Source: Archangium violaceum
GTDB lineage: Bacteria; Myxococcota; Myxococcia; Myxococcales; Myxococcaceae
Assembly: GCF_016887565.1 (NCBI RefSeq)
Contig: NZ_CP069396.1
Coordinates: 5,066,001 to 5,130,000, forward strand
DNA: 64,000 bases
Direction of reading: 5' to 3'
A program made the position numbers and the translations under genes. The first letter of the stretch is position 1. Each line of letters begins with the position of its first letter. A model generated the notes under the pieces. That model saw only the letters and a list, made by a program, of their open reading frames with translations. It searched no databases and was not told the DNA's origin. Shown in pieces: positions 1 to 64,000 of this stretch.

Positions 1-130
1 GTGGGCTCAAGGCGCCTGCTCCCTTACAACCCGGGCCCCGTGGCGCACAAGCTCCTCGGGGCCGGCTGCCTTGACGGCTGGTGCGGGCTCCGTTACTCGG
101 GAACCTCTCCTCGCTCCGGCGGCAGGTTTC

Positions 131-1159
131 ATGAACGTCCTCGTCACTGGCGGTTGCGGCTTCATCGGTTCCAATCTCGTCAGGTACCTGCGGCGGACCC
201 GCCCGGACTGGAAGGTCGTCAATCTCGACGCGCTCACGTACGCGGGCAACCTCGAGAACCTCATCGACCTCGAGGGCGATCCGGGCCACCTCTTCGTCCG
301 GGGGGACATCCTCGACCAGGCGTTCGTCGAGCGGCTGATGCGCGAGCACGCCATCGACGCGGTGATGCACCTGGCCGCCGAGAGCCACGTGGACCGCTCC
401 ATCCTCGGCCCCGAGGCCTTCGTGCAGACCAACGTGCTCGGCACCCAGCGCCTGCTCGAGGCGTCGCGCAAGCATGGCGGCATCCGGCGCTTCCTCATGG
501 TCTCCACCGACGAGGTGTACGGCTCGCTGGGGCCCACCGGCGCCTTCACCGAGACTTCGCCGCTCCAGCCGTCCAGCCCGTACTCGGCCTCGAAGACGAG
601 CGCGGATCTGCTCGCCCTGGCCTGGCACCACACCTTCGGTCTGGACGTGGTGGTGACGCGCTGCTCGAACAACTACGGCCGCTACCAGTTCCCCGAGAAG
701 CTCATCCCCCTGATGGTGGTCAACGCCCTGCACGACAAGCCGCTGCCGGTGTACGGCGATGGCGCCAACGTGCGGGACTGGCTCCACGTGGAGGACCACT
801 GTCAGGCGCTGCTGCTCGCCCTGGAGAAGGGCCGGGCCGGCGAGGTCTACAACATCGGCGGTGGGGCCGAGCGCAAGAACATCGAGATCGTCAAGGCCAT
901 CCTCGCGCTGGTGGGCAAGCCCGAGTCCCTCATCCGCTTCGTGAAGGATCGCCCGGGGCACGATCGGCGCTACGCGATCGATCCCTCGAAGAGCCGGGCC
1001 GAGCTGGGCTGGACGCCCGCGCACACCTTCGAGCGGGGCCTGGAGGAGACGGTGCGCTGGTACGTGGACCACCGGGACTGGTGGCAGCGGGTGATGAGCG
1101 GCGCCTACCGGGACTATTTCGACACGCAGTACCGCGCGCGTCTCCAGGTGACGGGGTGA
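131..1159 (+). CDS. rfbB: dTDP-glucose 4,6-dehydratase
   Basis: Converts dTDP-glucose to dTDP-4-keto-6-deoxyglucose, the second step of dTDP-L-rhamnose synthesis, in the cytoplasm. The 342-residue protein is usual family length. It opens with the Rossmann motif [11 protein letters not shown]. It carries the catalytic segment [10 protein letters not shown], the active-site YSASK (Tyr-x3-Lys) and the downstream [14 protein letters not shown] block typical of RmlB. I start at the ATG at 131, directly before the Rossmann strand. An in-frame GTG at 71 would add 20 unrelated residues. The stop lies 4 bases before rfbD, so the two are an operon. A weak TTGACG at 71-76 upstream is not convincing as a -35 box. 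The family call is very secure. Confidence 0.97.
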
Positions 1160-1163
1160 ACCG

Positions 1164-2063
1164 ATGCGAATCCTGGTGACTGGAGCCAACGGGCTGGTGG
1201 GGAGCAGGACGTGCCATCTGCTGGTGGAGCAGGGGCACGAGGTGGTGGGGCTCGGGCGGGGCGAGCGCCGCGCGACCGGGAGCTGGCGGTACGTGCCCTG
1301 CGAGCTCACCCGGGAGCAGGAGGTGTCCGCCGCCTTCGCGGACGCGTCCCCCGAGGTCGTCATCCACTGTGGCTCCATGACGGAGGTGGATGCGTGCGAG
1401 CGGGAGCCGGAGCTGGCCTTCGCGGCCAACGTGGACGCGACGGCCTACGTGGCCCGGGCCTCGCGCAGGGCGGGGGCGCATCTGGTGCACGTCTCCACGG
1501 ACTACGTCTTCGACGGCGAGGCGGGCCCCTATGACGTGGAGGCCCTCCCCAATCCGCGGGGCGTGTACTCCGTCACCAAGCACATGGGCGAGCAGGCCGC
1601 CCGGGTGCTCGCGCCCGGCTGTGCCATCGCCCGGACGGCGGTGGTGTACGGCTGGCCTCCGGTGGCGGGCCGCCTCAACTTCGGGGCCTGGTTGCTGACC
1701 ACGCTGGAGAAGGGCCAGCCCGTCCGCCTCTTCGAGGATCAGTTCGTCTCACCCAGCTACGCGGAGAACGTGGCCGCCATGGTGGCGGAGCTGGGCGTGC
1801 GCCGGCTCGGAGGCATCTGGCACACGTGTGGCGCCGAGGTGCTCAGCCGCGTGCACTTCGGCCGGGCGTTCTGCGAGGTGTTCGGCTTCGACGTGGGGCT
1901 CATCGTCCCGGTGAAGCTGGCCGAGCTGAAGCTGCCCGCGCCTCGCCCCCTGCGCTCGGGGCTGCGGGTGGACAAGACCCGGCACGAGCTGAAGGCCCGC
2001 CCCCTGGGGCTGGCCGAGTCGCTCACTCGCTTCCACGCGGACTGGCGGCGCACTCGGGGTTGA
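1164..2063 (+). CDS. rfbD: dTDP-4-dehydrorhamnose reductase (RmlD-type SDR)
   Basis: Reduces dTDP-4-keto-L-rhamnose to dTDP-L-rhamnose, the final step of the pathway begun by rfbB. The 299-residue protein starts MRILVTGANGLVGSR (NAD(P)-binding Gly-x2-Gly-x2-Gly). It has VDACEREPELAFAANV, STDYVFDGEAGPYD and the catalytic YSVTKHMGEQ, all in RmlD order. The ATG follows rfbB by 4 bases, with GGTGA just upstream. The 3' end overlaps the end of the convergent glycosyltransferase gene by 41 bases, an unusual antisense overlap. The matching rfbA and rfbC genes lie about 7 kb downstream rather than adjacent. Confidence 0.93.
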   Translation: MRILVTGANGLVGSRTCHLLVEQGHEVVGLGRGERRATGSWRYVPCELTREQEVSAAFADASPEVVIHCGSMTEVDACEREPELAFAANVDATAYVARASRRAGAHLVHVSTDYVFDGEAGPYDVEALPNPRGVYSVTKHMGEQAARVLAPGCAIARTAVVYGWPPVAGRLNFGAWLLTTLEKGQPVRLFEDQFVSPSYAENVAAMVAELGVRRLGGIWHTCGAEVLSRVHFGRAFCEVFGFDVGLIVPVKLAELKLPAPRPLRSGLRVDKTRHELKARPLGLAESLTRFHADWRRTRG

Positions 2064-3627
2064 GCCCGGCCGCGGCATCGGGCCCCTCGGGGGTTTTCTC
2101 CGCGGTCTTCTGCTCGGCCCGCTGTTGCCACCAGTCGCGAGCCTTCTCCACCTCGCCCAGGTGGGCGGTGGCGTCGCGCAGCTGGGTGCTCGTGTCCTGG
2201 GCCTGCTGTTGCCACCAGTCGCGCGCCTGCTCCACCTCGCCCAGGTGGGCGGTGGCGTCGCGCAGCTGGGTGCTCAGGTCCTGGGCCTGTTGCTGCCACC
2301 AGTCGCGAGCCTTCTCCACCTCGCCCAGGTGGGCGGTGGCATCGCGCAGCTGGGTGCTCAGGTCCTGGGCCTGTTGTTGCCACCGGTCGCGAGCCTGCTC
2401 CACCTCGCGCAGGTAGGTGGTGGCGTCGCGCAGCTGGGTGCTCAGGTCCTGGGCCTGCCGTTGCCACCAGTCGCGTGCCTCCTCCAGCGCACGTGTCTCC
2501 TGGAGGAGCGTGTCGGTTCGCTGCTCGATCGAGGAGGTCAGGTCCGCGAGCGCCGTCATCAGTCGATCCGGCGGAGGAGGCCGCACGGGCCGCAGGTGGC
2601 GGCGCAGGGTCTCCAGCAACACCCGGGGCGAGGCGGTGCGGGCCACGCGCTCGACCACGCCCTCCAGATCCGCTGTGGTCATCTGCCCGAGCGTGGCCCA
2701 GACCTCGGCGGGTGGCTGCTCCGGCAGGCCCAGCCCCGCGAAGTTGGTGGCCTGGAGGGTCGCCCAGCTGCTCGGAGTGAGCGCTCCGGCGAGCCCGCCT
2801 CCGGGCTTGGCGGCCACGGCCACCCGGCGCCCTCGTACCGCCGCCTCGAGTGCCACGAGTCCCACGGCCACCACCACGTCGGCCTCCCGCATGTACGTCT
2901 CGAAGTCACCCGATTCGATGACCTCGGCGCTCAGGCCGGGCAGGGACTCCAGCCAGGCGCGGAACCCGGCCGCGTGCGGACCCTGGCCCACCACCTTCAG
3001 CGGCACGTGTCCCGCCATGGCGAGTTGCGCCGCCGCCTTCAGCACCCACCGCTTGTCGTCGCTCAGCCGCATTGGTGCCAGCACGGAGCCCATGCCCGGG
3101 AGTGAAGAGGGGGGGCACTCGGGCAGGGGCGTCGCGTTGGGCAGGACGGAGACCTGCTCGGTGGAGATTCCGAACTCCCGCGCGACGCCGTCGACGTACG
3201 CCTGTCCGGGAACGAGCACCTGGGGACCCCCGGGCGCGCCAACGGCCGTGGCCAGCACCTCGAAGCGCTCCGCGCCGAGCCACTCCCGGTTGGTGCCGGG
3301 CGAGCCGTGCACGCCCACCACCGCGGAACGCGCCTCGCCGAGCGCCGGTGCCAGCAGCGCTGTCTGCGGGGAGCTCAGCAGCAGCACGTCCGCCCCCTTC
3401 ATCCATCGCAGCACCTGTCTCTGCCCGGCCCCGTTCCAGGCCTCGAGGAGGCGGACGTCCACTCCAGTCAGGTGCTCGGAGACATCTCGCGCGCCTCGCA
3501 CCGAGACGATCGTCGCCGGCATCCCCTCCCGGCCCGCCTGCCTGGCGACATCGCAGGCATGGCGGAGCAGTCCTCCCAGAGTCAGCTCGGGCAGGAGGAT
3601 CAACAACCGGGTATCTTGCACTGTCAT
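2023..3627 (-). CDS. GT-B-type glycosyltransferase with C-terminal tandem coiled-coil repeats
   Basis: Probable polysaccharide glycosyltransferase; donor and acceptor are unknown. The first ~360 residues look like a GT-B fold: LLILLPELTLGG at the N-terminus, a middle VLPNATPL hinge and a C-terminal half with LKVVGQGP and ADVVVAVGLVALEAAVRG, as in GT4-like enzymes. The last ~150 residues are a coiled coil of near-identical 28-residue units (ARDWWQQQAQDLSTQLRDAT...), each exactly four heptads. I start at the ATG at 3627, next to the first beta-strand. In-frame ATGs at 3666 and 3657 are possible, since a promoter is predicted further upstream. The 3' end overlaps rfbD by 41 bases. No DXD or catalytic residue could be fixed, so the enzymatic role is inferred from fold-like motifs and context. 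Confidence 0.75.
   Translation of the reverse strand: MTVQDTRLLILLPELTLGGLLRHACDVARQAGREGMPATIVSVRGARDVSEHLTGVDVRLLEAWNGAGQRQVLRWMKGADVLLLSSPQTALLAPALGEARSAVVGVHGSPGTNREWLGAERFEVLATAVGAPGGPQVLVPGQAYVDGVAREFGISTEQVSVLPNATPLPECPPSSLPGMGSVLAPMRLSDDKRWVLKAAAQLAMAGHVPLKVVGQGPHAAGFRAWLESLPGLSAEVIESGDFETYMREADVVVAVGLVALEAAVRGRRVAVAAKPGGGLAGALTPSSWATLQATNFAGLGLPEQPPAEVWATLGQMTTADLEGVVERVARTASPRVLLETLRRHLRPVRPPPPDRLMTALADLTSSIEQRTDTLLQETRALEEARDWWQRQAQDLSTQLRDATTYLREVEQARDRWQQQAQDLSTQLRDATAHLGEVEKARDWWQQQAQDLSTQLRDATAHLGEVEQARDWWQQQAQDTSTQLRDATAHLGEVEKARDWWQQRAEQKTAEKTPEGPDAAAGLNPECAASPRGSE
2125..2490 (-). repeat. 84-bp tandem repeat encoding 28-residue coiled-coil units
   Basis: Units start with ttgcca/ctgcca at 2125, 2209, 2293, 2377 and 2461, exactly 84 bp apart. 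Four units are full and the fifth decays after about 25 bases. Each encodes 28 residues (four heptads), with tandem Trp near the start (ARDWWQ or ARDRWQ). Near-identity at the DNA level suggests recent slippage or unequal crossover. The repeat lies inside the glycosyltransferase gene and is in frame, so copy-number change would alter coiled-coil length without frameshift. Confidence 0.9.
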
Positions 3628-3700
3628 TGAGCTATTTCGTGTTCTCTGAACGGGCATCCGGCACATGCCCGCTCGTTCATGGGAGTCCTTGGATTCCAAA

Positions 3701-3730
3701 CTTGTAATGCATAAGAAGCGAGAGGGGTCA
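3701..3730 (-). promoter_or_regulatory. Candidate sigma-70-type promoter for the coiled-coil glycosyltransferase
   Basis: On the minus strand TTGACC (3730-3725) is followed after 18 bases by TACAAG (3706-3701), 5/6 and 4/6 matches to -35 and -10 consensus. Initiation would fall near 3694. That excludes a TTG start at 3699 and favours the ATGs at 3666, 3657 or 3627. It lies in the divergent gap between the two glycosyltransferase genes. Confidence 0.45.
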
Positions 3731-3840
3731 AGAGGACGAGGGGAGGATGGGCCGCTCGCGGGGTTCGACGCCCCTCGTCACGAATTCTCAAGAGGGCCGA
3801 ATACAGGCGCCAGGCCGCCTGCTCGCCGGGGTGGGTTGCC

Positions 3841-3869
3841 TTGACACCACAGCATCAATCCCGTAACAC
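3841..3869 (+). promoter_or_regulatory. Weak promoter candidate for the GT2-GT4 gene
   Basis: A perfect TTGACA (3841-3846) with a 17-base spacer to TAACAC (3864-3869). The -10 matches only 3/6, so this rests mainly on the -35 hexamer and its placement ~170 bases before the gene at 4040. Confidence 0.3.
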
Positions 3870-4039
3870 ACGCGCGGCCAGCCGGGTCAGGGTGCTGGGC
3901 CGCGTCGAGGCATGTGGGTAGGGCCGGAGCTCCCGCGGCAGAGTCTGGCGATGGGCTGAACCCTGTTCGTCCCAGCGCCACTCGCCATCTCCTCACGCCG
4001 GGGTGGGGGCGGGTGCACCGCCGGTGAGTGAGAACGGTC

Positions 4040-6586
4040 ATGAATCGCCAGGGAAGCAAGCAGTCGCTAGTCGCCACGGTGGTGAAGGGGAACGAGCGGT
4101 CTCCGGCACCCCAGGAGAAGTCCGACGCGCCGATGGGCGATGTCCTGCCCTTGCGCCAGAAGGTCGCCTCCAAGCCCAAGCCACCCAAGCCGCCCGTGAA
4201 GCGTCAGCGCGCCTCGAGCACGATGGACGAGGCGGTGCAGATGCGGGAGCGGCTGCGCGAGATGGAGCGCAAGCTGACGCAGCTCCAGGCCACCAACAAC
4301 TGGCTCCAGTCCGAGCTCAACGCGCGCGAGTTGCAGGTCCGCAACTACAGGACGCACCGCGCCTTCGAGTTCGCGCAGGAGCTGGTGGACATCAAGGATG
4401 ATCCGACGCGGGCCTGGCGGCTGCCGCTGGCCATGGCGAAGCTGGCGGTGCCAAAGCCGGCCCGCAGGTGGCTGGACCAGAACGTGATGAACCCGGCACT
4501 GAAGGTGAGTGAGCGCCTCCTGGAGATCGCCCTGGAGCAGCCGCTGCGCAGCCTGCCGGATCCCCAGCCCCTGGTGGACGGGGCCTCGGCGCTCTACCGC
4601 AAGGTGGAGCGCAATGTCTTCGGCAATGCCCGCCTCGAGCCCAGCCGTGAGCGCTGGCCCGCGTCCCAGCCGCTCGTGTCGGTCATCATCCCGTGCTTCA
4701 ACTACGGGCGCTTCCTGCCCGACGCGCTGGTGAGCCTCGACAAGCAGACGCTGCAGGACTTCGAGATCATCATCGTGGAGGGTGGCTCCACGGACGGCAC
4801 CACCCAGGAGCAGGTGCTGGCGCTGGAGCACCGCAAGGTGCGGAAGATCTTCCAGCCCGAGCCCACGCTGGTGGGGGAGAACCGCCTCGCCGGGCTGCAG
4901 CAGGCGCGCGGCAAGTACATCGTCTTCCTGGACGCGGACGACATGCTCGCCCCCACGTACCTGGAGAAGGCGGTGATGGCGCTGGAGCTGCTGGGCGTGG
5001 ACGTGGTCTACCCCTCCGTGCAGCTCTTCGGCCGTGAGAACCGCATCTGGGAGACGGCGGAGAAGTTCTCCCTGGCCGACCTGTGCAAGACCAACACGGT
5101 GGCCACCGTGGCGGTGTTCCGCTACGACACGTGGAAGTCGCGGAACATCGGCTACGGCAGCAACAAGGACGGCTCCATCGAGGACTGGGACTTCTGGCTG
5201 CGCTTCGCCGAGCGGGGCGCCCGGGGGTACAAGATCCGCGAGCCGCTGATGCTCTACCGCATCCACGGCAACAGCCTGTCGGACGCCATCAAGCCGAAGC
5301 TGGAGCAGGCCTACCGCAAGACGCTGGCGGCGCACCGGCGCTACCTGGGGCCTCGCCGCGTGGCGCGCATCACCCGCGAGCAGACCCAGCCCATCGAATC
5401 GCTGGGGCCCTCGCCGGACCTGTCGCGCGCCCTGCTGCCGGCGCGCACCTCGCTGCGCATCGCCCTGGCCCAGCCGTGGATGGTGATGGGCGGCTCCGAC
5501 AGCCTCATGCTCCAGGTGTTCGCCACCTGCCACAGCGAGGACACGCGGCTCACCGTCTATTCCACCATCGACACGCCTCCCAGCATGGGCAGCTCGGCGG
5601 GGGCCTTCCAGCGCCTCACCGACGACGTCTTCGAGCTGTCCAAGGAGCTGCCCGACTCCGCTCACGACGAGGCCATCCTCCACCTGCTGCGCACGCGCCA
5701 GGTGAACGTGCTGATGCTCATCGGCTCGGCGCGGACGTACGATCTGCTGCCGCGCATCCGCCGGGAGCTGCCGCACATCCGGGTGGTGGACCACCTGTAC
5801 AACACGGTGGGGCACCTGCAGAACAACCGCCGCCACGCGGGGGAGATCGACTTCCACATCGTCGCCAACGAGGAGGTGCGCGACGCGCTGCTGCAGGGGG
5901 GCGAGTCGCCCGAGCGCATCCGCATCATCCACCATGGCATCGACATGAAGCGCTTCTCGCAGGACACCGTGCCCTATGTGGCCGGAGGTCCTCCCCGGCT
6001 GGCGCTGGCGCCCGGTGAGCGGCTGGTCCTGTACTCGGGCCGCTTCTCCGAGGAGAAGGGCGTGCTGCGCTTCGTGGAGATCGTCCGCCGCATGCGGCGC
6101 GACAAGCACGTGCGCTTCGCGATGACGGGTGACGGGCCGCAGCGCGCGGAGGTGGAGGAGTTCATCAAGCGCCACGGACTGGCCGATCGCGTGGAGCTGC
6201 TGGGCATCGTGGAGGATGCGCGGCCCTACCTGCGCCGGGCGGACGTGGTGGTCATCCCCTCGGACGTGGAGGGGCTGCCGCTGGTGTGTCTGGAGTCGCT
6301 GGCGCTGGGCACGCCGGTGGTGGCGTCGAAGGTGGGGGCGCTGCCCGAGGTCATCCAGACGGGCCGCACGGGCTTCCTCGTGCCGCCCACGGACGTGGAC
6401 GGGTTCGTGCGTGACATCCACGGCGCGCTGAGCCTGGACTCGCGGCGCACGCGCCTGGCGCGCACGTGCCGCCAGAGTGTCGAGCAGCGTTTCTCCATCG
6501 AAACGGCTCGACAGAAATACTACGAAGTGTTCCGCCAGCTGACGTCCGATCGGGCGACGAGCGGCACCGTTCAAGGGAGTCGATGA
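4040..6586 (+). CDS. Two-domain glycosyltransferase (GT2 fused to GT4)
   Basis: An ~848-residue cytoplasmic enzyme likely adding two successive sugars to the surface polysaccharide. After a Lys-rich N-terminus, residues ~60-110 form a coiled coil (MRERLREMERKLTQLQ...). From ~residue 212 there is a GT-A/GT2 domain: SVIIPCFNYGRFLPDAL, VEGGSTDGT, the metal-binding VFLDADDM and the late SIEDWDFWLRFAERG. From ~residue 480 a GT-B/GT4 domain follows: IRIIHHGIDMKRF, YSGRFSEEKG, MTGDGPQRAEVEEF and PSDVEGLPLVCLESLALG with the E-x7-E motif. Start is the ATG at 4040 with GGTGAG at 4023-4028; a GTG at 4028 is an alternative. The next gene starts 1 base after the stop, so they are co-transcribed. Confidence 0.9.
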   Translation: MNRQGSKQSLVATVVKGNERSPAPQEKSDAPMGDVLPLRQKVASKPKPPKPPVKRQRASSTMDEAVQMRERLREMERKLTQLQATNNWLQSELNARELQVRNYRTHRAFEFAQELVDIKDDPTRAWRLPLAMAKLAVPKPARRWLDQNVMNPALKVSERLLEIALEQPLRSLPDPQPLVDGASALYRKVERNVFGNARLEPSRERWPASQPLVSVIIPCFNYGRFLPDALVSLDKQTLQDFEIIIVEGGSTDGTTQEQVLALEHRKVRKIFQPEPTLVGENRLAGLQQARGKYIVFLDADDMLAPTYLEKAVMALELLGVDVVYPSVQLFGRENRIWETAEKFSLADLCKTNTVATVAVFRYDTWKSRNIGYGSNKDGSIEDWDFWLRFAERGARGYKIREPLMLYRIHGNSLSDAIKPKLEQAYRKTLAAHRRYLGPRRVARITREQTQPIESLGPSPDLSRALLPARTSLRIALAQPWMVMGGSDSLMLQVFATCHSEDTRLTVYSTIDTPPSMGSSAGAFQRLTDDVFELSKELPDSAHDEAILHLLRTRQVNVLMLIGSARTYDLLPRIRRELPHIRVVDHLYNTVGHLQNNRRHAGEIDFHIVANEEVRDALLQGGESPERIRIIHHGIDMKRFSQDTVPYVAGGPPRLALAPGERLVLYSGRFSEEKGVLRFVEIVRRMRRDKHVRFAMTGDGPQRAEVEEFIKRHGLADRVELLGIVEDARPYLRRADVVVIPSDVEGLPLVCLESLALGTPVVASKVGALPEVIQTGRTGFLVPPTDVDGFVRDIHGALSLDSRRTRLARTCRQSVEQRFSIETARQKYYEVFRQLTSDRATSGTVQGSR

Positions 6587-6587
6587 C

Positions 6588-7580
6588 GTGAAAGTGCAGG
6601 GTGCGAAGGTTCTGGTGACGGGGGCGGGTGGCTTCATCGGGAGCCACCTGGTGGAGGCGCTGGTCGCGCGCGGTGCCGAGGTCACGGCCATGGTGCACTA
6701 CGATGCCCGGCCGGATCTCGCCAACCTGGAGTTCGCGCCCGCCGCGGTGCGCTCGAAGATCAAGGTCGTCTCCGGCAACATCGAGGATCCGTTCTTCGTG
6801 TCCTCCGCGGTGGCCGGCCAGGACGTGGTGTTCCACCTGGCGGCGTTGATCGCCATCCCGTACTCGTACGTGGCGCCGGCCAGCTACGTGCGCGCCAACG
6901 TGGAGGGCACGCTCAACGTCCTGGAGGCCGCGCGCACGCACAAGGTGTCGCGCGTCGTCCATACCTCCACCTCCGAGACTTACGGCACCGCGCTCTACAC
7001 GCCCATCGACGAGAAGCACCCGCTGCAGGGCCAGTCGCCCTACTCGGCGTCGAAGATCGGCGCGGACAAGCTGGCGGAGAGCTACTTCCTGAGCTTCGGC
7101 CTGCCGGTGGCCACCATCCGCCCGTTCAACACCTTCGGGCCGCGGCAGTCGGCGCGCGCCGTCATCCCCACCATCATCAGCCAGGCCCTGTCCTCCGCGC
7201 CGGTGGTGAAGCTGGGCTCGCTCACCCCGGTGCGCGACCTCAACTACGTGGCCGACACCGTGGAGGGCTTCATCTCCGTCGCCGAGAGCGACAAGGCCCT
7301 GGGCGAGGTGGTGAACGTGGGCTCCGGCAAGGCCATCAGCATTGGCGAGCTGGCCAAGCTGATCCTCCGCCTGGCGGGGGTGAACAAGGAGATCGTCTGC
7401 GAGACCGAGCGCACCCGCCCCGAGAAGAGCGAGGTGATGACGCTCCTGGCCGACTCCCGCAAGGCCGAGGCGCTCACCGGGTGGAAGACGCGCGTGGGGC
7501 TCGAGCAGGGCCTGCGCGAGACGATCGAGTTCATCCGCAACCACGCCGACCGCTTCCGGCCGGACGTCTACAACCGGTAG
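6588..7580 (+). CDS. NAD-dependent nucleotide-sugar 4,6-dehydratase (LegB-like extended SDR)
   Basis: Extended short-chain dehydrogenase of 330 residues, likely making a 4-keto-6-deoxy nucleotide sugar. The NAD motif is VTGAGGFIGSHLVEAL. The catalytic region is STSETYGTAL with YSASKIGADKLAES, and the substrate lobe has RPFNTFGPRQSARAVIP. The pattern (GAEVTAMVHYDARPD after the first helix, AVIPTIISQAL later) most resembles the LegB/GDP-sugar dehydratase group rather than UDP-galactose epimerase. Starts at GTG 6588. It is followed 9 bases later by a sugar nucleotidyltransferase and then a reductase-like SDR, a set that could build one activated deoxysugar. The exact nucleotide and sugar are not determinable here. 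Confidence 0.85.
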   Translation: MKVQGAKVLVTGAGGFIGSHLVEALVARGAEVTAMVHYDARPDLANLEFAPAAVRSKIKVVSGNIEDPFFVSSAVAGQDVVFHLAALIAIPYSYVAPASYVRANVEGTLNVLEAARTHKVSRVVHTSTSETYGTALYTPIDEKHPLQGQSPYSASKIGADKLAESYFLSFGLPVATIRPFNTFGPRQSARAVIPTIISQALSSAPVVKLGSLTPVRDLNYVADTVEGFISVAESDKALGEVVNVGSGKAISIGELAKLILRLAGVNKEIVCETERTRPEKSEVMTLLADSRKAEALTGWKTRVGLEQGLRETIEFIRNHADRFRPDVYNR

Positions 7581-7589
7581 GTCACCACC

Positions 7590-8306
7590 TTGCAAGCCAT
7601 CATTCTCGCGGGTGGAAAGGGCACGCGCCTGCGGCCCTACACCACCAACTTCCCCAAGCCGCTGATGCCCATCGATGATCTCCCCATCCTGGAGATCGTC
7701 GTGCGGCAGCTGGCGCGCGCGGGCTTCGACCGGCTCATCATCACCACCGGCCACCTGGCCGAGCTCATCCGCGTCTTCTGCGGGGATGGCAGCAAGTGGG
7801 GCGTGCACATCCAGTACTCCCACGAGGAGGAGCCGCTGGGGACCGCTGGGCCGCTGTCGCTCATCCAGGACAAGCTCGACGAGAACTTCCTGGTGATGAA
7901 CGGTGACCTGCTCACCACCATGGACTACCGCCGCGCCTTCGAGTCGCACGTGGCCAGCGGCGCCATGGCCACCATCAGCCTCTACCAGCGCGACGTGAAG
8001 ATCGACTTCGGCGTGGTGGAGGAGGAGCCCACCGGGCAGCTCGGCCGCTACATCGAGAAGCCGACGCTCTCCTACAACGTCAGCATGGGCATCAACTTCT
8101 TCAATCGGGGCGCGCTCCGCCACATGGAGCGTGGCAAGCGGTTGGACATCCCCGAGCTGATGATGCGCCTGAAGCAGGCCGGTGAGCGCGTGGCCTGTGC
8201 CCGCCAGGACTGCTACTGGCTCGACATCGGCCGCACGGACGACTACCAGGTCGCGACGGACGAGTTCCAGAAGCGCCGGGATCAGTTCCTCCCCCGCCAT
8301 GGCTGA
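7590..8306 (+). CDS. Sugar-1-phosphate nucleotidyltransferase
   Basis: A 238-residue GT-A-like pyrophosphorylase that activates a sugar phosphate as an NDP-sugar. The N-terminal signature IILAGGKGTRLRPYT and the FPKPLMPIDDLP motif with the phosphate-binding Lys are intact. The metal-binding NGDLLTT and the GRYIEKPTLSYNVSMGINF segment follow. It lacks the C-terminal beta-helix, so it is a short monofunctional form. The start codon is TTG at 7590, placed by the conserved first residues. The end overlaps the next gene by 8 bases, implying translational coupling. It likely supplies substrate to the dehydratase just upstream. Confidence 0.88.
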   Translation: MQAIILAGGKGTRLRPYTTNFPKPLMPIDDLPILEIVVRQLARAGFDRLIITTGHLAELIRVFCGDGSKWGVHIQYSHEEEPLGTAGPLSLIQDKLDENFLVMNGDLLTTMDYRRAFESHVASGAMATISLYQRDVKIDFGVVEEEPTGQLGRYIEKPTLSYNVSMGINFFNRGALRHMERGKRLDIPELMMRLKQAGERVACARQDCYWLDIGRTDDYQVATDEFQKRRDQFLPRHG

Positions 8307-9219
8307 GTCCGTCCTCATCACCGGGAGCGCCGGCTTCGTCGGACGGGCCCTCGCCGCGCGAGTGCGTGCCGAGGGTCGCCCGTGCCTGGGCGTGGGCCGA
8401 TCGCCCCGGGAGGAGCAGGGCTACCACGCCATCGATCTCTCCGCGGGCGCGGGTCCCCTGACGGAGCTGCTCTCGCGCGAGCGGCCCTCGCTCATCTACC
8501 ACCTGGCGGGTGGAACCGCGGGCGGGGCGCAGGGCATGTTCTCGTCCAACGTCTCCTCCACGCTCCACCTGTTCCAGGCCGTGCAGGCCGTGCAGGGCTA
8601 CCAGCCGCGTGTCCTCGTGTCGGGCTCGGCCGCGGAGTACGGAGACCTGGGCCCCGAGCCCATCTCCGAGGACGCCCGCGAGCGTCCGGTGGGCGAGTAC
8701 GGCGTGGCCAAGCTCGCCGAGACGCGGCTGGCGCTGTTGGCCCGGCGCCGCGGGCTGCGCGTGGGCGTGGTGCGCTTCTTCAACATCATCGGTCCGGGCA
8801 TGCCCGGCTCGCTGGCGCCGGCCCGCTTCGCCCGCGAGTCCCTGGCCCTTGCCGCCGCCGGCGGTGGGGTCCTCACCGTGGGGGACCTGTCGCCCGTCCG
8901 GGACTATGTGGACCTCACGGACGTGGTGGACGCCCTCTGGACGCTGGGACAGCGCGATCCGGAGGAGGAGCTCCTCAACATCTGCTCCGGCCAGCCCGTG
9001 CGCATGGGCGCGCTGCTGGAGGAGATCCTCCGGCAGGTGGGCGTGCGCGTGGAGGTCCGCACCGCCGAGAACCTGCTGCGTGGCCCCGGCGACGTGCCGG
9101 TGAGCGTGGGAGACACCCGGCGCCTGGAGCGCGTGCTGGGACGGCGCTTCACCTTCGATCTCTCGCGCTCGGTGGCGCGGCTGGTGGAGAGCCTGCGGGG
9201 CGGCTCGCGGGCCTCGTGA
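8299..9219 (+). CDS. NAD(P)-dependent sugar epimerase/reductase (RmD-like SDR)
   Basis: A 306-residue extended SDR, probably the 4-keto reductase finishing the deoxysugar begun at 6588. It has [23 protein letters not shown], the catalytic [10 protein letters not shown] (Tyr-x3-Lys) and [21 protein letters not shown], as in GDP-6-deoxymannose reductases. It starts with ATG at 8299 inside the end of the nucleotidyltransferase gene (8-base overlap). The stop is 7 bases before rfbA. A role as epimerase instead of reductase cannot be excluded. Confidence 0.82.
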
Positions 9220-9226
9220 GGAGCAC

Positions 9227-10108
9227 ATGAAGGGAATCGTGCTGGCCGGTGGCTCGGGCACGCGGCTGTATCCGCTGACGCGCGTCGTCAGCAAGCAGCT
9301 GCTGCCCATCTACGACAAGCCGATGGTGTACTACCCGGTCTCCACGCTGATGCTGGCGGGCATCCGGGACATCCTCCTCATCTCCACGCCCGCGGACCTG
9401 CCGCGCTTCGAGGAGCTGCTGGGCAGCGGCGAGCAGTGGGGCGTGCGCTTCCAGTACGCCGTGCAGCCGCGCCCCGAGGGGCTCGCGCAGGCCTTCCTCA
9501 TCGGCCGCGAGTTCGTGGGGACGGACCGGGTGTCGCTCATCCTCGGGGACAACATCTTCTACGGGCACGGCCTGGTCGAGCTGGTGCGGCGGGCGGCGGC
9601 CCGGGAGAAGGGGGCCACCGTCTTCGGCTACTACGTGAGGGACCCCGAGCGGTACGGCGTGGTCGAGCTGGACGCGAACAACCGCGCGCTGAGCATCGAG
9701 GAGAAGCCGGCACAGCCGAAGTCCAGCTACGCGGTGACGGGCCTGTACTTCTACGACAACCAGGTGCTGGACATCGCCGCGGGGCTGAAGCCCTCCAAGC
9801 GGGGCGAGCTGGAGATCACCGACGTCAACGCGGAGTACCTGCGGCGCGGGCAGCTCGACGTGGAGCTCATGGGCCGAGGCTACGCGTGGCTGGACACCGG
9901 CACCCACGAGTCGCTCATGCAGGCCTCCAGCTTCATCCAGATCATCGAGGAGCGGCAGGGGCTCAAGGTGGCCTGTCCGGAGGAGATCGCCTGGCGGATG
10001 GGCTACATCGACGCGGCGCAGGTGGCGAAGCTGGCCGAGCCCATGCGCAAGAACGAGTACGGGCAGTACCTGCTGCGGCTCCTCGAGAACAAGGGAGCGC
10101 GGGGGTGA
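9227..10108 (+). CDS. rfbA: Glucose-1-phosphate thymidylyltransferase
   Basis: Makes dTDP-glucose from glucose-1-phosphate and dTTP, the first and feedback-regulated step of dTDP-rhamnose synthesis. The 293-residue protein has the RmlA signature [20 protein letters not shown], then [41 protein letters not shown] and the C-terminal [14 protein letters not shown]. Length and all blocks match RmlA. The ATG at 9227 follows GAGGAG. Its stop overlaps the rfbC GTG by four bases. Confidence 0.97.
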
Positions 10109-10656
10109 AGGTCCTCGAGACGGCGCTGCCTGGTGTGCTGCTGCTGGAGCCCCAGCGCTTCGGCGATGACCGGGGCTTCTTCATGGAGATGTTCCACGCG
10201 AGGCGCTACGCCGAGCTGGGCATCCCGGGGCCCTTCGTGCAGGACAACTTCTCGCGCTCGATGAAGGGGACGCTGCGCGGGCTGCACCTCCAGGAGCCGA
10301 ACGGGCAGGGGAAGCTGGTGCAGGTGCTGGCGGGCGCCGTCTACGACGTGGCGGTGGATGTCCGCCGGGGCTCGCCGACCTTCGGCCGGTGGGTGGGGGT
10401 GGAGTTGTCCGCGGACAACCGGCGCCAGCTCTGGGTGCCCCAGGGCTTCGCCCACGGCTTCTGCGTCCTGAGCGAGAGCGCCGACTTCCATTACAAGTGC
10501 ACCGACTTCTACGTGCCCGCCTCCGAGCGCGGCATCCTCTGGAGCGACCCGGATCTGGCCATCCCCTGGCCCGTGACGGCGCCGTTGCTGTCGCCCAAGG
10601 ACTCGGTCGCGCCGCGCCTGAAGGACGCGCCGGTGCTGCCCTCGTACGTGCGCTAG
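10105..10656 (+). CDS. rfbC: dTDP-4-dehydrorhamnose 3,5-epimerase
   Basis: Epimerises C3 and C5 of dTDP-4-keto-6-deoxyglucose to give the L-rhamno form. The 183-residue cupin has the RmlC sequence blocks [33 protein letters not shown] (with the catalytic His), [32 protein letters not shown] and the [10 protein letters not shown] segment. Translation starts at GTG 10105, which overlaps the rfbA stop (GTGA). With rfbA, rfbB and rfbD this completes the rhamnose pathway within the window. It is the last gene of the cluster. Confidence 0.97.
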
Positions 10657-10778
10657 CCCTCCGGGCCGGGGCGGGAAGGGTGCCCACCGGCCTCCCAGCC
10701 GAGCGGCGGAACCCCGCCCGAGCATGTTCACGTCTCCTTCGATGTGAGAAACCTTGGCGTCCGGGCCCGGGGGCGTCG

Positions 10779-11888
10779 ATGCTCCCGCTGGCTCTCGCGA
10801 TGTCCCGTCCGCTCCCACTCGCGCCAGTGCTGCTGTTGTCCATCCTGCTCGCCACGGGCTGTTCCACCATGGCCGCTGGCGCTCGGAGCACGCCCTCCTT
10901 CGAATCCCTGCGCATCCAGACGGAGGACGGCTGGAACCTGTCGATGCGGCACGTCCCCGCCGTGGGGCCGGTGCGCGGGCGTCCCATCCTGCTCGTGCCG
11001 GGGCTGGCCTCGGGCGACGTGAGCCTGTTGCTGGATGAGGAGCACAGCCTCGCGTACTGGCTGGCGGCCCATGGACGCGAGGTGTGGACGGTGGCGCTGC
11101 GGGGCACCGGCGAGTCGGACCGGGCCGACGTGGCGATGGGACGTGCACCGGGCTATGGCTTCGACACCCTGTGGCGGGAGGACTTCCGCGCGGCCCTGAG
11201 CACCGTGCGCCAGCGCACCGGCGTGGACCAGGTGGACGTCGTCGCCTACAGCCTGGGGGCGCTGGTGCTCTATGCCTACCTGGCCGAGGACGGGGACGGT
11301 GTCGCCGCGGCGGTGGCCATGGCCGGGCCCACGCGGTTGGATCGCAGCGAGGCGTGGCTGGTGGGGCTCGCGCGGGTGGGAGACCGTTTCGTCTCTCGGG
11401 ACGAGACGCTCGACATGGGCTTCATCTCCTCCGTGACGGCCCCCGTGCAGGCGCACCTGCGGGGCAATCCGGTGGAGCGCATCGCCCTCAACACGCGCAA
11501 CACCCCGCGCGAGCGCTGGAAGCTCTTCGCCCGGAGCGTCTTCGGTGAGCTCTCCGGAGGGGTGGCGAAGGATCTGTGCCGGATGATCCTCACCGGGCGC
11601 TTCACCAGCTCGGACGGGCGCCGAGACTACCGGGCGGGCCTCTCCCGGGTGCGCGTGCCGGTGATGGTGATGGCGGGGGAGGGCGACCTGGTCGCCACCG
11701 TGGGCGCGGTGCGCGATGGCTATCTCGCCCTCGGGGGACCCAAGGCGTGGCGGCTGCTGGGCACCCGCGCCGGGCTCGCCGCGGACTACGGCCACGTGGA
11801 CGTGGTCATCGGTGACCGCGCGCCCTACGAGGTCTGGGCGCCCCTGCTCCAGTTCCTGGATCGCTCCGCGTCCGGCCGCGCCGAGTGA
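10779..11888 (+). CDS. Lipoprotein with alpha/beta-hydrolase fold
   Basis: A 369-residue probable envelope-anchored hydrolase. The N-terminus has a hydrophobic stretch and lipobox-like LLATGC with Cys28. The fold markers are ILLVPGLASGD (oxyanion region), a nucleophile elbow VVAYSLGALVLYAY with Ser in AYSLG, an acid near GEGDLVATVG and a late His in DYGHVDVVIG. I chose the ATG at 10779, preceded by a G-rich stretch; the ATG at 10800 also works. It stands alone after the rhamnose genes, and substrate is unknown. It could be an esterase, lipase or poly(3-hydroxyalkanoate)-like hydrolase. Confidence 0.8.
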   Translation: MLPLALAMSRPLPLAPVLLLSILLATGCSTMAAGARSTPSFESLRIQTEDGWNLSMRHVPAVGPVRGRPILLVPGLASGDVSLLLDEEHSLAYWLAAHGREVWTVALRGTGESDRADVAMGRAPGYGFDTLWREDFRAALSTVRQRTGVDQVDVVAYSLGALVLYAYLAEDGDGVAAAVAMAGPTRLDRSEAWLVGLARVGDRFVSRDETLDMGFISSVTAPVQAHLRGNPVERIALNTRNTPRERWKLFARSVFGELSGGVAKDLCRMILTGRFTSSDGRRDYRAGLSRVRVPVMVMAGEGDLVATVGAVRDGYLALGGPKAWRLLGTRAGLAADYGHVDVVIGDRAPYEVWAPLLQFLDRSASGRAE

Positions 11889-12005
11889 CGGCCCGGGAGC
11901 CGCCGCTCCGCATGCTCCGGGAGGAGGCGGGCGAGCACGGCTCCAGGGCGTGGGGGCAGGTGGGAGGAGTGAACATCCTTGCCCTGTCACCTAGGAGGAG
12001 ACGCG

Positions 12006-13046
12006 ATGGTGCTCCCGGGCAAGGGAATCCGTTGGAAGGAGTTCTTCACCGACCTGAAGAACGAATACCAGAACGACAAGGTGAGCAACGTGGCCGGCGC
12101 CGTGACGTTCTTCGGCGTGTTGGCGCTGTTTCCCTTCATCCTGTTCCTCGTGGCGCTCGCGAGCGTCATCATCGATCCCGCCCAGGCCGAGGTGCTCATC
12201 AAGGAGCTGGGCCGGGTGGCTCCGGAGGCGGTGACCCAGATATTGGGCCAGCGGCTGCACGACCTGGCGGCGAGCAACAGCGTGGGGCTGCTGTCGGTGG
12301 GTGCGTTGGGCGCGGTGTGGGCCGCGTCGGGCGGGGTGGTGGCGCTGATGGACGCGCTCAACACCGTCTATGACGTGAAGGAGTCCCGGCCCTTCTGGAA
12401 GGTGCGCGGCATCGCCATCCTGGTGGCGCTGGGGGGAGCGGCGCTCTCCATCCTCGCCTCGCTGGCCATGGTGGGCACGCCAGCCGTCGCGAAGTGGTTG
12501 GGGGAGCCGCTCGGCACCGTGGTGACGTGGCTGCGGCTGCCCGTGGCGGGCCTGCTCATGATGCTGGTCTGGGCGCTCATCTACTACGTGCTCCCGGACG
12601 TGAAGCAGACGTTCAAGTTCATCTCGCCCGGCTCGGTGGTGGGCGTCATCATCTGGCTGCTCGCGTCCTGGGGCTTCTCGGTCTACGTGCGCAACTTCGG
12701 CAGCTACGACGCGAACTACGGCGCGCTCGGCGGTGTCATCGTCATGCTGCTGTGGATGTGGATCTCCTCGCAGGTCATCCTGCTGGGCGCGGAGATCAAC
12801 TCCGTGCTCGAGCACAGGTCGCCAGAGGGCAAGGCCCCGGGGGAGAAGCGCCCGGGCGAGCACGGTGGCCCTCGCAGCATGACCAAGAGCGAGAAGAAGG
12901 ATCGGGAGCGCAAGGAGATCGAGGAGCGCTTGCGCCCCCCGCCGCCGCGGCGGCCCGAGCCGGCCCGGATGTCGCCACTGGGAGCGGCGACCACCTGGGC
13001 CACGGGCTTCGGGCTGGGGCTGTTCCTGCTGCGCCGCAACCGCTAG
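12006..13046 (+). CDS. YihY/BrkB-family inner-membrane protein
   Basis: A 346-residue polytopic membrane protein of the YihY (formerly called RNase BN) family, whose biochemical role is not settled. Family blocks are VSNVAGAVTFFGVLALFPF, LGAVWAASGGVVALMDALN and YYVLPDVKQTFKFISPGS, with about six membrane segments. After the last one comes NFGSYDANYGALGG and then a charged Lys/Arg/Pro-rich tail of ~65 residues ending in a short hydrophobic stretch (AATTWATGFGLGLFLL). That C-terminal hydrophobic hook is longer than usual. The ATG has an excellent ribosome site, AGGAGGAG at 11993-12000. The stop overlaps the convergent ABC-F gene by 4 bases. Confidence 0.9.
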   Translation: MVLPGKGIRWKEFFTDLKNEYQNDKVSNVAGAVTFFGVLALFPFILFLVALASVIIDPAQAEVLIKELGRVAPEAVTQILGQRLHDLAASNSVGLLSVGALGAVWAASGGVVALMDALNTVYDVKESRPFWKVRGIAILVALGGAALSILASLAMVGTPAVAKWLGEPLGTVVTWLRLPVAGLLMMLVWALIYYVLPDVKQTFKFISPGSVVGVIIWLLASWGFSVYVRNFGSYDANYGALGGVIVMLLWMWISSQVILLGAEINSVLEHRSPEGKAPGEKRPGEHGGPRSMTKSEKKDRERKEIEERLRPPPPRRPEPARMSPLGAATTWATGFGLGLFLLRRNR

Positions 13047-14641
13047 CGGCGCTGGGCGGCGTGGTAGGGGTTCTTCTCGAGGAACTCGGCGAAGGTGCCG
13101 GTGAAGTCGTTGACCGGCTTGCCCTCCTCGAGGCTCCAGATGCGGGTGGCCACCTCGGAGATGAGCTCCTGGTCGTGCGTCACGATGATGGCGGTGCCCT
13201 CGTACTTCTGGAGGCCCTCGGCCAGCGCGCTGATGGACTCCAGGTCCAGGTGGTTGGTGGGCTCGTCGAAGACGAGCACGTTGTCCTGGTTGAGCATCAG
13301 CTTGCACAGCAGCAGGCGCACCGTCTCACCACCGGAGAGCGTGTCCGTGGGCTTCATGCGCTCCTCGCCGGAGAAGAGCATGCGGCCCATCACCCCGGAG
13401 ATCTCCTCGTTGGTGAGCTTGGTGTTGATGTCGCGCAGCCACTCGAAGGCGGTGGTGCCCTTGCGGATGGTGCCGTGGTGGTCCTGCGGCAGGTAGGCCA
13501 TGGAGGCCTGGTGGCCCCAGGTGATCTTCCCCGCGTCCGGCTCGAGCTGCCCGGCGATCATCTTCACCAGCGTGGACTTGCCCACGCCGTTGCGGCCGAT
13601 GACGCAGATCTTCTCGCCCTTGAGCACCAGCGGGCTGAAGGGCCGGATGACCTGCTGTCCATCGAAGCTCTTGGCGATGCCCTCCACCATGAGCGTCTGC
13701 TTGCCGCTGGTCTGCTTCACGTCGAAGCGGATGAAGGGCCGCGCGATGTTCGAGCGCTTGAGATCGTCCGTCTTGAGCTTGTCGATCTGCTTGATGCGGC
13801 TCTGCACCTGCGAGGCGCGCGTGCCGGCGTGGAAGCGGGCGACGAAGTCCTGCAGCTGGGCGATCTTCTTCTTCTTCTCGGAGACCTCGGACTCGATGCG
13901 GCTGCGCACCTGGGCCTTCTGGCGCACCATGTCATCGTAGCCACCGGTGTACTGGATGATGGTCTCGTAATCGATGTCCGCGATGTGCGTGCAGATGGTG
14001 TTGAGGAAGTGCCGGTCGTGGCTGATGGTGATGAGCACGCCCTCGAAGGCCATGAGGAACGTCTCCAGCCAGCGGATGGAGGCGATGTCGAGGTTGTTGG
14101 TGGGCTCGTCGAGCAGCAGGCCCTGGGGCTTGCCGAAGAGGGCCTGGGCGAGCAGCACGCGCAGCTTGAGGCCGCCGGTGAGCTGCTTCATGGGGCCCTC
14201 GTGGAAGGCCGCGGGGATGCCGAGACCCTCGAGCAGCGAGGCCGCCTCGGACTCGGCGCTGTAGCCGTCCTCCTCGGCGATGACCATCTCCAGCTCACCC
14301 AGCCGGTTGCCGTCCTCCTCGGTGATGTCGGACTTGGCGAGGATGACGTCCTTCTCCTTCATGACGTCCCAGAGGGCCTTGTTGCCCATGACGACGACAT
14401 CGAGGACGCGGTTGTCCTCGTAGCGGAAGTGGTCCTGGCGGAGGATGCCCAGCTTCTTGGGCCGGGAGATGGTGCCCATGTCCGCTTCCTCGTCTCCGGC
14501 GAGGATCTTCATGAAGGTGGACTTGCCCGCCCCGTTGGGGCCGGTGAGGCCGTAGCGGCGGCCGGGCGAGAAGGCGACGTTGACCTCCTCGAAGAGCTTC
14601 TTGGGCCCGTAGGCCTTGGAGACGTTGACGATCGTGAACAT
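13043..14641 (-). CDS. ybiT: ABC-F ATPase, YbiT type
   Basis: A 532-residue cytoplasmic twin-ATPase without membrane segments; ABC-F proteins act on ribosomes. Two cassettes are visible. The first has GPNGAGKST, an atypical signature LTGGLKLR and DEPTNNLD; the second has GRNGVGKST, LSGGETVR and DEPTNHLD. A charged linker lies between them. The blocks DGYSAESEA, LLLDEPTNNLDIASIRWLE and ISHDRHFLNTICTHIADIDY closely parallel E. coli YbiT, so I favour that subgroup over EttA or Uup. An antibiotic-resistance role is not supported. ATG at 14641; the convergent neighbour YihY overlaps its stop by 4 bases. Confidence 0.92.
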   Translation of the reverse strand: MFTIVNVSKAYGPKKLFEEVNVAFSPGRRYGLTGPNGAGKSTFMKILAGDEEADMGTISRPKKLGILRQDHFRYEDNRVLDVVVMGNKALWDVMKEKDVILAKSDITEEDGNRLGELEMVIAEEDGYSAESEAASLLEGLGIPAAFHEGPMKQLTGGLKLRVLLAQALFGKPQGLLLDEPTNNLDIASIRWLETFLMAFEGVLITISHDRHFLNTICTHIADIDYETIIQYTGGYDDMVRQKAQVRSRIESEVSEKKKKIAQLQDFVARFHAGTRASQVQSRIKQIDKLKTDDLKRSNIARPFIRFDVKQTSGKQTLMVEGIAKSFDGQQVIRPFSPLVLKGEKICVIGRNGVGKSTLVKMIAGQLEPDAGKITWGHQASMAYLPQDHHGTIRKGTTAFEWLRDINTKLTNEEISGVMGRMLFSGEERMKPTDTLSGGETVRLLLCKLMLNQDNVLVFDEPTNHLDLESISALAEGLQKYEGTAIIVTHDQELISEVATRIWSLEEGKPVNDFTGTFAEFLEKNPYHAAQRR

Positions 14642-14867
14642 GGGGGGCGCTTTCTAGCGGAAGGGGTAGGCGGCCGGAAGGCGCGCGACAGGTGGATTTC
14701 ACCGGGACCGACGGTGAGGACCCCTTTTAACCCCAGAGGAGGCGCTTTCTATGCCGCCGAAGTGGTGGGAGAGCCCGCTCCCGGGTAGGCGTCGATGTGG
14801 GATACCCACCGGGCCCCTGGATGCCCGCTTGGAGGGCTGGGGGAGGGTGGTGCCCCAACCGGGATGC

Positions 14868-15290
14868 TCAGTCCCGTGGTTCGGGGGAGATGAGGTCCGT
14901 GCCGTTGAAGACCCTTCCGTTCAAGCGGCGCGCCAGTTCCAGCGCTGCTTTCAGGAAGACATCATCGGAGAGAACCTCCGAGGTTCCCACGACACCGACC
15001 AACCACTTGGTTCCTCCCACGAAGCGAATCAGTTCCTTCTTGGTGGATTGATCAAGGTCCTCACGTCGCCAGAAGTAACTGCTGGTACCGAGGATGAGCT
15101 TGCCGAACGGATCCATCGGTCCGGTGAACACCAGGGAATTGAACTTGAGCGTGCCCTGGGCGCTCGTGAAGCTCGCGGAACTCCACTGCCCAGGTTCGCC
15201 CTCCCAATGTAGCAACCACCCGGGGAGGACATCTCGCACGGACTGGATGGCCTGATGGTCAATGACCGGACTGTAGATGGTGCAACGCAC
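14868..15290 (-). CDS. Conserved-looking hypothetical protein
   Basis: I do not recognise this 140-residue protein. It has no signal peptide or membrane segment and looks like a compact soluble alpha/beta domain: GTLKFNSLVFTGPMDPFG, then a basic helix, then WLVGVVGTSEVLSDDVFLKAA. Starts with GTG at 15290, with AGAGAGGA placed ~7 bases upstream on the coding strand, which supports real translation. Base composition is visibly less GC-rich than neighbours (many A/T third positions), hinting at a recently acquired or poorly adapted gene. The size and Trp-rich sequence would suit an immunity-type orphan, but nothing nearby proves it. Confidence 0.6.
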   Translation of the reverse strand: MRCTIYSPVIDHQAIQSVRDVLPGWLLHWEGEPGQWSSASFTSAQGTLKFNSLVFTGPMDPFGKLILGTSSYFWRREDLDQSTKKELIRFVGGTKWLVGVVGTSEVLSDDVFLKAALELARRLNGRVFNGTDLISPEPRD

Positions 15291-15438
15291 GTCTGGTCCT
15301 CTCTTTACTTGGGACGCCCACCGGAGGCTTCCCGGCCTCCAGAATGGCCCGTCCTAGCGGTCTTTCGGGGGACGTGTCCGGCTGGCTGCCCGGTGGACCC
15401 CGTGCGCCTGGGGCCTGGGTTCGTGGGATGATGGAGTC

Positions 15439-16956
15439 ATGGCGAGGCCATTGATCACCACCATCGGGTACTGCACCAGCACCACGGCCCGCATCTGCGT
15501 CACCGCGAAGGATGGGCTCTCTTACGCCCGGCTCGTCTTCCGCTCGGGAGACGGCTCGTTCCAATCGCGTGAGGCGCGGCTCTCCCAGCCCACGGGCTCC
15601 ACGTTCCTCCATGGCACGTTCGACCTCGACGGCCTCGCCGAGTCCTCCACGGTCGAGTACGCGGTGGCTGTCTCGGCCACGCCGGAGGGACTGCCCTCCC
15701 TGTCCCAGCTCTCCCAATCTGGCGGGCTCGGCCGCTTCCGGCTGCTGCCTCCCCCCGGCCAGCCCCTGCGCATCGGCCTGGTGAGCTGCAACGGCGGCTA
15801 CGTGGTGAGCGATCACGTCCGTCGTCATGCCATGTGGAAGCGGCTGGGCGAGGTGGTCGCGGCGGGGGAGGTGGACCTGCTGTTGCACATAGGCGATCAG
15901 ATCTACGCGGACCACATCCGCGAGGCCTGGCAGCGCAATGACCTGGACGACCACCTGTCGCCGGAGAACGAGGAGTTGATGCGGCGGCTCCGGGAGTCCT
16001 TCCGCGTCCTCTATTGCGACACGTGGCAGCGGCCCGAGCTCGCCGCGGTGCTCGGCTCGGTGCCCTCGATGATGATGTGGGACGACCACGACATCTTCGA
16101 CGGGTGGGGCTCGCATGACGAGGTGACACCGGCGGATCGCGCCTTCTTCGAGGCCGCGCGGACGACGTTCGCGGAGTTCCAGGCGCGGCTGAACCCGCCA
16201 GCGTTCAGCGAGCACTCGTATGCCTTCGGGTGGGTGAGCAACGGCCTGGGGTTCCTGGTGCTCGACGCGCGTACGCACCGGAGCTGGAAGGACCAGACGA
16301 TCATCGGCCGGAGGCAGTGGGCCGAGGTGGATGCGTGGCTGGAGGCGCAGGTGCCCGCCGGGCTCAAGCGGCTCTTCGTCGTCACGGGAGTGCCCCCGCT
16401 GCACGCGAAGGTGGCGGCGGCCAGCAAGCTGCTGGAGAAGCTCGGCTTCGACTCGTTCCTGGGCGATGTGCGGGACTCGTGGATGGCGCCCAACAACACC
16501 GAGGAGCTGCGCAAGCTGCTCAACCGGCTCTTCGAGTTCCGCAAGCGCTCGCCCGGCACGGAGGTGACGTCACTGAGCGGGGATGTCCACGTGGGGACGA
16601 CGGCGCGGTTGCGCTCGCGGGTGCCCTTCCACAAGCGCTCCGAGTCCGACCTGCCGGAGATCACCCAGGTGGTGTCCAGCGGTATTGGCTCGATGCCGCC
16701 GGACGGCCTCATCCGCAAGGTGGTGGAGCTCGGCCTTGGCTCCGAGGCGGTGGACATGTACCAGGACCTCTTCTCGGGGCGGTTGCTGGAGCTGCCGGGC
16801 AACCCGGATGGGCGCGTGCTCTTCCGCAGGAACTTCGCCGTGCTGGACCTGGGCGCGAGTGGCAAGGCCGGTTGGGACCCCGACCAGAACCTGCGCGTCC
16901 GGTACTACGCCGAGGGCCTGGAGCGCCCCATCGAGCAGACGCTGCTGGCCCTCTGA
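15439..16956 (+). CDS. PhoD-like metallophosphatase
   Basis: A 505-residue PhoD/alkaline-phosphatase-D-type metal-dependent phosphatase. Metal and catalytic motifs are LVSCNGGY, LLHIGDQIYADHIREAW, MMMWDDHDIFDGWGSHD, the mid TGVPPLH and LSGDVHVGTTARL with the late His. No signal peptide or Tat motif is seen (it begins MARPLITTIGYCTST), so it appears cytoplasmic, unlike secreted PhoD. The N-terminal ~110 residues form a beta-rich domain as in other PhoD-family proteins. ATG at 15439 with GGAG just upstream. Substrate (phosphodiester, pyrophosphate or other) is not determinable. Confidence 0.85.
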   Translation: MARPLITTIGYCTSTTARICVTAKDGLSYARLVFRSGDGSFQSREARLSQPTGSTFLHGTFDLDGLAESSTVEYAVAVSATPEGLPSLSQLSQSGGLGRFRLLPPPGQPLRIGLVSCNGGYVVSDHVRRHAMWKRLGEVVAAGEVDLLLHIGDQIYADHIREAWQRNDLDDHLSPENEELMRRLRESFRVLYCDTWQRPELAAVLGSVPSMMMWDDHDIFDGWGSHDEVTPADRAFFEAARTTFAEFQARLNPPAFSEHSYAFGWVSNGLGFLVLDARTHRSWKDQTIIGRRQWAEVDAWLEAQVPAGLKRLFVVTGVPPLHAKVAAASKLLEKLGFDSFLGDVRDSWMAPNNTEELRKLLNRLFEFRKRSPGTEVTSLSGDVHVGTTARLRSRVPFHKRSESDLPEITQVVSSGIGSMPPDGLIRKVVELGLGSEAVDMYQDLFSGRLLELPGNPDGRVLFRRNFAVLDLGASGKAGWDPDQNLRVRYYAEGLERPIEQTLLAL

Positions 16957-17065
16957 GACTGTTCTCCACCGGGTGGATGTCCGCACCCCCGAGACGGGTT
17001 GTGAGGGGAGGGCGCGTGCTTCAATCTCCCGGGCCGCAATGGCAAACGCGGGTCCGGGGGATCTC

Positions 17066-18124
17066 ATGAACGCACTGCGACATGTACGGCTGGCCTGGAG
17101 TCTGGTCTTCAGCTCACTGCTGCTGGTGTCCTCGCCAGGGTATGCTCACCCCTCCGATGCGAGTGGTTGCGCGGATCGTCAGAGGGAAGGATTCCGGGAC
17201 ATCTCCCGCTGGCCGGACATCGCGGGATGTGCGGGCGCATGGCGGATTCCCGGTCTGCACACGGAGAACCCGGGCGAGGCCCCCGCCTGTCCTGGCCTCC
17301 CCACGTTCGACACCCTGACGCCTGCCTGTGGCCGCCAGGGCGGTGACGATGGCCCGCGTCCGGGCGGCGCCGGGTGCAACGTGGCGGACCTCTGCGCCGT
17401 GGGGTGGCACGTCTGCGCGAGCGACGTCGAGGTGGCGAGCCGCTCCCCCACCGGCTGCGTGGGGGCGACCCGTGAGGGAGACAATCCTCTCTTCTTCACC
17501 ACCCGGCAGAGCAGCAACGGCTGCGCCGTGTGCGCCAACGGAACCTCGACGGGCCCGGAGTGCGACTCCGCGAGTTGCACCGAGGGTTGCAAGCAGACCG
17601 CGCGGACGTCGAACGACTTCTTCGGCTGCGGCAACTTCGGCTCCGAGGCCACCTGCGGCCCCCTCGACCGGTTCTCGAATGACCTGTGCTTCGGACTCGC
17701 TGGCTCGCCGTGGTCGTGCGACGCCTCGACGCCCGCCGACGACAATGGCCTCTGCGAGGCGTACACGGTCACCAAGACGGGCTCCCGCTTTGGCGGAGTG
17801 CTCTGCTGCCGCGATACCTGCACCGACACCGACAAGGATGGCGTCTGCGACAGCGTGGACCGGTGCGCGAGGACCGTCCTCCCCGAGCTCCCGTCCGAGG
17901 GCCAGCCGGGTGTGAATCGCTTCGCGGACACCGATGGCGACGGTACCTTCGACACGACCCTGGCGAGCGAGGGCGAGCCGCGGCGGCACTTCACCCTCGC
18001 GGACACCGCCGGTTGCAACTGCTCGCAGCTCATGAATGAGCTGGGGCTGAGCGACGAGCACACCCGAGTCGGGTGCAGCCTCGGTGCCATGGAGGAGTGG
18101 GTGTCGCGCGTACGGGGGAAGTGA
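17066..18124 (+). CDS. Secreted Cys-rich protein with calcium-binding-type Asp repeats
   Basis: A 352-residue exported protein of unknown role. The signal peptide is clear (SLVFSSLLLVSSPGYA then HPSD). About 25 Cys follow, often in pairs (CAVCAN, CNVADLCAVGWHVC, CSQ), suggesting many disulfides. Near residue 250 lie thrombospondin-type-3-like motifs, DTDKDGVCDSVDRC and FADTDGDGTFD, which usually bind calcium. Start at ATG 17066 preceded by GGGGG; an ATG at 17039 would push the signal peptide inward. It is followed by another secreted protein (ADYC). Confidence 0.72.
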   Translation: MNALRHVRLAWSLVFSSLLLVSSPGYAHPSDASGCADRQREGFRDISRWPDIAGCAGAWRIPGLHTENPGEAPACPGLPTFDTLTPACGRQGGDDGPRPGGAGCNVADLCAVGWHVCASDVEVASRSPTGCVGATREGDNPLFFTTRQSSNGCAVCANGTSTGPECDSASCTEGCKQTARTSNDFFGCGNFGSEATCGPLDRFSNDLCFGLAGSPWSCDASTPADDNGLCEAYTVTKTGSRFGGVLCCRDTCTDTDKDGVCDSVDRCARTVLPELPSEGQPGVNRFADTDGDGTFDTTLASEGEPRRHFTLADTAGCNCSQLMNELGLSDEHTRVGCSLGAMEEWVSRVRGK

Positions 18125-18174
18125 GCGCATGCTCGGGGCCCGTGCATCGCGCCCGGTGCCCCACGAATTTCTCC

Positions 18175-18214
18175 GCATGATTTTTCAGGTCACCGGCTCT
18201 GAACGATTGCGGGG
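18175..18214 (+). repeat. Short dispersed repeat, copy A
   Basis: Begins gcatga and carries ggtcac-ggctct and a late gggg run. It aligns without gaps over the first ~26 bases (20 of 26 identical) to copy C at 33626. Copy B at 27840 is a third member. Here it lies in the gap between the Cys-rich secreted protein and the ADYC gene. Its job (promoter element, RNA processing site or dead repeat) is unknown. Confidence 0.55.
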
Positions 18215-18265
18215 CGAGTCGTTCGAGCCCTCCATGAACCCGATGGAATGAAAACGGTGACCGCC

Positions 18266-19327
18266 ATGAAGAAGTACCTGCTTGCCTGGATGTGTCTTCA
18301 GCTCCCCGTGATGGCTCAGGCCGCCACTCCGGCCGCCGCGAAACCCGAGCGCCCGGCCGTCCAGGTTCCCGAGGCCGATCGCTACGCGCGGCGGTGCCAG
18401 TTCCAGGCCCCCCACCGCACCGTCAAGCCCCAGGGGACGATGCTGTGGGGCACCAAGCGGAGCTGGGACACCGAGAAGACGGCCCCCGAGCTCAGCAGCG
18501 TGCTCGTCTCGGTCGACCTCGCGCCCCTGCGTCAGGCGGATGCCCAGGTGAAGGCCCTGACGCTCGAGGGCGGACGTCTGGTGGCCTCGGGCAAGGGCGT
18601 CGTCGGCACCGTGCTCCAGGGCACGGCGAGCGACGGCAAGCCCGTGGAGGTGGCCATCTGCGGCGCCGAGCCCTCCCCCGAGGATCCCGGCATGATCTGG
18701 TACCGCATCGAGGCCTGGAACGCGGTGGCCCAGGAGTGGGAGAACCCCTGCGTCGCCCTCGACCGCGTGCCCGACCCCCGGGCGCTCGCGGTGGGCGGCA
18801 CCTGGGACGCGAGCGGCGCTCACCAGGACGCCCCGGGCAAGCTCACCTTCGCCTGTGAGAACGGCGCCATCACCAAGTGCATCCGCTGGGGCTACAAGCC
18901 CTGGGAGAGCCGCGACGGGCATTCCCTGGCCGACCTCCACCAGGCCTGCACGCGCATGGCTCGCGCCGACTACTGCGGCAACGGCCGCAGCCACACGCAC
19001 CAGGACACCGCCATCGACATGTACGATCGGCTCGGCGTGCTCGCGCGGACGACGGAGGCCGCCGACGGTTGGGATCCCGCGCGGGCCTCGTTCGAGGCGG
19101 CCTGGGCTCCCGATGGGGCCACCTGCCTGGCCCGGACCCGCGATGGCCGCGCACTGGAGACGATCCTCAAGGAGTGTCCCAATCGCTTCCAGACGGGCGC
19201 GGCGCTCGAGCTGGGCCAGGGGGATCGCTGCACGGTGCGGCGCGCGGACGCGAGCCCCGCGACGGCGCTGCTGCGGAACATGTCCTATGGCGCCCCGAAG
19301 GGCGCCTCCGCGAGTGAAGGGCCGTAG
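18266..19327 (+). CDS. ADYC domain-containing secreted protein
   Basis: A 353-residue exported protein of the ADYC family, known mostly from Myxococcota and of unknown function. The signal peptide is MKKYLLAWMCLQLPVMAQA. The diagnostic stretch is RMARADYCGNGRSHTHQD with the eponymous Ala-Asp-Tyr-Cys, followed by IDMYDRLGV. Several paired Cys (CENGAITKCIRWGYKPWE, ATCLART) suggest disulfides. I use ATG 18266, preceded by GGTGA at good spacing; the in-frame ATG at 18248 has poorer spacing. It is convergent with the sigma-factor gene, with a hairpin between them. Confidence 0.85.
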   Translation: MKKYLLAWMCLQLPVMAQAATPAAAKPERPAVQVPEADRYARRCQFQAPHRTVKPQGTMLWGTKRSWDTEKTAPELSSVLVSVDLAPLRQADAQVKALTLEGGRLVASGKGVVGTVLQGTASDGKPVEVAICGAEPSPEDPGMIWYRIEAWNAVAQEWENPCVALDRVPDPRALAVGGTWDASGAHQDAPGKLTFACENGAITKCIRWGYKPWESRDGHSLADLHQACTRMARADYCGNGRSHTHQDTAIDMYDRLGVLARTTEAADGWDPARASFEAAWAPDGATCLARTRDGRALETILKECPNRFQTGAALELGQGDRCTVRRADASPATALLRNMSYGAPKGASASEGP

Positions 19328-19343
19328 CACTCCTGGTGGAGTG
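19328..19343. terminator. Hairpin between convergent ADYC and sigma-factor genes
   Basis: CACTCC (19328-19333), loop TGGT, GGAGTG (19338-19343), a perfect 6-bp stem extendable by two more pairs. It fills most of the 28-base convergent gap and could act in both directions. No long T run follows. Confidence 0.55.
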
Positions 19344-19355
19344 TTCCCCCCCGCG

Positions 19356-20297
19356 TCAGTCCTTCCCTGGAGGCCGGGGTACTCCATCCCGCACACCCAG
19401 GAGCTGACTGATGTTCAGCTCGAGCTGGCTGTCGAGGACGGCCAGGAAGCTCTTGAAGTCCCGGGTGGAGAGACCCAGACGCTCCTGCAGACGACGCCGG
19501 GTCTCCTCGTAGACCTCCTGCCGTGCACTCTTCAACCAGCGGGAGACTGTCGATTGATTGACACGAAAGAGCGAGGCCAGCTCGTACATCGAGAGCTGAT
19601 CGACGAAGTAGAGGCGCAGCAGGTGGCGGTCGTCGGCCGAGAGCTCGGAGAAGGCCTCGCGCACGGCCTGACGGAAGTCCGTTTGGTAGCGCCGCTTGAT
19701 GAGCTCCAGCTCCGCGTCCCCCCCCGGCGTTGGGATCTGCTCCAACTCGGGGTCCGAGTCTTGATCGGGCGCGGGCTTCTGGGCGGCCTGCAGCTTGATG
19801 GCGATGCGCACGGTGATGACACGCACCCAGCTCAACAGCGCGCCCCGGCCCGTGTACTCGGCGATCTTCGGGGCGCCTTCGGGCGTGGGGACCAGGAGCT
19901 TCACACGTGCCAGCTGGCAGATGTCGTCGATCATCGCCTCGGGCTGCTTGGGACCCCTGAGCAGCCCCGGCAGCTTCGCGAGGTAGTTCCGATCGAAGAG
20001 CTCGATGGCGGCGGGCGCACCCCGCAGACAGGCGCACGCCAGGTAGAGCTCCGCCAGGGACAGCTGCGCGAGCAGCGGCTCGATGGGGCTGTCGGGACTC
20101 GCCTCGGGTAGCCGCTCGGCGAGGTGTGTCACGAACGCCTCGGCGGGGAGCTCCACGGCCGGCCACCGCTCACGGGCGGTCTCCCATGCACGCAGGAGCA
20201 GTCCGTCGAGCTCGGCGGATGCCTCGGGTGGAATGAAGCGTACCTTCGCGTGTGCGAGAAACGTCGCGGCCAAGCCGGGCACCTGCGCCATTCTCAT
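19356..20297 (-). CDS. Sigma-70-family RNA polymerase sigma factor
   Basis: A 313-residue sigma factor of divergent ECF-like type. The C-terminal region 4 is clear: AFSELSADDRHLLRLYFVDQ followed by the helix-turn-helix YELASLFRVNQSTVSRWLKS. Upstream, DDICQLARVKLL and GALLSWVRVITVRIAI correspond to region 2. The N-terminal ~110 residues (pre-region 2) are longer than a minimal ECF factor. ATG at 20297. It is divergent from the kinase-nSTAND-FGE gene with only ~84 bases between starts, so shared regulation is likely. No membrane anti-sigma gene lies beside it, although the kinase has an N-terminal zinc-finger like those of anti-sigma factors. Confidence 0.87.
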   Translation of the reverse strand: MRMAQVPGLAATFLAHAKVRFIPPEASAELDGLLLRAWETARERWPAVELPAEAFVTHLAERLPEASPDSPIEPLLAQLSLAELYLACACLRGAPAAIELFDRNYLAKLPGLLRGPKQPEAMIDDICQLARVKLLVPTPEGAPKIAEYTGRGALLSWVRVITVRIAIKLQAAQKPAPDQDSDPELEQIPTPGGDAELELIKRRYQTDFRQAVREAFSELSADDRHLLRLYFVDQLSMYELASLFRVNQSTVSRWLKSARQEVYEETRRRLQERLGLSTRDFKSFLAVLDSQLELNISQLLGVRDGVPRPPGKD

Positions 20298-20381
20298 CCC
20301 TGTACCATGCGCTTCCTCGGGCCAGCAACGGGGGGCGTTGAGTGGCTCCCGGTCCACGACTAGCCTGCGCCCATCGACTCC

Positions 20382-23300
20382 ATGCGTCAGTCCACTCCCA
20401 GTGACAGCGGGTCGAGCCCATCCGATTGCCTGACGGATGAAGTCCTCGTCGATCTCCTCGATGGCCGGTTGTCGGACGAGGCGCTGACCCTCGCCCATCG
20501 ACACGCCGCCGGGTGCGTCCCCTGCCGGCTCCTCCTCTCCTCGGTGTCGCGCGGTGGCGTCGGGGGAGAGCAGAGCGTCGCGGAGAGTCCGGAGCCGGTC
20601 GTCGTCACCGCCGAGGAGCCGGGTGTCTCCTGGACGCCGCCCGACACGTTCGACGAGTTCCGTCTCGAGCGCATGCTCGGCCGCGGCGGCATGGGCGTCG
20701 TCTACCTGGCGCACGACACCTCGCTGGACCGGCGCGTGGCGGTGAAGTTCATCGCCTCGAGTCAGCCCGAGCCCTGGGTCCGCGCGTACTTCGAGACCGA
20801 GGCCCGTTCCATCGCCCGGTTGCAGCACCCGAACGTCGTCAATGTGTTCCGCGTCGGTGAGGTCGGCGGGCACCCGTACATCGTCTCCGAGTACGTCGTC
20901 GGCCAGAGCCTCGCGGAGCTGCCACTGCCGGTACCGTGGCGCCGCGTCCTGAGCCTCGGCATCGGTCTGGCCCGGGGGCTCGCGGCGGCGCATCGCCAGG
21001 GCGTGCTCCACCGCGACCTCAAGCCGTCCAACGCCCTCGTCACCGAGGACGGCGAGGTGAAGCTGCTCGACTTCGGTCTGGCCGAGCGTTTCGATCCGGG
21101 TGCGGCCTCGCCGTCGTCCAGCTCGAACCTCATCGTCGGCACGCGGCCCTACATGGCGCCCGAGTTGCTGGAGCGTGCTCCGGCGACTCCGAGGAGCGAC
21201 CTCTATGCCCTGGGACTCGTGCTCCACGAGCTGTGCACGGGCGAGCTGCCGCGGGGCATGCCTCGACGGCCGGAGGAGGAGCCACCACCGGCGGGAGGAG
21301 GGCAGGGGATCGATCCGGACTTCGCCGCGATCATCGCGCGGTGCCTCGCGCCCGACCCGCAGGACCGCTTCGCCTCGGCCGAGGTGCTCTGCGAGGCCCT
21401 GGAACGTCTCGAACGGAGCAGCGCCCCCGCGCCCCTGGTCGCCGGCAATCCCTATCGTGGCCTCGCGCCCTTCGAGGCCGAGCACCGGGAGCTCTTCTTC
21501 GGACGCGACGCGGACATCCGCGCCGTGCTCGACCGTCTCCGCCACCAGCCTCTCGTCCTCGTCGCCGGGGACTCGGGGGCCGGCAAGTCCTCGCTGTGTC
21601 GCGCCGGCGTGCTGCCCCGGGTGGCCGCCGGGGCCCTGGACGATGCGCGTGAGCAGAGACCGGTCACGCTGTGGCCCGGCCACCGCCCACTCGAGGCCCT
21701 GGCCGCCGCGCTCGCGCCCGTGCTGGATCGAAAGGAGGCGGAGCTCGTCACCGCGCTCGCGGACACGCCGGGCTGGCTCGGGCGGGCGCTGCGTGAGGCA
21801 CACCAGGGCGGGCGGGGTCTGCTCCTCTTCATCGATCAGCTCGAGGAGCTCATCACCCTCTCCGAGCCCACCCAGGCGGCGCACTTCGCCCGCATCCTCG
21901 GGGAGCTCGCCCTGCCGTCGGCGGGGGTGCGCGTGCTGCTGGCGGTGCGCGGCGACTTCCTGACGCGCCTGTGCTCCCTGCCCGGTCTGGGCGAGGAGGC
22001 CGAGCGGGCGCTCTACATCCTCCGCCCCATGTCTCCAGAGGGCGTGCGCGAGGCCATCGTGGGGCCCGCGCGCGGCCGTGGCGTGGTCTTCGAGTCCGCC
22101 GAGCTCGTCCAGACGCTCGTGGCGTCCACGGCGCACGGCGTGGGCAGCCTGCCCCTTCTCCAGTTCGCGCTCGCCGAGCTGTGGGAGCGGCGCGATCCGG
22201 CGCGAGGCCGCATCACGCGGGCGGCGCTCGAGGAGATGGGCGGAGTGGCCGGAGCGCTGTCACGGCATGCGGACGGAGTGCTCGCGCGCCTGAGTCCCGC
22301 CGAGCGCGAGGCCGCGCGGCGCCTCCTCCTCCAACTCGTGACGGGGGACGGCACGCGCATCGAGCGCGGCGAGGAGGAGCTCGTCGAGGCCTCGGATGGG
22401 GCCTCGCTCGTGGCCCTTCGCGCGCTCATCGAGGGTCGCCTCCTGCACACGCGCACCGCGCGCGGCCAGCCGCGCTGCGAGATCGCCCACGACTCGCTCA
22501 TCGAGAGCTGGGGCACGCTCCGAGACTGGCTCGACGATGACATCGGCCATCGCGCGGTGCGCAAGCGGCTCGAGGCGGCGAGCGCCGAGTGGGATCGCCT
22601 GATGCGCACCAGGGAGGCCCTCTGGGGGCAGCGTCAGCTCGACGAGGCCCGTGCGCTCGAGCCCTCCACCCTGGGGTCGCGCGAGCGTGCCTTCCTCCTC
22701 GCCTCCCGCCGCGCGGTGATGCGCCAGCGTTGGGGCCGATGGCTCGCCGCGCTCATCCTCGCGCTCGCCATCGCCGCCTCCTATGGAGGGCTTCGCCTGC
22801 AGGCGTACCTCGAGGACACGCGCTTCGTCGCCGCCCGGATCGGTCTGGCGCGGGAATTCCTCACCGAGGGGCGTGCCCTGGCCCAGCAGGCCAGCATGCG
22901 CCGGGAGGAGGCACTGGAGCTGTTCGACGGCCGGCCTTCTCCGTCCACGGGCTTCGAAACCCTGACGGGTCCCCAGGACCTCAGGAAGGCCGCGGAGCGG
23001 CAATGGACCGAGGCGCTCTCCCTGCGCGAGCGGGCCAATGCGGCCTATGCCCAGGCCAGCCGGACGCTCGACAAGGCCCTTGATCGCGAGCGTGGCCACG
23101 CGGGCACGCGCCAGCTCATCGCGGAGGTCACCTATGAACGGCTCCTCCTCGCCGAGCGCTTCCACCAGCGGCGCGAGCGCGACGAGTGGGTCCAACACCT
23201 GGAGCAGGTGACCGATACCTCGAAGGAGGGCGCGGAGTGGCGACAGCGGCTCCTGGCTCCGGCCGAGCTCGAGCTCGTGACGGAGCCCCCCGGTGCCCGC

Positions 23301-24347
23301 GTGGTGATCGAGCGCTACACCGACATCCAGGGAAAGCGACGCCGCGAGCCCGTTCCGGAGGCCGGTTCCCTGGGCCCGACGCCCCTCTCCCGCGTCCTCC
23401 TGCCCGAGGGCTCCTATCTCCTCCACGTCACGCATCCAGGGCGCGTGCCGGTGGAGCTGCCGTTGCTCCTCACGCACGGTGCCAGCGAGCGGATCCGCCT
23501 CATGCTCCCCACCCGGGTGCCCGCCGGCTATGTCTACATTCCGCCCGGGTGCTTCCTGCTGGGCAGCGCCGAGCCGGAGGAGGTGCGGGGCTTCATGCTC
23601 AGCCCGCCGATCCACCGGTTCTGTCTCAACGAGGGCTACCTGATCGGACAGCGGGAGGTGACGTTCGGCGACTGGCTGGCCTACCTCGACGACCTGCCCG
23701 CGGATGCGCCCGCGAGACGGGTCCTCGAGCAGCCGCGTTTCAGCACCACCGGGGCGGTCTCGCTGCGGCATCGGCCCGATACGGGCTGGGTCTTCTCCTT
23801 CTACCGTTCACGCGAGGACGTCTTCACGGCGAGGGAGGGGGAGACCTTCCGCTACCCGGGGAGGAGCCGGCGGAACACCGCCGACTGGCGCCGGTTTCCC
23901 CTGTCCGGCGTCTCCGCCGAGGACCTGGCGGGCTACTTCTACTGGCTCGACTATTCGGGGCGTCTTCCGGGAGCGCGCCTGTGCACCCAGAACGAGTGGG
24001 AGTTCGCCGCTCGCGGCGCGGATGGCCGCGGCTACCCCCATGGCGACCAGCTACTGCCCGACGATGCCAACATCGACACGACCTATGACCGGCAGCCCAC
24101 GGCCTTCGGACCCGACATGGTCGGCTCCCACCCGGTCTCGGTGAGCCCCTTCGGGCTGGAGGACATGGCTGGCAATGCCTTCGAGATCACACGCTCCGTG
24201 ACACCGGAGTTCGGGCGCGTCGTCCTGCGGGGTGGGGCGTGGTATTACGACGACTTCGGCGCGCACATCGCCAACATCTCCGTGGGCGATCCGACGGCGC
24301 GCGATGCCGCGATCGGCGTGCGCGTCTGTGCCTCGTTTTCTCCGTGA
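20382..24347 (+). CDS. Hanks-type Ser/Thr kinase fused to nSTAND NTPase, TM segment and FGE-sulfatase domain
   Basis: A 1321-residue multidomain signalling protein. Residues 16-48 form an anti-sigma-like zinc finger (HRHAAGCVPC, His-x3-Cys-x2-Cys). Residues ~93-345 are a complete kinase: LGRGGMGVVYLAHD, VAVKFIAS, HRDLKPSN (H210-D212), DFGLAE, APELLE. NPYRGLAPFEAEHRELFFGR leads into an nSTAND-type NTPase with Walker A GDSGAGKSS (~396-404) and LLLFIDQLEELITL. A membrane helix lies at ~787-806. After a helical stretch and a PEGA-like segment comes an FGE/SUMF1 fold from ~1049 (GYVYIPPGCFLLGS, NEWEFAARGADGRGYPHGD, VVLRGGAWYYDD, GVRVCASF). The canonical FGE Cys pair is not evident, so this C-type-lectin fold may bind rather than modify. 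Kinase inside and FGE outside the membrane is inferred. Confidence 0.9.
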   Translation: MRQSTPSDSGSSPSDCLTDEVLVDLLDGRLSDEALTLAHRHAAGCVPCRLLLSSVSRGGVGGEQSVAESPEPVVVTAEEPGVSWTPPDTFDEFRLERMLGRGGMGVVYLAHDTSLDRRVAVKFIASSQPEPWVRAYFETEARSIARLQHPNVVNVFRVGEVGGHPYIVSEYVVGQSLAELPLPVPWRRVLSLGIGLARGLAAAHRQGVLHRDLKPSNALVTEDGEVKLLDFGLAERFDPGAASPSSSSNLIVGTRPYMAPELLERAPATPRSDLYALGLVLHELCTGELPRGMPRRPEEEPPPAGGGQGIDPDFAAIIARCLAPDPQDRFASAEVLCEALERLERSSAPAPLVAGNPYRGLAPFEAEHRELFFGRDADIRAVLDRLRHQPLVLVAGDSGAGKSSLCRAGVLPRVAAGALDDAREQRPVTLWPGHRPLEALAAALAPVLDRKEAELVTALADTPGWLGRALREAHQGGRGLLLFIDQLEELITLSEPTQAAHFARILGELALPSAGVRVLLAVRGDFLTRLCSLPGLGEEAERALYILRPMSPEGVREAIVGPARGRGVVFESAELVQTLVASTAHGVGSLPLLQFALAELWERRDPARGRITRAALEEMGGVAGALSRHADGVLARLSPAEREAARRLLLQLVTGDGTRIERGEEELVEASDGASLVALRALIEGRLLHTRTARGQPRCEIAHDSLIESWGTLRDWLDDDIGHRAVRKRLEAASAEWDRLMRTREALWGQRQLDEARALEPSTLGSRERAFLLASRRAVMRQRWGRWLAALILALAIAASYGGLRLQAYLEDTRFVAARIGLAREFLTEGRALAQQASMRREEALELFDGRPSPSTGFETLTGPQDLRKAAERQWTEALSLRERANAAYAQASRTLDKALDRERGHAGTRQLIAEVTYERLLLAERFHQRRERDEWVQHLEQVTDTSKEGAEWRQRLLAPAELELVTEPPGARVVIERYTDIQGKRRREPVPEAGSLGPTPLSRVLLPEGSYLLHVTHPGRVPVELPLLLTHGASERIRLMLPTRVPAGYVYIPPGCFLLGSAEPEEVRGFMLSPPIHRFCLNEGYLIGQREVTFGDWLAYLDDLPADAPARRVLEQPRFSTTGAVSLRHRPDTGWVFSFYRSREDVFTAREGETFRYPGRSRRNTADWRRFPLSGVSAEDLAGYFYWLDYSGRLPGARLCTQNEWEFAARGADGRGYPHGDQLLPDDANIDTTYDRQPTAFGPDMVGSHPVSVSPFGLEDMAGNAFEITRSVTPEFGRVVLRGGAWYYDDFGAHIANISVGDPTARDAAIGVRVCASFSP

Positions 24348-24365
24348 TTCAGAGGGGGGTTGGAC

Positions 24366-27300
24366 ATGCGACGCATTCTTGGATGGATGACGGTTGTCAT
24401 TCTTTGTTGTTGGGTGGGGACGGCGGTCGCGGAGGAGCCGGCGGATGCGCGGCTACAGGAGGCGCAGACGGCCTTCGACGAGGCGAAGCAGCTCCACAAC
24501 GCGGGCAAGTTCGTGGATGCCACCTCGCGGGCCGAGCATGCGCTCGCGCTGCGGGAGGCGGTGCTCGGGGGCGCGCATCCAGAGGTCGCCAGGAGTCTGC
24601 AATTGCTGGGGGCCATCTACCTGGCGCGAGGGCAATTCGCCCGGGTCGAGCCCCTGCTTCAGCGCGGACTGGAGATCCGGGAAGCGGCGCTCGGGAAGGA
24701 CCATCTCGACGTCGCCGACTCGCTCAATGGCCTTGGCAAGTTCTATTCGGATCGAGGGTCGTATGAGCGCGCCGAGCTCCTGCTTCAGCGCGCGCTGAAG
24801 ATCCGGGAAGCGGCGCTCGGCGAGAACCATCGCGACGTCGCCATGACGATCAACAACCTCGCCAACCTCTACAGTGCACAGGGTTTGTACGCGCGTGCCG
24901 AGCCCCTCTACCAGAGGACGCTCGCGATCTACGAAGCGGTTCTCGGCACCCAGCATCCCCTCGTCGCCCGATCACTCAGCAACCTCGCCATCCTCTACGC
25001 TCAACAAGGGTTGCACGGCCAGGCCGAGCCGCTCCTCGAGCGTGCACTCGCCATTCTCGAGGCGGCGCTCGGGAAGGACCATCCCGACGTCGCCCAGGTA
25101 CTCAACAACCTCGCGGGCCTTTACCATGATCAAGGTTCGTACGAGCGGGCCGCGCCACTTCACGAGCGCGCGCTGGCCATTCGCGAAGTGGCCCTGGGCA
25201 AGGTCCATCCCCTCGTCTCGATGTCGCTCATCAACCTCGCCAACGTCTACCTTGCCCAGGGTCTGTATGAGCGGGCGGAGCGCCTCTACGAACGTGCGAT
25301 TGCAATCAATGAAGCAACGTTCGGGAAGAGCAGCCCTCACGTTGCCACCGCCCTTGGCAACCTCTCCACCGCCTACATCACCCGGGGTGCTTATGACCGG
25401 GCCGAGCCGTTGCTTCAGCGTGCGCTCGCGATTCGGGAAGCGGCCCTGGGCAAGAATCACCCGGATGTCGCCCACTCGCTCAACGGCCTCGCCAATATCT
25501 ACAGGTTCCAGGGGTTCTACGATCGCGCCGAGCCGCTTTATGAGAGGGCCCTCTCGATCTGGGAAGTGGCCCTGGGCAAGAACCATTCCCTCGTCGCCAC
25601 CGTGCTCGGCAATCTCGCGCAGCTCCACAAGGTCCGGGGGCAGTACGAGCGGGCCAGGTCGCTCAATGAGCGTGCGCTCGCGATTCGGGAAGCGGCCCTG
25701 GGCAAGAACCATCCCGAGGTCGCTGAGTCACTCGACAGCCTCGCCAATCTCTACGTGAATCAGGGGCTCTATGCTCGGGCCAGGCCGCTCTTCGAGCGCG
25801 CGCTCGCCATCCAGGAAGCAGCGTTCGGCAAGAACCACGACCGGAGCGCTCGCGTGCTCAACAACCTCGCCGGCTGCTACGAGAGCCAGGGGGCCTATGA
25901 GCGGGCCGGGCCGCTGTTCCAGAAGGCGCTCGCCATCTTGGAAGAGACCGTCGGTGCGAATCACCCCAACGTCGGCAGGGCGCTCGGCTCCCTTGCCCAG
26001 ATCCGGTTGGCCCAACATCGTCTCACCGAGGCCTTGCCGCTGTTCTCTCGCTCCTTCGCCATTTCCGAGGGGCGTTTGCGGCAGGAGGCCTTGTCCTTCT
26101 CGGAGTCTCGCCTGACGAGCTTCCTCGCGCTTCTGCGTGCCGAGGAGGAGCGGCTCTACGCGTTGCTGCGCGCGCATCCAGACGACGCCGCCGTGAGGCG
26201 TCTGGCCCTGGGTGCCGCGCTCCTCCTCAAGGGCCGCTCCGTCGAGGAGACGGCCGACACCTCGCGCACCATCTACCGGAGCCTGGGCACCGAGGACCGT
26301 GACGGTTTCGAGCGGCTGCGAGGACTGCGCGCCCGGATCGCCAAGCTGTCGCTCGATGGCCCCGGCTCGCTCGCACCCGCCGACTACCAACGGCGCCTGA
26401 AGGAGCTCACCGAGCAGGGTGACGCCCTCGAAGCCGATCTGGCCAGGCGCTCGGCTCCCCTGCGCGTATTGAGGGCGTTGCCGGCTCCCGATGAGATTGT
26501 CGAGCGCGTCGCCGCGGCGCTTCCCGAGGACGGCGTTCTCGTCGAGCTCCTCGCCTACACGGACTATCCACTCAATCGCAAGCGCAAGCCCGGCACGCCA
26601 GAACGGGAGACGCCGGGTGAGCCCCGCTATCTGGCATTGGTGCTCTTCCCCGACGGGCGGACCCGAGCGCTCGACCTGGGGCCCGCCGCGCCCATCGATG
26701 CCGCCGCCTCGCGCCTGCGCGATGCCCTGGCCATCCGCGACGCCTCCTTCCAGACCCACGCCCAGGCGCTTCATGACCAGGTCTTCCGGCCCCTGTTGCC
26801 GCTGCTGGGTGAGACCCGCCGCCTGTTCCTCTCTCCCGACGGACAGCTCGGCCTCGTCCCCTTCGCCGCCCTGCACGATGGCCAGCGGTTCCTCGTGGAC
26901 GCCTTCGACATCACCTATCTCACTTCGGGCAGGGACCTGCTGCCACGCCCCCAGGACACGGCTGCCTCGCACTCGGTGGTCGTCCTGGCTGACCCGGACT
27001 TCAGCGCCGCTCCCCTGGCACCCACCTCCTCGGAGGCTCCTGCCTCGGAGCTGGCCGAGCGTTCCGCGTCCCTCGAGCGTTTCTTCTCCGCGCGGAGTGC
27101 CGAGCTGGCGGAGGGCTCGTGGACACCCCTGCCCGGCACCCGCCAGGAGGCCGAGGCCATCCAGCGTCTGATTCCCCAGGCCCAGCTCTTCCTGGGTCCG
27201 GAAGCCACCAAGGAGCGGCTGCTGCACCTGGCCACGCCCGGGGTGTTGCACGTGGCCACCCATGGCTTCTTCCTGGATGACGCTCCGGTGCCCGAGGGCT

Positions 27301-27833
27301 CGCGCGCCGTGGGCCACTTCGGTGCGTTGGGAGACCCGGCCCGAGCCCTGGCGCCCGACCCGCTGTTGCGCTCGGGGCTCGTACTGGCGGGAGCGCGTGC
27401 CCCGGCACCTGAGGGCTCCGCGAAGACGCCGTCCGAGGGCGCGCTGGTGACGGCGCTGGAGCTGGCGGGACTCAACCTGTGGGGCACGGAGCTGGTGGTG
27501 CTGTCGGCGTGCGACACGGGGCGAGGGGACGTGAAGCCAGGGCAGGGGGTGTACGGGTTGCGCCGGGCCTTCGTGGTGGCCGGAGCCGAGACGGTCGTCA
27601 TGAGCCTGTGGAAGGTGAAGGACGACACGACGAGGCAGTTGATGGAGGGCTACTACCGCAACCTGCTGGCGGGGCAGGGGAGGGCCGTGGCGCTGCGCGA
27701 GGCGATGCGCGCATTGCGTCAAACCCAGCCCCACCCCCACGACTGGGCGCCCTTCATCGTCCTGGGCCGTGACGCCCCCCTGCGCTCGCTCGCGCCCGAG
27801 CCCCCGGGGGTCGCCGGAGAAATCATCCGCTGA
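24366..27833 (+). CDS. Exported TPR-CHAT protein (caspase-like protease), copy 1
   Basis: An 1155-residue protein likely exported by Sec: signal peptide MRRILGWMTVVILCCWVGTA then VAEE. From residue ~61 twelve 42-residue kinesin-light-chain-type TPRs follow without a break (AIREAALGKNHPDVAHSLNG... pattern). The C-terminal ~370 residues are a CHAT domain of the caspase clan, with the putative dyad His966 (HVATHGFF) and Cys1049 (LSACDTGRGD), then GLRRAFVVAGAETVVMSLWKV. Start is ATG 24366 behind GAGGGGGG; it lies 18 bases after the kinase-nSTAND-FGE stop, so they are probably co-transcribed. Family CHAT proteins act as proteases in cell-death and type III-E CRISPR settings, but those are cytoplasmic. 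Substrate is unknown. The paralogue at 30156 is very similar. Confidence 0.9.
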   Translation: MRRILGWMTVVILCCWVGTAVAEEPADARLQEAQTAFDEAKQLHNAGKFVDATSRAEHALALREAVLGGAHPEVARSLQLLGAIYLARGQFARVEPLLQRGLEIREAALGKDHLDVADSLNGLGKFYSDRGSYERAELLLQRALKIREAALGENHRDVAMTINNLANLYSAQGLYARAEPLYQRTLAIYEAVLGTQHPLVARSLSNLAILYAQQGLHGQAEPLLERALAILEAALGKDHPDVAQVLNNLAGLYHDQGSYERAAPLHERALAIREVALGKVHPLVSMSLINLANVYLAQGLYERAERLYERAIAINEATFGKSSPHVATALGNLSTAYITRGAYDRAEPLLQRALAIREAALGKNHPDVAHSLNGLANIYRFQGFYDRAEPLYERALSIWEVALGKNHSLVATVLGNLAQLHKVRGQYERARSLNERALAIREAALGKNHPEVAESLDSLANLYVNQGLYARARPLFERALAIQEAAFGKNHDRSARVLNNLAGCYESQGAYERAGPLFQKALAILEETVGANHPNVGRALGSLAQIRLAQHRLTEALPLFSRSFAISEGRLRQEALSFSESRLTSFLALLRAEEERLYALLRAHPDDAAVRRLALGAALLLKGRSVEETADTSRTIYRSLGTEDRDGFERLRGLRARIAKLSLDGPGSLAPADYQRRLKELTEQGDALEADLARRSAPLRVLRALPAPDEIVERVAAALPEDGVLVELLAYTDYPLNRKRKPGTPERETPGEPRYLALVLFPDGRTRALDLGPAAPIDAAASRLRDALAIRDASFQTHAQALHDQVFRPLLPLLGETRRLFLSPDGQLGLVPFAALHDGQRFLVDAFDITYLTSGRDLLPRPQDTAASHSVVVLADPDFSAAPLAPTSSEAPASELAERSASLERFFSARSAELAEGSWTPLPGTRQEAEAIQRLIPQAQLFLGPEATKERLLHLATPGVLHVATHGFFLDDAPVPEGSRAVGHFGALGDPARALAPDPLLRSGLVLAGARAPAPEGSAKTPSEGALVTALELAGLNLWGTELVVLSACDTGRGDVKPGQGVYGLRRAFVVAGAETVVMSLWKVKDDTTRQLMEGYYRNLLAGQGRAVALREAMRALRQTQPHPHDWAPFIVLGRDAPLRSLAPEPPGVAGEIIR

Positions 27834-27839
27834 TTTCCT

Positions 27840-27879
27840 GCATGACTTTCCAGCTCAGGGGCTCTGCCTTCATGGGGGG
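27840..27879 (+). repeat. Short dispersed repeat, copy B
   Basis: Starts gcatga and has tttcc-agctca-gggctct and a g6 run. It matches copy C at 33626 in 20 of the first 26 bases. It lies just after the stop of the first CHAT gene, the same place copy C has after the second CHAT gene, so it may belong to the duplicated unit. Copy A at 18175 is not next to a CHAT gene. Confidence 0.55.
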
Positions 27880-27926
27880 CACCTGTTCGGGCCCCGAATT
27901 TGACACTTGCCTGCTGGAAAGGGCCC

Positions 27927-30116
27927 ATGCGCATGCGCATCCGTTGGTTCTCCGCTTTGGTTGGAGCAGTCCTCTTCTGTGCCTGTACGGAGCAGCCACC
28001 CCCCGCCGACTGCAAGGCATCGCAGTCGCCTCCGGTCGCCCAGGCGGGACCGGACCAGACGATCAAGCCAGGCGCGCTCGTCACGCTCGAAGGGGCGGCC
28101 TCCACCGTCCCCGGAGAGCAGGGCCGCTATCACTGGACGCTCTCGAACGTTCCCAGCGGCAGCAAGGCCGGGTTGTCGGATGTCTCCAGCCGCACTCCCA
28201 CCTTCACGGCGGATCTGCCGGGCCTCTACGTGGCCACGCTGGTCGTCTCGGACAGCTGCCAGCAGAGCAGTCCGGACACCGTCCTCGTGAAGGCCGAGCA
28301 GCCCGTGCCGCCCGAGAACCAGCGACCGGTGGCCCGCCCGGGTTCCTCCAGGCAGGTGGAGCTCGGCCTGCCCGTGGAGCTCGACGGCAGCGCCAGCTCC
28401 GATCCGGAGGACAGCGCGCTCACCTACAGCTGGTCCTTCGCTTCGGTCCCCTCGGGCAGCGCGGCCGTGCTCTCGCAGCCCACCTCCGCGAAGCCCTCCT
28501 TCACCCCGGACCTGGTGGGCGCCTACATCGTCCGGCTGGTGGTCAGCGACGGAAAGCTCGAGTCCGAGCCGGTGTTCATCACCCTCACCGGCAAGAACAC
28601 CGGGCCCGCCGCGCCCGTCGCGCGTCCAGGTGCTTCACGCACCGTGCTCAGCCGCAGGCCGGTGACGCTGGATGGCAGCGCGAGCTCCGCCGCGAGCGGG
28701 GAGCCGCTCACCTACAGCTGGACCTTCGTCTCGGTCCCCACCGGCAGCACCGCCGCGTTCTCGGACGCGACCCTCGTGAAGCCCACCTTCACCCCCGACA
28801 TGGACGGGGACTACGTCGTCCAACTGATCGTCAGCGACGGCCTGCACCCGTCCGCGCCGGCCACCCTCACCCTGACGGCCCAGAACCGGGCACCGGTGGC
28901 CAACGCGGGTGCCGACCTCATCGTCTCCGTGGGCTCCGCCGCGACTCCGAAGGGGCAGGGGAGTGACGACAATGGTGACACCCTCACCTTCACCTGGACG
29001 CTCACCCGCAAGCCCACGGGCAGTGCCTCGACCCTGAGTGGCGGCAACACCCCGACGCCTTCCCTCCGGCCGGATCTCGAAGGCACCTATGAGCTGTCGC
29101 TCGTGGTGGACGATGGCCGCGCCACGAGCCCCGCCGACACGGTGGTCCTCACCGCCGAGCGCCCCACCACCCACGGGCTCGGCCACCGCGTCCTCGACGC
29201 CGAGTACAGCAAGTCGCTCGACCGGGTCGTGATGGTCGCCGCCGACCCCAACACCCTCTACGTCTACGACCCCGCGACGCACACCGAGAAATCCGTGGCG
29301 CTGCCCCTGGCTCCCACCGCCGTGAGCGTGGCGCCGGACGGCAAGTTCGCGGCGGTGGGCCATGACGCGTACATCTCCTACGTCGATCTCTCCACGCCCG
29401 CGCTCCTGAAGAGCATTCCGGTGAGCGCGGACGCGTTCGACGTCGTTCTCGCGGGCAATGGCTATGCCTATGTCTTCCCCCGCGTGGACCAGTGGGTGGG
29501 GATCCACTCCATCGAGATCGCCACCGGGAAGGAGTCGCTGGGCTCCTCCTACTCCATCCGCGCGGGCACGCGGGCGCGCCTGCACCCGGGTGGCACCGCC
29601 ATGTACGGAGCCGACAACGGACTGTCCCCGGACGATATCGAGCGGTACGACATCAGCACCGGGATCGCCAAGGTCGCCTACGACTCGCCCTACCATGGCA
29701 ACTACTACATGTGCGGAGACCTCTGGTTCTCCGAGGACGGTGCCCGCATCTTCACCCGCTGCGGCAACACCTTCCGTGCCTCCAGCGTCAGGTCCGAGGA
29801 CATGGTCTACGCGGGAGCGCTGTCCGGAGCCAGTGCCATCCATCACCTGACGCACTCCACCGCGGCCAACCGCATCGCGCTGGTGCAGGAGAGCTATGGC
29901 ACCTCGGAGGTGGGCAAGCAGGTGCGCCTCTACACGCCCGACTTCCTCAACTTCGATCAGGCCATCCCGCTGCCGCCCTTCAAGGTGAACGCCACCGAGT
30001 ACGCCAGCTACGGCCGTTTCGTGTTCTACTCCGCGGCGGGTGACAGGCTGATCGTGGTGGTCCAGGCCGCCGCGAGCTCCGGAATGCTGAACGACTACGG
30101 CATCGTCACCTTCTGA
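27927..30116 (+). CDS. PKD-repeat lipoprotein with C-terminal propeller-like domain
   Basis: A 729-residue probable outer-surface lipoprotein. The signal MRMRIRWFSALVGAVLFCAC ends in a lipobox-like FCAC (Cys20). Four ~90-residue PKD/Ig-like beta domains follow; each has a VARPGxSR-type start, a DGSASSDPE or similar turn, YSWxF and PxFTPDLxGxYxVxLVVSDG. From residue ~410 a repetitive beta region (LYVYDPATHTEKSV, VSVAPDGKFAAVGHDAY, ERYDISTGIAKV) suggests a beta-propeller. ATG 27927 is behind GGAAAGGG. It sits between the two CHAT genes, 39 bases before the second, so it is a candidate partner or substrate. No enzymatic motif is seen. Confidence 0.82.
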   Translation: MRMRIRWFSALVGAVLFCACTEQPPPADCKASQSPPVAQAGPDQTIKPGALVTLEGAASTVPGEQGRYHWTLSNVPSGSKAGLSDVSSRTPTFTADLPGLYVATLVVSDSCQQSSPDTVLVKAEQPVPPENQRPVARPGSSRQVELGLPVELDGSASSDPEDSALTYSWSFASVPSGSAAVLSQPTSAKPSFTPDLVGAYIVRLVVSDGKLESEPVFITLTGKNTGPAAPVARPGASRTVLSRRPVTLDGSASSAASGEPLTYSWTFVSVPTGSTAAFSDATLVKPTFTPDMDGDYVVQLIVSDGLHPSAPATLTLTAQNRAPVANAGADLIVSVGSAATPKGQGSDDNGDTLTFTWTLTRKPTGSASTLSGGNTPTPSLRPDLEGTYELSLVVDDGRATSPADTVVLTAERPTTHGLGHRVLDAEYSKSLDRVVMVAADPNTLYVYDPATHTEKSVALPLAPTAVSVAPDGKFAAVGHDAYISYVDLSTPALLKSIPVSADAFDVVLAGNGYAYVFPRVDQWVGIHSIEIATGKESLGSSYSIRAGTRARLHPGGTAMYGADNGLSPDDIERYDISTGIAKVAYDSPYHGNYYMCGDLWFSEDGARIFTRCGNTFRASSVRSEDMVYAGALSGASAIHHLTHSTAANRIALVQESYGTSEVGKQVRLYTPDFLNFDQAIPLPPFKVNATEYASYGRFVFYSAAGDRLIVVVQAAASSGMLNDYGIVTF

Positions 30117-30155
30117 GGCACGATGCCGCGCCTGCGTGCGCGACGAGGGGGGGAA

Positions 30156-33100
30156 ATGCGGCGGTTTCTCACGTGGATGACGGTGGTGCTCCTGTTCTGT
30201 GCGGCGGGAGCCGCCGCCGGTGAGGAGCAGCCGGATGCGCGGTTGCAGGAGGCGCAGACGGCCCTGGATGAGGCGAAGCAGCTCTACGGCGCGGGCAAGT
30301 ACGCGGAGGCGACTTCCCGGGCCGAGCATTCCCTGGCCCTACGGGAAGCGGTACTCGGGGGCACGCATCCAGAAGTCGCCAAGAGCCTGCATCTGCTCGG
30401 CGCCATCTACCTGGCTCGAGGAGAATTCGCCCGGGCCGAGCCCCTGTTCCAGCGCTCGCTGGAGATTCGAGAAGCGGCGCTCGGGAAGAGCCATCCCGAT
30501 GTCGCCGCCTCGCTCAATGCCCTCGGCAAGCTCTACTCGGACCGGGGGTTGTATGCTCGCGCCGAGCCCCTGCTTCAGCGCGCGCTGGAGATTCGGGAAG
30601 CGGCGCTCGGCGAGAAACACGACGACGTCGCCATGACGCTCAACAACCTCGCCAACCTCTACAGGGCACAGGGCTTGTACGCGCGCGCCGAGCCCCTCTA
30701 CCAGAGGACGCTCGCGATTCATGAAGCGGTTCTCGGCGCCAACCATCCCCTCGTCGCCCAATCGATCAACAATCTCGCCATCCTCTATTATGGACAGGGG
30801 TTGTACAGCCAGGCCGAGCCGCTCTTTCAGCGTTCACTCGCCAGCCTCGAGGCGGCGCTCGGGAAGGACCATCCCGACGTCGCCTACGTGCTCAACAATC
30901 TCGCGAGCGTCTACCATGCTCGAGGTTCGTACGAGCGGGCCGCTTCACTTTACGAGCGCGCGATTGCCATTCGAGAAGCAGCCCTGGGCAAGGACCATCC
31001 CCTCGTCGCCACCGCGGTCGGCAACCTCGCCAACGTCTACCGCGATCAGGGCTTGTATGAGCAGGCCGAGCGCCTCTACACCCGTGTGATTGCCATCAAC
31101 GAGGTAGCGTTCGGCAAGGACAATCCCCGCGTCGCCACCACTCTCGGCAATCTCGCCAACGTCTATATCGATCAGGGCCAGTATGAGCGGGCCGAGGCGT
31201 TGTTCCAGCGTGCGCTCTCCATTTGGGAAGTGGCCCGGGGCAAGGAGCATCCCGAGATCGCCCCATTGGTCACCGGCCTTGCCATCATCTACAGGCGCCA
31301 GGGGTTCTACGAGCGCGCGGCGCCATTCTATGAGAGGGCTCGCTCGATCTGGGAAGCGGTCCTGGGCAAGGACCATCCCCACGTCGCCACCGCGCTCGGT
31401 AATCTCGCGCAACTCTACAATGATCAAGGGCAATACGCACGGGCCAGGCCGCTCTATGAGCGTGCGCTGGAGATTCGGGAAGCGGCTCTGGGCAAGAACC
31501 ATCCCGAGGTCGCTGACGCACTCGACAGCCTCGCCAATCTCTACAAGGAACAAGGGCAATACGAGCGGGCCAGGCCGCTCTTCGAGCGTGCGCTCGCCAT
31601 CCATGAAGCGGCCTTCGGCAAGAAACATCCCGCGAGCGCTCGCGTGCTCAACAACCTCGCCACCTTCTACGATCACTCAGGGGCCCAGGAGCGAGCCGAG
31701 CCTCTGGTGCGGCGCGCGCTCGCTCTCTGGGAAGAGACCCTTGGCGCGAATCATCCCAACGTCGCCACGGCGCTTGGATTGCTTGCCCATATCCGGCTCG
31801 CCCGACATCGCCTCTCCGAGGCCCTGCCACTGCTCACACGCTCCTTCGTCATTTCCGAGGGGCGTCTGCGGCGGGAGGCCCTCGACTTCTCCGAGGTGCG
31901 TCTGGCCAACTTCCTCCAGTTCCTGCGCGCCGAGGAGGAAGGTCTCTACGCGCTGCTGCGAGCCCATCCAGAGGATGCCCGGGTCCGACGCCTGGCCCTC
32001 GGCGCCGTGCTCCTCCTCAAGGGCCGCTCCGTCGAGGAGACGGCCGACACCTCGCGCACCATCTATCGCAGCCTGAGCGCCGAGGACCGCGACACCTTCG
32101 AGCGGCTGCGAGGTTTGCGTACCCAGCTCGCGAAGCTCTCGCTCCAGGGCCCCGTTTCGCGAGCACCCGCCGACTATCAGCGGCGCCTGAAGGAGCTCAT
32201 CGAGCAGGGCGACGCCCTCGAAGCCGACCTCGCCAGACGCTCTGCCCCCCTGCGCGCGCGCAGAGCGCTGCCGGCTCCCGATAAGGTCGTCGACCGGGTG
32301 GCCGCCGCTCTTCCCAAGGATGGGGCCCTCGTCGAGCTCATTTCCTACGTGGACCATCCGCTCGTTCACGCGCCCGGCACGAGCGAACCGAAGACGCCGG
32401 GTGAGCCCCGCTATCTGGCCGTGGTGCTCTTTCCCGACGGGCGGACCCGGGTGCTCGACCTGGGGCTCGCCGCGCCCATCGATGCCGCTGCCTCGCAGCT
32501 GCGCCATGCCCTGGCCATCCGCGACGCCGCCTTCCAGACCCATGCCCAGGCGCTCCACGACCAGGTCTTCCGGCCCCTGTTGCCGCTGCTGGGAAAGACG
32601 CGCCGCCTGTTCCTCTCGCCCGATGGACAGCTCGGCCTCGTCCCCTTCGCCGCCCTGCACGATGGCCAGCGGTTCCTCGTTGACGCCTTCGACATCACCT
32701 ATCTCACCTCGGGCAGGGACCTGCTGCCGCGCCCCCAGGAAACGGCTCCCTCCCACTCGGTGGTCGTCCTGGCCGACCCGGACTTCAGCGCCGCTCCCTC
32801 GGCACCCACCTCCTCGGAGGCTCCTGCCTCGGAGCTGGCAGAGCGCTCCGCGTCCCTCGAACGATTCTTCTCCACGCGGCGCGCGAGTCTGGCGGAGGGC
32901 TCCTGGACGCCCCTGCCCGGCACCCGACAGGAGGCCGAGGCCATCCAGCGTCTGATTCCCCAGGCCCAGCTCTTCCTGGGCCTGGAGGCCACCAAGGAGC
33001 GGCTGCTGCACCTGGCCACACCCGGGGTGTTGCACGTGGCCACCCATGGCTTCTTCCTGGATGACGCTCCGGTGCCCGAGGGCTCGCGCGCCGTGGGCCA

Positions 33101-33608
33101 CTTCGGTGCGTTGGGAGATCGGGCCCGAGCCCTGGCGCCCGACCCGCTGTTGCGCTCCGGCCTCGTGCTGTCGGGAGTACGAGCCCCGGCGCCTGATGGC
33201 TCCGCGAAGACGCCGTCCGAGGGCGCGTTGGTGACGGCGCTGGAACTGGCGGGACTCAACCTGTGGGGCACGGAGCTGGTGGTGCTGTCGGCGTGCGACA
33301 CGGGCAGAGGGGACGTGAAGCCAGGGCAGGGGGTGTACGGGCTGCGCCGGGCCTTCGTGGTGGCAGGGGCGGAGACGGTCGTCATGAGCCTGTGGAAGGT
33401 GAAGGACGACACGACGAGGCAGTTGATGGAGGGCTACTACCGCAACCTGCTGGCGGGGCAGGGGAGGGCCACGGCGCTGCGCGAGGCGATGCGCGCATTG
33501 CGTCAGACCCAGCCCCACCCCCACGACTGGGCGCCCTTCATCGCCCTGGGCCGTGACGCGCCCCTGCGCTCGCTCGCGTCTGGACCCCAGGCGGCGCTGG
33601 AAAAATAG
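30156..33608 (+). CDS. Exported TPR-CHAT protein (caspase-like protease), copy 2
   Basis: An 1150-residue paralogue of the protein at 24366. It has the Sec signal peptide MRRFLTWMTVVLLFCAAGAA, the same twelve 42-residue TPRs from residue ~61, and a CHAT domain with His964 (HVATHGFF) and Cys1047 (LSACDTGRGD). The CHAT halves of the two genes are nearly identical even at silent sites, whereas the TPR halves differ much more. ATG 30156 follows a GAGGGGGGGAA run; in-frame ATG 30123 is less likely. It is the last gene of the block and ends just before a strong hairpin at 33674-33709. Exported location and protease activity are inferred from sequence. Confidence 0.9.
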   Translation: MRRFLTWMTVVLLFCAAGAAAGEEQPDARLQEAQTALDEAKQLYGAGKYAEATSRAEHSLALREAVLGGTHPEVAKSLHLLGAIYLARGEFARAEPLFQRSLEIREAALGKSHPDVAASLNALGKLYSDRGLYARAEPLLQRALEIREAALGEKHDDVAMTLNNLANLYRAQGLYARAEPLYQRTLAIHEAVLGANHPLVAQSINNLAILYYGQGLYSQAEPLFQRSLASLEAALGKDHPDVAYVLNNLASVYHARGSYERAASLYERAIAIREAALGKDHPLVATAVGNLANVYRDQGLYEQAERLYTRVIAINEVAFGKDNPRVATTLGNLANVYIDQGQYERAEALFQRALSIWEVARGKEHPEIAPLVTGLAIIYRRQGFYERAAPFYERARSIWEAVLGKDHPHVATALGNLAQLYNDQGQYARARPLYERALEIREAALGKNHPEVADALDSLANLYKEQGQYERARPLFERALAIHEAAFGKKHPASARVLNNLATFYDHSGAQERAEPLVRRALALWEETLGANHPNVATALGLLAHIRLARHRLSEALPLLTRSFVISEGRLRREALDFSEVRLANFLQFLRAEEEGLYALLRAHPEDARVRRLALGAVLLLKGRSVEETADTSRTIYRSLSAEDRDTFERLRGLRTQLAKLSLQGPVSRAPADYQRRLKELIEQGDALEADLARRSAPLRARRALPAPDKVVDRVAAALPKDGALVELISYVDHPLVHAPGTSEPKTPGEPRYLAVVLFPDGRTRVLDLGLAAPIDAAASQLRHALAIRDAAFQTHAQALHDQVFRPLLPLLGKTRRLFLSPDGQLGLVPFAALHDGQRFLVDAFDITYLTSGRDLLPRPQETAPSHSVVVLADPDFSAAPSAPTSSEAPASELAERSASLERFFSTRRASLAEGSWTPLPGTRQEAEAIQRLIPQAQLFLGLEATKERLLHLATPGVLHVATHGFFLDDAPVPEGSRAVGHFGALGDRARALAPDPLLRSGLVLSGVRAPAPDGSAKTPSEGALVTALELAGLNLWGTELVVLSACDTGRGDVKPGQGVYGLRRAFVVAGAETVVMSLWKVKDDTTRQLMEGYYRNLLAGQGRATALREAMRALRQTQPHPHDWAPFIALGRDAPLRSLASGPQAALEK

Positions 33609-33625
33609 CCCGCGAATTCTTCGAT

Positions 33626-33666
33626 GCATGAGTTCCCGGGTCACGGGCTCCTGTGTTGTAGGGGGG
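33626..33666 (+). repeat. Short dispersed repeat, copy C
   Basis: Starts gcatga, with cccgggtcacgggctc and a g6 run at the end. Copies A (18175) and B (27840) share 20 of the first 26 bases with it. It lies between the end of the second CHAT gene and its terminator hairpin. Confidence 0.55.
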
Positions 33667-33673
33667 TGGGGTT

Positions 33674-33709
33674 CCCCCGGGCCCCTGGAGGAGGGGCGGG
33701 GCCCGGGGG
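33674..33709. terminator. Strong bidirectional hairpin closing the CHAT block
   Basis: CCCCCGGGCCCC (33674-33685) and GGGGCCCGGGGG (33698-33709) are perfect 12-bp arms around a 12-base loop. It separates the convergent CHAT and NlpC/P60 genes. There is no T run, common for GC-rich genomes. Confidence 0.65.
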
Positions 33710-33729
33710 CACTCCGTGCCATGTGCCCA

Positions 33730-34326
33730 TCAGTACCTCAGCCCGGGAACCAGAGCGCCCAGCGTCCACTCACGATTGGCGCTGAAGCTGCCCACGCCGT
33801 AGGCACTGCCCCTGGCCTCGATGGTCATCCCGTTCCCCAGGCTGATGGCGACATGCTCGGGCCTGAAGAGCAGCGCTCCCCGGGTGCGCTTGGCCTGGTC
33901 GATGGAGATGACCGTGTTGTTGCGCTGGCAGTAGGGGATCTGGTTCATCGTCCCATCCGGCATGAAGACGCCCACCTGGTGCGCCGCCCATTCCACCAGC
34001 TCCGAGCAGTCGAAGGCCGAGGGGTTGGGATCGGCCAGATTGACCTCCGCGCCGTAGACGTAGCGATCGCCGGACTGCGACAGGGCTCTCTGCACGAAGG
34101 CCTCGGCCGTGGCGCTGGTGCCTAGCAGCCGGCTCCATGTCATGGGACCGACAATGCCATCCACCACGAGGCCATTGGCGCGCTGGAAGGCCATCACCGC
34201 CTGCTTCGTCTGCGCGCCGAAGATGCCGTCCACCGGCCCTGGGTTGTAGCCAGCCGCCAGGAGCCTGCGCTGGAGCTCGACGACCGCGGAACCACTGGAG
34301 CCTTCCTTCAACGTTTCGTAACTCAT
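33730..34326 (-). CDS. Peptidoglycan-binding NlpC/P60-type peptidase
   Basis: A 198-residue two-domain protein that probably cleaves or remodels cell-wall peptides. Residues ~5-65 are a PG_binding_1 domain (GSAVVELQRRLLAAGYNPGPVDGIFG with AVMAFQRANGL). The rest is an NlpC/P60 papain-like fold with catalytic Cys in SAFDCSELVEWAAHQVG and His in RPEHVAISLGNG. There is no signal peptide, so export would need another route. A prophage or toxin-like role is possible. ATG 34326 has GAGGAGAGAC directly upstream, favoured over the ATG at 34341. An inverted repeat lies ~50 bases upstream. Confidence 0.85.
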   Translation of the reverse strand: MSYETLKEGSSGSAVVELQRRLLAAGYNPGPVDGIFGAQTKQAVMAFQRANGLVVDGIVGPMTWSRLLGTSATAEAFVQRALSQSGDRYVYGAEVNLADPNPSAFDCSELVEWAAHQVGVFMPDGTMNQIPYCQRNNTVISIDQAKRTRGALLFRPEHVAISLGNGMTIEARGSAYGVGSFSANREWTLGALVPGLRY

Positions 34327-34372
34327 GATGTCTCTCCTCATTCGGTGGCGACGGAGTCGCCGTCGCCGGGTG

Positions 34373-34391
34373 ATTGGTCATTTCGACCAAT
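34373..34391. promoter_or_regulatory. Perfect 7-bp dyad between the NlpC/P60 and tgt genes
   Basis: ATTGGTC (34373-34379), loop ATTTC, GACCAAT (34385-34391). This A/T-richer palindrome stands out in GC-rich DNA and lies ~47 bases upstream of the NlpC/P60 start. It could be a repressor operator or a hairpin. A second inverted repeat, ggcgacg/cgtcgcc (34347-34367), sits closer to the gene. Confidence 0.45.
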
Positions 34392-34559
34392 TGGACTGAT
34401 GGGAGAGACACGGCATGTGACGAAAACTTATGAATGGCGGGGACCTCGCGGGTTTCTTCCAACGGATGGAGCGAGCCGCATGGTTGGTTCCCTCCCCGGG
34501 GAGCGGCCGTGCGGATAGCGGGCATGTCCAGCGCCCGCCGCGGGTATAAGGCGGAGCCA

Positions 34560-35738
34560 ATGGCCGTCCGTTTCGAGCTCGTCACCACAGACCCCACCGG
34601 GGCCCGTGCCGGGGTGCTTCACACCCGGCGTGGCTCCATCCCCACGCCCGTCTTCATGCCGGTGGGCACCCACGCCTCCTTCCGCCACCTCGGCATGGAC
34701 GAGGTGAAGGCCACCGGGGCGAAGATCCTCCTGTCCAACACGTACCACCTGATGCTCAAGCCGGGCATCGACGTGTTCCAGCGCTTCGGCGGCATCCACC
34801 CCTTCATGCAGTGGGACGGGGCGGTGCTCACGGACTCGGGCGGGTTCCAGATCTTCTCGCTGCCCGAGGACCGGCTCATCACCGAGAAGGGCGCGCACTT
34901 CCGCAGCTTCCACGACAACAGCCGCCAGCTCCTCAGCCCCGAGTCCAGCATCGCCATGCAGCAGGCGATCAACTCGGAGATCATGATGGTGCTGGATGTG
35001 TGCATCGACTCGCGCACGGAAGAGGCGGGCACACGCGAGGCCATGGAGCGCACCCACCGCTGGGCGCTGCGCAGCCTCGCGGCCAAGAACAAGGTGGACA
35101 CCGGCCAGGCCCTCTTCGCCATCGTCCAGGGCGGGGTGCACCCGCACCTGCGCGACGAGAGCGCCGCCTTCCTCACCCAGCACCCCTTCGACGGCTTCGC
35201 CATCGGCGGCCTCGCGGTGGGCGAGACGAACGAGGAGCGCAAGGCCATGACGGCCCGCGCCGCCGCCTCGCTGCCCCAGGACAAGCCGCGCTACCTCATG
35301 GGCGTGGGCACCCCCACGGATCTGCTCGAGGCGGTGCTGCGCGGCGTGGACATGTTCGACTGCATCATCCCCACGAAGATGGCGCAGCAGGGCTATGCCT
35401 ATACCTTCCAGGGGCTCGTCCGGATTACCCGCCAGGTGTTCCGGCTCTCGGACGAGCCGTTGGATCCCACGTGCGACTGCTACGTGTGCAAGCGCTACAG
35501 CCGCGGGTATCTGCAGCACCTCATGAGCGGCAAGCACCACACGGGCTCGCGCATGCTGTCCGTGCACAACGTGCACCACTACCAGCAGCTCACCTGGAAG
35601 ATGCGCGATGCCATCCTCAAGGGCTCCTACGCGCAGGCCTACCGCGAGCTGAAGCAGGCCGTCGCCACGCCCAAGGATCTCAAGGACGCGAAGCTCGAGG
35701 TGGGGCCCGGCGCCGTCACCCTCAAGGAAGTGGGCTGA
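34560..35738 (+). CDS. tgt: tRNA-guanine transglycosylase
   Basis: Exchanges guanine 34 of GUN-anticodon tRNAs for the queuine precursor preQ1. The 392-residue protein has TPVFMPVGTHASF, the LSNTYHLMLKPG block, catalytic Asp in AVLTDSGGFQIFSL, IVQGGVHPHLRDES, GFAIGGLAVGE and FDCIIPTKMAQQG. The zinc site (CDCYVCKRYSRGYLQHL with a later His) is intact. ATG 34560 is supported by GGCGGAG 5 bases upstream and by alignment with family N-termini. The next gene, mnmD-like, starts 4 bases after the stop. Confidence 0.96.
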   Translation: MAVRFELVTTDPTGARAGVLHTRRGSIPTPVFMPVGTHASFRHLGMDEVKATGAKILLSNTYHLMLKPGIDVFQRFGGIHPFMQWDGAVLTDSGGFQIFSLPEDRLITEKGAHFRSFHDNSRQLLSPESSIAMQQAINSEIMMVLDVCIDSRTEEAGTREAMERTHRWALRSLAAKNKVDTGQALFAIVQGGVHPHLRDESAAFLTQHPFDGFAIGGLAVGETNEERKAMTARAAASLPQDKPRYLMGVGTPTDLLEAVLRGVDMFDCIIPTKMAQQGYAYTFQGLVRITRQVFRLSDEPLDPTCDCYVCKRYSRGYLQHLMSGKHHTGSRMLSVHNVHHYQQLTWKMRDAILKGSYAQAYRELKQAVATPKDLKDAKLEVGPGAVTLKEVG

Positions 35739-35742
35739 GCGC

Positions 35743-36591
35743 GTGGACGCACAGAACCCTCGGGATGGCGACTTCGAGCTGGTGACGTTGCGCAACGGCT
35801 CGCGGGCGGTGCGGCACCTCGGGCACGGGGAGGTGATGCACCCCTCGGTGGGCCCGTGGCAGGAGGCCCTGCGCCTCTACGTGGAGCAGTCGCGTCTGGC
35901 CGAGCGTCTGCGCACCCCGGGCGAGCCGATCGTCATCCACGACGTGGGCCTGGGGGCGGCCACCAACGCGGTGGCGGCGCTCACCTGCGCGCGCGAGCTG
36001 GGGGCCGAGCGCAAGCGGGGGCTGGAGCTGGTGAGCTTCGAGGTGGACCTGGCGCCGCTGCGGCTGGCGCTGGCGGACGCGGCGGGATTCCCCTTCCTGC
36101 AACCCTTCCGCGAGGCGGCCGAGGCGCTCATGCGCGACGGCGTGTGGGAGGTGGAGGGCCTGCGCTGGCGGCTGCACCTGGGGGATGCGCAGGGGCTGAT
36201 CGGCGCGGGGCTGCCGAGGGCGGACCTGGTGTTCTTCGACCCGTTCTCCCCGGCGTCCAACCCGGAGATGTGGACGCCTCGGGTGCTGTCGCAGGTGAGG
36301 GCGTGCTGCCGGGAGGACGGAGAGGGCGCGCTGCTGCTGACGTACAGCGCGGCCACGCCCACGCGGGTGACGCTGCTGCTGGCGGGCTTCTACGTGGGAG
36401 CGGGGCTCTCCACGGGAACGAAGGGGGAGACCACGGTGGCGGCCACGCGCCGCGAGTCCCTGGCCGCGCCCCTCGGAGAGCGCTGGCTGGACAGGTGGCG
36501 CCGCTCCTCGTCCCGGGCCCCCCACGGTGAGCCGCTGACGCCCGAGCTCGAGGCGCGCGTGCTCGCCCATCCCCAGTGGCGAATGGCCTGA
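35743..36591 (+). CDS. mnmD: MnmD-like tRNA methyltransferase
   Basis: A 282-residue SAM-dependent methyltransferase of the MnmD type, which finishes 5-methylaminomethyl-2-thiouridine at the tRNA wobble base. Motifs are IHDVGLGAATNAVAAL (SAM site), LVSFEVDLAPLRLAL and the diagnostic LVFFDPFSPASNPEMWTP. It lacks the FAD oxidase half of bifunctional MnmC. GTG start at 35743, 4 bases after tgt, so two wobble-base modifiers share an operon. A hairpin follows at 36601. Confidence 0.85.
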   Translation: MDAQNPRDGDFELVTLRNGSRAVRHLGHGEVMHPSVGPWQEALRLYVEQSRLAERLRTPGEPIVIHDVGLGAATNAVAALTCARELGAERKRGLELVSFEVDLAPLRLALADAAGFPFLQPFREAAEALMRDGVWEVEGLRWRLHLGDAQGLIGAGLPRADLVFFDPFSPASNPEMWTPRVLSQVRACCREDGEGALLLTYSAATPTRVTLLLAGFYVGAGLSTGTKGETTVAATRRESLAAPLGERWLDRWRRSSSRAPHGEPLTPELEARVLAHPQWRMA

Positions 36592-36600
36592 AACGACAAG

Positions 36601-36630
36601 AGGGTCACCCCCTTTCCCAGGGGCGACCCT
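36601..36630 (+). terminator. Terminator hairpin after tgt-mnmD
   Basis: AGGGTCACCC (36601-36610) pairs with GGGCGACCCT (36621-36630) with one mismatch around a 10-base loop. It starts 9 bases after the mnmD stop. Confidence 0.6.
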
Positions 36631-36690
36631 CCAGTGGGTATCGCCGGAGCCATTCATTCGCGGCTCCGACGAGACTCGGGTTCAGGCTCC

Positions 36691-37323
36691 CTAGGCGGGA
36701 GGACGGGGCGCGGACGCGCTGTTCCCGGCGGCGCTCCGCGCGGTGAGCTCCGTGCCCACCACGGCCTCGGCCTGCTCGGACCAGCGCACGTGGTAGGTGG
36801 CGGACCGGCCGTCGAAACCCTCGGGGATGGCGACGACCCGCTGGCCACCCGCCAGCTCCGTCGCCCGGGCCAGCACGCCCGCCGCGAACGTCGGCTGGTC
36901 GGCCATGATGTCGCTCAGCCACACCTCCATCGAGGTGGACTCACGCTCCACGACCCGCACCTCGCTGCAGTTGGTGCTGCTGCGGAAGCCGAGCCGGACC
37001 TGTGCCAGTGCCCGCCGCGGACCCGCCAGCCGGACCATTCCCAGCAGGGCGCGACCGAACAGCGTGGAGAAGTACCCGTCGATGAACCGCTCGCCGAGCG
37101 AGTAGTACGCCGCTTCCACGGGCATCCCCGCGTAGATGTGATCCGCCGCCACGCGGAGGAACTGCCTCCACTGCTCATGCGTGTAGGTGGGAGACAGCTT
37201 CTGGTCGAGGTCGAGTCCAGCCTCGCGCAGACGCATCCGGCACGCCGGCGTGAGACGGTTCTCGAGTGCCCTCTGGAACAGCGCCTCGATGGTTCCTGCG
37301 TATACGAGCTTTTCGTCGCTCAT
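36691..37323 (-). CDS. DUF2378/TIGR02265 family protein
   Basis: A 210-residue cytoplasmic protein of the myxobacterial family TIGR02265 (DUF2378), of unknown function and usually present in many copies per genome. The family feel is given by KLVYAGTIEALFQRALENRL at the start, YSLGERFIDGYFSTLFGRAL in the middle and a C-terminal domain with an Arg/Gly-rich tail. ATG at 37323 lacks a strong ribosome site. A palindrome cgtgca-gtta-tgcacg lies 57-72 bases upstream. Confidence 0.82.
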   Translation of the reverse strand: MSDEKLVYAGTIEALFQRALENRLTPACRMRLREAGLDLDQKLSPTYTHEQWRQFLRVAADHIYAGMPVEAAYYSLGERFIDGYFSTLFGRALLGMVRLAGPRRALAQVRLGFRSSTNCSEVRVVERESTSMEVWLSDIMADQPTFAAGVLARATELAGGQRVVAIPEGFDGRSATYHVRWSEQAEAVVGTELTARSAAGNSASAPRPPA

Positions 37324-37379
37324 GGGGTATTCGATATATCCGGTAAGCAGGCGTGAGCGCTACATGTCCGTTCAGGGAC

Positions 37380-37395
37380 CGTGCAGTTATGCACG
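37380..37395. promoter_or_regulatory. 6-bp dyad upstream of the DUF2378 gene
   Basis: CGTGCA (37380-37385), loop GTTA, TGCACG (37390-37395). Possible operator or hairpin in the 195-base gap between the DUF2378 gene and the small membrane-protein gene. Nothing else distinctive was seen in that gap. Confidence 0.35.
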
Positions 37396-37518
37396 TTAGA
37401 TGAATTCGTCCACCCCTATAAAGAGTGAGCGCATGTGGGCAGATCCGCTGCCGTTGATGGTCTGACAGGAAAAAGGAGGGGAGTGGGCTCACATGAGCGG
37501 TGCTCGTGTGGGGGAGGC

Positions 37519-37716
37519 CTACAGCCCCAGCACCTCGCGCCACCAGGTCAGGAGCGCCTTCACGCCGACCTTGCGGTCCCCGAGGCGGGCGGCGAGCACA
37601 TAGGTGAGGGTTCCGGCCAGTACGAGGACGGCCCAGAGCCACGGGAGCCAGCGCGGGGTCTCCGGGGCGTTGCCCGCGGACTCAGTGGAGGATCTTGCGG
37701 AGCTCGAGTCCATCAT
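37519..37716 (-). CDS. Small single-pass membrane protein
   Basis: A 65-residue (or 64 from the second ATG at 37713) membrane protein, too small for a known family. A Ser-rich N-terminus precedes one hydrophobic helix, WLPWLWAVLVLAGTLTYVLA, and a basic C-terminus. GGGAGGAG at 37721-37728 gives a strong ribosome site. The gene overlaps the end of the GT39-like gene by 35 bases, so it is the third gene of that operon and may be an accessory subunit. Confidence 0.65.
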   Translation of the reverse strand: MMDSSSARSSTESAGNAPETPRWLPWLWAVLVLAGTLTYVLAARLGDRKVGVKALLTWWREVLGL

Positions 37717-39520
37717 CCGTCTCCTCCCTGAAGAGGGTCTCCGTGGCCAGCCCCGCGAGCTCCCTGTCCAGGGTCGCGCGCTTGCCGAGCACCACGGTGG
37801 GTTTCAAGCGCCGCACGGCCTGCTGGAGGCTCTCCTTGAGGAGGCTGTGCCCCAGGATCCGGTTGCCGAGGTCCGGCTTCCACAGGGCGGCCACGAAGGA
37901 CACGTCCTCGGTGTACAGCAGCACGTCCTCGTCGCGGAGCCGGGAGGGCAGCTCCCCGAGGAAGGCGCCATGGAACCAGGGCCGCGACGTCGGGGTGCGC
38001 AGGGTCGCGAGCTGACGTGCCTCCTGGGGGCTCAGGTACCCGAAGCTCGCGGTGCCGAAGACGCACCAGGCGAGCCCGGCCAGCCACAGGGCCGCCACGG
38101 TGGTGTGCGCGACGCGCGGCAGGCGCCCGAGCAACGCCCCCAGCGCGACCGCCGCGAGCATCGGTACGTGCATCGAGTAGCGCCCGTACTGCCGGCCGGG
38201 ATCCATCACGTGCAGCCCCACCGCCAGCAGGACGAACCAGGCCAGGGGCGTGAGGCGGCGGGCGCGCGAGGAGTCGACGGCGGCGAGTACCCCGGCGGTG
38301 AGCAGCGAGGGCAGTAACAGCATCAGCCACAGCGGGCCGAAGCCGGCGAAGTTGGTGTCGAAGTTGTAGAGCGGGCCGAACCACGTCCTGGCCTCGAGCC
38401 ACGCGAAGAGCCAGCGTTGCAGGGGGGTGAGGGTGCTGGGCGGGCCCTGCCACGTGGCGACGAGGGCGGGGGAGAACCGGCCGGGCAGGTGGAGCGGCCC
38501 CACGTCGAGGATGAAGGGCCAGAGCGGGTTGCCGTACAGGAAGATGTTCCGGACGAACCAGTGGCCGCCGAGCAGCAGCAGGGCCAGACCCACCACTGCC
38601 GCCAGCCGCACGATGGCGCCCCTGGAGAGCTTCTGGCGCCAGCAGTACAGCGCGGTGGCCACGGAGGGCAGCGTGGCCCCCAGGTAGGGCCCCGTCGGCT
38701 TGCAGCCGGCCAGCACGCCTCCCATCACCACGCAGATGAAGAGGCCGGCGCGTCCACCCCGGGCGGCCAGGAAGAGGCCAGCGAAGACCATGCAGACCAG
38801 CGACGCGTTGGCCACGTCGATGTACGCGGTCTTGAGCTGGCACATCACCATGGGGATCTGGAAGGGGACGAACGCCAGGGGAGCGGCCAGCTCGCGGTCC
38901 GCGCCGAGCCGCCGGGACAGCACGTAGATCGCGAGGCACGCGCCGGGCAGGAACAGCAGCTGCACCAGCTCCACCCACTGCATCGAGCCGGAGAGGATGA
39001 CGAAAGTGGTGCCGATGAGCTCGAGCGACTTGGGGTAGGCGTTGATGTAGTCGACGTTGTCCGCCACCGGGAATGGCCCCAGGTCCCCCGTCTGGAAGGC
39101 GTGGACCATGAAGGGCAGGTGGTAGAAGTAGTCGTCCCACCCGAGGGAGGGCGTCTGTGCCGCCAGCAGCGCCCAGAGGCACATCAGCGCGGCCACCGCC
39201 GCCGAGACGCGGAAGAGCGGGCTCCGGGGCCATTCGAGGGCCCGGAGGGAACGCAGGCCCTCTCCCAGCTCCGCCAGCGCGCCGCGGCGGACCAGGGTCG
39301 CGGCCCCGAGTGCGAGCGCCGTCCCGAGCAGCACCGGTCCGCGCAGCAGCCCCGCGGCGCCGAGCACCGTCGGGAGCGCCACCGCCAGCCCGAGCAGGGC
39401 GGACCCGGTGAGCAGCAGGCGCTCGGCTCCCCGGGCCTGGGGGTCCACCCGGAGACCGATGCGCCGGGCGGCCAGGAGCAGGGCGGCCAGGTAGAGGCAG
39501 ATGAGGAGGAGCGCGAACAT
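37682..39520 (-). CDS. Polytopic membrane glycosyltransferase-like protein
   Basis: A 612-residue integral membrane protein with about 11-13 helices, resembling GT-C / GT39-type mannosyl- or arabinosyl-transferases that use polyprenyl-phosphate sugars. The first periplasmic loop has TPSLGWDDYFYHLPFMVHAF, with acidic residues (WDD) where GT-C enzymes keep catalytic Asp. Charged loops such as VADNVDYINAYPKSLELIG follow. The C-terminal ~130 residues are soluble. It starts 4 bases after the UbiA gene stop and overlaps the small membrane gene downstream. The exact family is uncertain; lipid-linked sugar transfer is inferred from topology and its UbiA neighbour. Confidence 0.75.
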   Translation of the reverse strand: MFALLLICLYLAALLLAARRIGLRVDPQARGAERLLLTGSALLGLAVALPTVLGAAGLLRGPVLLGTALALGAATLVRRGALAELGEGLRSLRALEWPRSPLFRVSAAVAALMCLWALLAAQTPSLGWDDYFYHLPFMVHAFQTGDLGPFPVADNVDYINAYPKSLELIGTTFVILSGSMQWVELVQLLFLPGACLAIYVLSRRLGADRELAAPLAFVPFQIPMVMCQLKTAYIDVANASLVCMVFAGLFLAARGGRAGLFICVVMGGVLAGCKPTGPYLGATLPSVATALYCWRQKLSRGAIVRLAAVVGLALLLLGGHWFVRNIFLYGNPLWPFILDVGPLHLPGRFSPALVATWQGPPSTLTPLQRWLFAWLEARTWFGPLYNFDTNFAGFGPLWLMLLLPSLLTAGVLAAVDSSRARRLTPLAWFVLLAVGLHVMDPGRQYGRYSMHVPMLAAVALGALLGRLPRVAHTTVAALWLAGLAWCVFGTASFGYLSPQEARQLATLRTPTSRPWFHGAFLGELPSRLRDEDVLLYTEDVSFVAALWKPDLGNRILGHSLLKESLQQAVRRLKPTVVLGKRATLDRELAGLATETLFREETDDGLELRKILH

Positions 39521-39524
39521 GCTC

Positions 39525-40889
39525 TCAGGAGGCGGCGAGGAGGACCCCGGCGGCGATGACTCCCACCGCGTAGCTGACCTTGTCCTTCAGCGCGAAGACG
39601 AGCGGATCCTCGTTCACCTCGCCACGGTGGGCGAGCAGCCATACGCGCCCCACCCAGTACATCATCACCGGGCACAGCAGCCACAGCCGTTCCGGGTGGG
39701 TGTAGAGGGCCGTCACATCCTTGCTGGTGATGTAGAGCGCGAGCACCAGCACGGACAGGTAGCCGCTGGAGACGCCGAGCATGGAGAGCTGCTCGTAGTC
39801 GCCGGCCACGTACCCGCGCCCGTGCGCCGCCGTCTCGTTCGTCTGCCGCAGCCTGCGCACCTCGCTCAGCCGCTTCACCAGCGCCAGGGAGAGGAAGAGG
39901 AACATGGAGAAGGTGAAGAGCCAGCTGGAGGTGGGCACGCCCACCGCGAGCGAGCCGCCGAAGATACGGACCGTGTACAGCCCGGCCAGCACCAGCACGT
40001 CCAGCATCATCACCTGCTTGAGGTAGAACGAGTACGCCAGCGTGATGGCGTAGTAGGTGCCCAGCAGCGCGAGGAACTCGCGAGGCAGCAGCGACGTCAC
40101 CGCGACCCCGGCGCCCAGCAGCACCGGGGCGAGCCACAACCCCGCGTGCACCGACAGCGCCCCCGAGGCGAAGGGCCGCCGGCGCTTGGTGGGGTGCCGC
40201 CGGTCCGAGTCCAGGTCCAGCAGATCGTTGAGCACGTACACGCTGGAGGCGCACAGGCTGAAGGCGATGAAGCCCAGCACCGCCTGGAGGAGCATCGGCA
40301 GGTTCAGCGCCTTGTGCGCGGCCAGCAGCGGCACGAAGACGAGCACGTTCTTGGCCCACTGGTGGACCCGCAGCGCCTTGAACATGGCGCGGGGCCCGGA
40401 CACGGTGGCCCCCTGGGGGCGGGCCTCCTCGGGCCGCTCGCCCAGGGCCTCGCGCAGGCGGGCCTCGCGGCGGACCCCGGACAGCTCCTGGGCGCCATCG
40501 CTCGCGTACACCGCCTCGAAGAGTCCCAGGTGGGCGGCCACCGCCTCGGCCACCTTCTGATCGGCCGCCGTGGCCAGCACCAGCCGCCGGCCCCGTGCCT
40601 TCTCCTCGCCCAGGTGCGCGACGAGCGCCTCGTCATAGGGCAGCCGCGTGACGTCCAGCTCCACCCGACGGGCGACCTCGGCGCGCACGAAGGCACGGCC
40701 CTTGAGCCTCCACCCCAGGGACGCGAGCGCCTGGAACGGATGGTGCTTGAGCAGCCGCAGCAGCCCCTCGTGAAGGGTATGGGTGCGCGTCAGGACCCCC
40801 TCCAGCTCGACCGCGAGCGGCGGGTTGCCCCGCTGCGACTCGGAAGCGGTGGACGCGGGAGGTGAGGTGACGGGAGGTGAAGGATGCAT
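39525..40889 (-). CDS. UbiA-family prenyltransferase with degenerate N-terminal HAD domain
   Basis: A 454-residue membrane enzyme resembling polyprenyl-phosphate phosphoribosyltransferases (first step to decaprenyl-phosphoryl sugars). The UbiA half has QWAKNVLVFVPLLAAHK, then the two Asp-rich sites SSVYVLNDLLDLDSDRRHPT (first) and the later LRQTNETAAHGRGYVAGDYEQ. The N-terminal ~160 residues are a HAD-like domain (ATAADQKVAEAVAAHLGLF, VYASDG). Its nucleophile motif reads ELEGVL with Glu28 and Glu30 in place of the two catalytic Asp, so phosphatase activity is unlikely. ATG 40889 precedes the domain; frames further upstream look unstructured. The gene leads the operon with the GT39-like and small membrane genes. 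Confidence 0.85.
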   Translation of the reverse strand: MHPSPPVTSPPASTASESQRGNPPLAVELEGVLTRTHTLHEGLLRLLKHHPFQALASLGWRLKGRAFVRAEVARRVELDVTRLPYDEALVAHLGEEKARGRRLVLATAADQKVAEAVAAHLGLFEAVYASDGAQELSGVRREARLREALGERPEEARPQGATVSGPRAMFKALRVHQWAKNVLVFVPLLAAHKALNLPMLLQAVLGFIAFSLCASSVYVLNDLLDLDSDRRHPTKRRRPFASGALSVHAGLWLAPVLLGAGVAVTSLLPREFLALLGTYYAITLAYSFYLKQVMMLDVLVLAGLYTVRIFGGSLAVGVPTSSWLFTFSMFLFLSLALVKRLSEVRRLRQTNETAAHGRGYVAGDYEQLSMLGVSSGYLSVLVLALYITSKDVTALYTHPERLWLLCPVMMYWVGRVWLLAHRGEVNEDPLVFALKDKVSYAVGVIAAGVLLAAS

Positions 40890-41049
40890 CGCGTGCGGCC
40901 GGGCAGGATAGCGTGGCCGGGGGACCCGGCGACAGGCCTTCTCTGGAATGCAGAGGAGGGAGCGATCCGTTTCCCACCGAGCGGCTCCGGAGTCCACCCT
41001 GCATTTTTCCGGGCTGGCTGCCCACGCTCCCGCCTAGAGTCCTTCATAC

Positions 41050-43608
41050 ATGGTCACGCTCGATACCCCCCGTGCGCCGCTGGCGGCGCTGCTGCCCGAC
41101 CGCTCGCAGGGCCCCCTGGACTCCGATGAGATCCTCAGCCGTTTCGTCGGCTGGGTGGAGTCCACCGGCCTGTCCCTCTACCCGGCGCAGGAGGAGGCCA
41201 TCCTCGAGCTGCTGGGGGGCAAGCACCTGTTCCTCAAGACGCCCACCGGCTCGGGCAAGTCGCTGGTGGCCATGGCGCTGCACTTCAAGGCCATGGCCGA
41301 GGGGAAGGTGTCCTTCTACACCTGCCCCATCAAGGCGCTCGTCAACGAGAAGTTCTTCGCCCTGTGCGAGGCCTTCGGTCCGGAGAACGTGGGCCTGCTC
41401 ACCGGTGACGCGGCCATCAACCGCGAGGCCCCCATCCTCTGCTGCACGGCGGAGATCCTCGCCAACCTGGCGCTGCGCGACGCCATGCTGCGCGCGGACT
41501 ACGTGGTGATGGACGAGTTCCACTACTACGCGGACCGCGAGCGCGGCATCGCCTGGCAGATTCCGCTCATCACCCTGCCGACGACCACGTTCCTGATGAT
41601 GTCGGCGACGCTGGGCGACACGCACCTCATCGAGGAGCGGTTGCAGGAGTTCAGCGGCCGCGAGGTGGTCAGCGTGCGCAGCGCGCAGCGCCCGGTGCCG
41701 CTGGACTTCGAGTACCGCGAGACGCCGCTGCACGAGACCATCCAGGAGCTCATCCGCCAGAACAAGGCGCCCATCTACCTGGTGAACTTCTCGCAGCGGG
41801 CGGCGGCCGAGCAGGCGCAGAACCTGATGAGCGTGGACTTCTCCACCAAGGAGGACAAGGAGGCCATCCGGCAGGCGCTGCTGGAGGCGCCCTTCGACAC
41901 GCCCTACGGCAAGGACTTCCAGCGCTTCCTGCGGCACGGCATCGGCATGCACCACGCGGGCCTGCTGCCCAAGTACCGGCTGCTGGTGGAGAAGCTGGCG
42001 CAGACGGGCCTGCTCAAGGTCATCAGCGGCACGGACACGCTGGGCGTGGGGGTGAACATCCCCATCCGCACGGTGCTCTTCACGCAGCTCTTCAAGTTCA
42101 ACGGCGAGAAGCTGGCCACGCTGAGCGTGCGCGACTTCCAGCAGATCGCCGGCCGCGCGGGCCGCAAGGGCTTCGACACGCAGGGCAGCGTGGTGGCGCA
42201 GGCGCCCGAGCACGTCATCGAGAACGTGAAGATCGCCCAGAAGGAGGCCAAGGGCGGCAAGCGCCTGCCCCGCAAGCCTCCGCCGCAGAAGGGCTTCGTC
42301 AACTACGACAAGAGCACCTTCGAGCGGCTGCAGACCGGTCTCCCCGAGCCGCTGGAGTCGCGCTTCGAGGTGACGCACGGCTTCCTCCTCAACCTGCTGC
42401 AGAGCGAGATGGTGGGCGGCGCCGAGGGCTACCAGCGGCTGGTGCGGCTCATCTTCCGCTCGCACGGCTCGGACTACATCAAGCGGCGCAACCTGAAGGA
42501 GGCGGCGGCCTGCTTCCGCACCCTGCGCAACGCGGGGCTGGTGATCGTCCAGAAGGGGCAGGAGGGCTCGGGCGCGACGGTGACGGTGGCGCCGGGGCTG
42601 CAGCGCGACTTCTCGCTCAACCAGACGCTGTCGCTGTACCTGCTGGACACGCTCAACAAGCTGGACCACGAGGCGGAGACGTACGCGCTGGACGTGCTGA
42701 CGCTGGTGGAGTCCATCCTGGAGAACCCGGAGGTGGTGCTCTACGCCCAGCTGCACGAGCTCAAGGGCCAGAAGATCAACGAGCTGAAGGCCCAGGGCAT
42801 GGAGTACGACCAGCGGATGGAGGAGCTGGAGAAGCTCGAGTGGCCCAAGCCCAACCGGGACTTCATCTACACCACCTTCAACGCCTTCGCGGAGAAGCAC
42901 CCGTGGGTGGGCGCGGAGAACATCCGGCCCAAGTCCATCATGCGCGACATGTACGAGCGGTACATGTCCTTCCATGACTACGTGCGCGAGTACGGCCTGC
43001 AGCGCAGCGAGGGCGTGCTGATGCGCTACCTGGGGGATGCCTACAAGGCGCTCACCCAGACGGTGCCCGAGCGCTACCGCAACCAGGAGGTCAACGAGAT
43101 CATCGACTGGATGCGGGCGATGATCCGCCACGTCGACCAGAGCCTGCTGGACGAGTGGGAGCGGATGAAGAACCCGGGCGAGGTCGTCGTGCGCCGGGCG
43201 GAGGCGCCGGAGCGCCGCCCGACGGACCTCACGGACGACCCGCGCGCCTTCGCCGCGCACGTGCGCAACGAGCTGCACCGGCTGCTGCGGGCGCTCGGGT
43301 ACAGGCGCTACGCGGACGCGCTGGCACTGCTGCGGCTGGAGGCGGGAGGGGAGGACTGGACGGTGGCGAAGCTGGAGGCGGCGATGGCCCCCTACTTCGA
43401 GGCGAACGGGAGCGTGGTGCTCACCCCGCAGGCGCGCCGGCCGGCCAACACCTTCCTCAAGGAGACGGGTCCGCGGCAGTGGGAGGCGCAGCAGCGCATC
43501 CTCGATCCCGAGGGCCATGGCGACTGGATGCTCGACTGCGTCATCGACCTGACCGGGCGCAAGGTGGACGACGGTCCGCTGCTCACCCTGCGCCGGATCG
43601 GCACGTGA
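41050..43608 (+). CDS. Ski2-like DExH helicase with DUF3516 domain
   Basis: An 852-residue helicase. Superfamily-2 motifs are TPTGSGKSLVAMAL (Walker A), TCPIKALVNEKF, LTGDAAINREA, VVMDEFHYYADRE (DExH), MMSATLGDTHLIEE, GIGMHHAGLLPKYRLLVE and the motif VI DFQQIAGRAGRKGFDTQG. The remainder, including NFDYKST-like FVNYDKSTFERLQTGLPEPL, is the DUF3516 region found in many actinobacterial and myxobacterial proteins. Likely RNA or DNA unwinding; substrate unknown. ATG at 41050 is divergent from the UbiA gene with 160 bases between. Confidence 0.9.
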   Translation: MVTLDTPRAPLAALLPDRSQGPLDSDEILSRFVGWVESTGLSLYPAQEEAILELLGGKHLFLKTPTGSGKSLVAMALHFKAMAEGKVSFYTCPIKALVNEKFFALCEAFGPENVGLLTGDAAINREAPILCCTAEILANLALRDAMLRADYVVMDEFHYYADRERGIAWQIPLITLPTTTFLMMSATLGDTHLIEERLQEFSGREVVSVRSAQRPVPLDFEYRETPLHETIQELIRQNKAPIYLVNFSQRAAAEQAQNLMSVDFSTKEDKEAIRQALLEAPFDTPYGKDFQRFLRHGIGMHHAGLLPKYRLLVEKLAQTGLLKVISGTDTLGVGVNIPIRTVLFTQLFKFNGEKLATLSVRDFQQIAGRAGRKGFDTQGSVVAQAPEHVIENVKIAQKEAKGGKRLPRKPPPQKGFVNYDKSTFERLQTGLPEPLESRFEVTHGFLLNLLQSEMVGGAEGYQRLVRLIFRSHGSDYIKRRNLKEAAACFRTLRNAGLVIVQKGQEGSGATVTVAPGLQRDFSLNQTLSLYLLDTLNKLDHEAETYALDVLTLVESILENPEVVLYAQLHELKGQKINELKAQGMEYDQRMEELEKLEWPKPNRDFIYTTFNAFAEKHPWVGAENIRPKSIMRDMYERYMSFHDYVREYGLQRSEGVLMRYLGDAYKALTQTVPERYRNQEVNEIIDWMRAMIRHVDQSLLDEWERMKNPGEVVVRRAEAPERRPTDLTDDPRAFAAHVRNELHRLLRALGYRRYADALALLRLEAGGEDWTVAKLEAAMAPYFEANGSVVLTPQARRPANTFLKETGPRQWEAQQRILDPEGHGDWMLDCVIDLTGRKVDDGPLLTLRRIGT

Positions 43609-43685
43609 CGACGCCGTGTCATCGCTGAGAGTCCCTCTTTCAACGTGAATCGGGCCGCGTGAGCGGCAGTAGTCTGGTGCCTCGT

Positions 43686-46358
43686 ATGTCTTCCATCCGT
43701 CGTCGCGTCGATTCGCAGTTGCGCCGGGATGTCCGGCTCCTGGGCCGCCTGCTCGGTGAGGTCCTCATCGAGCAGGAGGGACAGGCCCTCTTCGATCTGG
43801 AGGAGCGCGTCCGGCACCTCTCCATCGAGCGCCGCCGCGGGCCGAAGACCGGCCGCCGGGCCGCCGCCACGCAGCTGGCCGCGCTGCTCCGGGAGATGCC
43901 CCTGGAGCAGGCCGAGCCCGTGCTGCGTGCCTTCTCCACGTACTTCCGCCTCGTCAACCTCGCCGAGCAGCATCACCGCATCCGCCGCACCCGCGAGCAC
44001 GCCATCGGCGGCCAGGGAGGCCCGCAGCGGGGCTCGCTCGAGGCGGTGATGCAGACGCTGCGGCAGGCCGGCGTCCCCGCCCAGAAGGTGCGCGAGCTGT
44101 TGATGTCCATGCGGGTGACGCTCACCCTGACGGCGCACCCCACCCAGGCGGCCCGCCGCACGGTGCTGGAGAAGACCTACCGCCTGGCCCGGCTGCTGGA
44201 GAACCGCGATCGCTGCCACCTCACCCCGCGCGAGAAGACCGACACCCAACTGTCCATGCGCGAGGAGATCACCGCCCTCTGGCAGACGGACGAGCTGCGC
44301 CGCGAGCGTCCCACCGTGGGCGACGAGGTGAAGAACGTCCTCTGGTACGTGGAGGAGGTGCTCGGTGAGCAGCTGGCGCTCATGCCGGAGACGCTCGACT
44401 GGGCCTTCGAGCGCGTCTATGGCGAGCCGCTGGGAGTGCTCGCCACGCCCGTGCGCCTGCACTCGTGGGTGGGCGGGGACATGGATGGCAACCCGCTGGT
44501 GACGCCGGAGGTGCTGGCGGACACGCTGCGCGCCCACCGCGCCCGCGGCCTGCGAGCCCTGATGAACCAGGTGGCCCGGCTGGGCTGGGTGCTCACCCAG
44601 TCCGAGCGGCATGCCTTCGTCTCGGAGGAGCTGAAGGCCTCGCTCGCCGAGGACGCCGCGGCCCTGCCGGAGGTGATGGCCCGTTACGGCTCGCGCACCA
44701 CGGGCGAGCCCTGGCGCCGCAAGCTGCGCTTCATCGAGGCCCGGCTCCAGGCCGCCCTGGCGTACGTCGAGGGCCGCCGCGCCGGCCGCACCGAGCCGCT
44801 TCCTCCCGCGGCCTACCGCTCGCCCGCGGATCTGCTGCGCGATCTGGAGATCCTCGAGCGCTCCCTCATCGAGGCCAAGGCGAAGCAGGGTGGGTTGAGC
44901 AAGGTGCGTCGCCTCGTCTCCCTGGTGCAGGCGGTGGGCTTCCACCTGGCCGAGCTGGAGGTTCGCACGCCCGCCGAGGACGCGCGCAGCGCCGCCGCGT
45001 CGTTGGCGGGAGGGCCCGCGCCGACGGAGGGCGGAGCGAGATTGCTGGCCGTGTTGCAGCGCATGCGCGAGGCCCAGGCCGAGTCGGGAGAGGGGTGCTG
45101 CCGCACGCTCATCCTCTCCATGGCCGCCAGCGCCGAGGACGTGCTCGCGGCCTTCCAGTGCGCGCGGGGGGCGGGCCTGTGGGACGAGGCCCGGGGGTGC
45201 GCCACCGTGGACGTGGTGCCCCTGTTCGAGCAGCTCGGGGCGCTCGATGATGGCCCTCGCATCCTGCGCGAGCTGTTCACCCACCCCGAGTACCGCCGTC
45301 ACCTGCAAGCGCGAGGCGTGCAGGAGGTGATGGTGGGGTACAGCGACTCGGGCAAGGAGGTGGGGCTGCTGGCCGCCAGCGCCGCGCTCTACCGCGCCCA
45401 GTCCGCGCTCACCCAGGTGGCCCACGAGGCCGGCGTGCGCCTGCGCCTCTTCCATGGCCGGGGCGAGACGGTGGCCCGTGGCGGTGGCCCCGCGCAGGAG
45501 GCGATCCTCGCGCTCCCGCCCGGCAGTGTCGCCGGCACGTACAAGGCCACCGAGCAGGGCGAGGCGTTGGATCACAAGTACGCCCGGCCCGAGCTGGCGC
45601 GGCGCACGCTGGAGTTGGTGCTCGGCGGGGTGCTGCTGCACTCGCTGGATGCGCAGCCGCGCGTGGCTCGCGAGGAGGAGGCCTCGTTTCGCGCCACCTT
45701 CGACGAGCTGGCGGAGATCGGCCGCCGCGCCTACCGCGCGCTCGTGTGGGAGGATCCGAACTTCGTTCCCTTCTTCCAGGCGGCCACGCCCATCGAGCAG
45801 ATCTCCGCGTTGCCCATCGGCTCGCGGCCCAGCAAGCGTTCCGCCGGGGGATTGGAGTCGCTGCGCGCCATTCCCTGGAGCTTCGCGTGGACGCAGAACC
45901 GCGCCATCGTCCCGGGCTGGTACGGCGTGGGCTCGGCGCTGGAGGAGCTGGGCTCACGGCCCGGAGGCCAGGAGTTGTTGAGGCGCATGTACCGCCAGTG
46001 GCCCTACTTCCACACGGTCATCGACAACGTGGCCATGGTGCTGGCGAAGGCGGACATGGCCATCGCCTCGCGGTACGCGGCGCTGGCGCCCGAGTCCACG
46101 CGTCCGTTGTGGGAGCGCATCCGCGCCGAGTACACGCGCACGCGCCGCTGGGTGAAGCAGGTGACGGGCGAGACGCGCATCCTGGAGGGGAACCAGCAGT
46201 TGCGGCAGAGCATCGCCCTGCGCAACCCCTACGTGGACCCCATGTCCTTCCTCCAGGTGGAGCTGATGCGGCGCAAGCGGGCGGGGTGTGAGAACTGCGA
46301 ACGGCCGCTGTTGCTCACCTTGAGCGGCATCGCCGCGGGCATGCGCAACACCGGGTGA
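43686..46358 (+). CDS. ppc: Phosphoenolpyruvate carboxylase
   Basis: Carboxylates PEP to oxaloacetate to refill the TCA cycle. The 890-residue protein has the catalytic-His block TLTAHPTQAARRT, the VGGDMDGNPLVTPEVL site, the mobile MVGYSDSGKEVG loop, FHGRGETVARGGGPA and the conserved C-terminal RNTG. I use ATG 43686; an in-frame start at 43659 adds nine residues outside the family. Length is usual for bacterial PEPC. No allosteric conclusions are drawn. Confidence 0.97.
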   Translation: MSSIRRRVDSQLRRDVRLLGRLLGEVLIEQEGQALFDLEERVRHLSIERRRGPKTGRRAAATQLAALLREMPLEQAEPVLRAFSTYFRLVNLAEQHHRIRRTREHAIGGQGGPQRGSLEAVMQTLRQAGVPAQKVRELLMSMRVTLTLTAHPTQAARRTVLEKTYRLARLLENRDRCHLTPREKTDTQLSMREEITALWQTDELRRERPTVGDEVKNVLWYVEEVLGEQLALMPETLDWAFERVYGEPLGVLATPVRLHSWVGGDMDGNPLVTPEVLADTLRAHRARGLRALMNQVARLGWVLTQSERHAFVSEELKASLAEDAAALPEVMARYGSRTTGEPWRRKLRFIEARLQAALAYVEGRRAGRTEPLPPAAYRSPADLLRDLEILERSLIEAKAKQGGLSKVRRLVSLVQAVGFHLAELEVRTPAEDARSAAASLAGGPAPTEGGARLLAVLQRMREAQAESGEGCCRTLILSMAASAEDVLAAFQCARGAGLWDEARGCATVDVVPLFEQLGALDDGPRILRELFTHPEYRRHLQARGVQEVMVGYSDSGKEVGLLAASAALYRAQSALTQVAHEAGVRLRLFHGRGETVARGGGPAQEAILALPPGSVAGTYKATEQGEALDHKYARPELARRTLELVLGGVLLHSLDAQPRVAREEEASFRATFDELAEIGRRAYRALVWEDPNFVPFFQAATPIEQISALPIGSRPSKRSAGGLESLRAIPWSFAWTQNRAIVPGWYGVGSALEELGSRPGGQELLRRMYRQWPYFHTVIDNVAMVLAKADMAIASRYAALAPESTRPLWERIRAEYTRTRRWVKQVTGETRILEGNQQLRQSIALRNPYVDPMSFLQVELMRRKRAGCENCERPLLLTLSGIAAGMRNTG

Positions 46359-46455
46359 GGAGGGGGCTCCAGGCCGCCGGACGCCTTCCTCCAGACGCTT
46401 CCGTCCGCCCCGGCTTGGTGCATGCCCCACGAGGCATTACTCTGTCCTCAGGCCC

Positions 46456-47331
46456 ATGCGCGTCCATCCCTATCGCGTCGACCCGGACGATCCTCGCGCG
46501 CCGCCCCAGGAGGAGTGGGAGCGGCTCTCGTCGGAGGAGCGCGCTCGCATCGTCGACAGCCTGCCCTCCGAGTTCCCCGTCTCCGAGGCCTCGACACCCG
46601 AGGGGGACCCCCACTACGAGGCCAAGTCGCGTGCGCGCGAGGTGCTCGGTGGCTACTTCGCGCGCATCGGCCGCAAGGTGTACCTGGGATGTGAGCTGCC
46701 CGTGTACTACCCGGGCGAGCCCATGTTCGCCCCGGACGTCATCGCCGTGGTGGACGTCGAGCCCCACTCGCGCATGCGCTGGGCGGTGAGCGCCGAGGGA
46801 AAGGGAATCGACCTGGCGCTGGAGATTCATGTCGCGGGTGATCGGCGCAAGGACCTGGAGAAGAACGTCGAGCGTTTCGCCCGGCTCGGCATCCGCGAGT
46901 ACTTCCTCTTCGATCGGGGACGCTTGCGGCTGACTGGCTGGCGGCTGGAGGAGGGTCGGCGTGTCTACCGGCCCATCCTGCCCCAGCATGGCCTCTACTC
47001 CTCCGCGGTGCTGGGGCTGGAGCTGCAAATCGAGGACGAGCGGCTGCGCTTCTTCCATGGAGGAGCGGTGCTGCCGGAAGCGAACGAGTTGATCGCCCGG
47101 CTCGAGCGGATGGTGGAGGGCACGGAAGCACGCCGTGCCGAGGAGGCCCGCCTGCGCGAGGAGGAGGCCCGCCTGCGTGAGGAGGAGGCCCGCCTGCGTG
47201 AGGAGGAGGCGAGCCGTAGGAAGGAAGCCGAGCACAAGCTGGCCGAGGAGGCGAGCCGCAGGAAGGAAGCCGAGCGCAAGCTGGCCGAGGCGCTCGCCGA
47301 GCTGGAGCGACTGCGCGGCGGCCGGAGCTGA
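46456..47331 (+). CDS. Uma2-family endonuclease-fold protein with coiled-coil tail
   Basis: A 291-residue protein of the Uma2 (DUF820) family, a PD-(D/E)xK-type nuclease fold of unknown target. The core blocks are VYLGCELPVYYPGEPMFAPD, IAVVDVE, GIDLALEIHVAGDRRKDLEK and IREYFLFDRGRLRLTGW. The tail (residues ~215-285) is a charged coiled coil built from duplicated units (RLREEEA three times, then EASRRKEAEHKLAE twice). ATG 46456. Convergent with the dioxygenase gene 6 bases away. Confidence 0.8.
   Translation: MRVHPYRVDPDDPRAPPQEEWERLSSEERARIVDSLPSEFPVSEASTPEGDPHYEAKSRAREVLGGYFARIGRKVYLGCELPVYYPGEPMFAPDVIAVVDVEPHSRMRWAVSAEGKGIDLALEIHVAGDRRKDLEKNVERFARLGIREYFLFDRGRLRLTGWRLEEGRRVYRPILPQHGLYSSAVLGLELQIEDERLRFFHGGAVLPEANELIARLERMVEGTEARRAEEARLREEEARLREEEARLREEEASRRKEAEHKLAEEASRRKEAERKLAEALAELERLRGGRS
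47146..47289 (+). repeat. 21-bp and 42-bp coding repeats in the Uma2 tail
   Basis: Three 21-bp units at 47146, 47167 and 47188 (gcccgcctgcg(c/t)gaggaggag) followed by two 42-bp units at 47206 and 47248, all in frame. They encode heptad-rich coiled coil. Likely slippage-made. Confidence 0.85.
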
Positions 47332-47337
47332 GCGTGG

Positions 47338-48408
47338 CTACGCCGCGTCGAAGTACACGCCCCGCACCCAGCGGGCGCCGGTGAAGTTCGTGCGCGCGTG
47401 GAGCATGCGCCAGTTGTCGTAGATGAGGAAGTCGCCCTTCTCGAGGCGGAAGCGGTACTGGTGGCGCTCGTCCCGTACGAGCTTCGCGAAGCGGTTGTAC
47501 GCGCGGTACCACGCCTCCATCTCGGCGAAGGGCCGGCGGTGGGGCGCGAGGGTGAAGTAGCTGTAGCGGATGCGGAAGCCGCCGGGCGCGTCGAAGTCGA
47601 GGATGGGTGAGACGAGCACGCGCTCGAAGGCCTTCTGCTTGCGGTGGAAGGTCACCGGCACCGTGCGCAGCAGGTCGAAGGCGGGCCGGTCGAGGTCGGC
47701 CAGGTGGTGCGCCGCCGCGAGCGCGTCCACCACGAAGTTGTCGCCTCCCGTTTCCGCGGGCCGCTGACAGTGCAGCAGCTGGTAGCGCGGTGGCCTGTCG
47801 AGGAATGGCTGGTCCGTGTGCAGTTGGACGGCGCTGTCCGTGTAGCCGAGCTGGTCGGTGTTGCGGTTCGTCGTGTTGTCGGTGCGCAGGTCCTCGATGC
47901 GCCCGAAGTGAGTCTCGATGACGGAGAGTCCCTCGCCGCCGATGGCGTCGATGAGGGCCTCCGTGTCGGTGCCGAAGCCGCGCACGACCAGGGCTCCGGT
48001 GCGCTGGAGGGCACGCACGGCGAAGCGCCCGAGCGGCTCGTCCAGCCGCGAGGCCTCCACGGTGATGGCGGCGCTGTCGGAGGGAGGAGCGGGGGAGGGG
48101 ACCCGGTCGGCCGCGTAGGCGTTCTCACGGAGCCAGTCGGCGGCGTAGCGGCTCACCTGCCCGTCGGAGCGGTCGCCCCAGTCGATGTCGAGGGCAGCCG
48201 CGTCCTCGGTGAGACGCACGTGGCGGGGGCGGAGCTCGAACGGTAGCTCGGAGGAGCAGACGATGCGCTCGCGGGTGAGGGGGTGCCGGTCCAGCTCGGA
48301 GTTGTGCCGCAGCCAGAACCAGTGGAAGTCGGCGTGGCGCGGGCCCTCTCCCGAGGCGAAGTGGACGCGCAGGAAATCATCGTGGGGCTCGAATCGGGCA
48401 ATGGGCAT
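47338..48408 (-). CDS. TauD/TfdA-family Fe(II)/2-oxoglutarate dioxygenase
   Basis: A 356-residue oxygenase of the gamma-butyrobetaine/trimethyllysine-hydroxylase-like branch. The N-terminal ~90 residues are a DUF971-like domain (FHWFWLRHNSELDRHP, LDIDWGDRSDGQVSRYAADWL). The catalytic core has the iron-binding HTDQPF (His-x-Asp), the final ligand in NWRMLHARTNF (His) and the cosubstrate Arg in GARWVRGVYF. Start is ATG 48408, with GAGGAAG 6 bases upstream; GTG 48414 lacks spacing. The substrate is unknown. A hairpin and a tiny Cys-rich reading frame lie upstream and could regulate it. Confidence 0.87.
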   Translation of the reverse strand: MPIARFEPHDDFLRVHFASGEGPRHADFHWFWLRHNSELDRHPLTRERIVCSSELPFELRPRHVRLTEDAAALDIDWGDRSDGQVSRYAADWLRENAYAADRVPSPAPPSDSAAITVEASRLDEPLGRFAVRALQRTGALVVRGFGTDTEALIDAIGGEGLSVIETHFGRIEDLRTDNTTNRNTDQLGYTDSAVQLHTDQPFLDRPPRYQLLHCQRPAETGGDNFVVDALAAAHHLADLDRPAFDLLRTVPVTFHRKQKAFERVLVSPILDFDAPGGFRIRYSYFTLAPHRRPFAEMEAWYRAYNRFAKLVRDERHQYRFRLEKGDFLIYDNWRMLHARTNFTGARWVRGVYFDAA

Positions 48409-48430
48409 CGGCACTTCCTCTTCCAGGAAT

Positions 48431-48568
48431 GGCCGGACACACGGTGGGGCCGGCCAGGCTCGAGCACGCGCCCACGACGGCGCGTCGGAGACGCTCCGTG
48501 GCGAGACGCCGTGCTCAGGGGGGCGAGACGAGGGCTCCCTCGCGCCGCGCCAGCGGGTACTCCGCTGG
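48431..48568 (-). promoter_or_regulatory. Two hairpins between the Cys-rich uORF and the dioxygenase gene
   Basis: Hairpin 1 is ggccgg (48431-48436) and ccggcc (48450-48455), a perfect 6-bp stem just upstream of the dioxygenase ribosome site. Hairpin 2 is ccagcgg (48550-48556), loop gtact, ccgctgg (48562-48568), a perfect 7-bp stem 28 bases after the uORF stop. Their positions would suit attenuation, but folding was not computed. Confidence 0.4.
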
Positions 48569-48595
48569 TGCTGTCAGAGGGACGTGGCTGCTCGC

Positions 48596-48664
48596 CTAAC
48601 AACACTCGCCGCAGCAACAGGGGCTGCAGGCGGTCGTCAGGAAGCGGGCGCACGTTGCACTCAT
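48596..48664 (-). CDS. 22-residue Cys-rich leader-type peptide (uORF)
   Basis: ATG at 48664 to TAG at 48596-48598 encodes 22 residues with seven Cys, five of them in the last seven residues (CCCGECC). It lies on the same strand as, and 188 bases upstream of, the dioxygenase gene. There is no ribosome site, but a candidate promoter at 48674-48702 would start transcription about 3 bases before the ATG, so leaderless translation is plausible. Cys-rich leaderless uORFs that sense cysteine supply are known in mycobacteria; that role here is inference. A metal-binding or RiPP-like peptide is an alternative. Confidence 0.45.
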   Translation of the reverse strand: MSATCARFLTTACSPCCCGECC

Positions 48665-48673
48665 GGTGAGGCC

Positions 48674-48702
48674 AGCTTAACGGCGGGTCGCGGACAGATC
48701 AA
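48674..48702 (-). promoter_or_regulatory. Candidate promoter of the Cys-rich uORF
   Basis: TTGATC (48702-48697), a 17-base spacer, TAAGCT (48679-48674) on the minus strand. Matches are 4/6 and 3/6. Predicted initiation near 48667 is 3 bases before the uORF ATG at 48664. The -35 box partly overlaps a terminator-like hairpin at 48682-48708. Confidence 0.35.
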
Positions 48703-48708
48703 CCCGCC
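48682..48708 (-). terminator. Hairpin at the 3' end of the Cys-rich lipoprotein gene
   Basis: GGCGGGT (48682-48688) pairs perfectly with ACCCGCC (48702-48708), loop 13 bases, immediately after the lipoprotein stop. It would separate that gene from the uORF-dioxygenase unit. Confidence 0.5.
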
Positions 48709-49608
48709 CTACGGCACGCAGGCCCCCACGCCCGGGAAGTCCTGCAGGGGTTCGCAACGCCCGCTCTCGCAGCCCGGCGTTCCCGAGGGCGTCCGGCACA
48801 GCGCGCGGCACACCAGGCCCGCCCCGTCCCTCACGCAGGCGCTCCCCGGCCGGCAGTCGTTCGAGTACGTGCAGGGCGCGCCGTTCTCCACCGTTCCCGC
48901 CGGCACGCACACCGGTCCGCTCCTCGTCGAGGGGTAGCACCCCAGCGAGCTCGCGCAGCCCTGCGCCAGCAGATCGCACTTCGGCCCCGGTTCGCCGCAC
49001 ACCCGGGGCAGCTCGTCCGAGCCCTCGAAGCGCAGCACCTCGATGCAATCGCGCGGGGCCGTGCACTGCGCGCTCCCGTAGCAGAACCTCTGGCACGTGA
49101 AGGTCGTGCCCCCATCCGCCGCGGTCTGGTCCGTGCAGTACAGCCCCGCCTTGCACGTGTCGTGGAAGTGGCCCTCCGGGGTCGCCGTGCTCTGGCAGGC
49201 TCCGCCTTCCTCCACCATCTGGTCCCGCACGCAGCGCCGGCTCGTCGTGCTCCCCTGGCGCACGTAGGTGCACTTGTCCCCCTCCGGACAGTTCTGCGCC
49301 ACCAGATCGCATTCGTCCGCGGGGAAACAGCGGTTGCCCTGCCCACCGTCCTCCAGGAAGCCCCGCAGGCACAGCGAGCCCGCGTCACAGCCCTGTTGCC
49401 GCGCCACGTCACAACCCGAGAGCACCTCTCCCGCGTCCCCGTCTCCCGAGTCCGGTGTCCCTCCGCCCCCGTCGTTCTTCGCCCCCGGCCCACCGTCGGC
49501 CAGCGTCCCGGAGTCATTCCCCGCGCCCCCGTTGCCGTTGCGGCAGCCACTGGCTACCCATCCACCCAACAGGAGAACACTGCACACTAGGAGAACTTTG
49601 GCCCGCAT
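48709..49608 (-). CDS. Cys-rich surface lipoprotein
   Basis: A 299-residue predicted lipoprotein: lipobox VASGC, then an Asn/Gly/Asp-rich spacer. The mature part holds about 28 Cys in repeats of the form C(x)nCxxxxxC, for example CDVARQQGCDAGSLCLRG and CESGRCEPLQDF. It ends GVGACVP. Such disulfide-rich lipoproteins are frequent in myxobacteria and have no assigned function. ATG 49608 with GAGGA just upstream. Divergent from the PilZ gene. Confidence 0.75.
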   Translation of the reverse strand: MRAKVLLVCSVLLLGGWVASGCRNGNGGAGNDSGTLADGGPGAKNDGGGGTPDSGDGDAGEVLSGCDVARQQGCDAGSLCLRGFLEDGGQGNRCFPADECDLVAQNCPEGDKCTYVRQGSTTSRRCVRDQMVEEGGACQSTATPEGHFHDTCKAGLYCTDQTAADGGTTFTCQRFCYGSAQCTAPRDCIEVLRFEGSDELPRVCGEPGPKCDLLAQGCASSLGCYPSTRSGPVCVPAGTVENGAPCTYSNDCRPGSACVRDGAGLVCRALCRTPSGTPGCESGRCEPLQDFPGVGACVP

Positions 49609-49782
49609 TCCTCGCCCCGTCTGGAGTAACGAACGGGACTAATAAGACGTCCGTGGAGAAACGGGCCCCCCTTGAACAAGACCTGGGGTACAGCGGACAC
49701 TTGGTACTGCCACACGGTCTCCGACCGAGTGCGTCATCTCAGTGCCATTCACCCAAGACGAGAGCCCGAGGAATCAGTGCGC

Positions 49783-50145
49783 ATGACCATGAAGACGTCC
49801 GAAGCCGCGGAGTCGCCGGCGGTGCTGCACTCCAACCGGAGGGCCCATGAGAGGGTGACGGCGACGTTCGATGTCCGCTTCCAGGAAGCCCAGGACGCGG
49901 CGCGAGCGCTGCGGGCCTACTCGCTCAACCTGTCGGCGGGAGGCCTGTGCCTGCGCACGCGCCGCTCCTACGACGTGGGCTCGCGCGTGCGCCTCCAGAT
50001 GACCGTGAGCGGAGAGGACTTCGACCTCGAGGGCATCATCTCGTGGGTCCGTGACGACGCCGAGGCCATTGGCGTGCGCTTCGTCGACGTGACCGAAGCC
50101 GACCAGGCGCGCCTGCAGCGCGTGGTGGGCAGCTTCAAGCGCTGA
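49783..50145 (+). CDS. PilZ-domain protein
   Basis: A 120-residue single-domain PilZ protein, likely a c-di-GMP-responsive regulator. The nucleotide-binding motif is RRAHERVTATFDVRF (Arg-x3-Arg) with NLSAGGLCLRTRR (Asn/Asp-x-Ser-x2-Gly). ATG 49783 has GAGGAA ~10 bases upstream; GTG 49777 is an alternative. Convergent with the GNAT gene. Its target is unknown; motility or exopolysaccharide are typical. Confidence 0.87.
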   Translation: MTMKTSEAAESPAVLHSNRRAHERVTATFDVRFQEAQDAARALRAYSLNLSAGGLCLRTRRSYDVGSRVRLQMTVSGEDFDLEGIISWVRDDAEAIGVRFVDVTEADQARLQRVVGSFKR

Positions 50146-50169
50146 GGCGGGGCGAGGCCGGGTGCCGCG

Positions 50170-50670
50170 CTACTGGCCGTGCTGGCCTTCCAGCTCGGCG
50201 TAGCGCAGCACCTGCCGGTCCATCTTCACGAAGCCGCAGGACTCGTAGAAACCCCGCAGCTCCTCCTGACCGTAGGAGCACACCTCGAGCCGCTTGACGC
50301 TCAGCGCACGCGCGCCACAGCGCTCGATGACCTGCTGCATGAGCGCCCGGCCCACGCCGCGGCGCCGCCAGCCCTCGGTCACCACCAGCTCGTCCACCGT
50401 GGCCACCCGCCCGCGCAGCCTCAGCTGCGGCCGGTGCGACAGCGACACCATGCCCACGGGGCGATCCTGCACGTCCGCCGCCACGAAGATTTCAATCTCC
50501 GGATGGCTGATGACCCAGTGGACCGTCTGGGCATCCGAGCCATGGGGGTAGCCCATCTCTCGCAGGAGCGCGGCCAGGCTCTCGGCGTCACCGCGGCGAG
50601 CACGGCGGATGCGGAAGGAGGGAGCGTCCGGGGCGGGGGTTCTGGAGGGGATCGGTTGCACGGCGCGCAC
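50170..50670 (-). CDS. GNAT-family N-acetyltransferase
   Basis: A 166-residue acetyl-CoA-dependent transferase. The fold is shown by FRIRRARRGDAESLAALL (beta1-alpha1), ATVDELVVTEGWRRRGVGRALMQQVIE (acetyl-CoA-binding R-x2-G-x-G/A motif) and LEVCSYGQEELRGFYESCGF. Its acceptor is unknown. It lies downstream of the E1 dehydrogenase pair, separated by a hairpin. Confidence 0.85.
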   Translation of the reverse strand: MRAVQPIPSRTPAPDAPSFRIRRARRGDAESLAALLREMGYPHGSDAQTVHWVISHPEIEIFVAADVQDRPVGMVSLSHRPQLRLRGRVATVDELVVTEGWRRRGVGRALMQQVIERCGARALSVKRLEVCSYGQEELRGFYESCGFVKMDRQVLRYAELEGQHGQ

Positions 50671-50705
50671 AGTCTACTCAAGGGGCGGTCGACCTCGCAA
50701 AGGTA

Positions 50706-50740
50706 GAGGGCGGCTCCGGACTCTTCTCCGGGCCGCCCTC
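50706..50740 (-). terminator. Strong hairpin after the 2-oxo-acid dehydrogenase genes
   Basis: GAGGGCGGC (50706-50714) and GCCGCCCTC (50732-50740) form a perfect 9-bp stem, extended inside by CCGG/CCGG. It sits 29 bases after the E1 beta stop on the minus strand. Confidence 0.65.
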
Positions 50741-50769
50741 GCACACTTCCGCCTACCGTGAGGTGAGAA

Positions 50770-51825
50770 TCAGGGCTGCTCGGACGCCAGCGAGCGGATG
50801 GCGGAGGTGATGTCGCCCTGCTGGGGCACCGAGGCCATCTCCAGCGTGTCCGCCAGGCCGATGCCCGGCACGAACTTGCCAGCAAGCAGCCGGGGAGGCG
50901 CCATCAGCTTGTAGAAGAGCTCCTCGACCGTGCGGCGCACCAGGTGCTCGCCGAAGTTGGTCACCTCGGTGTCCTCGTTCACGTAGAGCACGCGGCCCGT
51001 CTTCTCGACGGAGCCCTTGATGAGCTCCCAGTCGTAGGGCCACAGGGTGCGCATGTCGATGACCTCGGCGTCCACGCCCTCGTTGGCCAGGTCGTCCGCG
51101 GCCTTCTTGCACAGCGGCAGCGTGCGGCCGTAGCTGACCACCGTCACCTGCGCGCCCGCGCGCACCACCTTGCCCTTGCCGATGGGCACCGCGTACGCCT
51201 CGAGCTGCGGCCACTGCGGCTTCCACTGCGTGCGGTCACCCAGCGGCGCGTCGATCATCTTCGACAGCAGCTTGTCGTCCTCGGGCTCGCCCGGAATCCG
51301 CTCCTCGCCCTTGATGCGCAGCAGCGCCTTGGGCTCCAGGTACATGACGGGGTTGATCTCCTGGCAGGCGGAGATCATCAGCCCGTACGCATCCAGCGGG
51401 TTGGAGGGGATGACGATCTTCCAGCCCGGGATGTGCGTGGCCGTCGCGTCGAAGGAGTGCGAGTGGTAGATGGACCCGCGGATGCCACTGCCCACCGGGG
51501 TCTTCACGACCATGGGCAGGTTCCAGTCGCCGTGGGTGGCCCAGCAGGTGTTGCCGGCGATCTTCAGCAGATCGATCGTGTTGTAGATGTAGTCGGCGAA
51601 CTGGATCTCCGCGACGGGCTTCGAGCCGGCCATGGCCAGACCGATGGCCATGCCGATGATGCCGCGCTCGTCCAGGGGCGAGTTCCACGCCGTCTTGAGG
51701 CCCTGCGTGGCGGTGAAGACGCCGCCCAGGGGAGCGCCCACGTCCTCGCCGAAGATGTCGGTGACGCCGAGGTTCTCCTCGGCGTAGTGCAGGGCCATGC
51801 GAACGGCCTGTGCCATGTTGGCCAT
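50770..51825 (-). CDS. 2-oxo-acid dehydrogenase E1 component, beta subunit
   Basis: A 351-residue transketolase-like subunit that with E1 alpha decarboxylates 2-oxo acids onto lipoyl-E2. Blocks: VTDIFGEDVGAPLGGVFTAT, DERGIIGMAIGLAMAG, AEIQFADYIY, VVKTPVGSGIRGSIYHS and WKIVIPSNPLDAYGLMISA. The best fit is the branched-chain oxo-acid or pyruvate type. In M. xanthus the esg locus encodes such an E1 pair for branched-chain oxo acids, but orthology is not shown here. ATG 51825, 4 bases after the alpha subunit stop. Confidence 0.9.
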   Translation of the reverse strand: MANMAQAVRMALHYAEENLGVTDIFGEDVGAPLGGVFTATQGLKTAWNSPLDERGIIGMAIGLAMAGSKPVAEIQFADYIYNTIDLLKIAGNTCWATHGDWNLPMVVKTPVGSGIRGSIYHSHSFDATATHIPGWKIVIPSNPLDAYGLMISACQEINPVMYLEPKALLRIKGEERIPGEPEDDKLLSKMIDAPLGDRTQWKPQWPQLEAYAVPIGKGKVVRAGAQVTVVSYGRTLPLCKKAADDLANEGVDAEVIDMRTLWPYDWELIKGSVEKTGRVLYVNEDTEVTNFGEHLVRRTVEELFYKLMAPPRLLAGKFVPGIGLADTLEMASVPQQGDITSAIRSLASEQP

Positions 51826-51828
51826 GGG

Positions 51829-52836
51829 TTACTTCCTCTCCGCGAAGATGTGGTTCCAGATGGTCTCGGGGGCCGGCAGCGGCTCCTCGCGGACCTGACG
51901 GGCCATGGCGGCCATGTCCTCGGTGTAGCGGTTGCGCAGCTCGTCCATCTCCTTGCGCGTGAGGATGCCCTGCTTCTCCAGGCGCTCCTCGAAGGCGGCC
52001 AGGCAGTCCTGCTCGTTGCCCACGAAGTTGGCGCCGGACGCCGAGGAGTGCCCGTACAGGCGCGACACCAACGCCTCCATGAGGAAGGGCTTGCGCTCCT
52101 TGCGCACGTACTCCATCGCCTCCTTCAGCTCGAGGTAGGCGTTGATGGGATCGTTGCCGTCGATCGTCTTGGTACGGATGTTGAAGGCCTTGCCGCGATC
52201 CGCCACGTGCGTCTCTCCGTGCTGGCCGGCGGCCGGCGTGGAGATGCCCCACTTGTTGTTGGTGACGATGATGAGCAGCGGCAGCTCGTTGCCAGGGCGC
52301 GAGCTCCACACCAGGCACGAGGCGAAATCGCCCTCGGCCGTGCCCGCGTCACCGCCGGTGACGATGGTGATGCCGTCGCCGCCGTGGCGCTTCTGTGCCA
52401 GCGCGGTGCCCGGGGCCATCACGTACTGCACCTCGATGGGGGAGGAGACCGGGGCGATGTTCCACTCGCGCTTGGAGAAGTGGCCCGCGAAGTTGCGGCC
52501 GCCGGAGTAGGGGTCCGCGGCCACGTTCTTCATCTGCCGCAGCGCGCCGATGGGCTCCTCGCCCAGGGCCATCATCGTGGCCGACTGGCGGTAGTGCGCG
52601 TGCAGGTAGTCGTAGGCCGGGCCCTGGCCCTTCTTCATCAGCAGGCCGAGGGGGACGTTGAAGGCCTCCTCACCCGGGCCACCAATCCAGAAGTAGCCGT
52701 GGCCCTGCTTGTACATCTGGATGAGGCGCTCTTCGAGGACGCGCGCCTTCACCATCAGGTCGTGCATCCGGACCAGGAGCTCCCGCTCGAGCGGAAGCGA
52801 ATCTTCATCGCGGTTGAGGAGGCGGGGTTTCGGCAC
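51829..52836 (-). CDS. 2-oxo-acid dehydrogenase E1 component, alpha subunit
   Basis: A 335-residue thiamine-diphosphate-binding subunit. Markers: MVKARVLEERLIQMYKQG, FWIGGPGEEAFNVPLGL, the TPP motif GGDAGTAEGDFASC...NNKWGIST (Gly-Asp-x through Asn-Asn), and IRTKTIDGNDPINAYLELK. GTG at 52836 has AAGAGAG upstream; a TTG at 52884 is improbable. No E2 gene is present in the window. It precedes the beta gene in an operon ending at a strong hairpin. Confidence 0.88.
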   Translation of the reverse strand: MPKPRLLNRDEDSLPLERELLVRMHDLMVKARVLEERLIQMYKQGHGYFWIGGPGEEAFNVPLGLLMKKGQGPAYDYLHAHYRQSATMMALGEEPIGALRQMKNVAADPYSGGRNFAGHFSKREWNIAPVSSPIEVQYVMAPGTALAQKRHGGDGITIVTGGDAGTAEGDFASCLVWSSRPGNELPLLIIVTNNKWGISTPAAGQHGETHVADRGKAFNIRTKTIDGNDPINAYLELKEAMEYVRKERKPFLMEALVSRLYGHSSASGANFVGNEQDCLAAFEERLEKQGILTRKEMDELRNRYTEDMAAMARQVREEPLPAPETIWNHIFAERK

Positions 52837-53351
52837 GCGCGTCTCTCTTGGGAAGGGAAAAGGACGGCGCCCCCTATACCGCAAAGGTGCCCCGGAATCT
52901 CAAGCACACGAGGGTGTCACGGGCCCGTCGAACATGCCGCGCCGCGGCGTAGACGGACGGTGCGTTACGGTGAACACACCCCCGGCGTGGGACGCTCGTT
53001 TCCGGGGGGGAAAGGGCTGCTGGCAGCCAGCAGGGAGACTGATGGGGCGGCTGTGGTGGGAGACGCGTCCGCGGAGATCGGGATGAGGTGGGCGGTGGCC
53101 CCTTCAGGACCCGCCAGGTCATGCCCGCGACCGCATGCCTGGCGGCGGGTTGGCGAGCACGTACGCCACGTAGTGGAGGAGACGTATCGAGAGAGGGAGG
53201 GCCCGTGGGGGAGCGGGCTCCCAGATTCTCAGGATCCACGTGGTAACCCGATGGGGGTGCTCGCCTAATCGGAAAAGTGCGCTAAAGTCGCGTCCGGTCT
53301 CCCTGTTTCAACGCCGTCGCGCCCCCCAGCGCCCCCCCACAGAGTTCCGCC
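52837..53351. other. 515-bp divergent intergenic region
   Basis: No convincing gene. It contains the E1 promoter candidate (52873-52903), a perfect inverted repeat cccccgg (52979-52985) / ccggggg (53002-53008) with a 16-base loop, and many short G-rich runs. A reading frame in the minus strand (52874-53239) is Pro/Arg-rich and unlike the local coding pattern, so I do not call it. Confidence 0.55.
52873..52903 (-). promoter_or_regulatory. Candidate promoter for the E1 alpha-beta operon
   Basis: TTGAGA (52903-52898), 19-base spacer, TATAGG (52878-52873) on the minus strand, giving an expected start near 52866, ~30 bases before the GTG. The spacer is slightly long. Confidence 0.4.
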
Positions 53352-55088
53352 TTGTCCAACGCCCCGCTGCCTTCCCAGCCCCCACCCGAGGGGTCGTTCG
53401 AACAGCACGAGCCTACCTTCACGGCTACCCGTGTGGCAGGCCTCACGTCGACGAAGCTCTCCCCGCTCCATCCGGAGATGACGGGGACCATCGTCGCCCC
53501 GCTCGAGGCCGGCGAGCTGCCCGATGTGGCCGCCATCCGCGGCCTGCGGTTGGAGCAGCTCCTCTTCGTCACCACCGGTGTGCTGGTAGGCGTCATCGTG
53601 GGCCTGCTCGCCTCCGTGGCCTGGGTCTCCACCAAGGCCCAGTTCGAGGAGTCCTCCGGGCGCTTCCGCGCGCAGATCGAGCAGCAGGCCCGCGAGCTCG
53701 GCCAGACGGTCAGCCATACCCTGTCGCTCACCTCGGCCACCTCGCTGCGCGACAACAACTACGCCTTCCTCAGTGAGGTGGCGCGCTCCATCATCACCGA
53801 CAACCCCAACATCCTGCGCGTGCAGATCTACGACGCGGAGAGCCAGCTGGCCGCGGACTCCGCGCCGGACGCGAAGCTGGGCACCCCCACCACGCGCAAG
53901 CCGAAGCGCGACTGGGAGAACGGGCTGTATCAGGGCAAGCCCATCATCGTGTACCAGGAGCCCATCGACTACGGCTCGCAGAGCGGCCAGGGGCTCGTCG
54001 TCATCAGCTACTCGATGGAGGCGCTGCAGAAGCAGCTGGGCGATCTGGAGGAGACCAAGCGCGAGTCGCTGCGCCGCAACGCCACCACCATGTCGGGCCT
54101 GGGCCTGGGCTTCGTGCTGCTGGCCGGCGTGCTGGTGGCCTTCCAGAGCCGCCGCATCACCCGGCCGCTGGGCGTGCTCACCGGCAAGGTGATGCAACTG
54201 GCCGCCGGAGACCTGGGCGCGCGCGCCGAGCAGGCCCGGGGCGCTGGCCGAGAGGTGACGACGCTCGGCGTGGTGTTCAACCACATGGCCGAGCGCATCA
54301 AGGTGCTGCTCGAGGACGTGCGCACCAAGGCCCAGCTGGAGCGCGACGTGTCGCTCGCGCGCACCGTGCAGGAGACGCTGCTGCCCGGCCGCGAGGGCTT
54401 CCAGGCCGGCCCCCTGCGCATCGCCGGGCTCGTCGTCACCGCGGATGCCTGCGGCGGCGACTGGTGGATGCGCGCCGCCCTGGACGAGCGGCGCGTGGTG
54501 GTGGGCATCGGCGACGTCACCGGCCACGGTCTGGCCACCGCCCTGGTGGCCACCAGCGCCACCAGCGGCTTCACCGCCGCCATGACCATGCGCCCGCCCG
54601 AGGAGCTCTCCGCCCAGCTCCTCATCTCCTCGCTCAACGTCACCATGGCCCACGTGGGCCGGGGCGAGCACCAGATGTCGAGCGCGCTGGCCGTCATCGA
54701 CGTGCGGACGGGCGTCGTCGACTACGCGAGCGGTGGCCACCCCAGCCCCATCGTCTACAACCGCCTCTCGCGCCAGGTGGCCTCGCTGCCCGCCCGTGGC
54801 GCGCTGCTGGGCGCCTCCGCCAGCTCCCAGTACGCCTCGCGCCAGGCCCAGCTGCGGCCCGGTGACATCATCGTCTGGTACACGGACGGTCTCACCGAGT
54901 CGCGTGACGCCAGCCAGAAGCAGTATGGCACCCAGCGCCTGGCCGCAGCCCTCCAGGCCAACGCCCACCTGTCCGCCGAGGGCTTGCGTGATGCCATCCT
55001 GGCCGATGCGCGCGCCTTCAGCGCCGGCCTGCCCGCCCAGGACGACATCACCGTGGTCGTCGCCGAGTTCAGCCCCGCCTCCCCATGA
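53352..55088 (+). CDS. Membrane SpoIIE-type PP2C phosphatase with HAMP
   Basis: A 578-residue membrane phosphatase. Two helices flank a ~120-residue sensor-like extracytoplasmic domain: LEQLLFVTTGVLVGVIVGLL and LGLGFVLLAGVLVAF. A HAMP linker (RRITRPLGVLTGKVMQLAAGD) leads to the SpoIIE domain, with metal-binding ACGGDWW, VVGIGDVTGHGLATALV, YTDGLTES and DDITVVVAEF. Starts with TTG at 53352; no better start is visible. Its stop is overlapped by the next gene's ATG (ATGA). It likely dephosphorylates STAS partners, and such a protein is encoded at 61835. Confidence 0.9.
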   Translation: MSNAPLPSQPPPEGSFEQHEPTFTATRVAGLTSTKLSPLHPEMTGTIVAPLEAGELPDVAAIRGLRLEQLLFVTTGVLVGVIVGLLASVAWVSTKAQFEESSGRFRAQIEQQARELGQTVSHTLSLTSATSLRDNNYAFLSEVARSIITDNPNILRVQIYDAESQLAADSAPDAKLGTPTTRKPKRDWENGLYQGKPIIVYQEPIDYGSQSGQGLVVISYSMEALQKQLGDLEETKRESLRRNATTMSGLGLGFVLLAGVLVAFQSRRITRPLGVLTGKVMQLAAGDLGARAEQARGAGREVTTLGVVFNHMAERIKVLLEDVRTKAQLERDVSLARTVQETLLPGREGFQAGPLRIAGLVVTADACGGDWWMRAALDERRVVVGIGDVTGHGLATALVATSATSGFTAAMTMRPPEELSAQLLISSLNVTMAHVGRGEHQMSSALAVIDVRTGVVDYASGGHPSPIVYNRLSRQVASLPARGALLGASASSQYASRQAQLRPGDIIVWYTDGLTESRDASQKQYGTQRLAAALQANAHLSAEGLRDAILADARAFSAGLPAQDDITVVVAEFSPASP

Positions 55089-57625
55089 GTCGCATGAGAC
55101 GCTCTTTCCGTCCCTCCGTCCGCCGCCTCGCCGCGGCACTCGTCCTCGCCCATTCGCTCGCCGGCACGGGCGCGCTCGCCCAGTACCGTCCTCCTCCCAT
55201 GACCGAGTCCCAGCGGCTCGCCCGGGAAGGGGAGGCGGCCCAGGTGGACGCGAGCGCCGCCGCCACCTCCGGCGACAAGAAGCGCGCCGACGCCAAGTAC
55301 CGCAAGGCCCTCGAGCTCTTCGAGAAGGCGCTCGCCGCCGAGCCCGGCTCCGTCCAGGCCGCCGCCGGCCTCGGCGCGGTGGGGCTCGCCCTCCAGGACT
55401 ACACCCGCGTCGCCGAGCGCCTGACGCCCGTGTACGCGGCCAACCCCGACTCGCTCGAGCTGGCCTATCCCCTGGGCATCTCGCTCTTCAAGCTGCGCCG
55501 CTACGAGGAGGCGGTGCCGGTGCTGCAGAAGGTCACCGTGGCCAACCAGCCCGAGCACCTGCTCGTCCACTACTACCTGGGCAACTACTACGCCCTCATC
55601 GCCATGGACGGCGAGGCGACGGTGGCCGAGCTGCAGGCCTACCTGGCCCAGCGCCCGGACAAGGTCGCCGCCAACGACTATCAGATCCACGAGCTGCTCG
55701 GCCGCGGTCACCTGTTGAAGGGGGACCCGGCGGCGGCACGCCTGTCCTTCCAGCGCGCCCAGGTGGGCCGCGCCGAGTCCGTCTCCATCCAGATGGGCCT
55801 GGGCGCGGTGCTGGAGATGGAAGGGAAGATGGCGGAGGCCATGGCCCTGCTGGAGGGCCTCACCACGCGCTTCCCCCAGGTGCCCGAGCCCAAGGAGCGC
55901 CTGGGCCGGCTGCTGCTGGACTCGCGGGAGCTGCCGCGCGCCGAGGTGCAGGCGCTGGCCCAGTTGAAGCTGGGCAGCACGCCCGCGGCGCACATGCTGA
56001 TGGGTGACGTGCGCATGGCCCAGGGCCGCCCCGCCGAGGCGGAGACCGAGTTCCGCAAGGTGTTGGACCTGGCCCCCGGTGACGTGGGCGCGCAGATCTC
56101 CGTGGGCATGGCGCTGCAGAAGCAGGGCCGCAACGAAGAGGCCATCTCCTTCCTGGAGGGCGCCGTGCAGTCGGGCGCCGACAGCCTGGAGCTCTGGGCC
56201 ACGCTCGGCAGCGTCAACCGCCGCGCCGGCCGCTACGCGCGCGCCGTGGAGGTGCACCGCCGCGTGGCGGAGATGGCCCCCAAGCAGGCGCTCGGCCACG
56301 TGCTGCTGGGCGCGGACCACTTCGCCACCGGCCAGTGGGACCTGACCATCGACGACTACACCCAGGCCCTCAAGCTGGAGCCGGAGCACGCCGGCGCGAA
56401 GAAGTGGCTGGCCCGTGCCCTGGCCCACCGCGCCCGGGACCGCGCTGGCAACGGACGCCTGGACGACGCGGTGCGCGACCTGCGCCGCGCCTTCGACCTG
56501 GAGCGCAGCTCCGCCATGGCGCGCCGCCTGGGCGCCGCCCTCATCCAGCAGGGCTCCCACGCCGAGGCCCGCAAGGTGATGGAGCAGGGCATCCAGCTGC
56601 CCGAGGCCGCCTGGCGCGAGCACCTGGTGCTCGGCTACGCGCGGCTGGGCGCGGGCGCTCCGAAGGAAGCGCTCGAGGCCTTCGCCCAGGCCGAGAAGAT
56701 GGCCCCGGACGTGGCGGCGATCTCCGACGTGTCCGCGGGCTCGGCCCTGGCGGAGATGGAGCTCGGCCAGGTGGACGCGGCCCTCAAGCGGCTGACGGAT
56801 CCCGGCACCTCCAAGCGCGCCCTCGAGGTGACGCGTGCCAACCTCTCGCGCGCCTACCTGCGCCGCGCCTTCTCCCGGCTGGAGGCCGGTGACGGCGCGG
56901 GCGCCCGCCAGGACGTGGAGTCCGCGGAGCGCGCCGGTGTCGGCGGCAACTCGTCCGACCTGGGCCGCCTGTCGGGCTTCGCCAAGGCGCTCGCCCAGAC
57001 GGAGGAGGGACGCTTCGCGGACGCGAACACGCTCCTCAAGCGCGTGCTGTCCCCGACGCCCTCCTGGGCCCGTCCCAACATCCGCCAGCTCGCCGACGCC
57101 TACGTCCTCTACCGCCGCGACATGCTGCCCCAGTCGCGCAAGTTCCTCACCGCGGCCATCAAGCGCCCCATCCCCGAGCAGTCGCAGTGGACGAGCGCCC
57201 TCACCAGCGCCCTCCACCGCCGCGAGGCCGAGCGCGCCTACGCGTCCGGCAACATGAAGGCCGCGGAGAAGGCCCTCAAGGCCGCGCTGGCCCTCGCGCC
57301 GGACAGCGCCGCCCTGCAGCACAACCTGGCCTGCGTGGCCTACCGCGGTGGCAAGTCCGCCGATGCCGTGGCCACCTGGCGCAAGCTGGAGGGCACCGTC
57401 CCCCAGGCCACGCTCAACCTCGGCATCGACGCCCAGGAGCGCCGCCGCAGCATGGGCGAGGCCGTGGACGCCTACCGCCGCTACCTCGCCTCGGGCACCG
57501 CGTCGCGCGCCGCCACCGTCCGCGAGTGGAAGGATCGCCTGCAGATGCTCTACGGCATCTCCGACTCCGCTCCGACCTCCAACCCCGAGCCCTCCAGCGC
57601 CACCGCTTCGGACACCACGCCATGA
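55085..57625 (+). CDS. Exported TPR-repeat protein
   Basis: An 846-residue protein with signal peptide RRLAAALVLAHSLAGTGALA. About 20 tetratricopeptide-like helical repeats follow, for example YRKALELFEKALAAEPGSVQ and AAEKALKAALALAPDSAAL. The ATG at 55085 overlaps the phosphatase stop by four bases, so translation is coupled. It likely acts as a periplasmic scaffold in the envelope. No catalytic motif is seen. Confidence 0.85.
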   Translation: MSRMRRSFRPSVRRLAAALVLAHSLAGTGALAQYRPPPMTESQRLAREGEAAQVDASAAATSGDKKRADAKYRKALELFEKALAAEPGSVQAAAGLGAVGLALQDYTRVAERLTPVYAANPDSLELAYPLGISLFKLRRYEEAVPVLQKVTVANQPEHLLVHYYLGNYYALIAMDGEATVAELQAYLAQRPDKVAANDYQIHELLGRGHLLKGDPAAARLSFQRAQVGRAESVSIQMGLGAVLEMEGKMAEAMALLEGLTTRFPQVPEPKERLGRLLLDSRELPRAEVQALAQLKLGSTPAAHMLMGDVRMAQGRPAEAETEFRKVLDLAPGDVGAQISVGMALQKQGRNEEAISFLEGAVQSGADSLELWATLGSVNRRAGRYARAVEVHRRVAEMAPKQALGHVLLGADHFATGQWDLTIDDYTQALKLEPEHAGAKKWLARALAHRARDRAGNGRLDDAVRDLRRAFDLERSSAMARRLGAALIQQGSHAEARKVMEQGIQLPEAAWREHLVLGYARLGAGAPKEALEAFAQAEKMAPDVAAISDVSAGSALAEMELGQVDAALKRLTDPGTSKRALEVTRANLSRAYLRRAFSRLEAGDGAGARQDVESAERAGVGGNSSDLGRLSGFAKALAQTEEGRFADANTLLKRVLSPTPSWARPNIRQLADAYVLYRRDMLPQSRKFLTAAIKRPIPEQSQWTSALTSALHRREAERAYASGNMKAAEKALKAALALAPDSAALQHNLACVAYRGGKSADAVATWRKLEGTVPQATLNLGIDAQERRRSMGEAVDAYRRYLASGTASRAATVREWKDRLQMLYGISDSAPTSNPEPSSATASDTTP

Positions 57626-58527
57626 ACCTCCTTCGCTCGCTCTTCCTGGCTCTCACGCTCGTGTGCGCGTGGGCGCCCGCCGCTGGCGCGGCCGCCAAGA
57701 AGGCCACCCTGGGCGTCTTCCTGCCCACCACCCTCACCGACGGCCAGCAGCGCTTCCAGTACGCCGAGGCGCTCGCCGCGAAGCTGTCGACGGCCACCGG
57801 CCGGCCCACCGCCGCCAAGAGCTTCGCCCGCTACGAGGACTTCTCGAAGGCCGTCTCCGAGGGCATCGTCGACTTCGCCGTCGTGGACTCGTGGGCCGCG
57901 GTGCAGCTGGCCAAGGCCACCCCCGTGGCGCTCGCTCCGCTCTCCGGTGAGACGTCCCAGCGCTGGGCCATCGTCTCCCTCTCGAAAGGCTCCATGAAGG
58001 AGCTGGCCGGCGCGCGGCTCGCCATCGTCAAGGGCGCGGGCGCGACGGATCCCAAGTTCGTCACCAACGTGGTGCTGGCCGGTGACCTGGACGCCAAGAA
58101 GCACTTCAAGCTCACCCCCGTGCCCAACGTGGAGTCCGCCCTCAAGATGCTCGAGGCCAAGGGCGCCGAGGCTGCCCTGGTGCCGCTGACGCACGTACCG
58201 CAGGGCGTCAAGGTTCTCTTCCGCAGCACCAAGGTGCCGGGCGCCGTCCTGGTGGGAATGAAGGGGGACGTGGAGGACCTGCAGGGCAACCTGCAGAAGC
58301 TCGACGCGGTGGCCCCCTTCGGTGCCTTCGTGGCCGTGCAGGCCAAGGAGCTGGAGGACTTCCGCAAGCTCCTCCAGAGCGGCCCGCCCCGCCGCCAGCC
58401 CGTGCTGGTGGATGCGCCCGCACTCCGCGTGGAGACCCGGGCCTTCATGGAGCCGGCGGCCCTCCAGCCCGTGCTGCCTTCCTTCGCCGATGCCCTGGAC
58501 GTGTCTGCGGAACAGCCGGATGACTGA
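57622..58527 (+). CDS. PhnD-like periplasmic binding protein
   Basis: A 301-residue type-2 periplasmic-binding-fold protein: signal peptide LFLALTLVCAWAPAAGA, then VFLPTTLTDGQQRFQYAEALAAKLS and YEDFSKAVSEGIVDFAVVDSWAAV, as in PhnD/transferrin-like ligand-binding proteins. The ATG overlaps the TPR gene's stop (ATGA). No ABC permease or ATPase is encoded nearby, so it may act as a sensor or ligand carrier rather than in transport. The ligand is unknown. Confidence 0.8.
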   Translation: MNLLRSLFLALTLVCAWAPAAGAAAKKATLGVFLPTTLTDGQQRFQYAEALAAKLSTATGRPTAAKSFARYEDFSKAVSEGIVDFAVVDSWAAVQLAKATPVALAPLSGETSQRWAIVSLSKGSMKELAGARLAIVKGAGATDPKFVTNVVLAGDLDAKKHFKLTPVPNVESALKMLEAKGAEAALVPLTHVPQGVKVLFRSTKVPGAVLVGMKGDVEDLQGNLQKLDAVAPFGAFVAVQAKELEDFRKLLQSGPPRRQPVLVDAPALRVETRAFMEPAALQPVLPSFADALDVSAEQPDD

Positions 58528-58696
58528 CCCGGGCGGGGGGCGACTTTTCCCTCGTCTAAAAGATAGAGTACCCACCATTCAACAACCTGGACGTTCGGGG
58601 ACAGCCGTCTCGAGGACGGCGCGGGGAGCGCACCGGTCGGCGACCATGGACGTGTCCTCGAACGCTTCTTCTTCAACTCGCGGGACGTAGAGAACG

Positions 58697-60964
58697 ATGC
58701 ACTCGACTCGAAACGCTTGGCTCCCGGCCCTCGTCGGGCTGGTGTGTGGCCTCGCCGCCAGCAGTGGTGGGGCGGCGCAGACGAAGTCTTCCCCGGCTGC
58801 TCCCGCGAGCACCACGACCGGGCCGGTGGCCCAGGCTCCGGCCTCCTCGGGCGCGGATGCCCCGAAGGCGCGCAAGCCGCTGCCGCTGCCGGCTCCGTCC
58901 TCGTCCAACATCCCCAAGAGCGCGCCCTTCACGGGGCCGTCCGCCTCGCGCCCGCTGCCTCCGCCGTCCGCCCTGGCTGGCGTGGACATCCCGGATCCGC
59001 TCGCCGGCCCCGGCGCCGACTCCCTGGAGGAGTCCGTGCAGCAGCTGCTGAGCGAGGCGGTGGTGTCCACGGCCTCCAAGCGCAGCCAGCGCATCGCGGA
59101 CGTGCCGATGACGGTGTCCTGGATTCCCGCCGAGGAGCTGGAGGGCACCGGCCAGTTCACCTTGTGCGAGGCCATCCAGTACTTCCCCGGCATGGAGTGC
59201 CGGCGTGGCTCCATGCGCAAGGCGGCGGTGAGCGCGCGCGGCCTGGGCTCCAACTACCTCTCCAACCGGCTCCTGCTGCTCAAGGACGGCCGGCCGCTGA
59301 CGGACCCCTGGACGGGCCAGTTCTACGCGGACGAGACCACGCCGCTGAACAACCTCAAGCAGATCGAGGTCATCCGCGGCCCCGGTTCGTCGCTGTACGG
59401 CTCCAACGCCTTCAGCGGCGTCATCAACATCATCGAGCGCCAGCCGTCGGACCTGATGCAGGACGGGCGCAACTGGGGCGTGGACGCGCGCCTGCTGGCG
59501 GGCCAGGACCGCACCTGGCGCGCGCAGGCCACCGCGGCCGGCCGCGGCGGCCCCGTGGAGGCGCTGGTCAGCTACTACGGCTTCGGCTCGGACGGCCCGC
59601 AGCTCTTCAATGATCCGCAGATTGGCCGCGTGGACACCAACGAGGACTCGCTGGTGCACCAGGTGAGCGGCAAGCTGAACGTGAAGGGCGTGGCGCTGGA
59701 CGCCTCCTTCACCGACGCGGAGATCGGCCGCCCGGGTGGCCAGCAGATCTCCACCGTGGGCAACTGCGGCCGCTGCCACTACACGCCCAACGACGTCGAG
59801 CGCGTGCAGAACTTCAACGCGAGCGCCCAGGTGGACCAGCAGGTGACGGACAACCTGCGCCTGTTCGCCCAGGGCTACACGCTCTTCAAGCGCCGCGACG
59901 TGCAGATGGAGAACGCCTTCTCCGACACCCCCAACACGGCGCTCGGCAAGCGCCGCCGGCTGGGTGCCGAGGCCCGCGCGCTGCTCACCCTGGGCGACCT
60001 CACGCTCACCTTCGGTGGTGACTACAAGAACGACCTGGTCAACAACCCCAACGTGCTGCCCGGCCTGACGCTGGAGGAGACCCGGCAGGACATCGCCGGT
60101 GGCTTCGTCGACGCGGAGTACCGGCCCCTCAGCCAGCTCGTGGTCAGCGCGGGCGCTCGCTACGACAAGTACATGATCCCGGAGAAGATCTGGCAGGCGC
60201 GCACGGATCAGATCTCCCCGCGTGCCAGCGTCGTCTTCCACGCCCGGCCGGACCTGACCTTCCGCGCCAACTACGGCCGCGCCTTCCGCGCTCCCACGCT
60301 GGCGGAGCTGGCCATCAACCAGCAGATGTACGCGTCCACGCTGCTCGGCAATGGCAACCTGCGCGCCGAGACGCTGGACACCGTCGAGGCGTCGGTCGAC
60401 TTCTGGCCGTTCGACCGGACGGTGCGCGTGACGGGCACGGGCTTCTACAACCTGGCGAAGAACTTCATCAACCAGGAGCTCCTCTTCGGCTCCACGTCGC
60501 AGTTCAAGAACATCGGTGATGCGCGCGTGAGGGGCTTCGAGCTGGAGGCCGCGGCGCAGGTGGCGGCCATCAACTCCTCGTTCGACGTGGCGTACCAGTT
60601 CCTGGATGCGCGCGCGCTCGCCTTCGAGAGCCGGCCCGAGCGACCGCTCGACTACGCGCCCGCCCACCGGGTGTACGCGCGTGGCCGGACGAACTTCGGC
60701 AAGTTCGCCTTCGCCGAGTTGTACGCCCTGTACGTGGGAGACCGGTATGATCCGGGCTTCATGACGAACGCCCAGACCGGAGAGCTCGAGCAGGTGAAGC
60801 TGCCTGGCTACTTCACCGCCACCGCGCGTGTGGGTGCCAACGTCACCAAGGGGCTGACGGTGTCGCTGCTCGGCTCCAACCTCTTCAACGCGAAGTACGA
60901 GGAGTCCCACGGATTCCCCGCGCCGCCGCTGAGCATCTTCAGCGAGGTCAAATACCAGTACTGA
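58697..60964 (+). CDS. TonB-dependent outer-membrane receptor
   Basis: A 755-residue receptor. After the signal peptide and a Pro/Ala/Ser-rich stretch comes the plug (VVSTASKRSQRIADVPMTVS, GLGSNYLSNRLLLLKDGRPL, VIRGPGSSLYGSNAFSGVIN), then a long beta-barrel ending in EVKYQY (C-terminal aromatic). A CxxCH motif (NCGRCH, Cys357-His361) lies in an early barrel loop. That resembles a c-type heme site but may instead be a disulfide. ATG 58697, 169 bases after the PhnD-like gene, with no clear promoter. A kinase/ATPase pair follows 16 bases later. Confidence 0.9.
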   Translation: MHSTRNAWLPALVGLVCGLAASSGGAAQTKSSPAAPASTTTGPVAQAPASSGADAPKARKPLPLPAPSSSNIPKSAPFTGPSASRPLPPPSALAGVDIPDPLAGPGADSLEESVQQLLSEAVVSTASKRSQRIADVPMTVSWIPAEELEGTGQFTLCEAIQYFPGMECRRGSMRKAAVSARGLGSNYLSNRLLLLKDGRPLTDPWTGQFYADETTPLNNLKQIEVIRGPGSSLYGSNAFSGVINIIERQPSDLMQDGRNWGVDARLLAGQDRTWRAQATAAGRGGPVEALVSYYGFGSDGPQLFNDPQIGRVDTNEDSLVHQVSGKLNVKGVALDASFTDAEIGRPGGQQISTVGNCGRCHYTPNDVERVQNFNASAQVDQQVTDNLRLFAQGYTLFKRRDVQMENAFSDTPNTALGKRRRLGAEARALLTLGDLTLTFGGDYKNDLVNNPNVLPGLTLEETRQDIAGGFVDAEYRPLSQLVVSAGARYDKYMIPEKIWQARTDQISPRASVVFHARPDLTFRANYGRAFRAPTLAELAINQQMYASTLLGNGNLRAETLDTVEASVDFWPFDRTVRVTGTGFYNLAKNFINQELLFGSTSQFKNIGDARVRGFELEAAAQVAAINSSFDVAYQFLDARALAFESRPERPLDYAPAHRVYARGRTNFGKFAFAELYALYVGDRYDPGFMTNAQTGELEQVKLPGYFTATARVGANVTKGLTVSLLGSNLFNAKYEESHGFPAPPLSIFSEVKYQY

Positions 60965-60980
60965 GACGCCGAGCCGTCAC

Positions 60981-61838
60981 GTGAGAGCCGCCCATCGCCC
61001 GGAGGCCGCCACCGGCCTCCATCTGGTCGCAGATCCCTCCCTGGCTCCCGCCGCGCTGGAGCAGGCCACGCCCTCGCTCGTGCGCAGTGGCCTGCCCCTG
61101 GTGTCGGGTGGGGGGCGCACGCGGGCTCCGGCACGCGAGCTGGTCCTCTTCGACGGCCGTCTGGGTCCATCCCATGCGGCGCTCCTGGAGAGGACCCCAC
61201 CGGCCCTGCTGCTGGCCACGCGCGAGCCGGGGGGCACCCCGTCCGCGTGGGAGATGCGGGTGCTGGCCTCGCTCCTGCGGGGTGAGTCGCTGATGCCCCC
61301 CGGGGCGGCGGTGGCGAAGCTGTGGCTCGAGCGGGTGGTGGATCTCAAGGGCGCCTCGTCCGAGGCGGCCGCGCTGGTGGAGGCCTCCAAGGGCAGCCGG
61401 AGCGCGGCGAGCCTGGCGGCCGAGGTGATGCACGAGCTGGCCGCCAACGCGCTGCTGGACGCGCCCGTGGACGCGAGCGGTACGCCGCTCTATGCCCACC
61501 GGCGCGAGTCCGTGCAGGCGGTGGCCCCGGAGCATGTCTGCCAGGTGTCCTTCGCGGTGGGGGAGGGCGGCATCTACCTGGAGGCGGTGGATCTCTTCGG
61601 GAGGCTGACTCCCGGGCCCATCGCGCGGGCGGTGGCGTCGCTGGGCGGACGCATGCAGGTGAATGCGTCAGGGGGTGGAGCAGGGCTCGGGATGCGGCGC
61701 ATCCTGGAGGCGTGTGAGCTGATCGCGGTCCGCGTGGTTCCGGGCAAGGAGACGCGGATGCTGGGCGTGGTCGGATTGGGGGAGGCGCGCCGCCGCGCGG
61801 CGCTTCCCAAGTCGTTGCTGTACTTCCAGTCGGAATGA
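60981..61838 (+). CDS. GHKL-ATPase-like protein (anti-sigma-kinase-like)
   Basis: A 285-residue cytoplasmic protein. Residues ~140-250 carry GHKL-type ATP-site landmarks: N-box HELAANALL (Glu152-x3-Asn156), D-x-G-like DLFGRL (Asp204) and a GGGAGLGM stretch near 231-238. Together they resemble the RsbW/SpoIIAB fold, although degenerate. The N-terminal ~120 residues may be receiver-like (ELVLFDGRLGP). GTG at 60981, 16 bases after the TonB receptor. The stop overlaps the kinase ATG (ATGA). I infer a partner-switch kinase or anti-factor; the ATPase call is moderate. Confidence 0.62.
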   Translation: MRAAHRPEAATGLHLVADPSLAPAALEQATPSLVRSGLPLVSGGGRTRAPARELVLFDGRLGPSHAALLERTPPALLLATREPGGTPSAWEMRVLASLLRGESLMPPGAAVAKLWLERVVDLKGASSEAAALVEASKGSRSAASLAAEVMHELAANALLDAPVDASGTPLYAHRRESVQAVAPEHVCQVSFAVGEGGIYLEAVDLFGRLTPGPIARAVASLGGRMQVNASGGGAGLGMRRILEACELIAVRVVPGKETRMLGVVGLGEARRRAALPKSLLYFQSE

Positions 61839-64000
61839 GGAGCGGGACGGTGGAGACGCAGGGTTCCAATGCCACTATCAGCCGCGTGCGCGTGGGTACC
61901 ATCAACCACGTCCGCATCGCCGGCATCATCGACGAGACGTTCCCGCTGACGTCGGCGTCGCCAGATCTCGGTGGGCTCCTCATCGTGGATCTGGGCCAGG
62001 TGGAGCGCATCAGCTCCTTCGGCGTGCGGCGGTGGATCGAGTTCGCCAGCAAGCTGCCCCCCGGGGGCATCTCGCTGTACGTGGTCAACGCGCCACCGGT
62101 GATGGTGGACCAGCTCAACATGGTGGAGGGCTTCGTCGGTGTGGCGCGGGTGCTGTCGGTGCTCGCGCCCTACACGTGCCGCACCTGCGGGGAGGACCGG
62201 CTGCGGCTGGTGGACCTGCAGACGGAGTCGGCCGTCATCGCCGAGGGCCGTGCGCCGGAGCACTCCTGCCCCGTGTGCGCGGGCAAGCTGGAGTTCGCGG
62301 ATCTGCCGAGCGAGTTCTTCGACTACGCCAAGCGCCAGCAGTTCGGCACGGTGGATCCGGTGGTCATGCGCTATCTGCGCGCCACCACGCCCAGCGCGCC
62401 GGCGTCCCTCTCCACGCACCTGAAGATCGTCCAGGACGACATCACCTACGTCACCCTGGCCAGCGAGCTGAAGGGCGACTTGAACGTGCGCCGGCTGGCC
62501 TCGGGCCTGGAGGGGCGCGTCGCGTTCGACTTCGCCCACGTCTCCAAGGTGGAGCCGGAGGCGGTGCCCAAGCTGGAGCAGGTGCTGGCCATGGCGGCGC
62601 AGGGCGCCAAGGAGGTGGTGCTGTGCCGCGTGCCACCGCCGGTGCTCAGCGCCCTGGCGCGCTTCACCAAACCGATCTCCGCGAAGATCGGCACGCTGTG
62701 GCTGCCGTGCGAGTGCCGCAACTGCGGCCATGAGCACCAGCAGCGCGCCCTGGCCTCCGAGTACCTGGCCAAGCTGCGCGCCAACGCCAGCCCGGAGCGC
62801 CAGTGCCCCATCTGCGGTGGCACCGCGCGCCTTCCCTCCGTGCCCCAGCTGATGCCGCTGCTCAACCGCTCGTCGCTGGTGGACCAGCCGCTGGAGGACA
62901 TCGAGGCGCTCGAGCCGCGCGCCCTCAGCCAGTACCTCTTCGGCTCCACCAACGTGGACCCGAGCGGGAACAAGGGCAGCAACTCGGACATCAGCAACTC
63001 CATCTCCGCCAGCAAGCTTCAGGTCATCCGCCGGCTGGGCCAGGGCGGCATGGCCGAGGTGTTCCTCGCCAAGCAGGTGGGCGTGAAGGGGTTCGAGAAG
63101 TTCCTGGTGATGAAGAAGATTCTCCCGCAGTTCGCGGAGAACGCCGAGTTCGTCGACATGCTCTTCGCCGAGGCGCGGGCCAACGCGCGCCTCACGCACC
63201 CCAACGTCGTGCAGACGTTCGACGTGGGCATGTCCGACGGCGTGGCCTACATCCTCATGGAGTACGTGCGCGGCCCGGACCTCAAGAAGTTGATGAACGA
63301 GCTGCGGCGCAAGGGCCTCGCGCTGCCCATGGAGCACGCGCTGCGCATCGTCGCCGAGACGGCCGCGGGCCTGCACTACGCGCACAGCTACGTGGACCCG
63401 GCCGGCGTGCCCCACCCGGTGGTGCACCGCGACGTGAGCCCCCACAACGTCCTCATCTCGCTCGACGGCGCCATCAAGCTGAGTGACTTCGGCATCGCCA
63501 AGGTGCAGGGCGAGGAGAACACCCAGGCAGGCGTGCTCAAGGGGAAGATCTCCTATATCTCCCCGGAGGCCGCCGCGGGCCGCGCCCTGGACGCGCGCAA
63601 CGACGTGTTCGCCCTGGGCGTGATGCTCTTCGAGCTGCTCACCGGCCAGCTGCCCTTCAAGCGGGACCACGACGCGGCCACGCTCAACGCGATCGTCCGC
63701 GAGCCGGCCCCCGTGCCGTCGCAGCTCAAGCCGACCATCCCCCAGGACGTGTCGGATCTCATCCTCCGCGCCCTGGTGAAGGACCCGGCGCGCCGCACGC
63801 CCTCCGCCGCCGCCATGCGCGAGGAGATCGAGGCGGTGATGGCCCACCACCGGCTCAACTCGTCGCCGGCGGCCGTGGCCCAGTTCTTCAAGGCCACGCT
63901 GGGAGAGCGGCTCGCGGAGTTCGGTCCCATCACCGGCCCGATGTCCGGCTCGTTCCCGGGCGTGAGCGGGGCGCCGGGGCTCACGGGCAGCGGGCCTCGT
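61835..64000 (+). CDS. Hanks-type kinase with two STAS-like domains and two zinc ribbons (3' truncated by window)
   Basis: At least 722 residues, running off the right edge without a stop. The N-terminal ~110 residues are STAS-like (VDLGQVERISSFGVRRWIEF, Ser60-Ser61); the residue aligning with SpoIIAA's phospho-Ser appears to be Phe62. A zinc ribbon follows (CRTCGEDRL...CPVCAGK), then a second STAS-like region (LKIVQDDITYVTLASELKGD) and a second ribbon (CECRNCGHEH...CPICGG). From ~residue 389 the kinase runs LGQGGMAEVFLAKQ, FLVMKKILP, EARANARLTHPNVVQTF, HRDVSPHNVL, SDFGIAK, APEAAAG-like SPEAAAGRALDARNDVFALG. ATG 61835 overlaps the GHKL-like stop. This is likely the target or output of the local partner-switching circuit. 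Confidence 0.85.
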   Translation, partial: MRSGTVETQGSNATISRVRVGTINHVRIAGIIDETFPLTSASPDLGGLLIVDLGQVERISSFGVRRWIEFASKLPPGGISLYVVNAPPVMVDQLNMVEGFVGVARVLSVLAPYTCRTCGEDRLRLVDLQTESAVIAEGRAPEHSCPVCAGKLEFADLPSEFFDYAKRQQFGTVDPVVMRYLRATTPSAPASLSTHLKIVQDDITYVTLASELKGDLNVRRLASGLEGRVAFDFAHVSKVEPEAVPKLEQVLAMAAQGAKEVVLCRVPPPVLSALARFTKPISAKIGTLWLPCECRNCGHEHQQRALASEYLAKLRANASPERQCPICGGTARLPSVPQLMPLLNRSSLVDQPLEDIEALEPRALSQYLFGSTNVDPSGNKGSNSDISNSISASKLQVIRRLGQGGMAEVFLAKQVGVKGFEKFLVMKKILPQFAENAEFVDMLFAEARANARLTHPNVVQTFDVGMSDGVAYILMEYVRGPDLKKLMNELRRKGLALPMEHALRIVAETAAGLHYAHSYVDPAGVPHPVVHRDVSPHNVLISLDGAIKLSDFGIAKVQGEENTQAGVLKGKISYISPEAAAGRALDARNDVFALGVMLFELLTGQLPFKRDHDAATLNAIVREPAPVPSQLKPTIPQDVSDLILRALVKDPARRTPSAAAMREEIEAVMAHHRLNSSPAAVAQFFKATLGERLAEFGPITGPMSGSFPGVSGAPGLTGSGPR

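Follow-up and report, generated by a model that had tools for sequence, protein, structure and literature searches.

Which genes act together in an Archangium violaceum locus that joins a σ factor, a multidomain kinase and caspase-like TPR-CHAT proteins, and in what kind of regulatory system? The window analysed here, a 64,000-nucleotide stretch of contig NZ_CP069396.1, had been described in a first-pass annotation as holding a candidate five-gene system, ended by a hairpin, that could serve in signal-controlled proteolysis or defence. The reading favoured here, to which we give a probability of about two in three, is that the locus encodes a σ/anti-σ signalling unit in which a ZAS receptor kinase holds the σ factor, an ADYC protein acts as partner and the regulon consists of exported proteins.

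Organization of the locus

The genes of the locus were confirmed as first listed, and two central parts, the ZAS domain and the ADYC gene, had been overlooked. The features are the following, in window coordinates.

18167–18200, + strand: promoter-like site before the ADYC gene (score 48.9; in the matrix training set)
18248–19327, + strand: exported ADYC-domain protein (PF20032), 359 residues, convergent with the σ gene
19356–20297, − strand: σ70-family factor, TIGR03001 (Sig-70_gmx1); stop at 19356, ATG start at about 20291 or 20297
20382–24347, + strand: ZAS-kinase-nSTAND1-TM-FGE membrane protein, 1321 residues (Pkinase, nSTAND1 and FGE domain matches)
20427–20525, + strand: ZAS motif C16-x24-H41-x3-C45-x2-C48 in the kinase gene (zf-HC2 match; anti-σ structure matches of the model)
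20661–21392, + strand: Ser/Thr kinase domain with intact VAVK, HRDLKPSN and DFG motifs
21450–22610, + strand: nSTAND1 NTPase domain (345.9 bits)
22743–22799, + strand: single transmembrane segment, residues 788–806 (hydropathy)
23526–24326, + strand: FGE-fold domain, predicted outside the membrane (domain match; RGG region without cysteines)
24366–27833, + strand: exported TPR-CHAT protein 1 (HGFF and SACDT motifs; ATG at 24366 likelier than TTG at 24360)
27832–27865, + strand: promoter-like site before the PKD lipoprotein gene (score 48.5; outside the training set)
27927–30116, + strand: PKD-repeat lipoprotein with a further C-terminal domain (likely ATG 27927; PKD by Pfam)
30156–33608, + strand: exported TPR-CHAT protein 2, 81% identical to protein 1 (alternative start 30123)
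33618–33651, + strand: degenerate promoter-like site 3′ of TPR-CHAT gene 2 (score 16.0)
33674–33709, + strand: perfect inverted repeat, arms 33674–33685 and 33698–33709 (12 nt each), loop 12 nt

The σ factor, divergent from the plus-strand kinase gene as first reported, scores 322.7 bits against TIGR03001 (curated cut-off 154.6), and the domain matches and one hydrophobic segment of the kinase bear out the proposed kinase-nSTAND-membrane helix-FGE fusion. The PKD repeats were recovered by Pfam, and the two TPR-CHAT proteins, which carry N-terminal export signals (by reading), score 268.9 (protein 1) and 266.7 bits (protein 2) for the CHAT domain (cut-off 24), with the expected His and Cys in the HGFF and SACDT motifs of both. 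Formylglycine-generating FGE enzymes have a catalytic cysteine pair in their RGG region; that of the kinase (RGGAWYYDDFGAHIANI) is cysteine-free, which sets its FGE fold apart from these enzymes.

Gaps of 18 nt between the kinase and TPR-CHAT 1 genes, and of 6 nt between the PKD gene and the first ORF start of TPR-CHAT 2, are compatible with co-transcription of each pair. The promoter-like site at 27832 suggests a candidate transcription start for the PKD gene itself, and because of it 20382–33608 may be more than one transcript. The hairpin that had been taken to end the unit has perfect arms and is probably its end, although it is without a T-run and absent from the terminator scan listing. 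No Rfam family matched positions 17000–35000 at gathering scores.

The closest relative lacks the CHAT-PKD-CHAT block. It keeps, 3′ of its kinase, a near-copy of the hairpin and a diverged stub of a TPR-CHAT 3′ end (~82% alike) with a promoter-like site; the retention of this stub points to a deletion there and not to an insertion here. The block was considered as a mobile element and this was rejected, on the evidence of the stub and because no inverted pair links its edges among the 25 longest of the 44 listed.

The proposed ZAS receptor kinase, its σ factor and the ADYC protein

When ZAS domains were aligned (21 rows), H28, C32 and C35 were invariant and C3 was present in 20 rows (His in L089). 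The Pfam model zf-HC2 matches 20 of the 21 members at E-values up to 1 (best 9.2e-08) and gives 20.1 bits for the window's own kinase, just below its cut-off of 22.2. In a Foldseek search with a 49-residue ZAS model, anti-σ factors made up seven of eight PDB rows (four entries) at E-values of 1.9 or worse, and the VIA Z scores of this model were 5.3 for RslA, 5.0 for RsiW, 4.0 for ChrR and 2.4 for DdvA, with none above 5.3.

Across 91 loci, a TIGR03001 σ gene adjoins 33 of 35 kinases with the ZAS motif and none of the 56 without it, and the two locus sets agree (20/21 and 13/14 with ZAS; 0/20 and 0/36 without). The first count leaves out L057 (at a contig end) and L105; for the second, 55 of 70 loci (L109–L163) were taken and L154, L155, L159, L160 and L163 were removed (no kinase above 400 bits), which left 14 loci that have the motif and 36 that lack it. 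A σ or CHAT gene is scored as missing when no tblastn match exceeds 60 bits in a stretch of up to ~20 kb, less at contig ends. Both exceptions (L082 and L115) fall in one six-row subclade that has no σ factor of its own, and there ZAS is degenerate or gone. The genome of the window contains 10 TIGR03001 genes, all of which adjoin a ZAS-motif kinase except L032 (1.3 kb away). These distributions support the σ factor and the kinase with its predicted anti-σ domain as a recurrent pair, in which ZAS, at the kinase N-terminus, would bind and hold the TIGR03001 protein. The predicted topology places the kinase and nSTAND1 domains in the cytoplasm, followed by one membrane helix and the FGE fold outside.

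Alternatively, the kinase might phosphorylate and so activate the σ factor, on the pattern of PknT and EcfP (ECF43), with the zinc finger as a mere docking site. The intact kinase motifs would allow this, and precedents for σ factors linked to Ser/Thr kinases appear in PMC8999054. However, the σ factors here do not show the loss of the acidic σ2.2 DAED motif that marks ECF43: two adjacent acidic residues are found in 21 of 22 aligned σ factors (L089 is degenerate; the register was set by eye). In addition, the added domain resembles an anti-σ fold and decays where the σ factor is absent, so we regard activation by phosphorylation as quite unlikely compared with retention by ZAS.

An ECF-like promoter was also considered for the σ or kinase gene and rejected; the intergenic region shows instead a TTGA...TA box that looks housekeeping-like. 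Of the 32 loci given, 11 have this box 5′ of the kinase; it differs from the two-box motif found before ADYC genes, and none of 19 CHAT genes checked is preceded by it.

The ADYC gene lies outside the interval first annotated, and its product scores 188.6 bits against PF20032 (curated cut-off 27). All 39 close-clade kinase loci have a homologue; in 59 genomes, 57 of the 68 such kinases have an ADYC gene no more than 2.5 kb away, and ADYC and kinase occupy the same 20 genomes. Within 5 kb of a kinase lie 59 of 75 ADYC genes, where 0.4 would be expected. A set of 195 genomes includes 73 with both genes and two with ADYC only, and ADYC occurs in 73 of 73 kinase genomes. Judged by this linkage, ADYC is the most conserved partner of the kinase. 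The exported protein would be the dedicated outside partner of the receptor, perhaps a ligand-binding co-receptor, and a surface signal read by FGE and ADYC would change the state of the NTPase and kinase, with putative phosphorylation, and the σ factor would be released.

The phrase 'ADYC domain' was not found in the literature searched. A confident ADYC model (pLDDT 90.3) had no significant fold match (best Foldseek E 0.26); its best Z was 2.4, and because only Foldseek's own list was re-scored, the absence of higher values proves little. The ADYC profile also gave weak sequence matches to designed β proteins (best E 0.00017), which may be compositional.

A broader proposal, made tentatively, is that ADYC and kinase-nSTAND1-TM-FGE proteins form a myxobacterial family of surface receptors for innate sensing. 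One branch of this family could have captured an anti-σ domain and a σ factor, so that it controls transcription of exported proteins, including TPR-CHATs used against, or to recognise, neighbouring cells. No such receptor family was found in the literature searched.

A two-box promoter-like motif and the variable TPR-CHAT genes

The motif GATT-N3-TGCATSATT ... TC-N3-GGCTC lies 5′ of ADYC in 22 of 22 loci of the σ subclade, 21 of which are the training loci of a matrix built from the ADYC sites of that same subclade, and the spacing from TGCAT to GGCTC is 21 nt in 19 of 19 relatives. A 400-kb Markov sequence contained no site above score 8. Among 72 sites in 59 genomes, 70 (eight of them ADYC sites) fall within the 10 genomes that have this σ subclade, compared to one for the reversed control; two genomes of the same genus without the subclade have one site (G003) and none (G015). 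The motif is absent at the more distant σ-kinase loci L031, L081, L084–L090 and L120, with one weak match (13.5) at L083, and a match of 12.4 occurs at the unrelated σ locus L034. Which σ factor reads the motif we infer from this co-occurrence in related genomes.

In the genome of the window, nine of 10 motif sites precede exported products (by reading). In other genomes the same is true of 38 of 52 sites, versus 168 of 504 control frames, by a rough heuristic export test that is positive for 33% of the control frames, some of which are non-genes (54 sites were fetched; L230 and L254, with no site above score 8, were left out, and L204 and L225, with no frame, were counted as not exported). 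The released σ factor would transcribe from the two-box promoter before ADYC and about nine other genes of this genome. Nearly all genes of this candidate regulon would encode exported proteins, and they include the PKD lipoprotein gene (followed by TPR-CHAT 2) and a TPR-CHAT gene that stands alone elsewhere in the genome.

The presence and orientation of TPR-CHAT genes vary among loci: they stand at 20 of 39 close-clade loci (including L087, which has a CHAT fragment only), with none in the stretch at the other 19, and at none of 52 sister-clade loci (17 from the first set and 35 from the second). A total of 47 TPR-CHAT genes was counted (50 rows before three split rows were joined); a kinase lies no more than 10 kb from 14 of them, where 0.5 would be expected, and farther than that from the other 33. 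Because none of the other kinase loci examined has the PKD gene and the CHATs are present at some loci and absent from others, the five-gene unit as such was rejected, and its co-conservation, the check first suggested, fails also in the closest relative, which has lost the block.

These data raise the question of whether CHAT and PKD are passenger genes at a variable site beside a conserved ADYC-σ-kinase unit. The missing block, the solitary PKD gene and the variable CHAT orientation are what this would lead one to expect; however, the restriction of TPR-CHATs to the close clade, their excess near kinases and the motif before the PKD gene make it unlikely.

Of six loci that lack a σ factor, five still have both the kinase and CHAT, and the two are kept together at σ-less loci such as L038, L079 and L122; therefore, CHAT is not only a σ target. 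The motif was seen directly 5′ of only two TPR-CHAT genes (L039 and L244), and the CHATs linked to kinases seem to be carried on other transcripts.

As DegS cuts the anti-σ RseA and Csx29 cuts Csx30 in type III-E CRISPR, so an exported TPR-CHAT might be a protease that cuts the outside part of the ZAS kinase and starts σ release, which we consider unlikely. The predicted compartment is shared by the CHATs (export signals by reading) and the FGE domain, and the joint occurrence of kinase and CHAT without σ would fit such a role. A precedent exists in type III-E CRISPR (Csx29-Csx30-CASP-σ), in which a CHAT protease relieves an anti-σ according to PMC10028731, and PMC8999054 proposes proteolytic control for ECF54, with CHAT proteins among the neighbours. 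On the other hand, the stretch is free of CHAT genes at 19 of the 39 close-clade loci, and the kinase of the closest relative is still constrained (dN/dS 0.27) though its local CHAT block is lost, albeit with other CHATs in that genome. Within the σ/anti-σ signalling unit that we favour, proteolysis by the CHAT proteins is putative, as are their targets.

A cell-death or anti-phage module, in which invasion would be detected by nSTAND/FGE and the CHATs would act as executioners, is very unlikely. It is true that the conflict systems predicted in multicellular bacteria include nSTAND1, FGE, kinase and CHAT domains (PMC10907252 and PMC8195603) and that PADLOC models match the kinase. PD-T4-6 models reach 226 bits on the kinase domain, and C3a189 scores 139 bits over residues 96–805, a span of kinase and nSTAND that slightly raises the odds of this reading. 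For the CHAT proteins a TPR model is the only match, and domain matches of this kind are not decisive. Against this stand the CHAT export signals, a candidate regulon of mostly exported proteins, the recurrence of the σ-kinase-ADYC core in Myxococcaceae and Archangiaceae relatives, and the lack of any PADLOC match for eight neighbours (ADYC and seven flanking genes). Thus, from the module first proposed, signal control is retained, through the recurrent σ/anti-σ pair and the TPR-CHATs beside 20 of 39 loci, whereas defence finds little support.

If the σ/anti-σ unit is real, the ADYC family would gain a function, a kinase and a STAND NTPase would be built into an anti-σ factor, and caspase-like bacterial proteins outside the cytoplasm would come under a named σ factor. 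Since its promoter motif and some ten targets are named, the circuit is directly testable in a culturable myxobacterium.

Comparison with known systems

The earlier comparison with type III-E CRISPR remains useful as an analogy, since there, as here, TPR-CHAT, anti-σ function (predicted in the present case) and σ factor are found in one locus. It does not extend to the CHATs, which here have export signals (by reading) while Csx29 is cytoplasmic, or to the anti-σ, which here would be a receptor kinase; by domain and PADLOC models, the genes scanned include no Cas7-11/gRAMP gene or CRISPR array. ECF54 σ factors likewise have a CHAT protein in their gene context but are described as acting without an anti-σ factor. 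The nSTAND1-FGE conflict proteins of multicellular bacteria share nSTAND1 and a C-terminal FGE (CLec-type) putative sensor, whereas the protein described here is predicted to span the membrane, is fused to a kinase and is tied to a σ factor and ADYC.

With the STPK-linked σ factors (EcfP-PknT, EcfK-PknS; ECF43) the locus shares a Ser/Thr kinase gene that adjoins the σ gene. It departs from ECF43 in having a TIGR03001 σ factor that keeps the acidic pair in σ2.2 and a kinase with its own anti-σ-like domain. The ZAS anti-σ factors (RsiW, DdvA, ChrR and RslA) resemble it in the HxxxCxxC zinc motif, the predicted three-helix fold and the adjacent σ gene. RsiW and RseA have their N-terminus in the cytoplasm and one membrane helix, a topology also predicted here; unlike in the ZAS anti-σ factors, a Ser/Thr kinase and nSTAND1 stand between ZAS and the membrane helix, with an FGE fold predicted outside.

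The kinase N-terminus and the neighbouring sigma gene

Re-analysis of the locus, which lies in a 13.2-Mb genome assembled as one contig, bore out the genes for the sigma factor, the kinase, the PKD lipoprotein and both TPR-CHAT proteins, as well as the 12-bp hairpin, of the first-pass annotation, which had remarked on neither the ADYC gene nor the cysteine motif of the kinase described below.

Features of the locus (window coordinates)
18167, promoter-like motif site before the ADYC gene, used in matrix training
18248-19327 (+), exported protein with an ADYC domain (PF20032), convergent with the sigma gene
19356-20297 (-), sigma factor, TIGR03001 (Sig-70_gmx1)
20382-24347 (+), putative receptor kinase
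24366-27833 (+), first TPR-CHAT protein (CHAT1)
27832, motif site, score 48.5, 95 nt before the PKD lipoprotein gene
27927-30116 (+), PKD lipoprotein
30156-33608 (+), second TPR-CHAT protein (CHAT2)
33618, degenerate motif site, score 16.0
33674-33709, 12-bp hairpin
33730-34341 (-), NlpC/P60 protein with a peptidoglycan-binding domain, within the block missing from the closest relative

The kinase clusters with Myxococcaceae and Archangiaceae sequences and comprises Pkinase, nSTAND1, a single hydrophobic segment and a formylglycine-generating-enzyme (FGE) fold; the RGG region of the latter is without cysteines, and this domain is probably a binding domain rather than an enzyme. Residues 1-50 contain C16-x24-H41-x3-C45-x2-C48, which includes the H-x3-C-x2-C core of a predicted zinc-binding anti-sigma (ZAS) domain. 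Pfam zf-HC2 matches 20 of 21 ZAS members, and the window's own copy scores 20.1 bits, slightly below the cut-off of 22.2. An AlphaFold2 model of the domain (pLDDT 84.5) retrieved ChrR, RsiW, RslA and DdvA in seven of eight Foldseek rows, at E-values of 1.9 or worse, with structural Z scores of 5.3 for RslA, 5.0 for RsiW, 4.0 for ChrR and 2.4 for DdvA; the top PDB chain in a sequence profile search, DdvA, was not significant (E 0.21).

The motif and the sigma gene occur together. In the first set of loci, H-x3-C-x2-C was present in 21 kinases and absent from 20; a TIGR03001-type sigma gene lay divergent and within a few hundred bases of 20 of the former, and none was found beside the latter. 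In the named genomes such a gene adjoined 13/14 kinases with the motif versus 0/36 without, and pooling both sets gave 33/35 versus 0/56, for which the Fisher p of 9e-23 overstates the association because the loci are kin. A quick tree of 52 kinases (SH-aLRT support) provides a natural experiment, a six-member subclade (L115, L082, L122, L080, L038 and L079; support 99) in which no sigma gene of its own was found in the stretches searched, the nearest to L082 being 1.3 kb off and adjoining a different kinase. Two of these six kinases retain the ZAS motif minus the first His of HxH, a residue kept by all 33 sigma-adjacent kinases, and four are without ZAS; a TPR-CHAT gene lies near five. This subclade therefore supports the view that ZAS accompanies the sigma factor, and that the kinase-CHAT link can outlast it. 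At L038 and L079 the TPR-CHAT gene sits directly before the kinase gene and in the same orientation.

All 10 TIGR03001 genes of the window's genome adjoin a motif-bearing kinase, except that at L032, which is 1.3 kb away. Eight of these kinases were scanned (all but the window's and that of L031) and have Pkinase; seven carry zf-HC2 (17.2-31.0 bits) and TPR repeats in place of nSTAND1-FGE, and the L032 kinase has neither zf-HC2 nor TPR repeats. The ZAS-kinase-TPR proteins, which sit next to TIGR03001 sigma genes at L029, L030 and L033-L037, form a second, larger kinase family with an anti-sigma-like domain in this genome.

The ADYC partner and a promoter-like motif

An ADYC homologue is present at 39/39 loci of the close clade, and weaker homologues occur in the sister clade (13/18 loci L091-L108 and 30/35 further loci, Sorangium and Nannocystis included). 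Across 59 genomes, 75 ADYC domains and 68 kinases (counted at E up to 1e-120) fall in the same 20 genomes; an ADYC gene lies within 2.5 kb of 57/68 kinases, and a kinase within 5 kb of 59/75 ADYC domains (0.4 expected), leaving 16 ADYC domains and 11 kinases partnerless at those distances, some on short contigs. Of an overlapping set of 195 genomes of the phylum, with three candidates scored per genome in one of the two scans, 75 have ADYC and 73 have the kinase, in every case together with ADYC; only G066 and G080 have ADYC without the kinase. The window's genome also has two short ADYC frames (G000:C1:2455157 and 4981898), each more than 100 kb away from the nearest such kinase. The ADYC protein was modelled with confidence, and the model had no significant match among the solved folds searched; the phrase 'ADYC domain' was not found in the literature searched.

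In the window's subclade, GGATTyCcTGCATgATT...GGTCaCcGGCTCT lies upstream of ADYC, the TGCAT-GGCTC distance being 21 nt in 19/19 sites measured. When 400 kb of Markov sequence was scanned with a matrix built from 21 sites, no match exceeded score 8. The motif is present at 22/22 subclade loci, L116 (21.3) being the only one outside training; at score 12 it was absent from sigma-less kinase loci and more distant family sigma loci, bar L083 (13.5), and an unrelated sigma locus, L034, matched at 12.4. The window holds three pattern matches versus 0.01 expected. With up to two mismatches allowed, the 59 genomes contain 72 sites, 70 of them in the ten genomes bearing the subclade's sigma factor (G000, the window's genome, 10; G001 9; G002 18; G004 2; G005 7; G018 4; G019 4; G032 6; G033 7; G034 3), although 8 of the 70 are ADYC sites, the source of the pattern. 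The other 49 genomes have two (one each in G003 and G026), and a reversed pattern gave one. Without this sigma factor, G003, a same-genus genome, has one site and G015, of the genus of G032, none.

Three of the ten sites in the window's genome precede genes for ADYC, the PKD lipoprotein and an isolated TPR-CHAT protein (L039), and two more lie before genes for exported proteins, one a DUF4214 protein of 155 aa and the other 207 aa long. A further three precede lipoprotein genes, of which one encodes PQQ-type repeats and another SBBP propeller repeats, and the last two stand before a lipoprotein-like gene and a radical-SAM gene; by their N-termini, products at nine of ten are predicted to be exported. 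From the 62 sites elsewhere, seven at ADYC genes and one at the G005 stub were left out, 54 were fetched and 52 scored; an export signal lies downstream of 38/52 versus 168/504 control frames (p 4e-8). Another TPR-CHAT gene, L244, is among those scored. It is therefore likely that the motif marks a regulon whose products are exported, in many cases as lipoproteins.

TPR-CHAT and PKD genes

TPR-CHAT genes occur at 20/39 close-clade loci versus 0/52 in the sister clade (p 1e-9), and by reading, 20 of 24 copies run in the direction of the kinase (14) or of the sigma gene (6). At the thresholds used, the same 13 of 59 genomes have a TPR-CHAT protein of the window's kind and a close-clade kinase; 33/47 CHAT genes lie >10 kb from such a kinase. 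Among 19 copies read, the HG motif is present in 18, the SAC motif in 19 and an export signal or lipobox in 17; the L087 copy is a fragment and that of L041 is truncated.

The closest relative is without block 24348-34497 and retains a TPR-CHAT 3' stub, the promoter-like motif and a near-copy of the hairpin, so the block was probably lost there; its kinase is still constrained (dN/dS 0.27). In the window, CHAT1 and CHAT2 share 92-94% DNA identity in their CHAT halves and 80-86% elsewhere, which suggests duplication followed by conversion or stronger constraint.

Kelch/PKD lipoproteins or pieces of them lie near kinase loci L116 (6409-8676), L077, L084 and L112; that of L116 sits between kinase and CHAT, like the window's PKD lipoprotein. 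Look-alike lipoproteins follow motif sites at L207, L208 and L210 of G002, by reading.

Proposed mechanism and precedents

With this architecture, linkage and motif, the most likely mechanism is one in which ZAS would bind the sigma factor and keep it at the membrane, FGE and ADYC would read a putative outside signal, and the state of the kinase and NTPase, presumably through phosphorylation, would govern sigma release; the freed sigma factor would switch on exported proteins, ADYC itself among them. The literature searched yielded no description of a kinase-STAND-FGE receptor that carries a fused anti-sigma domain, which is not proof of absence. The available text of one study reports sigma-70 genes as common to four M. 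xanthus metacaspase operons (PMC3501461), and that of another reports that Csx29 cleaves Csx30 (PMC10028731). By analogy, the CHAT proteins may be either an output of the system or cutters of the receptor, as Csx29 is of Csx30.
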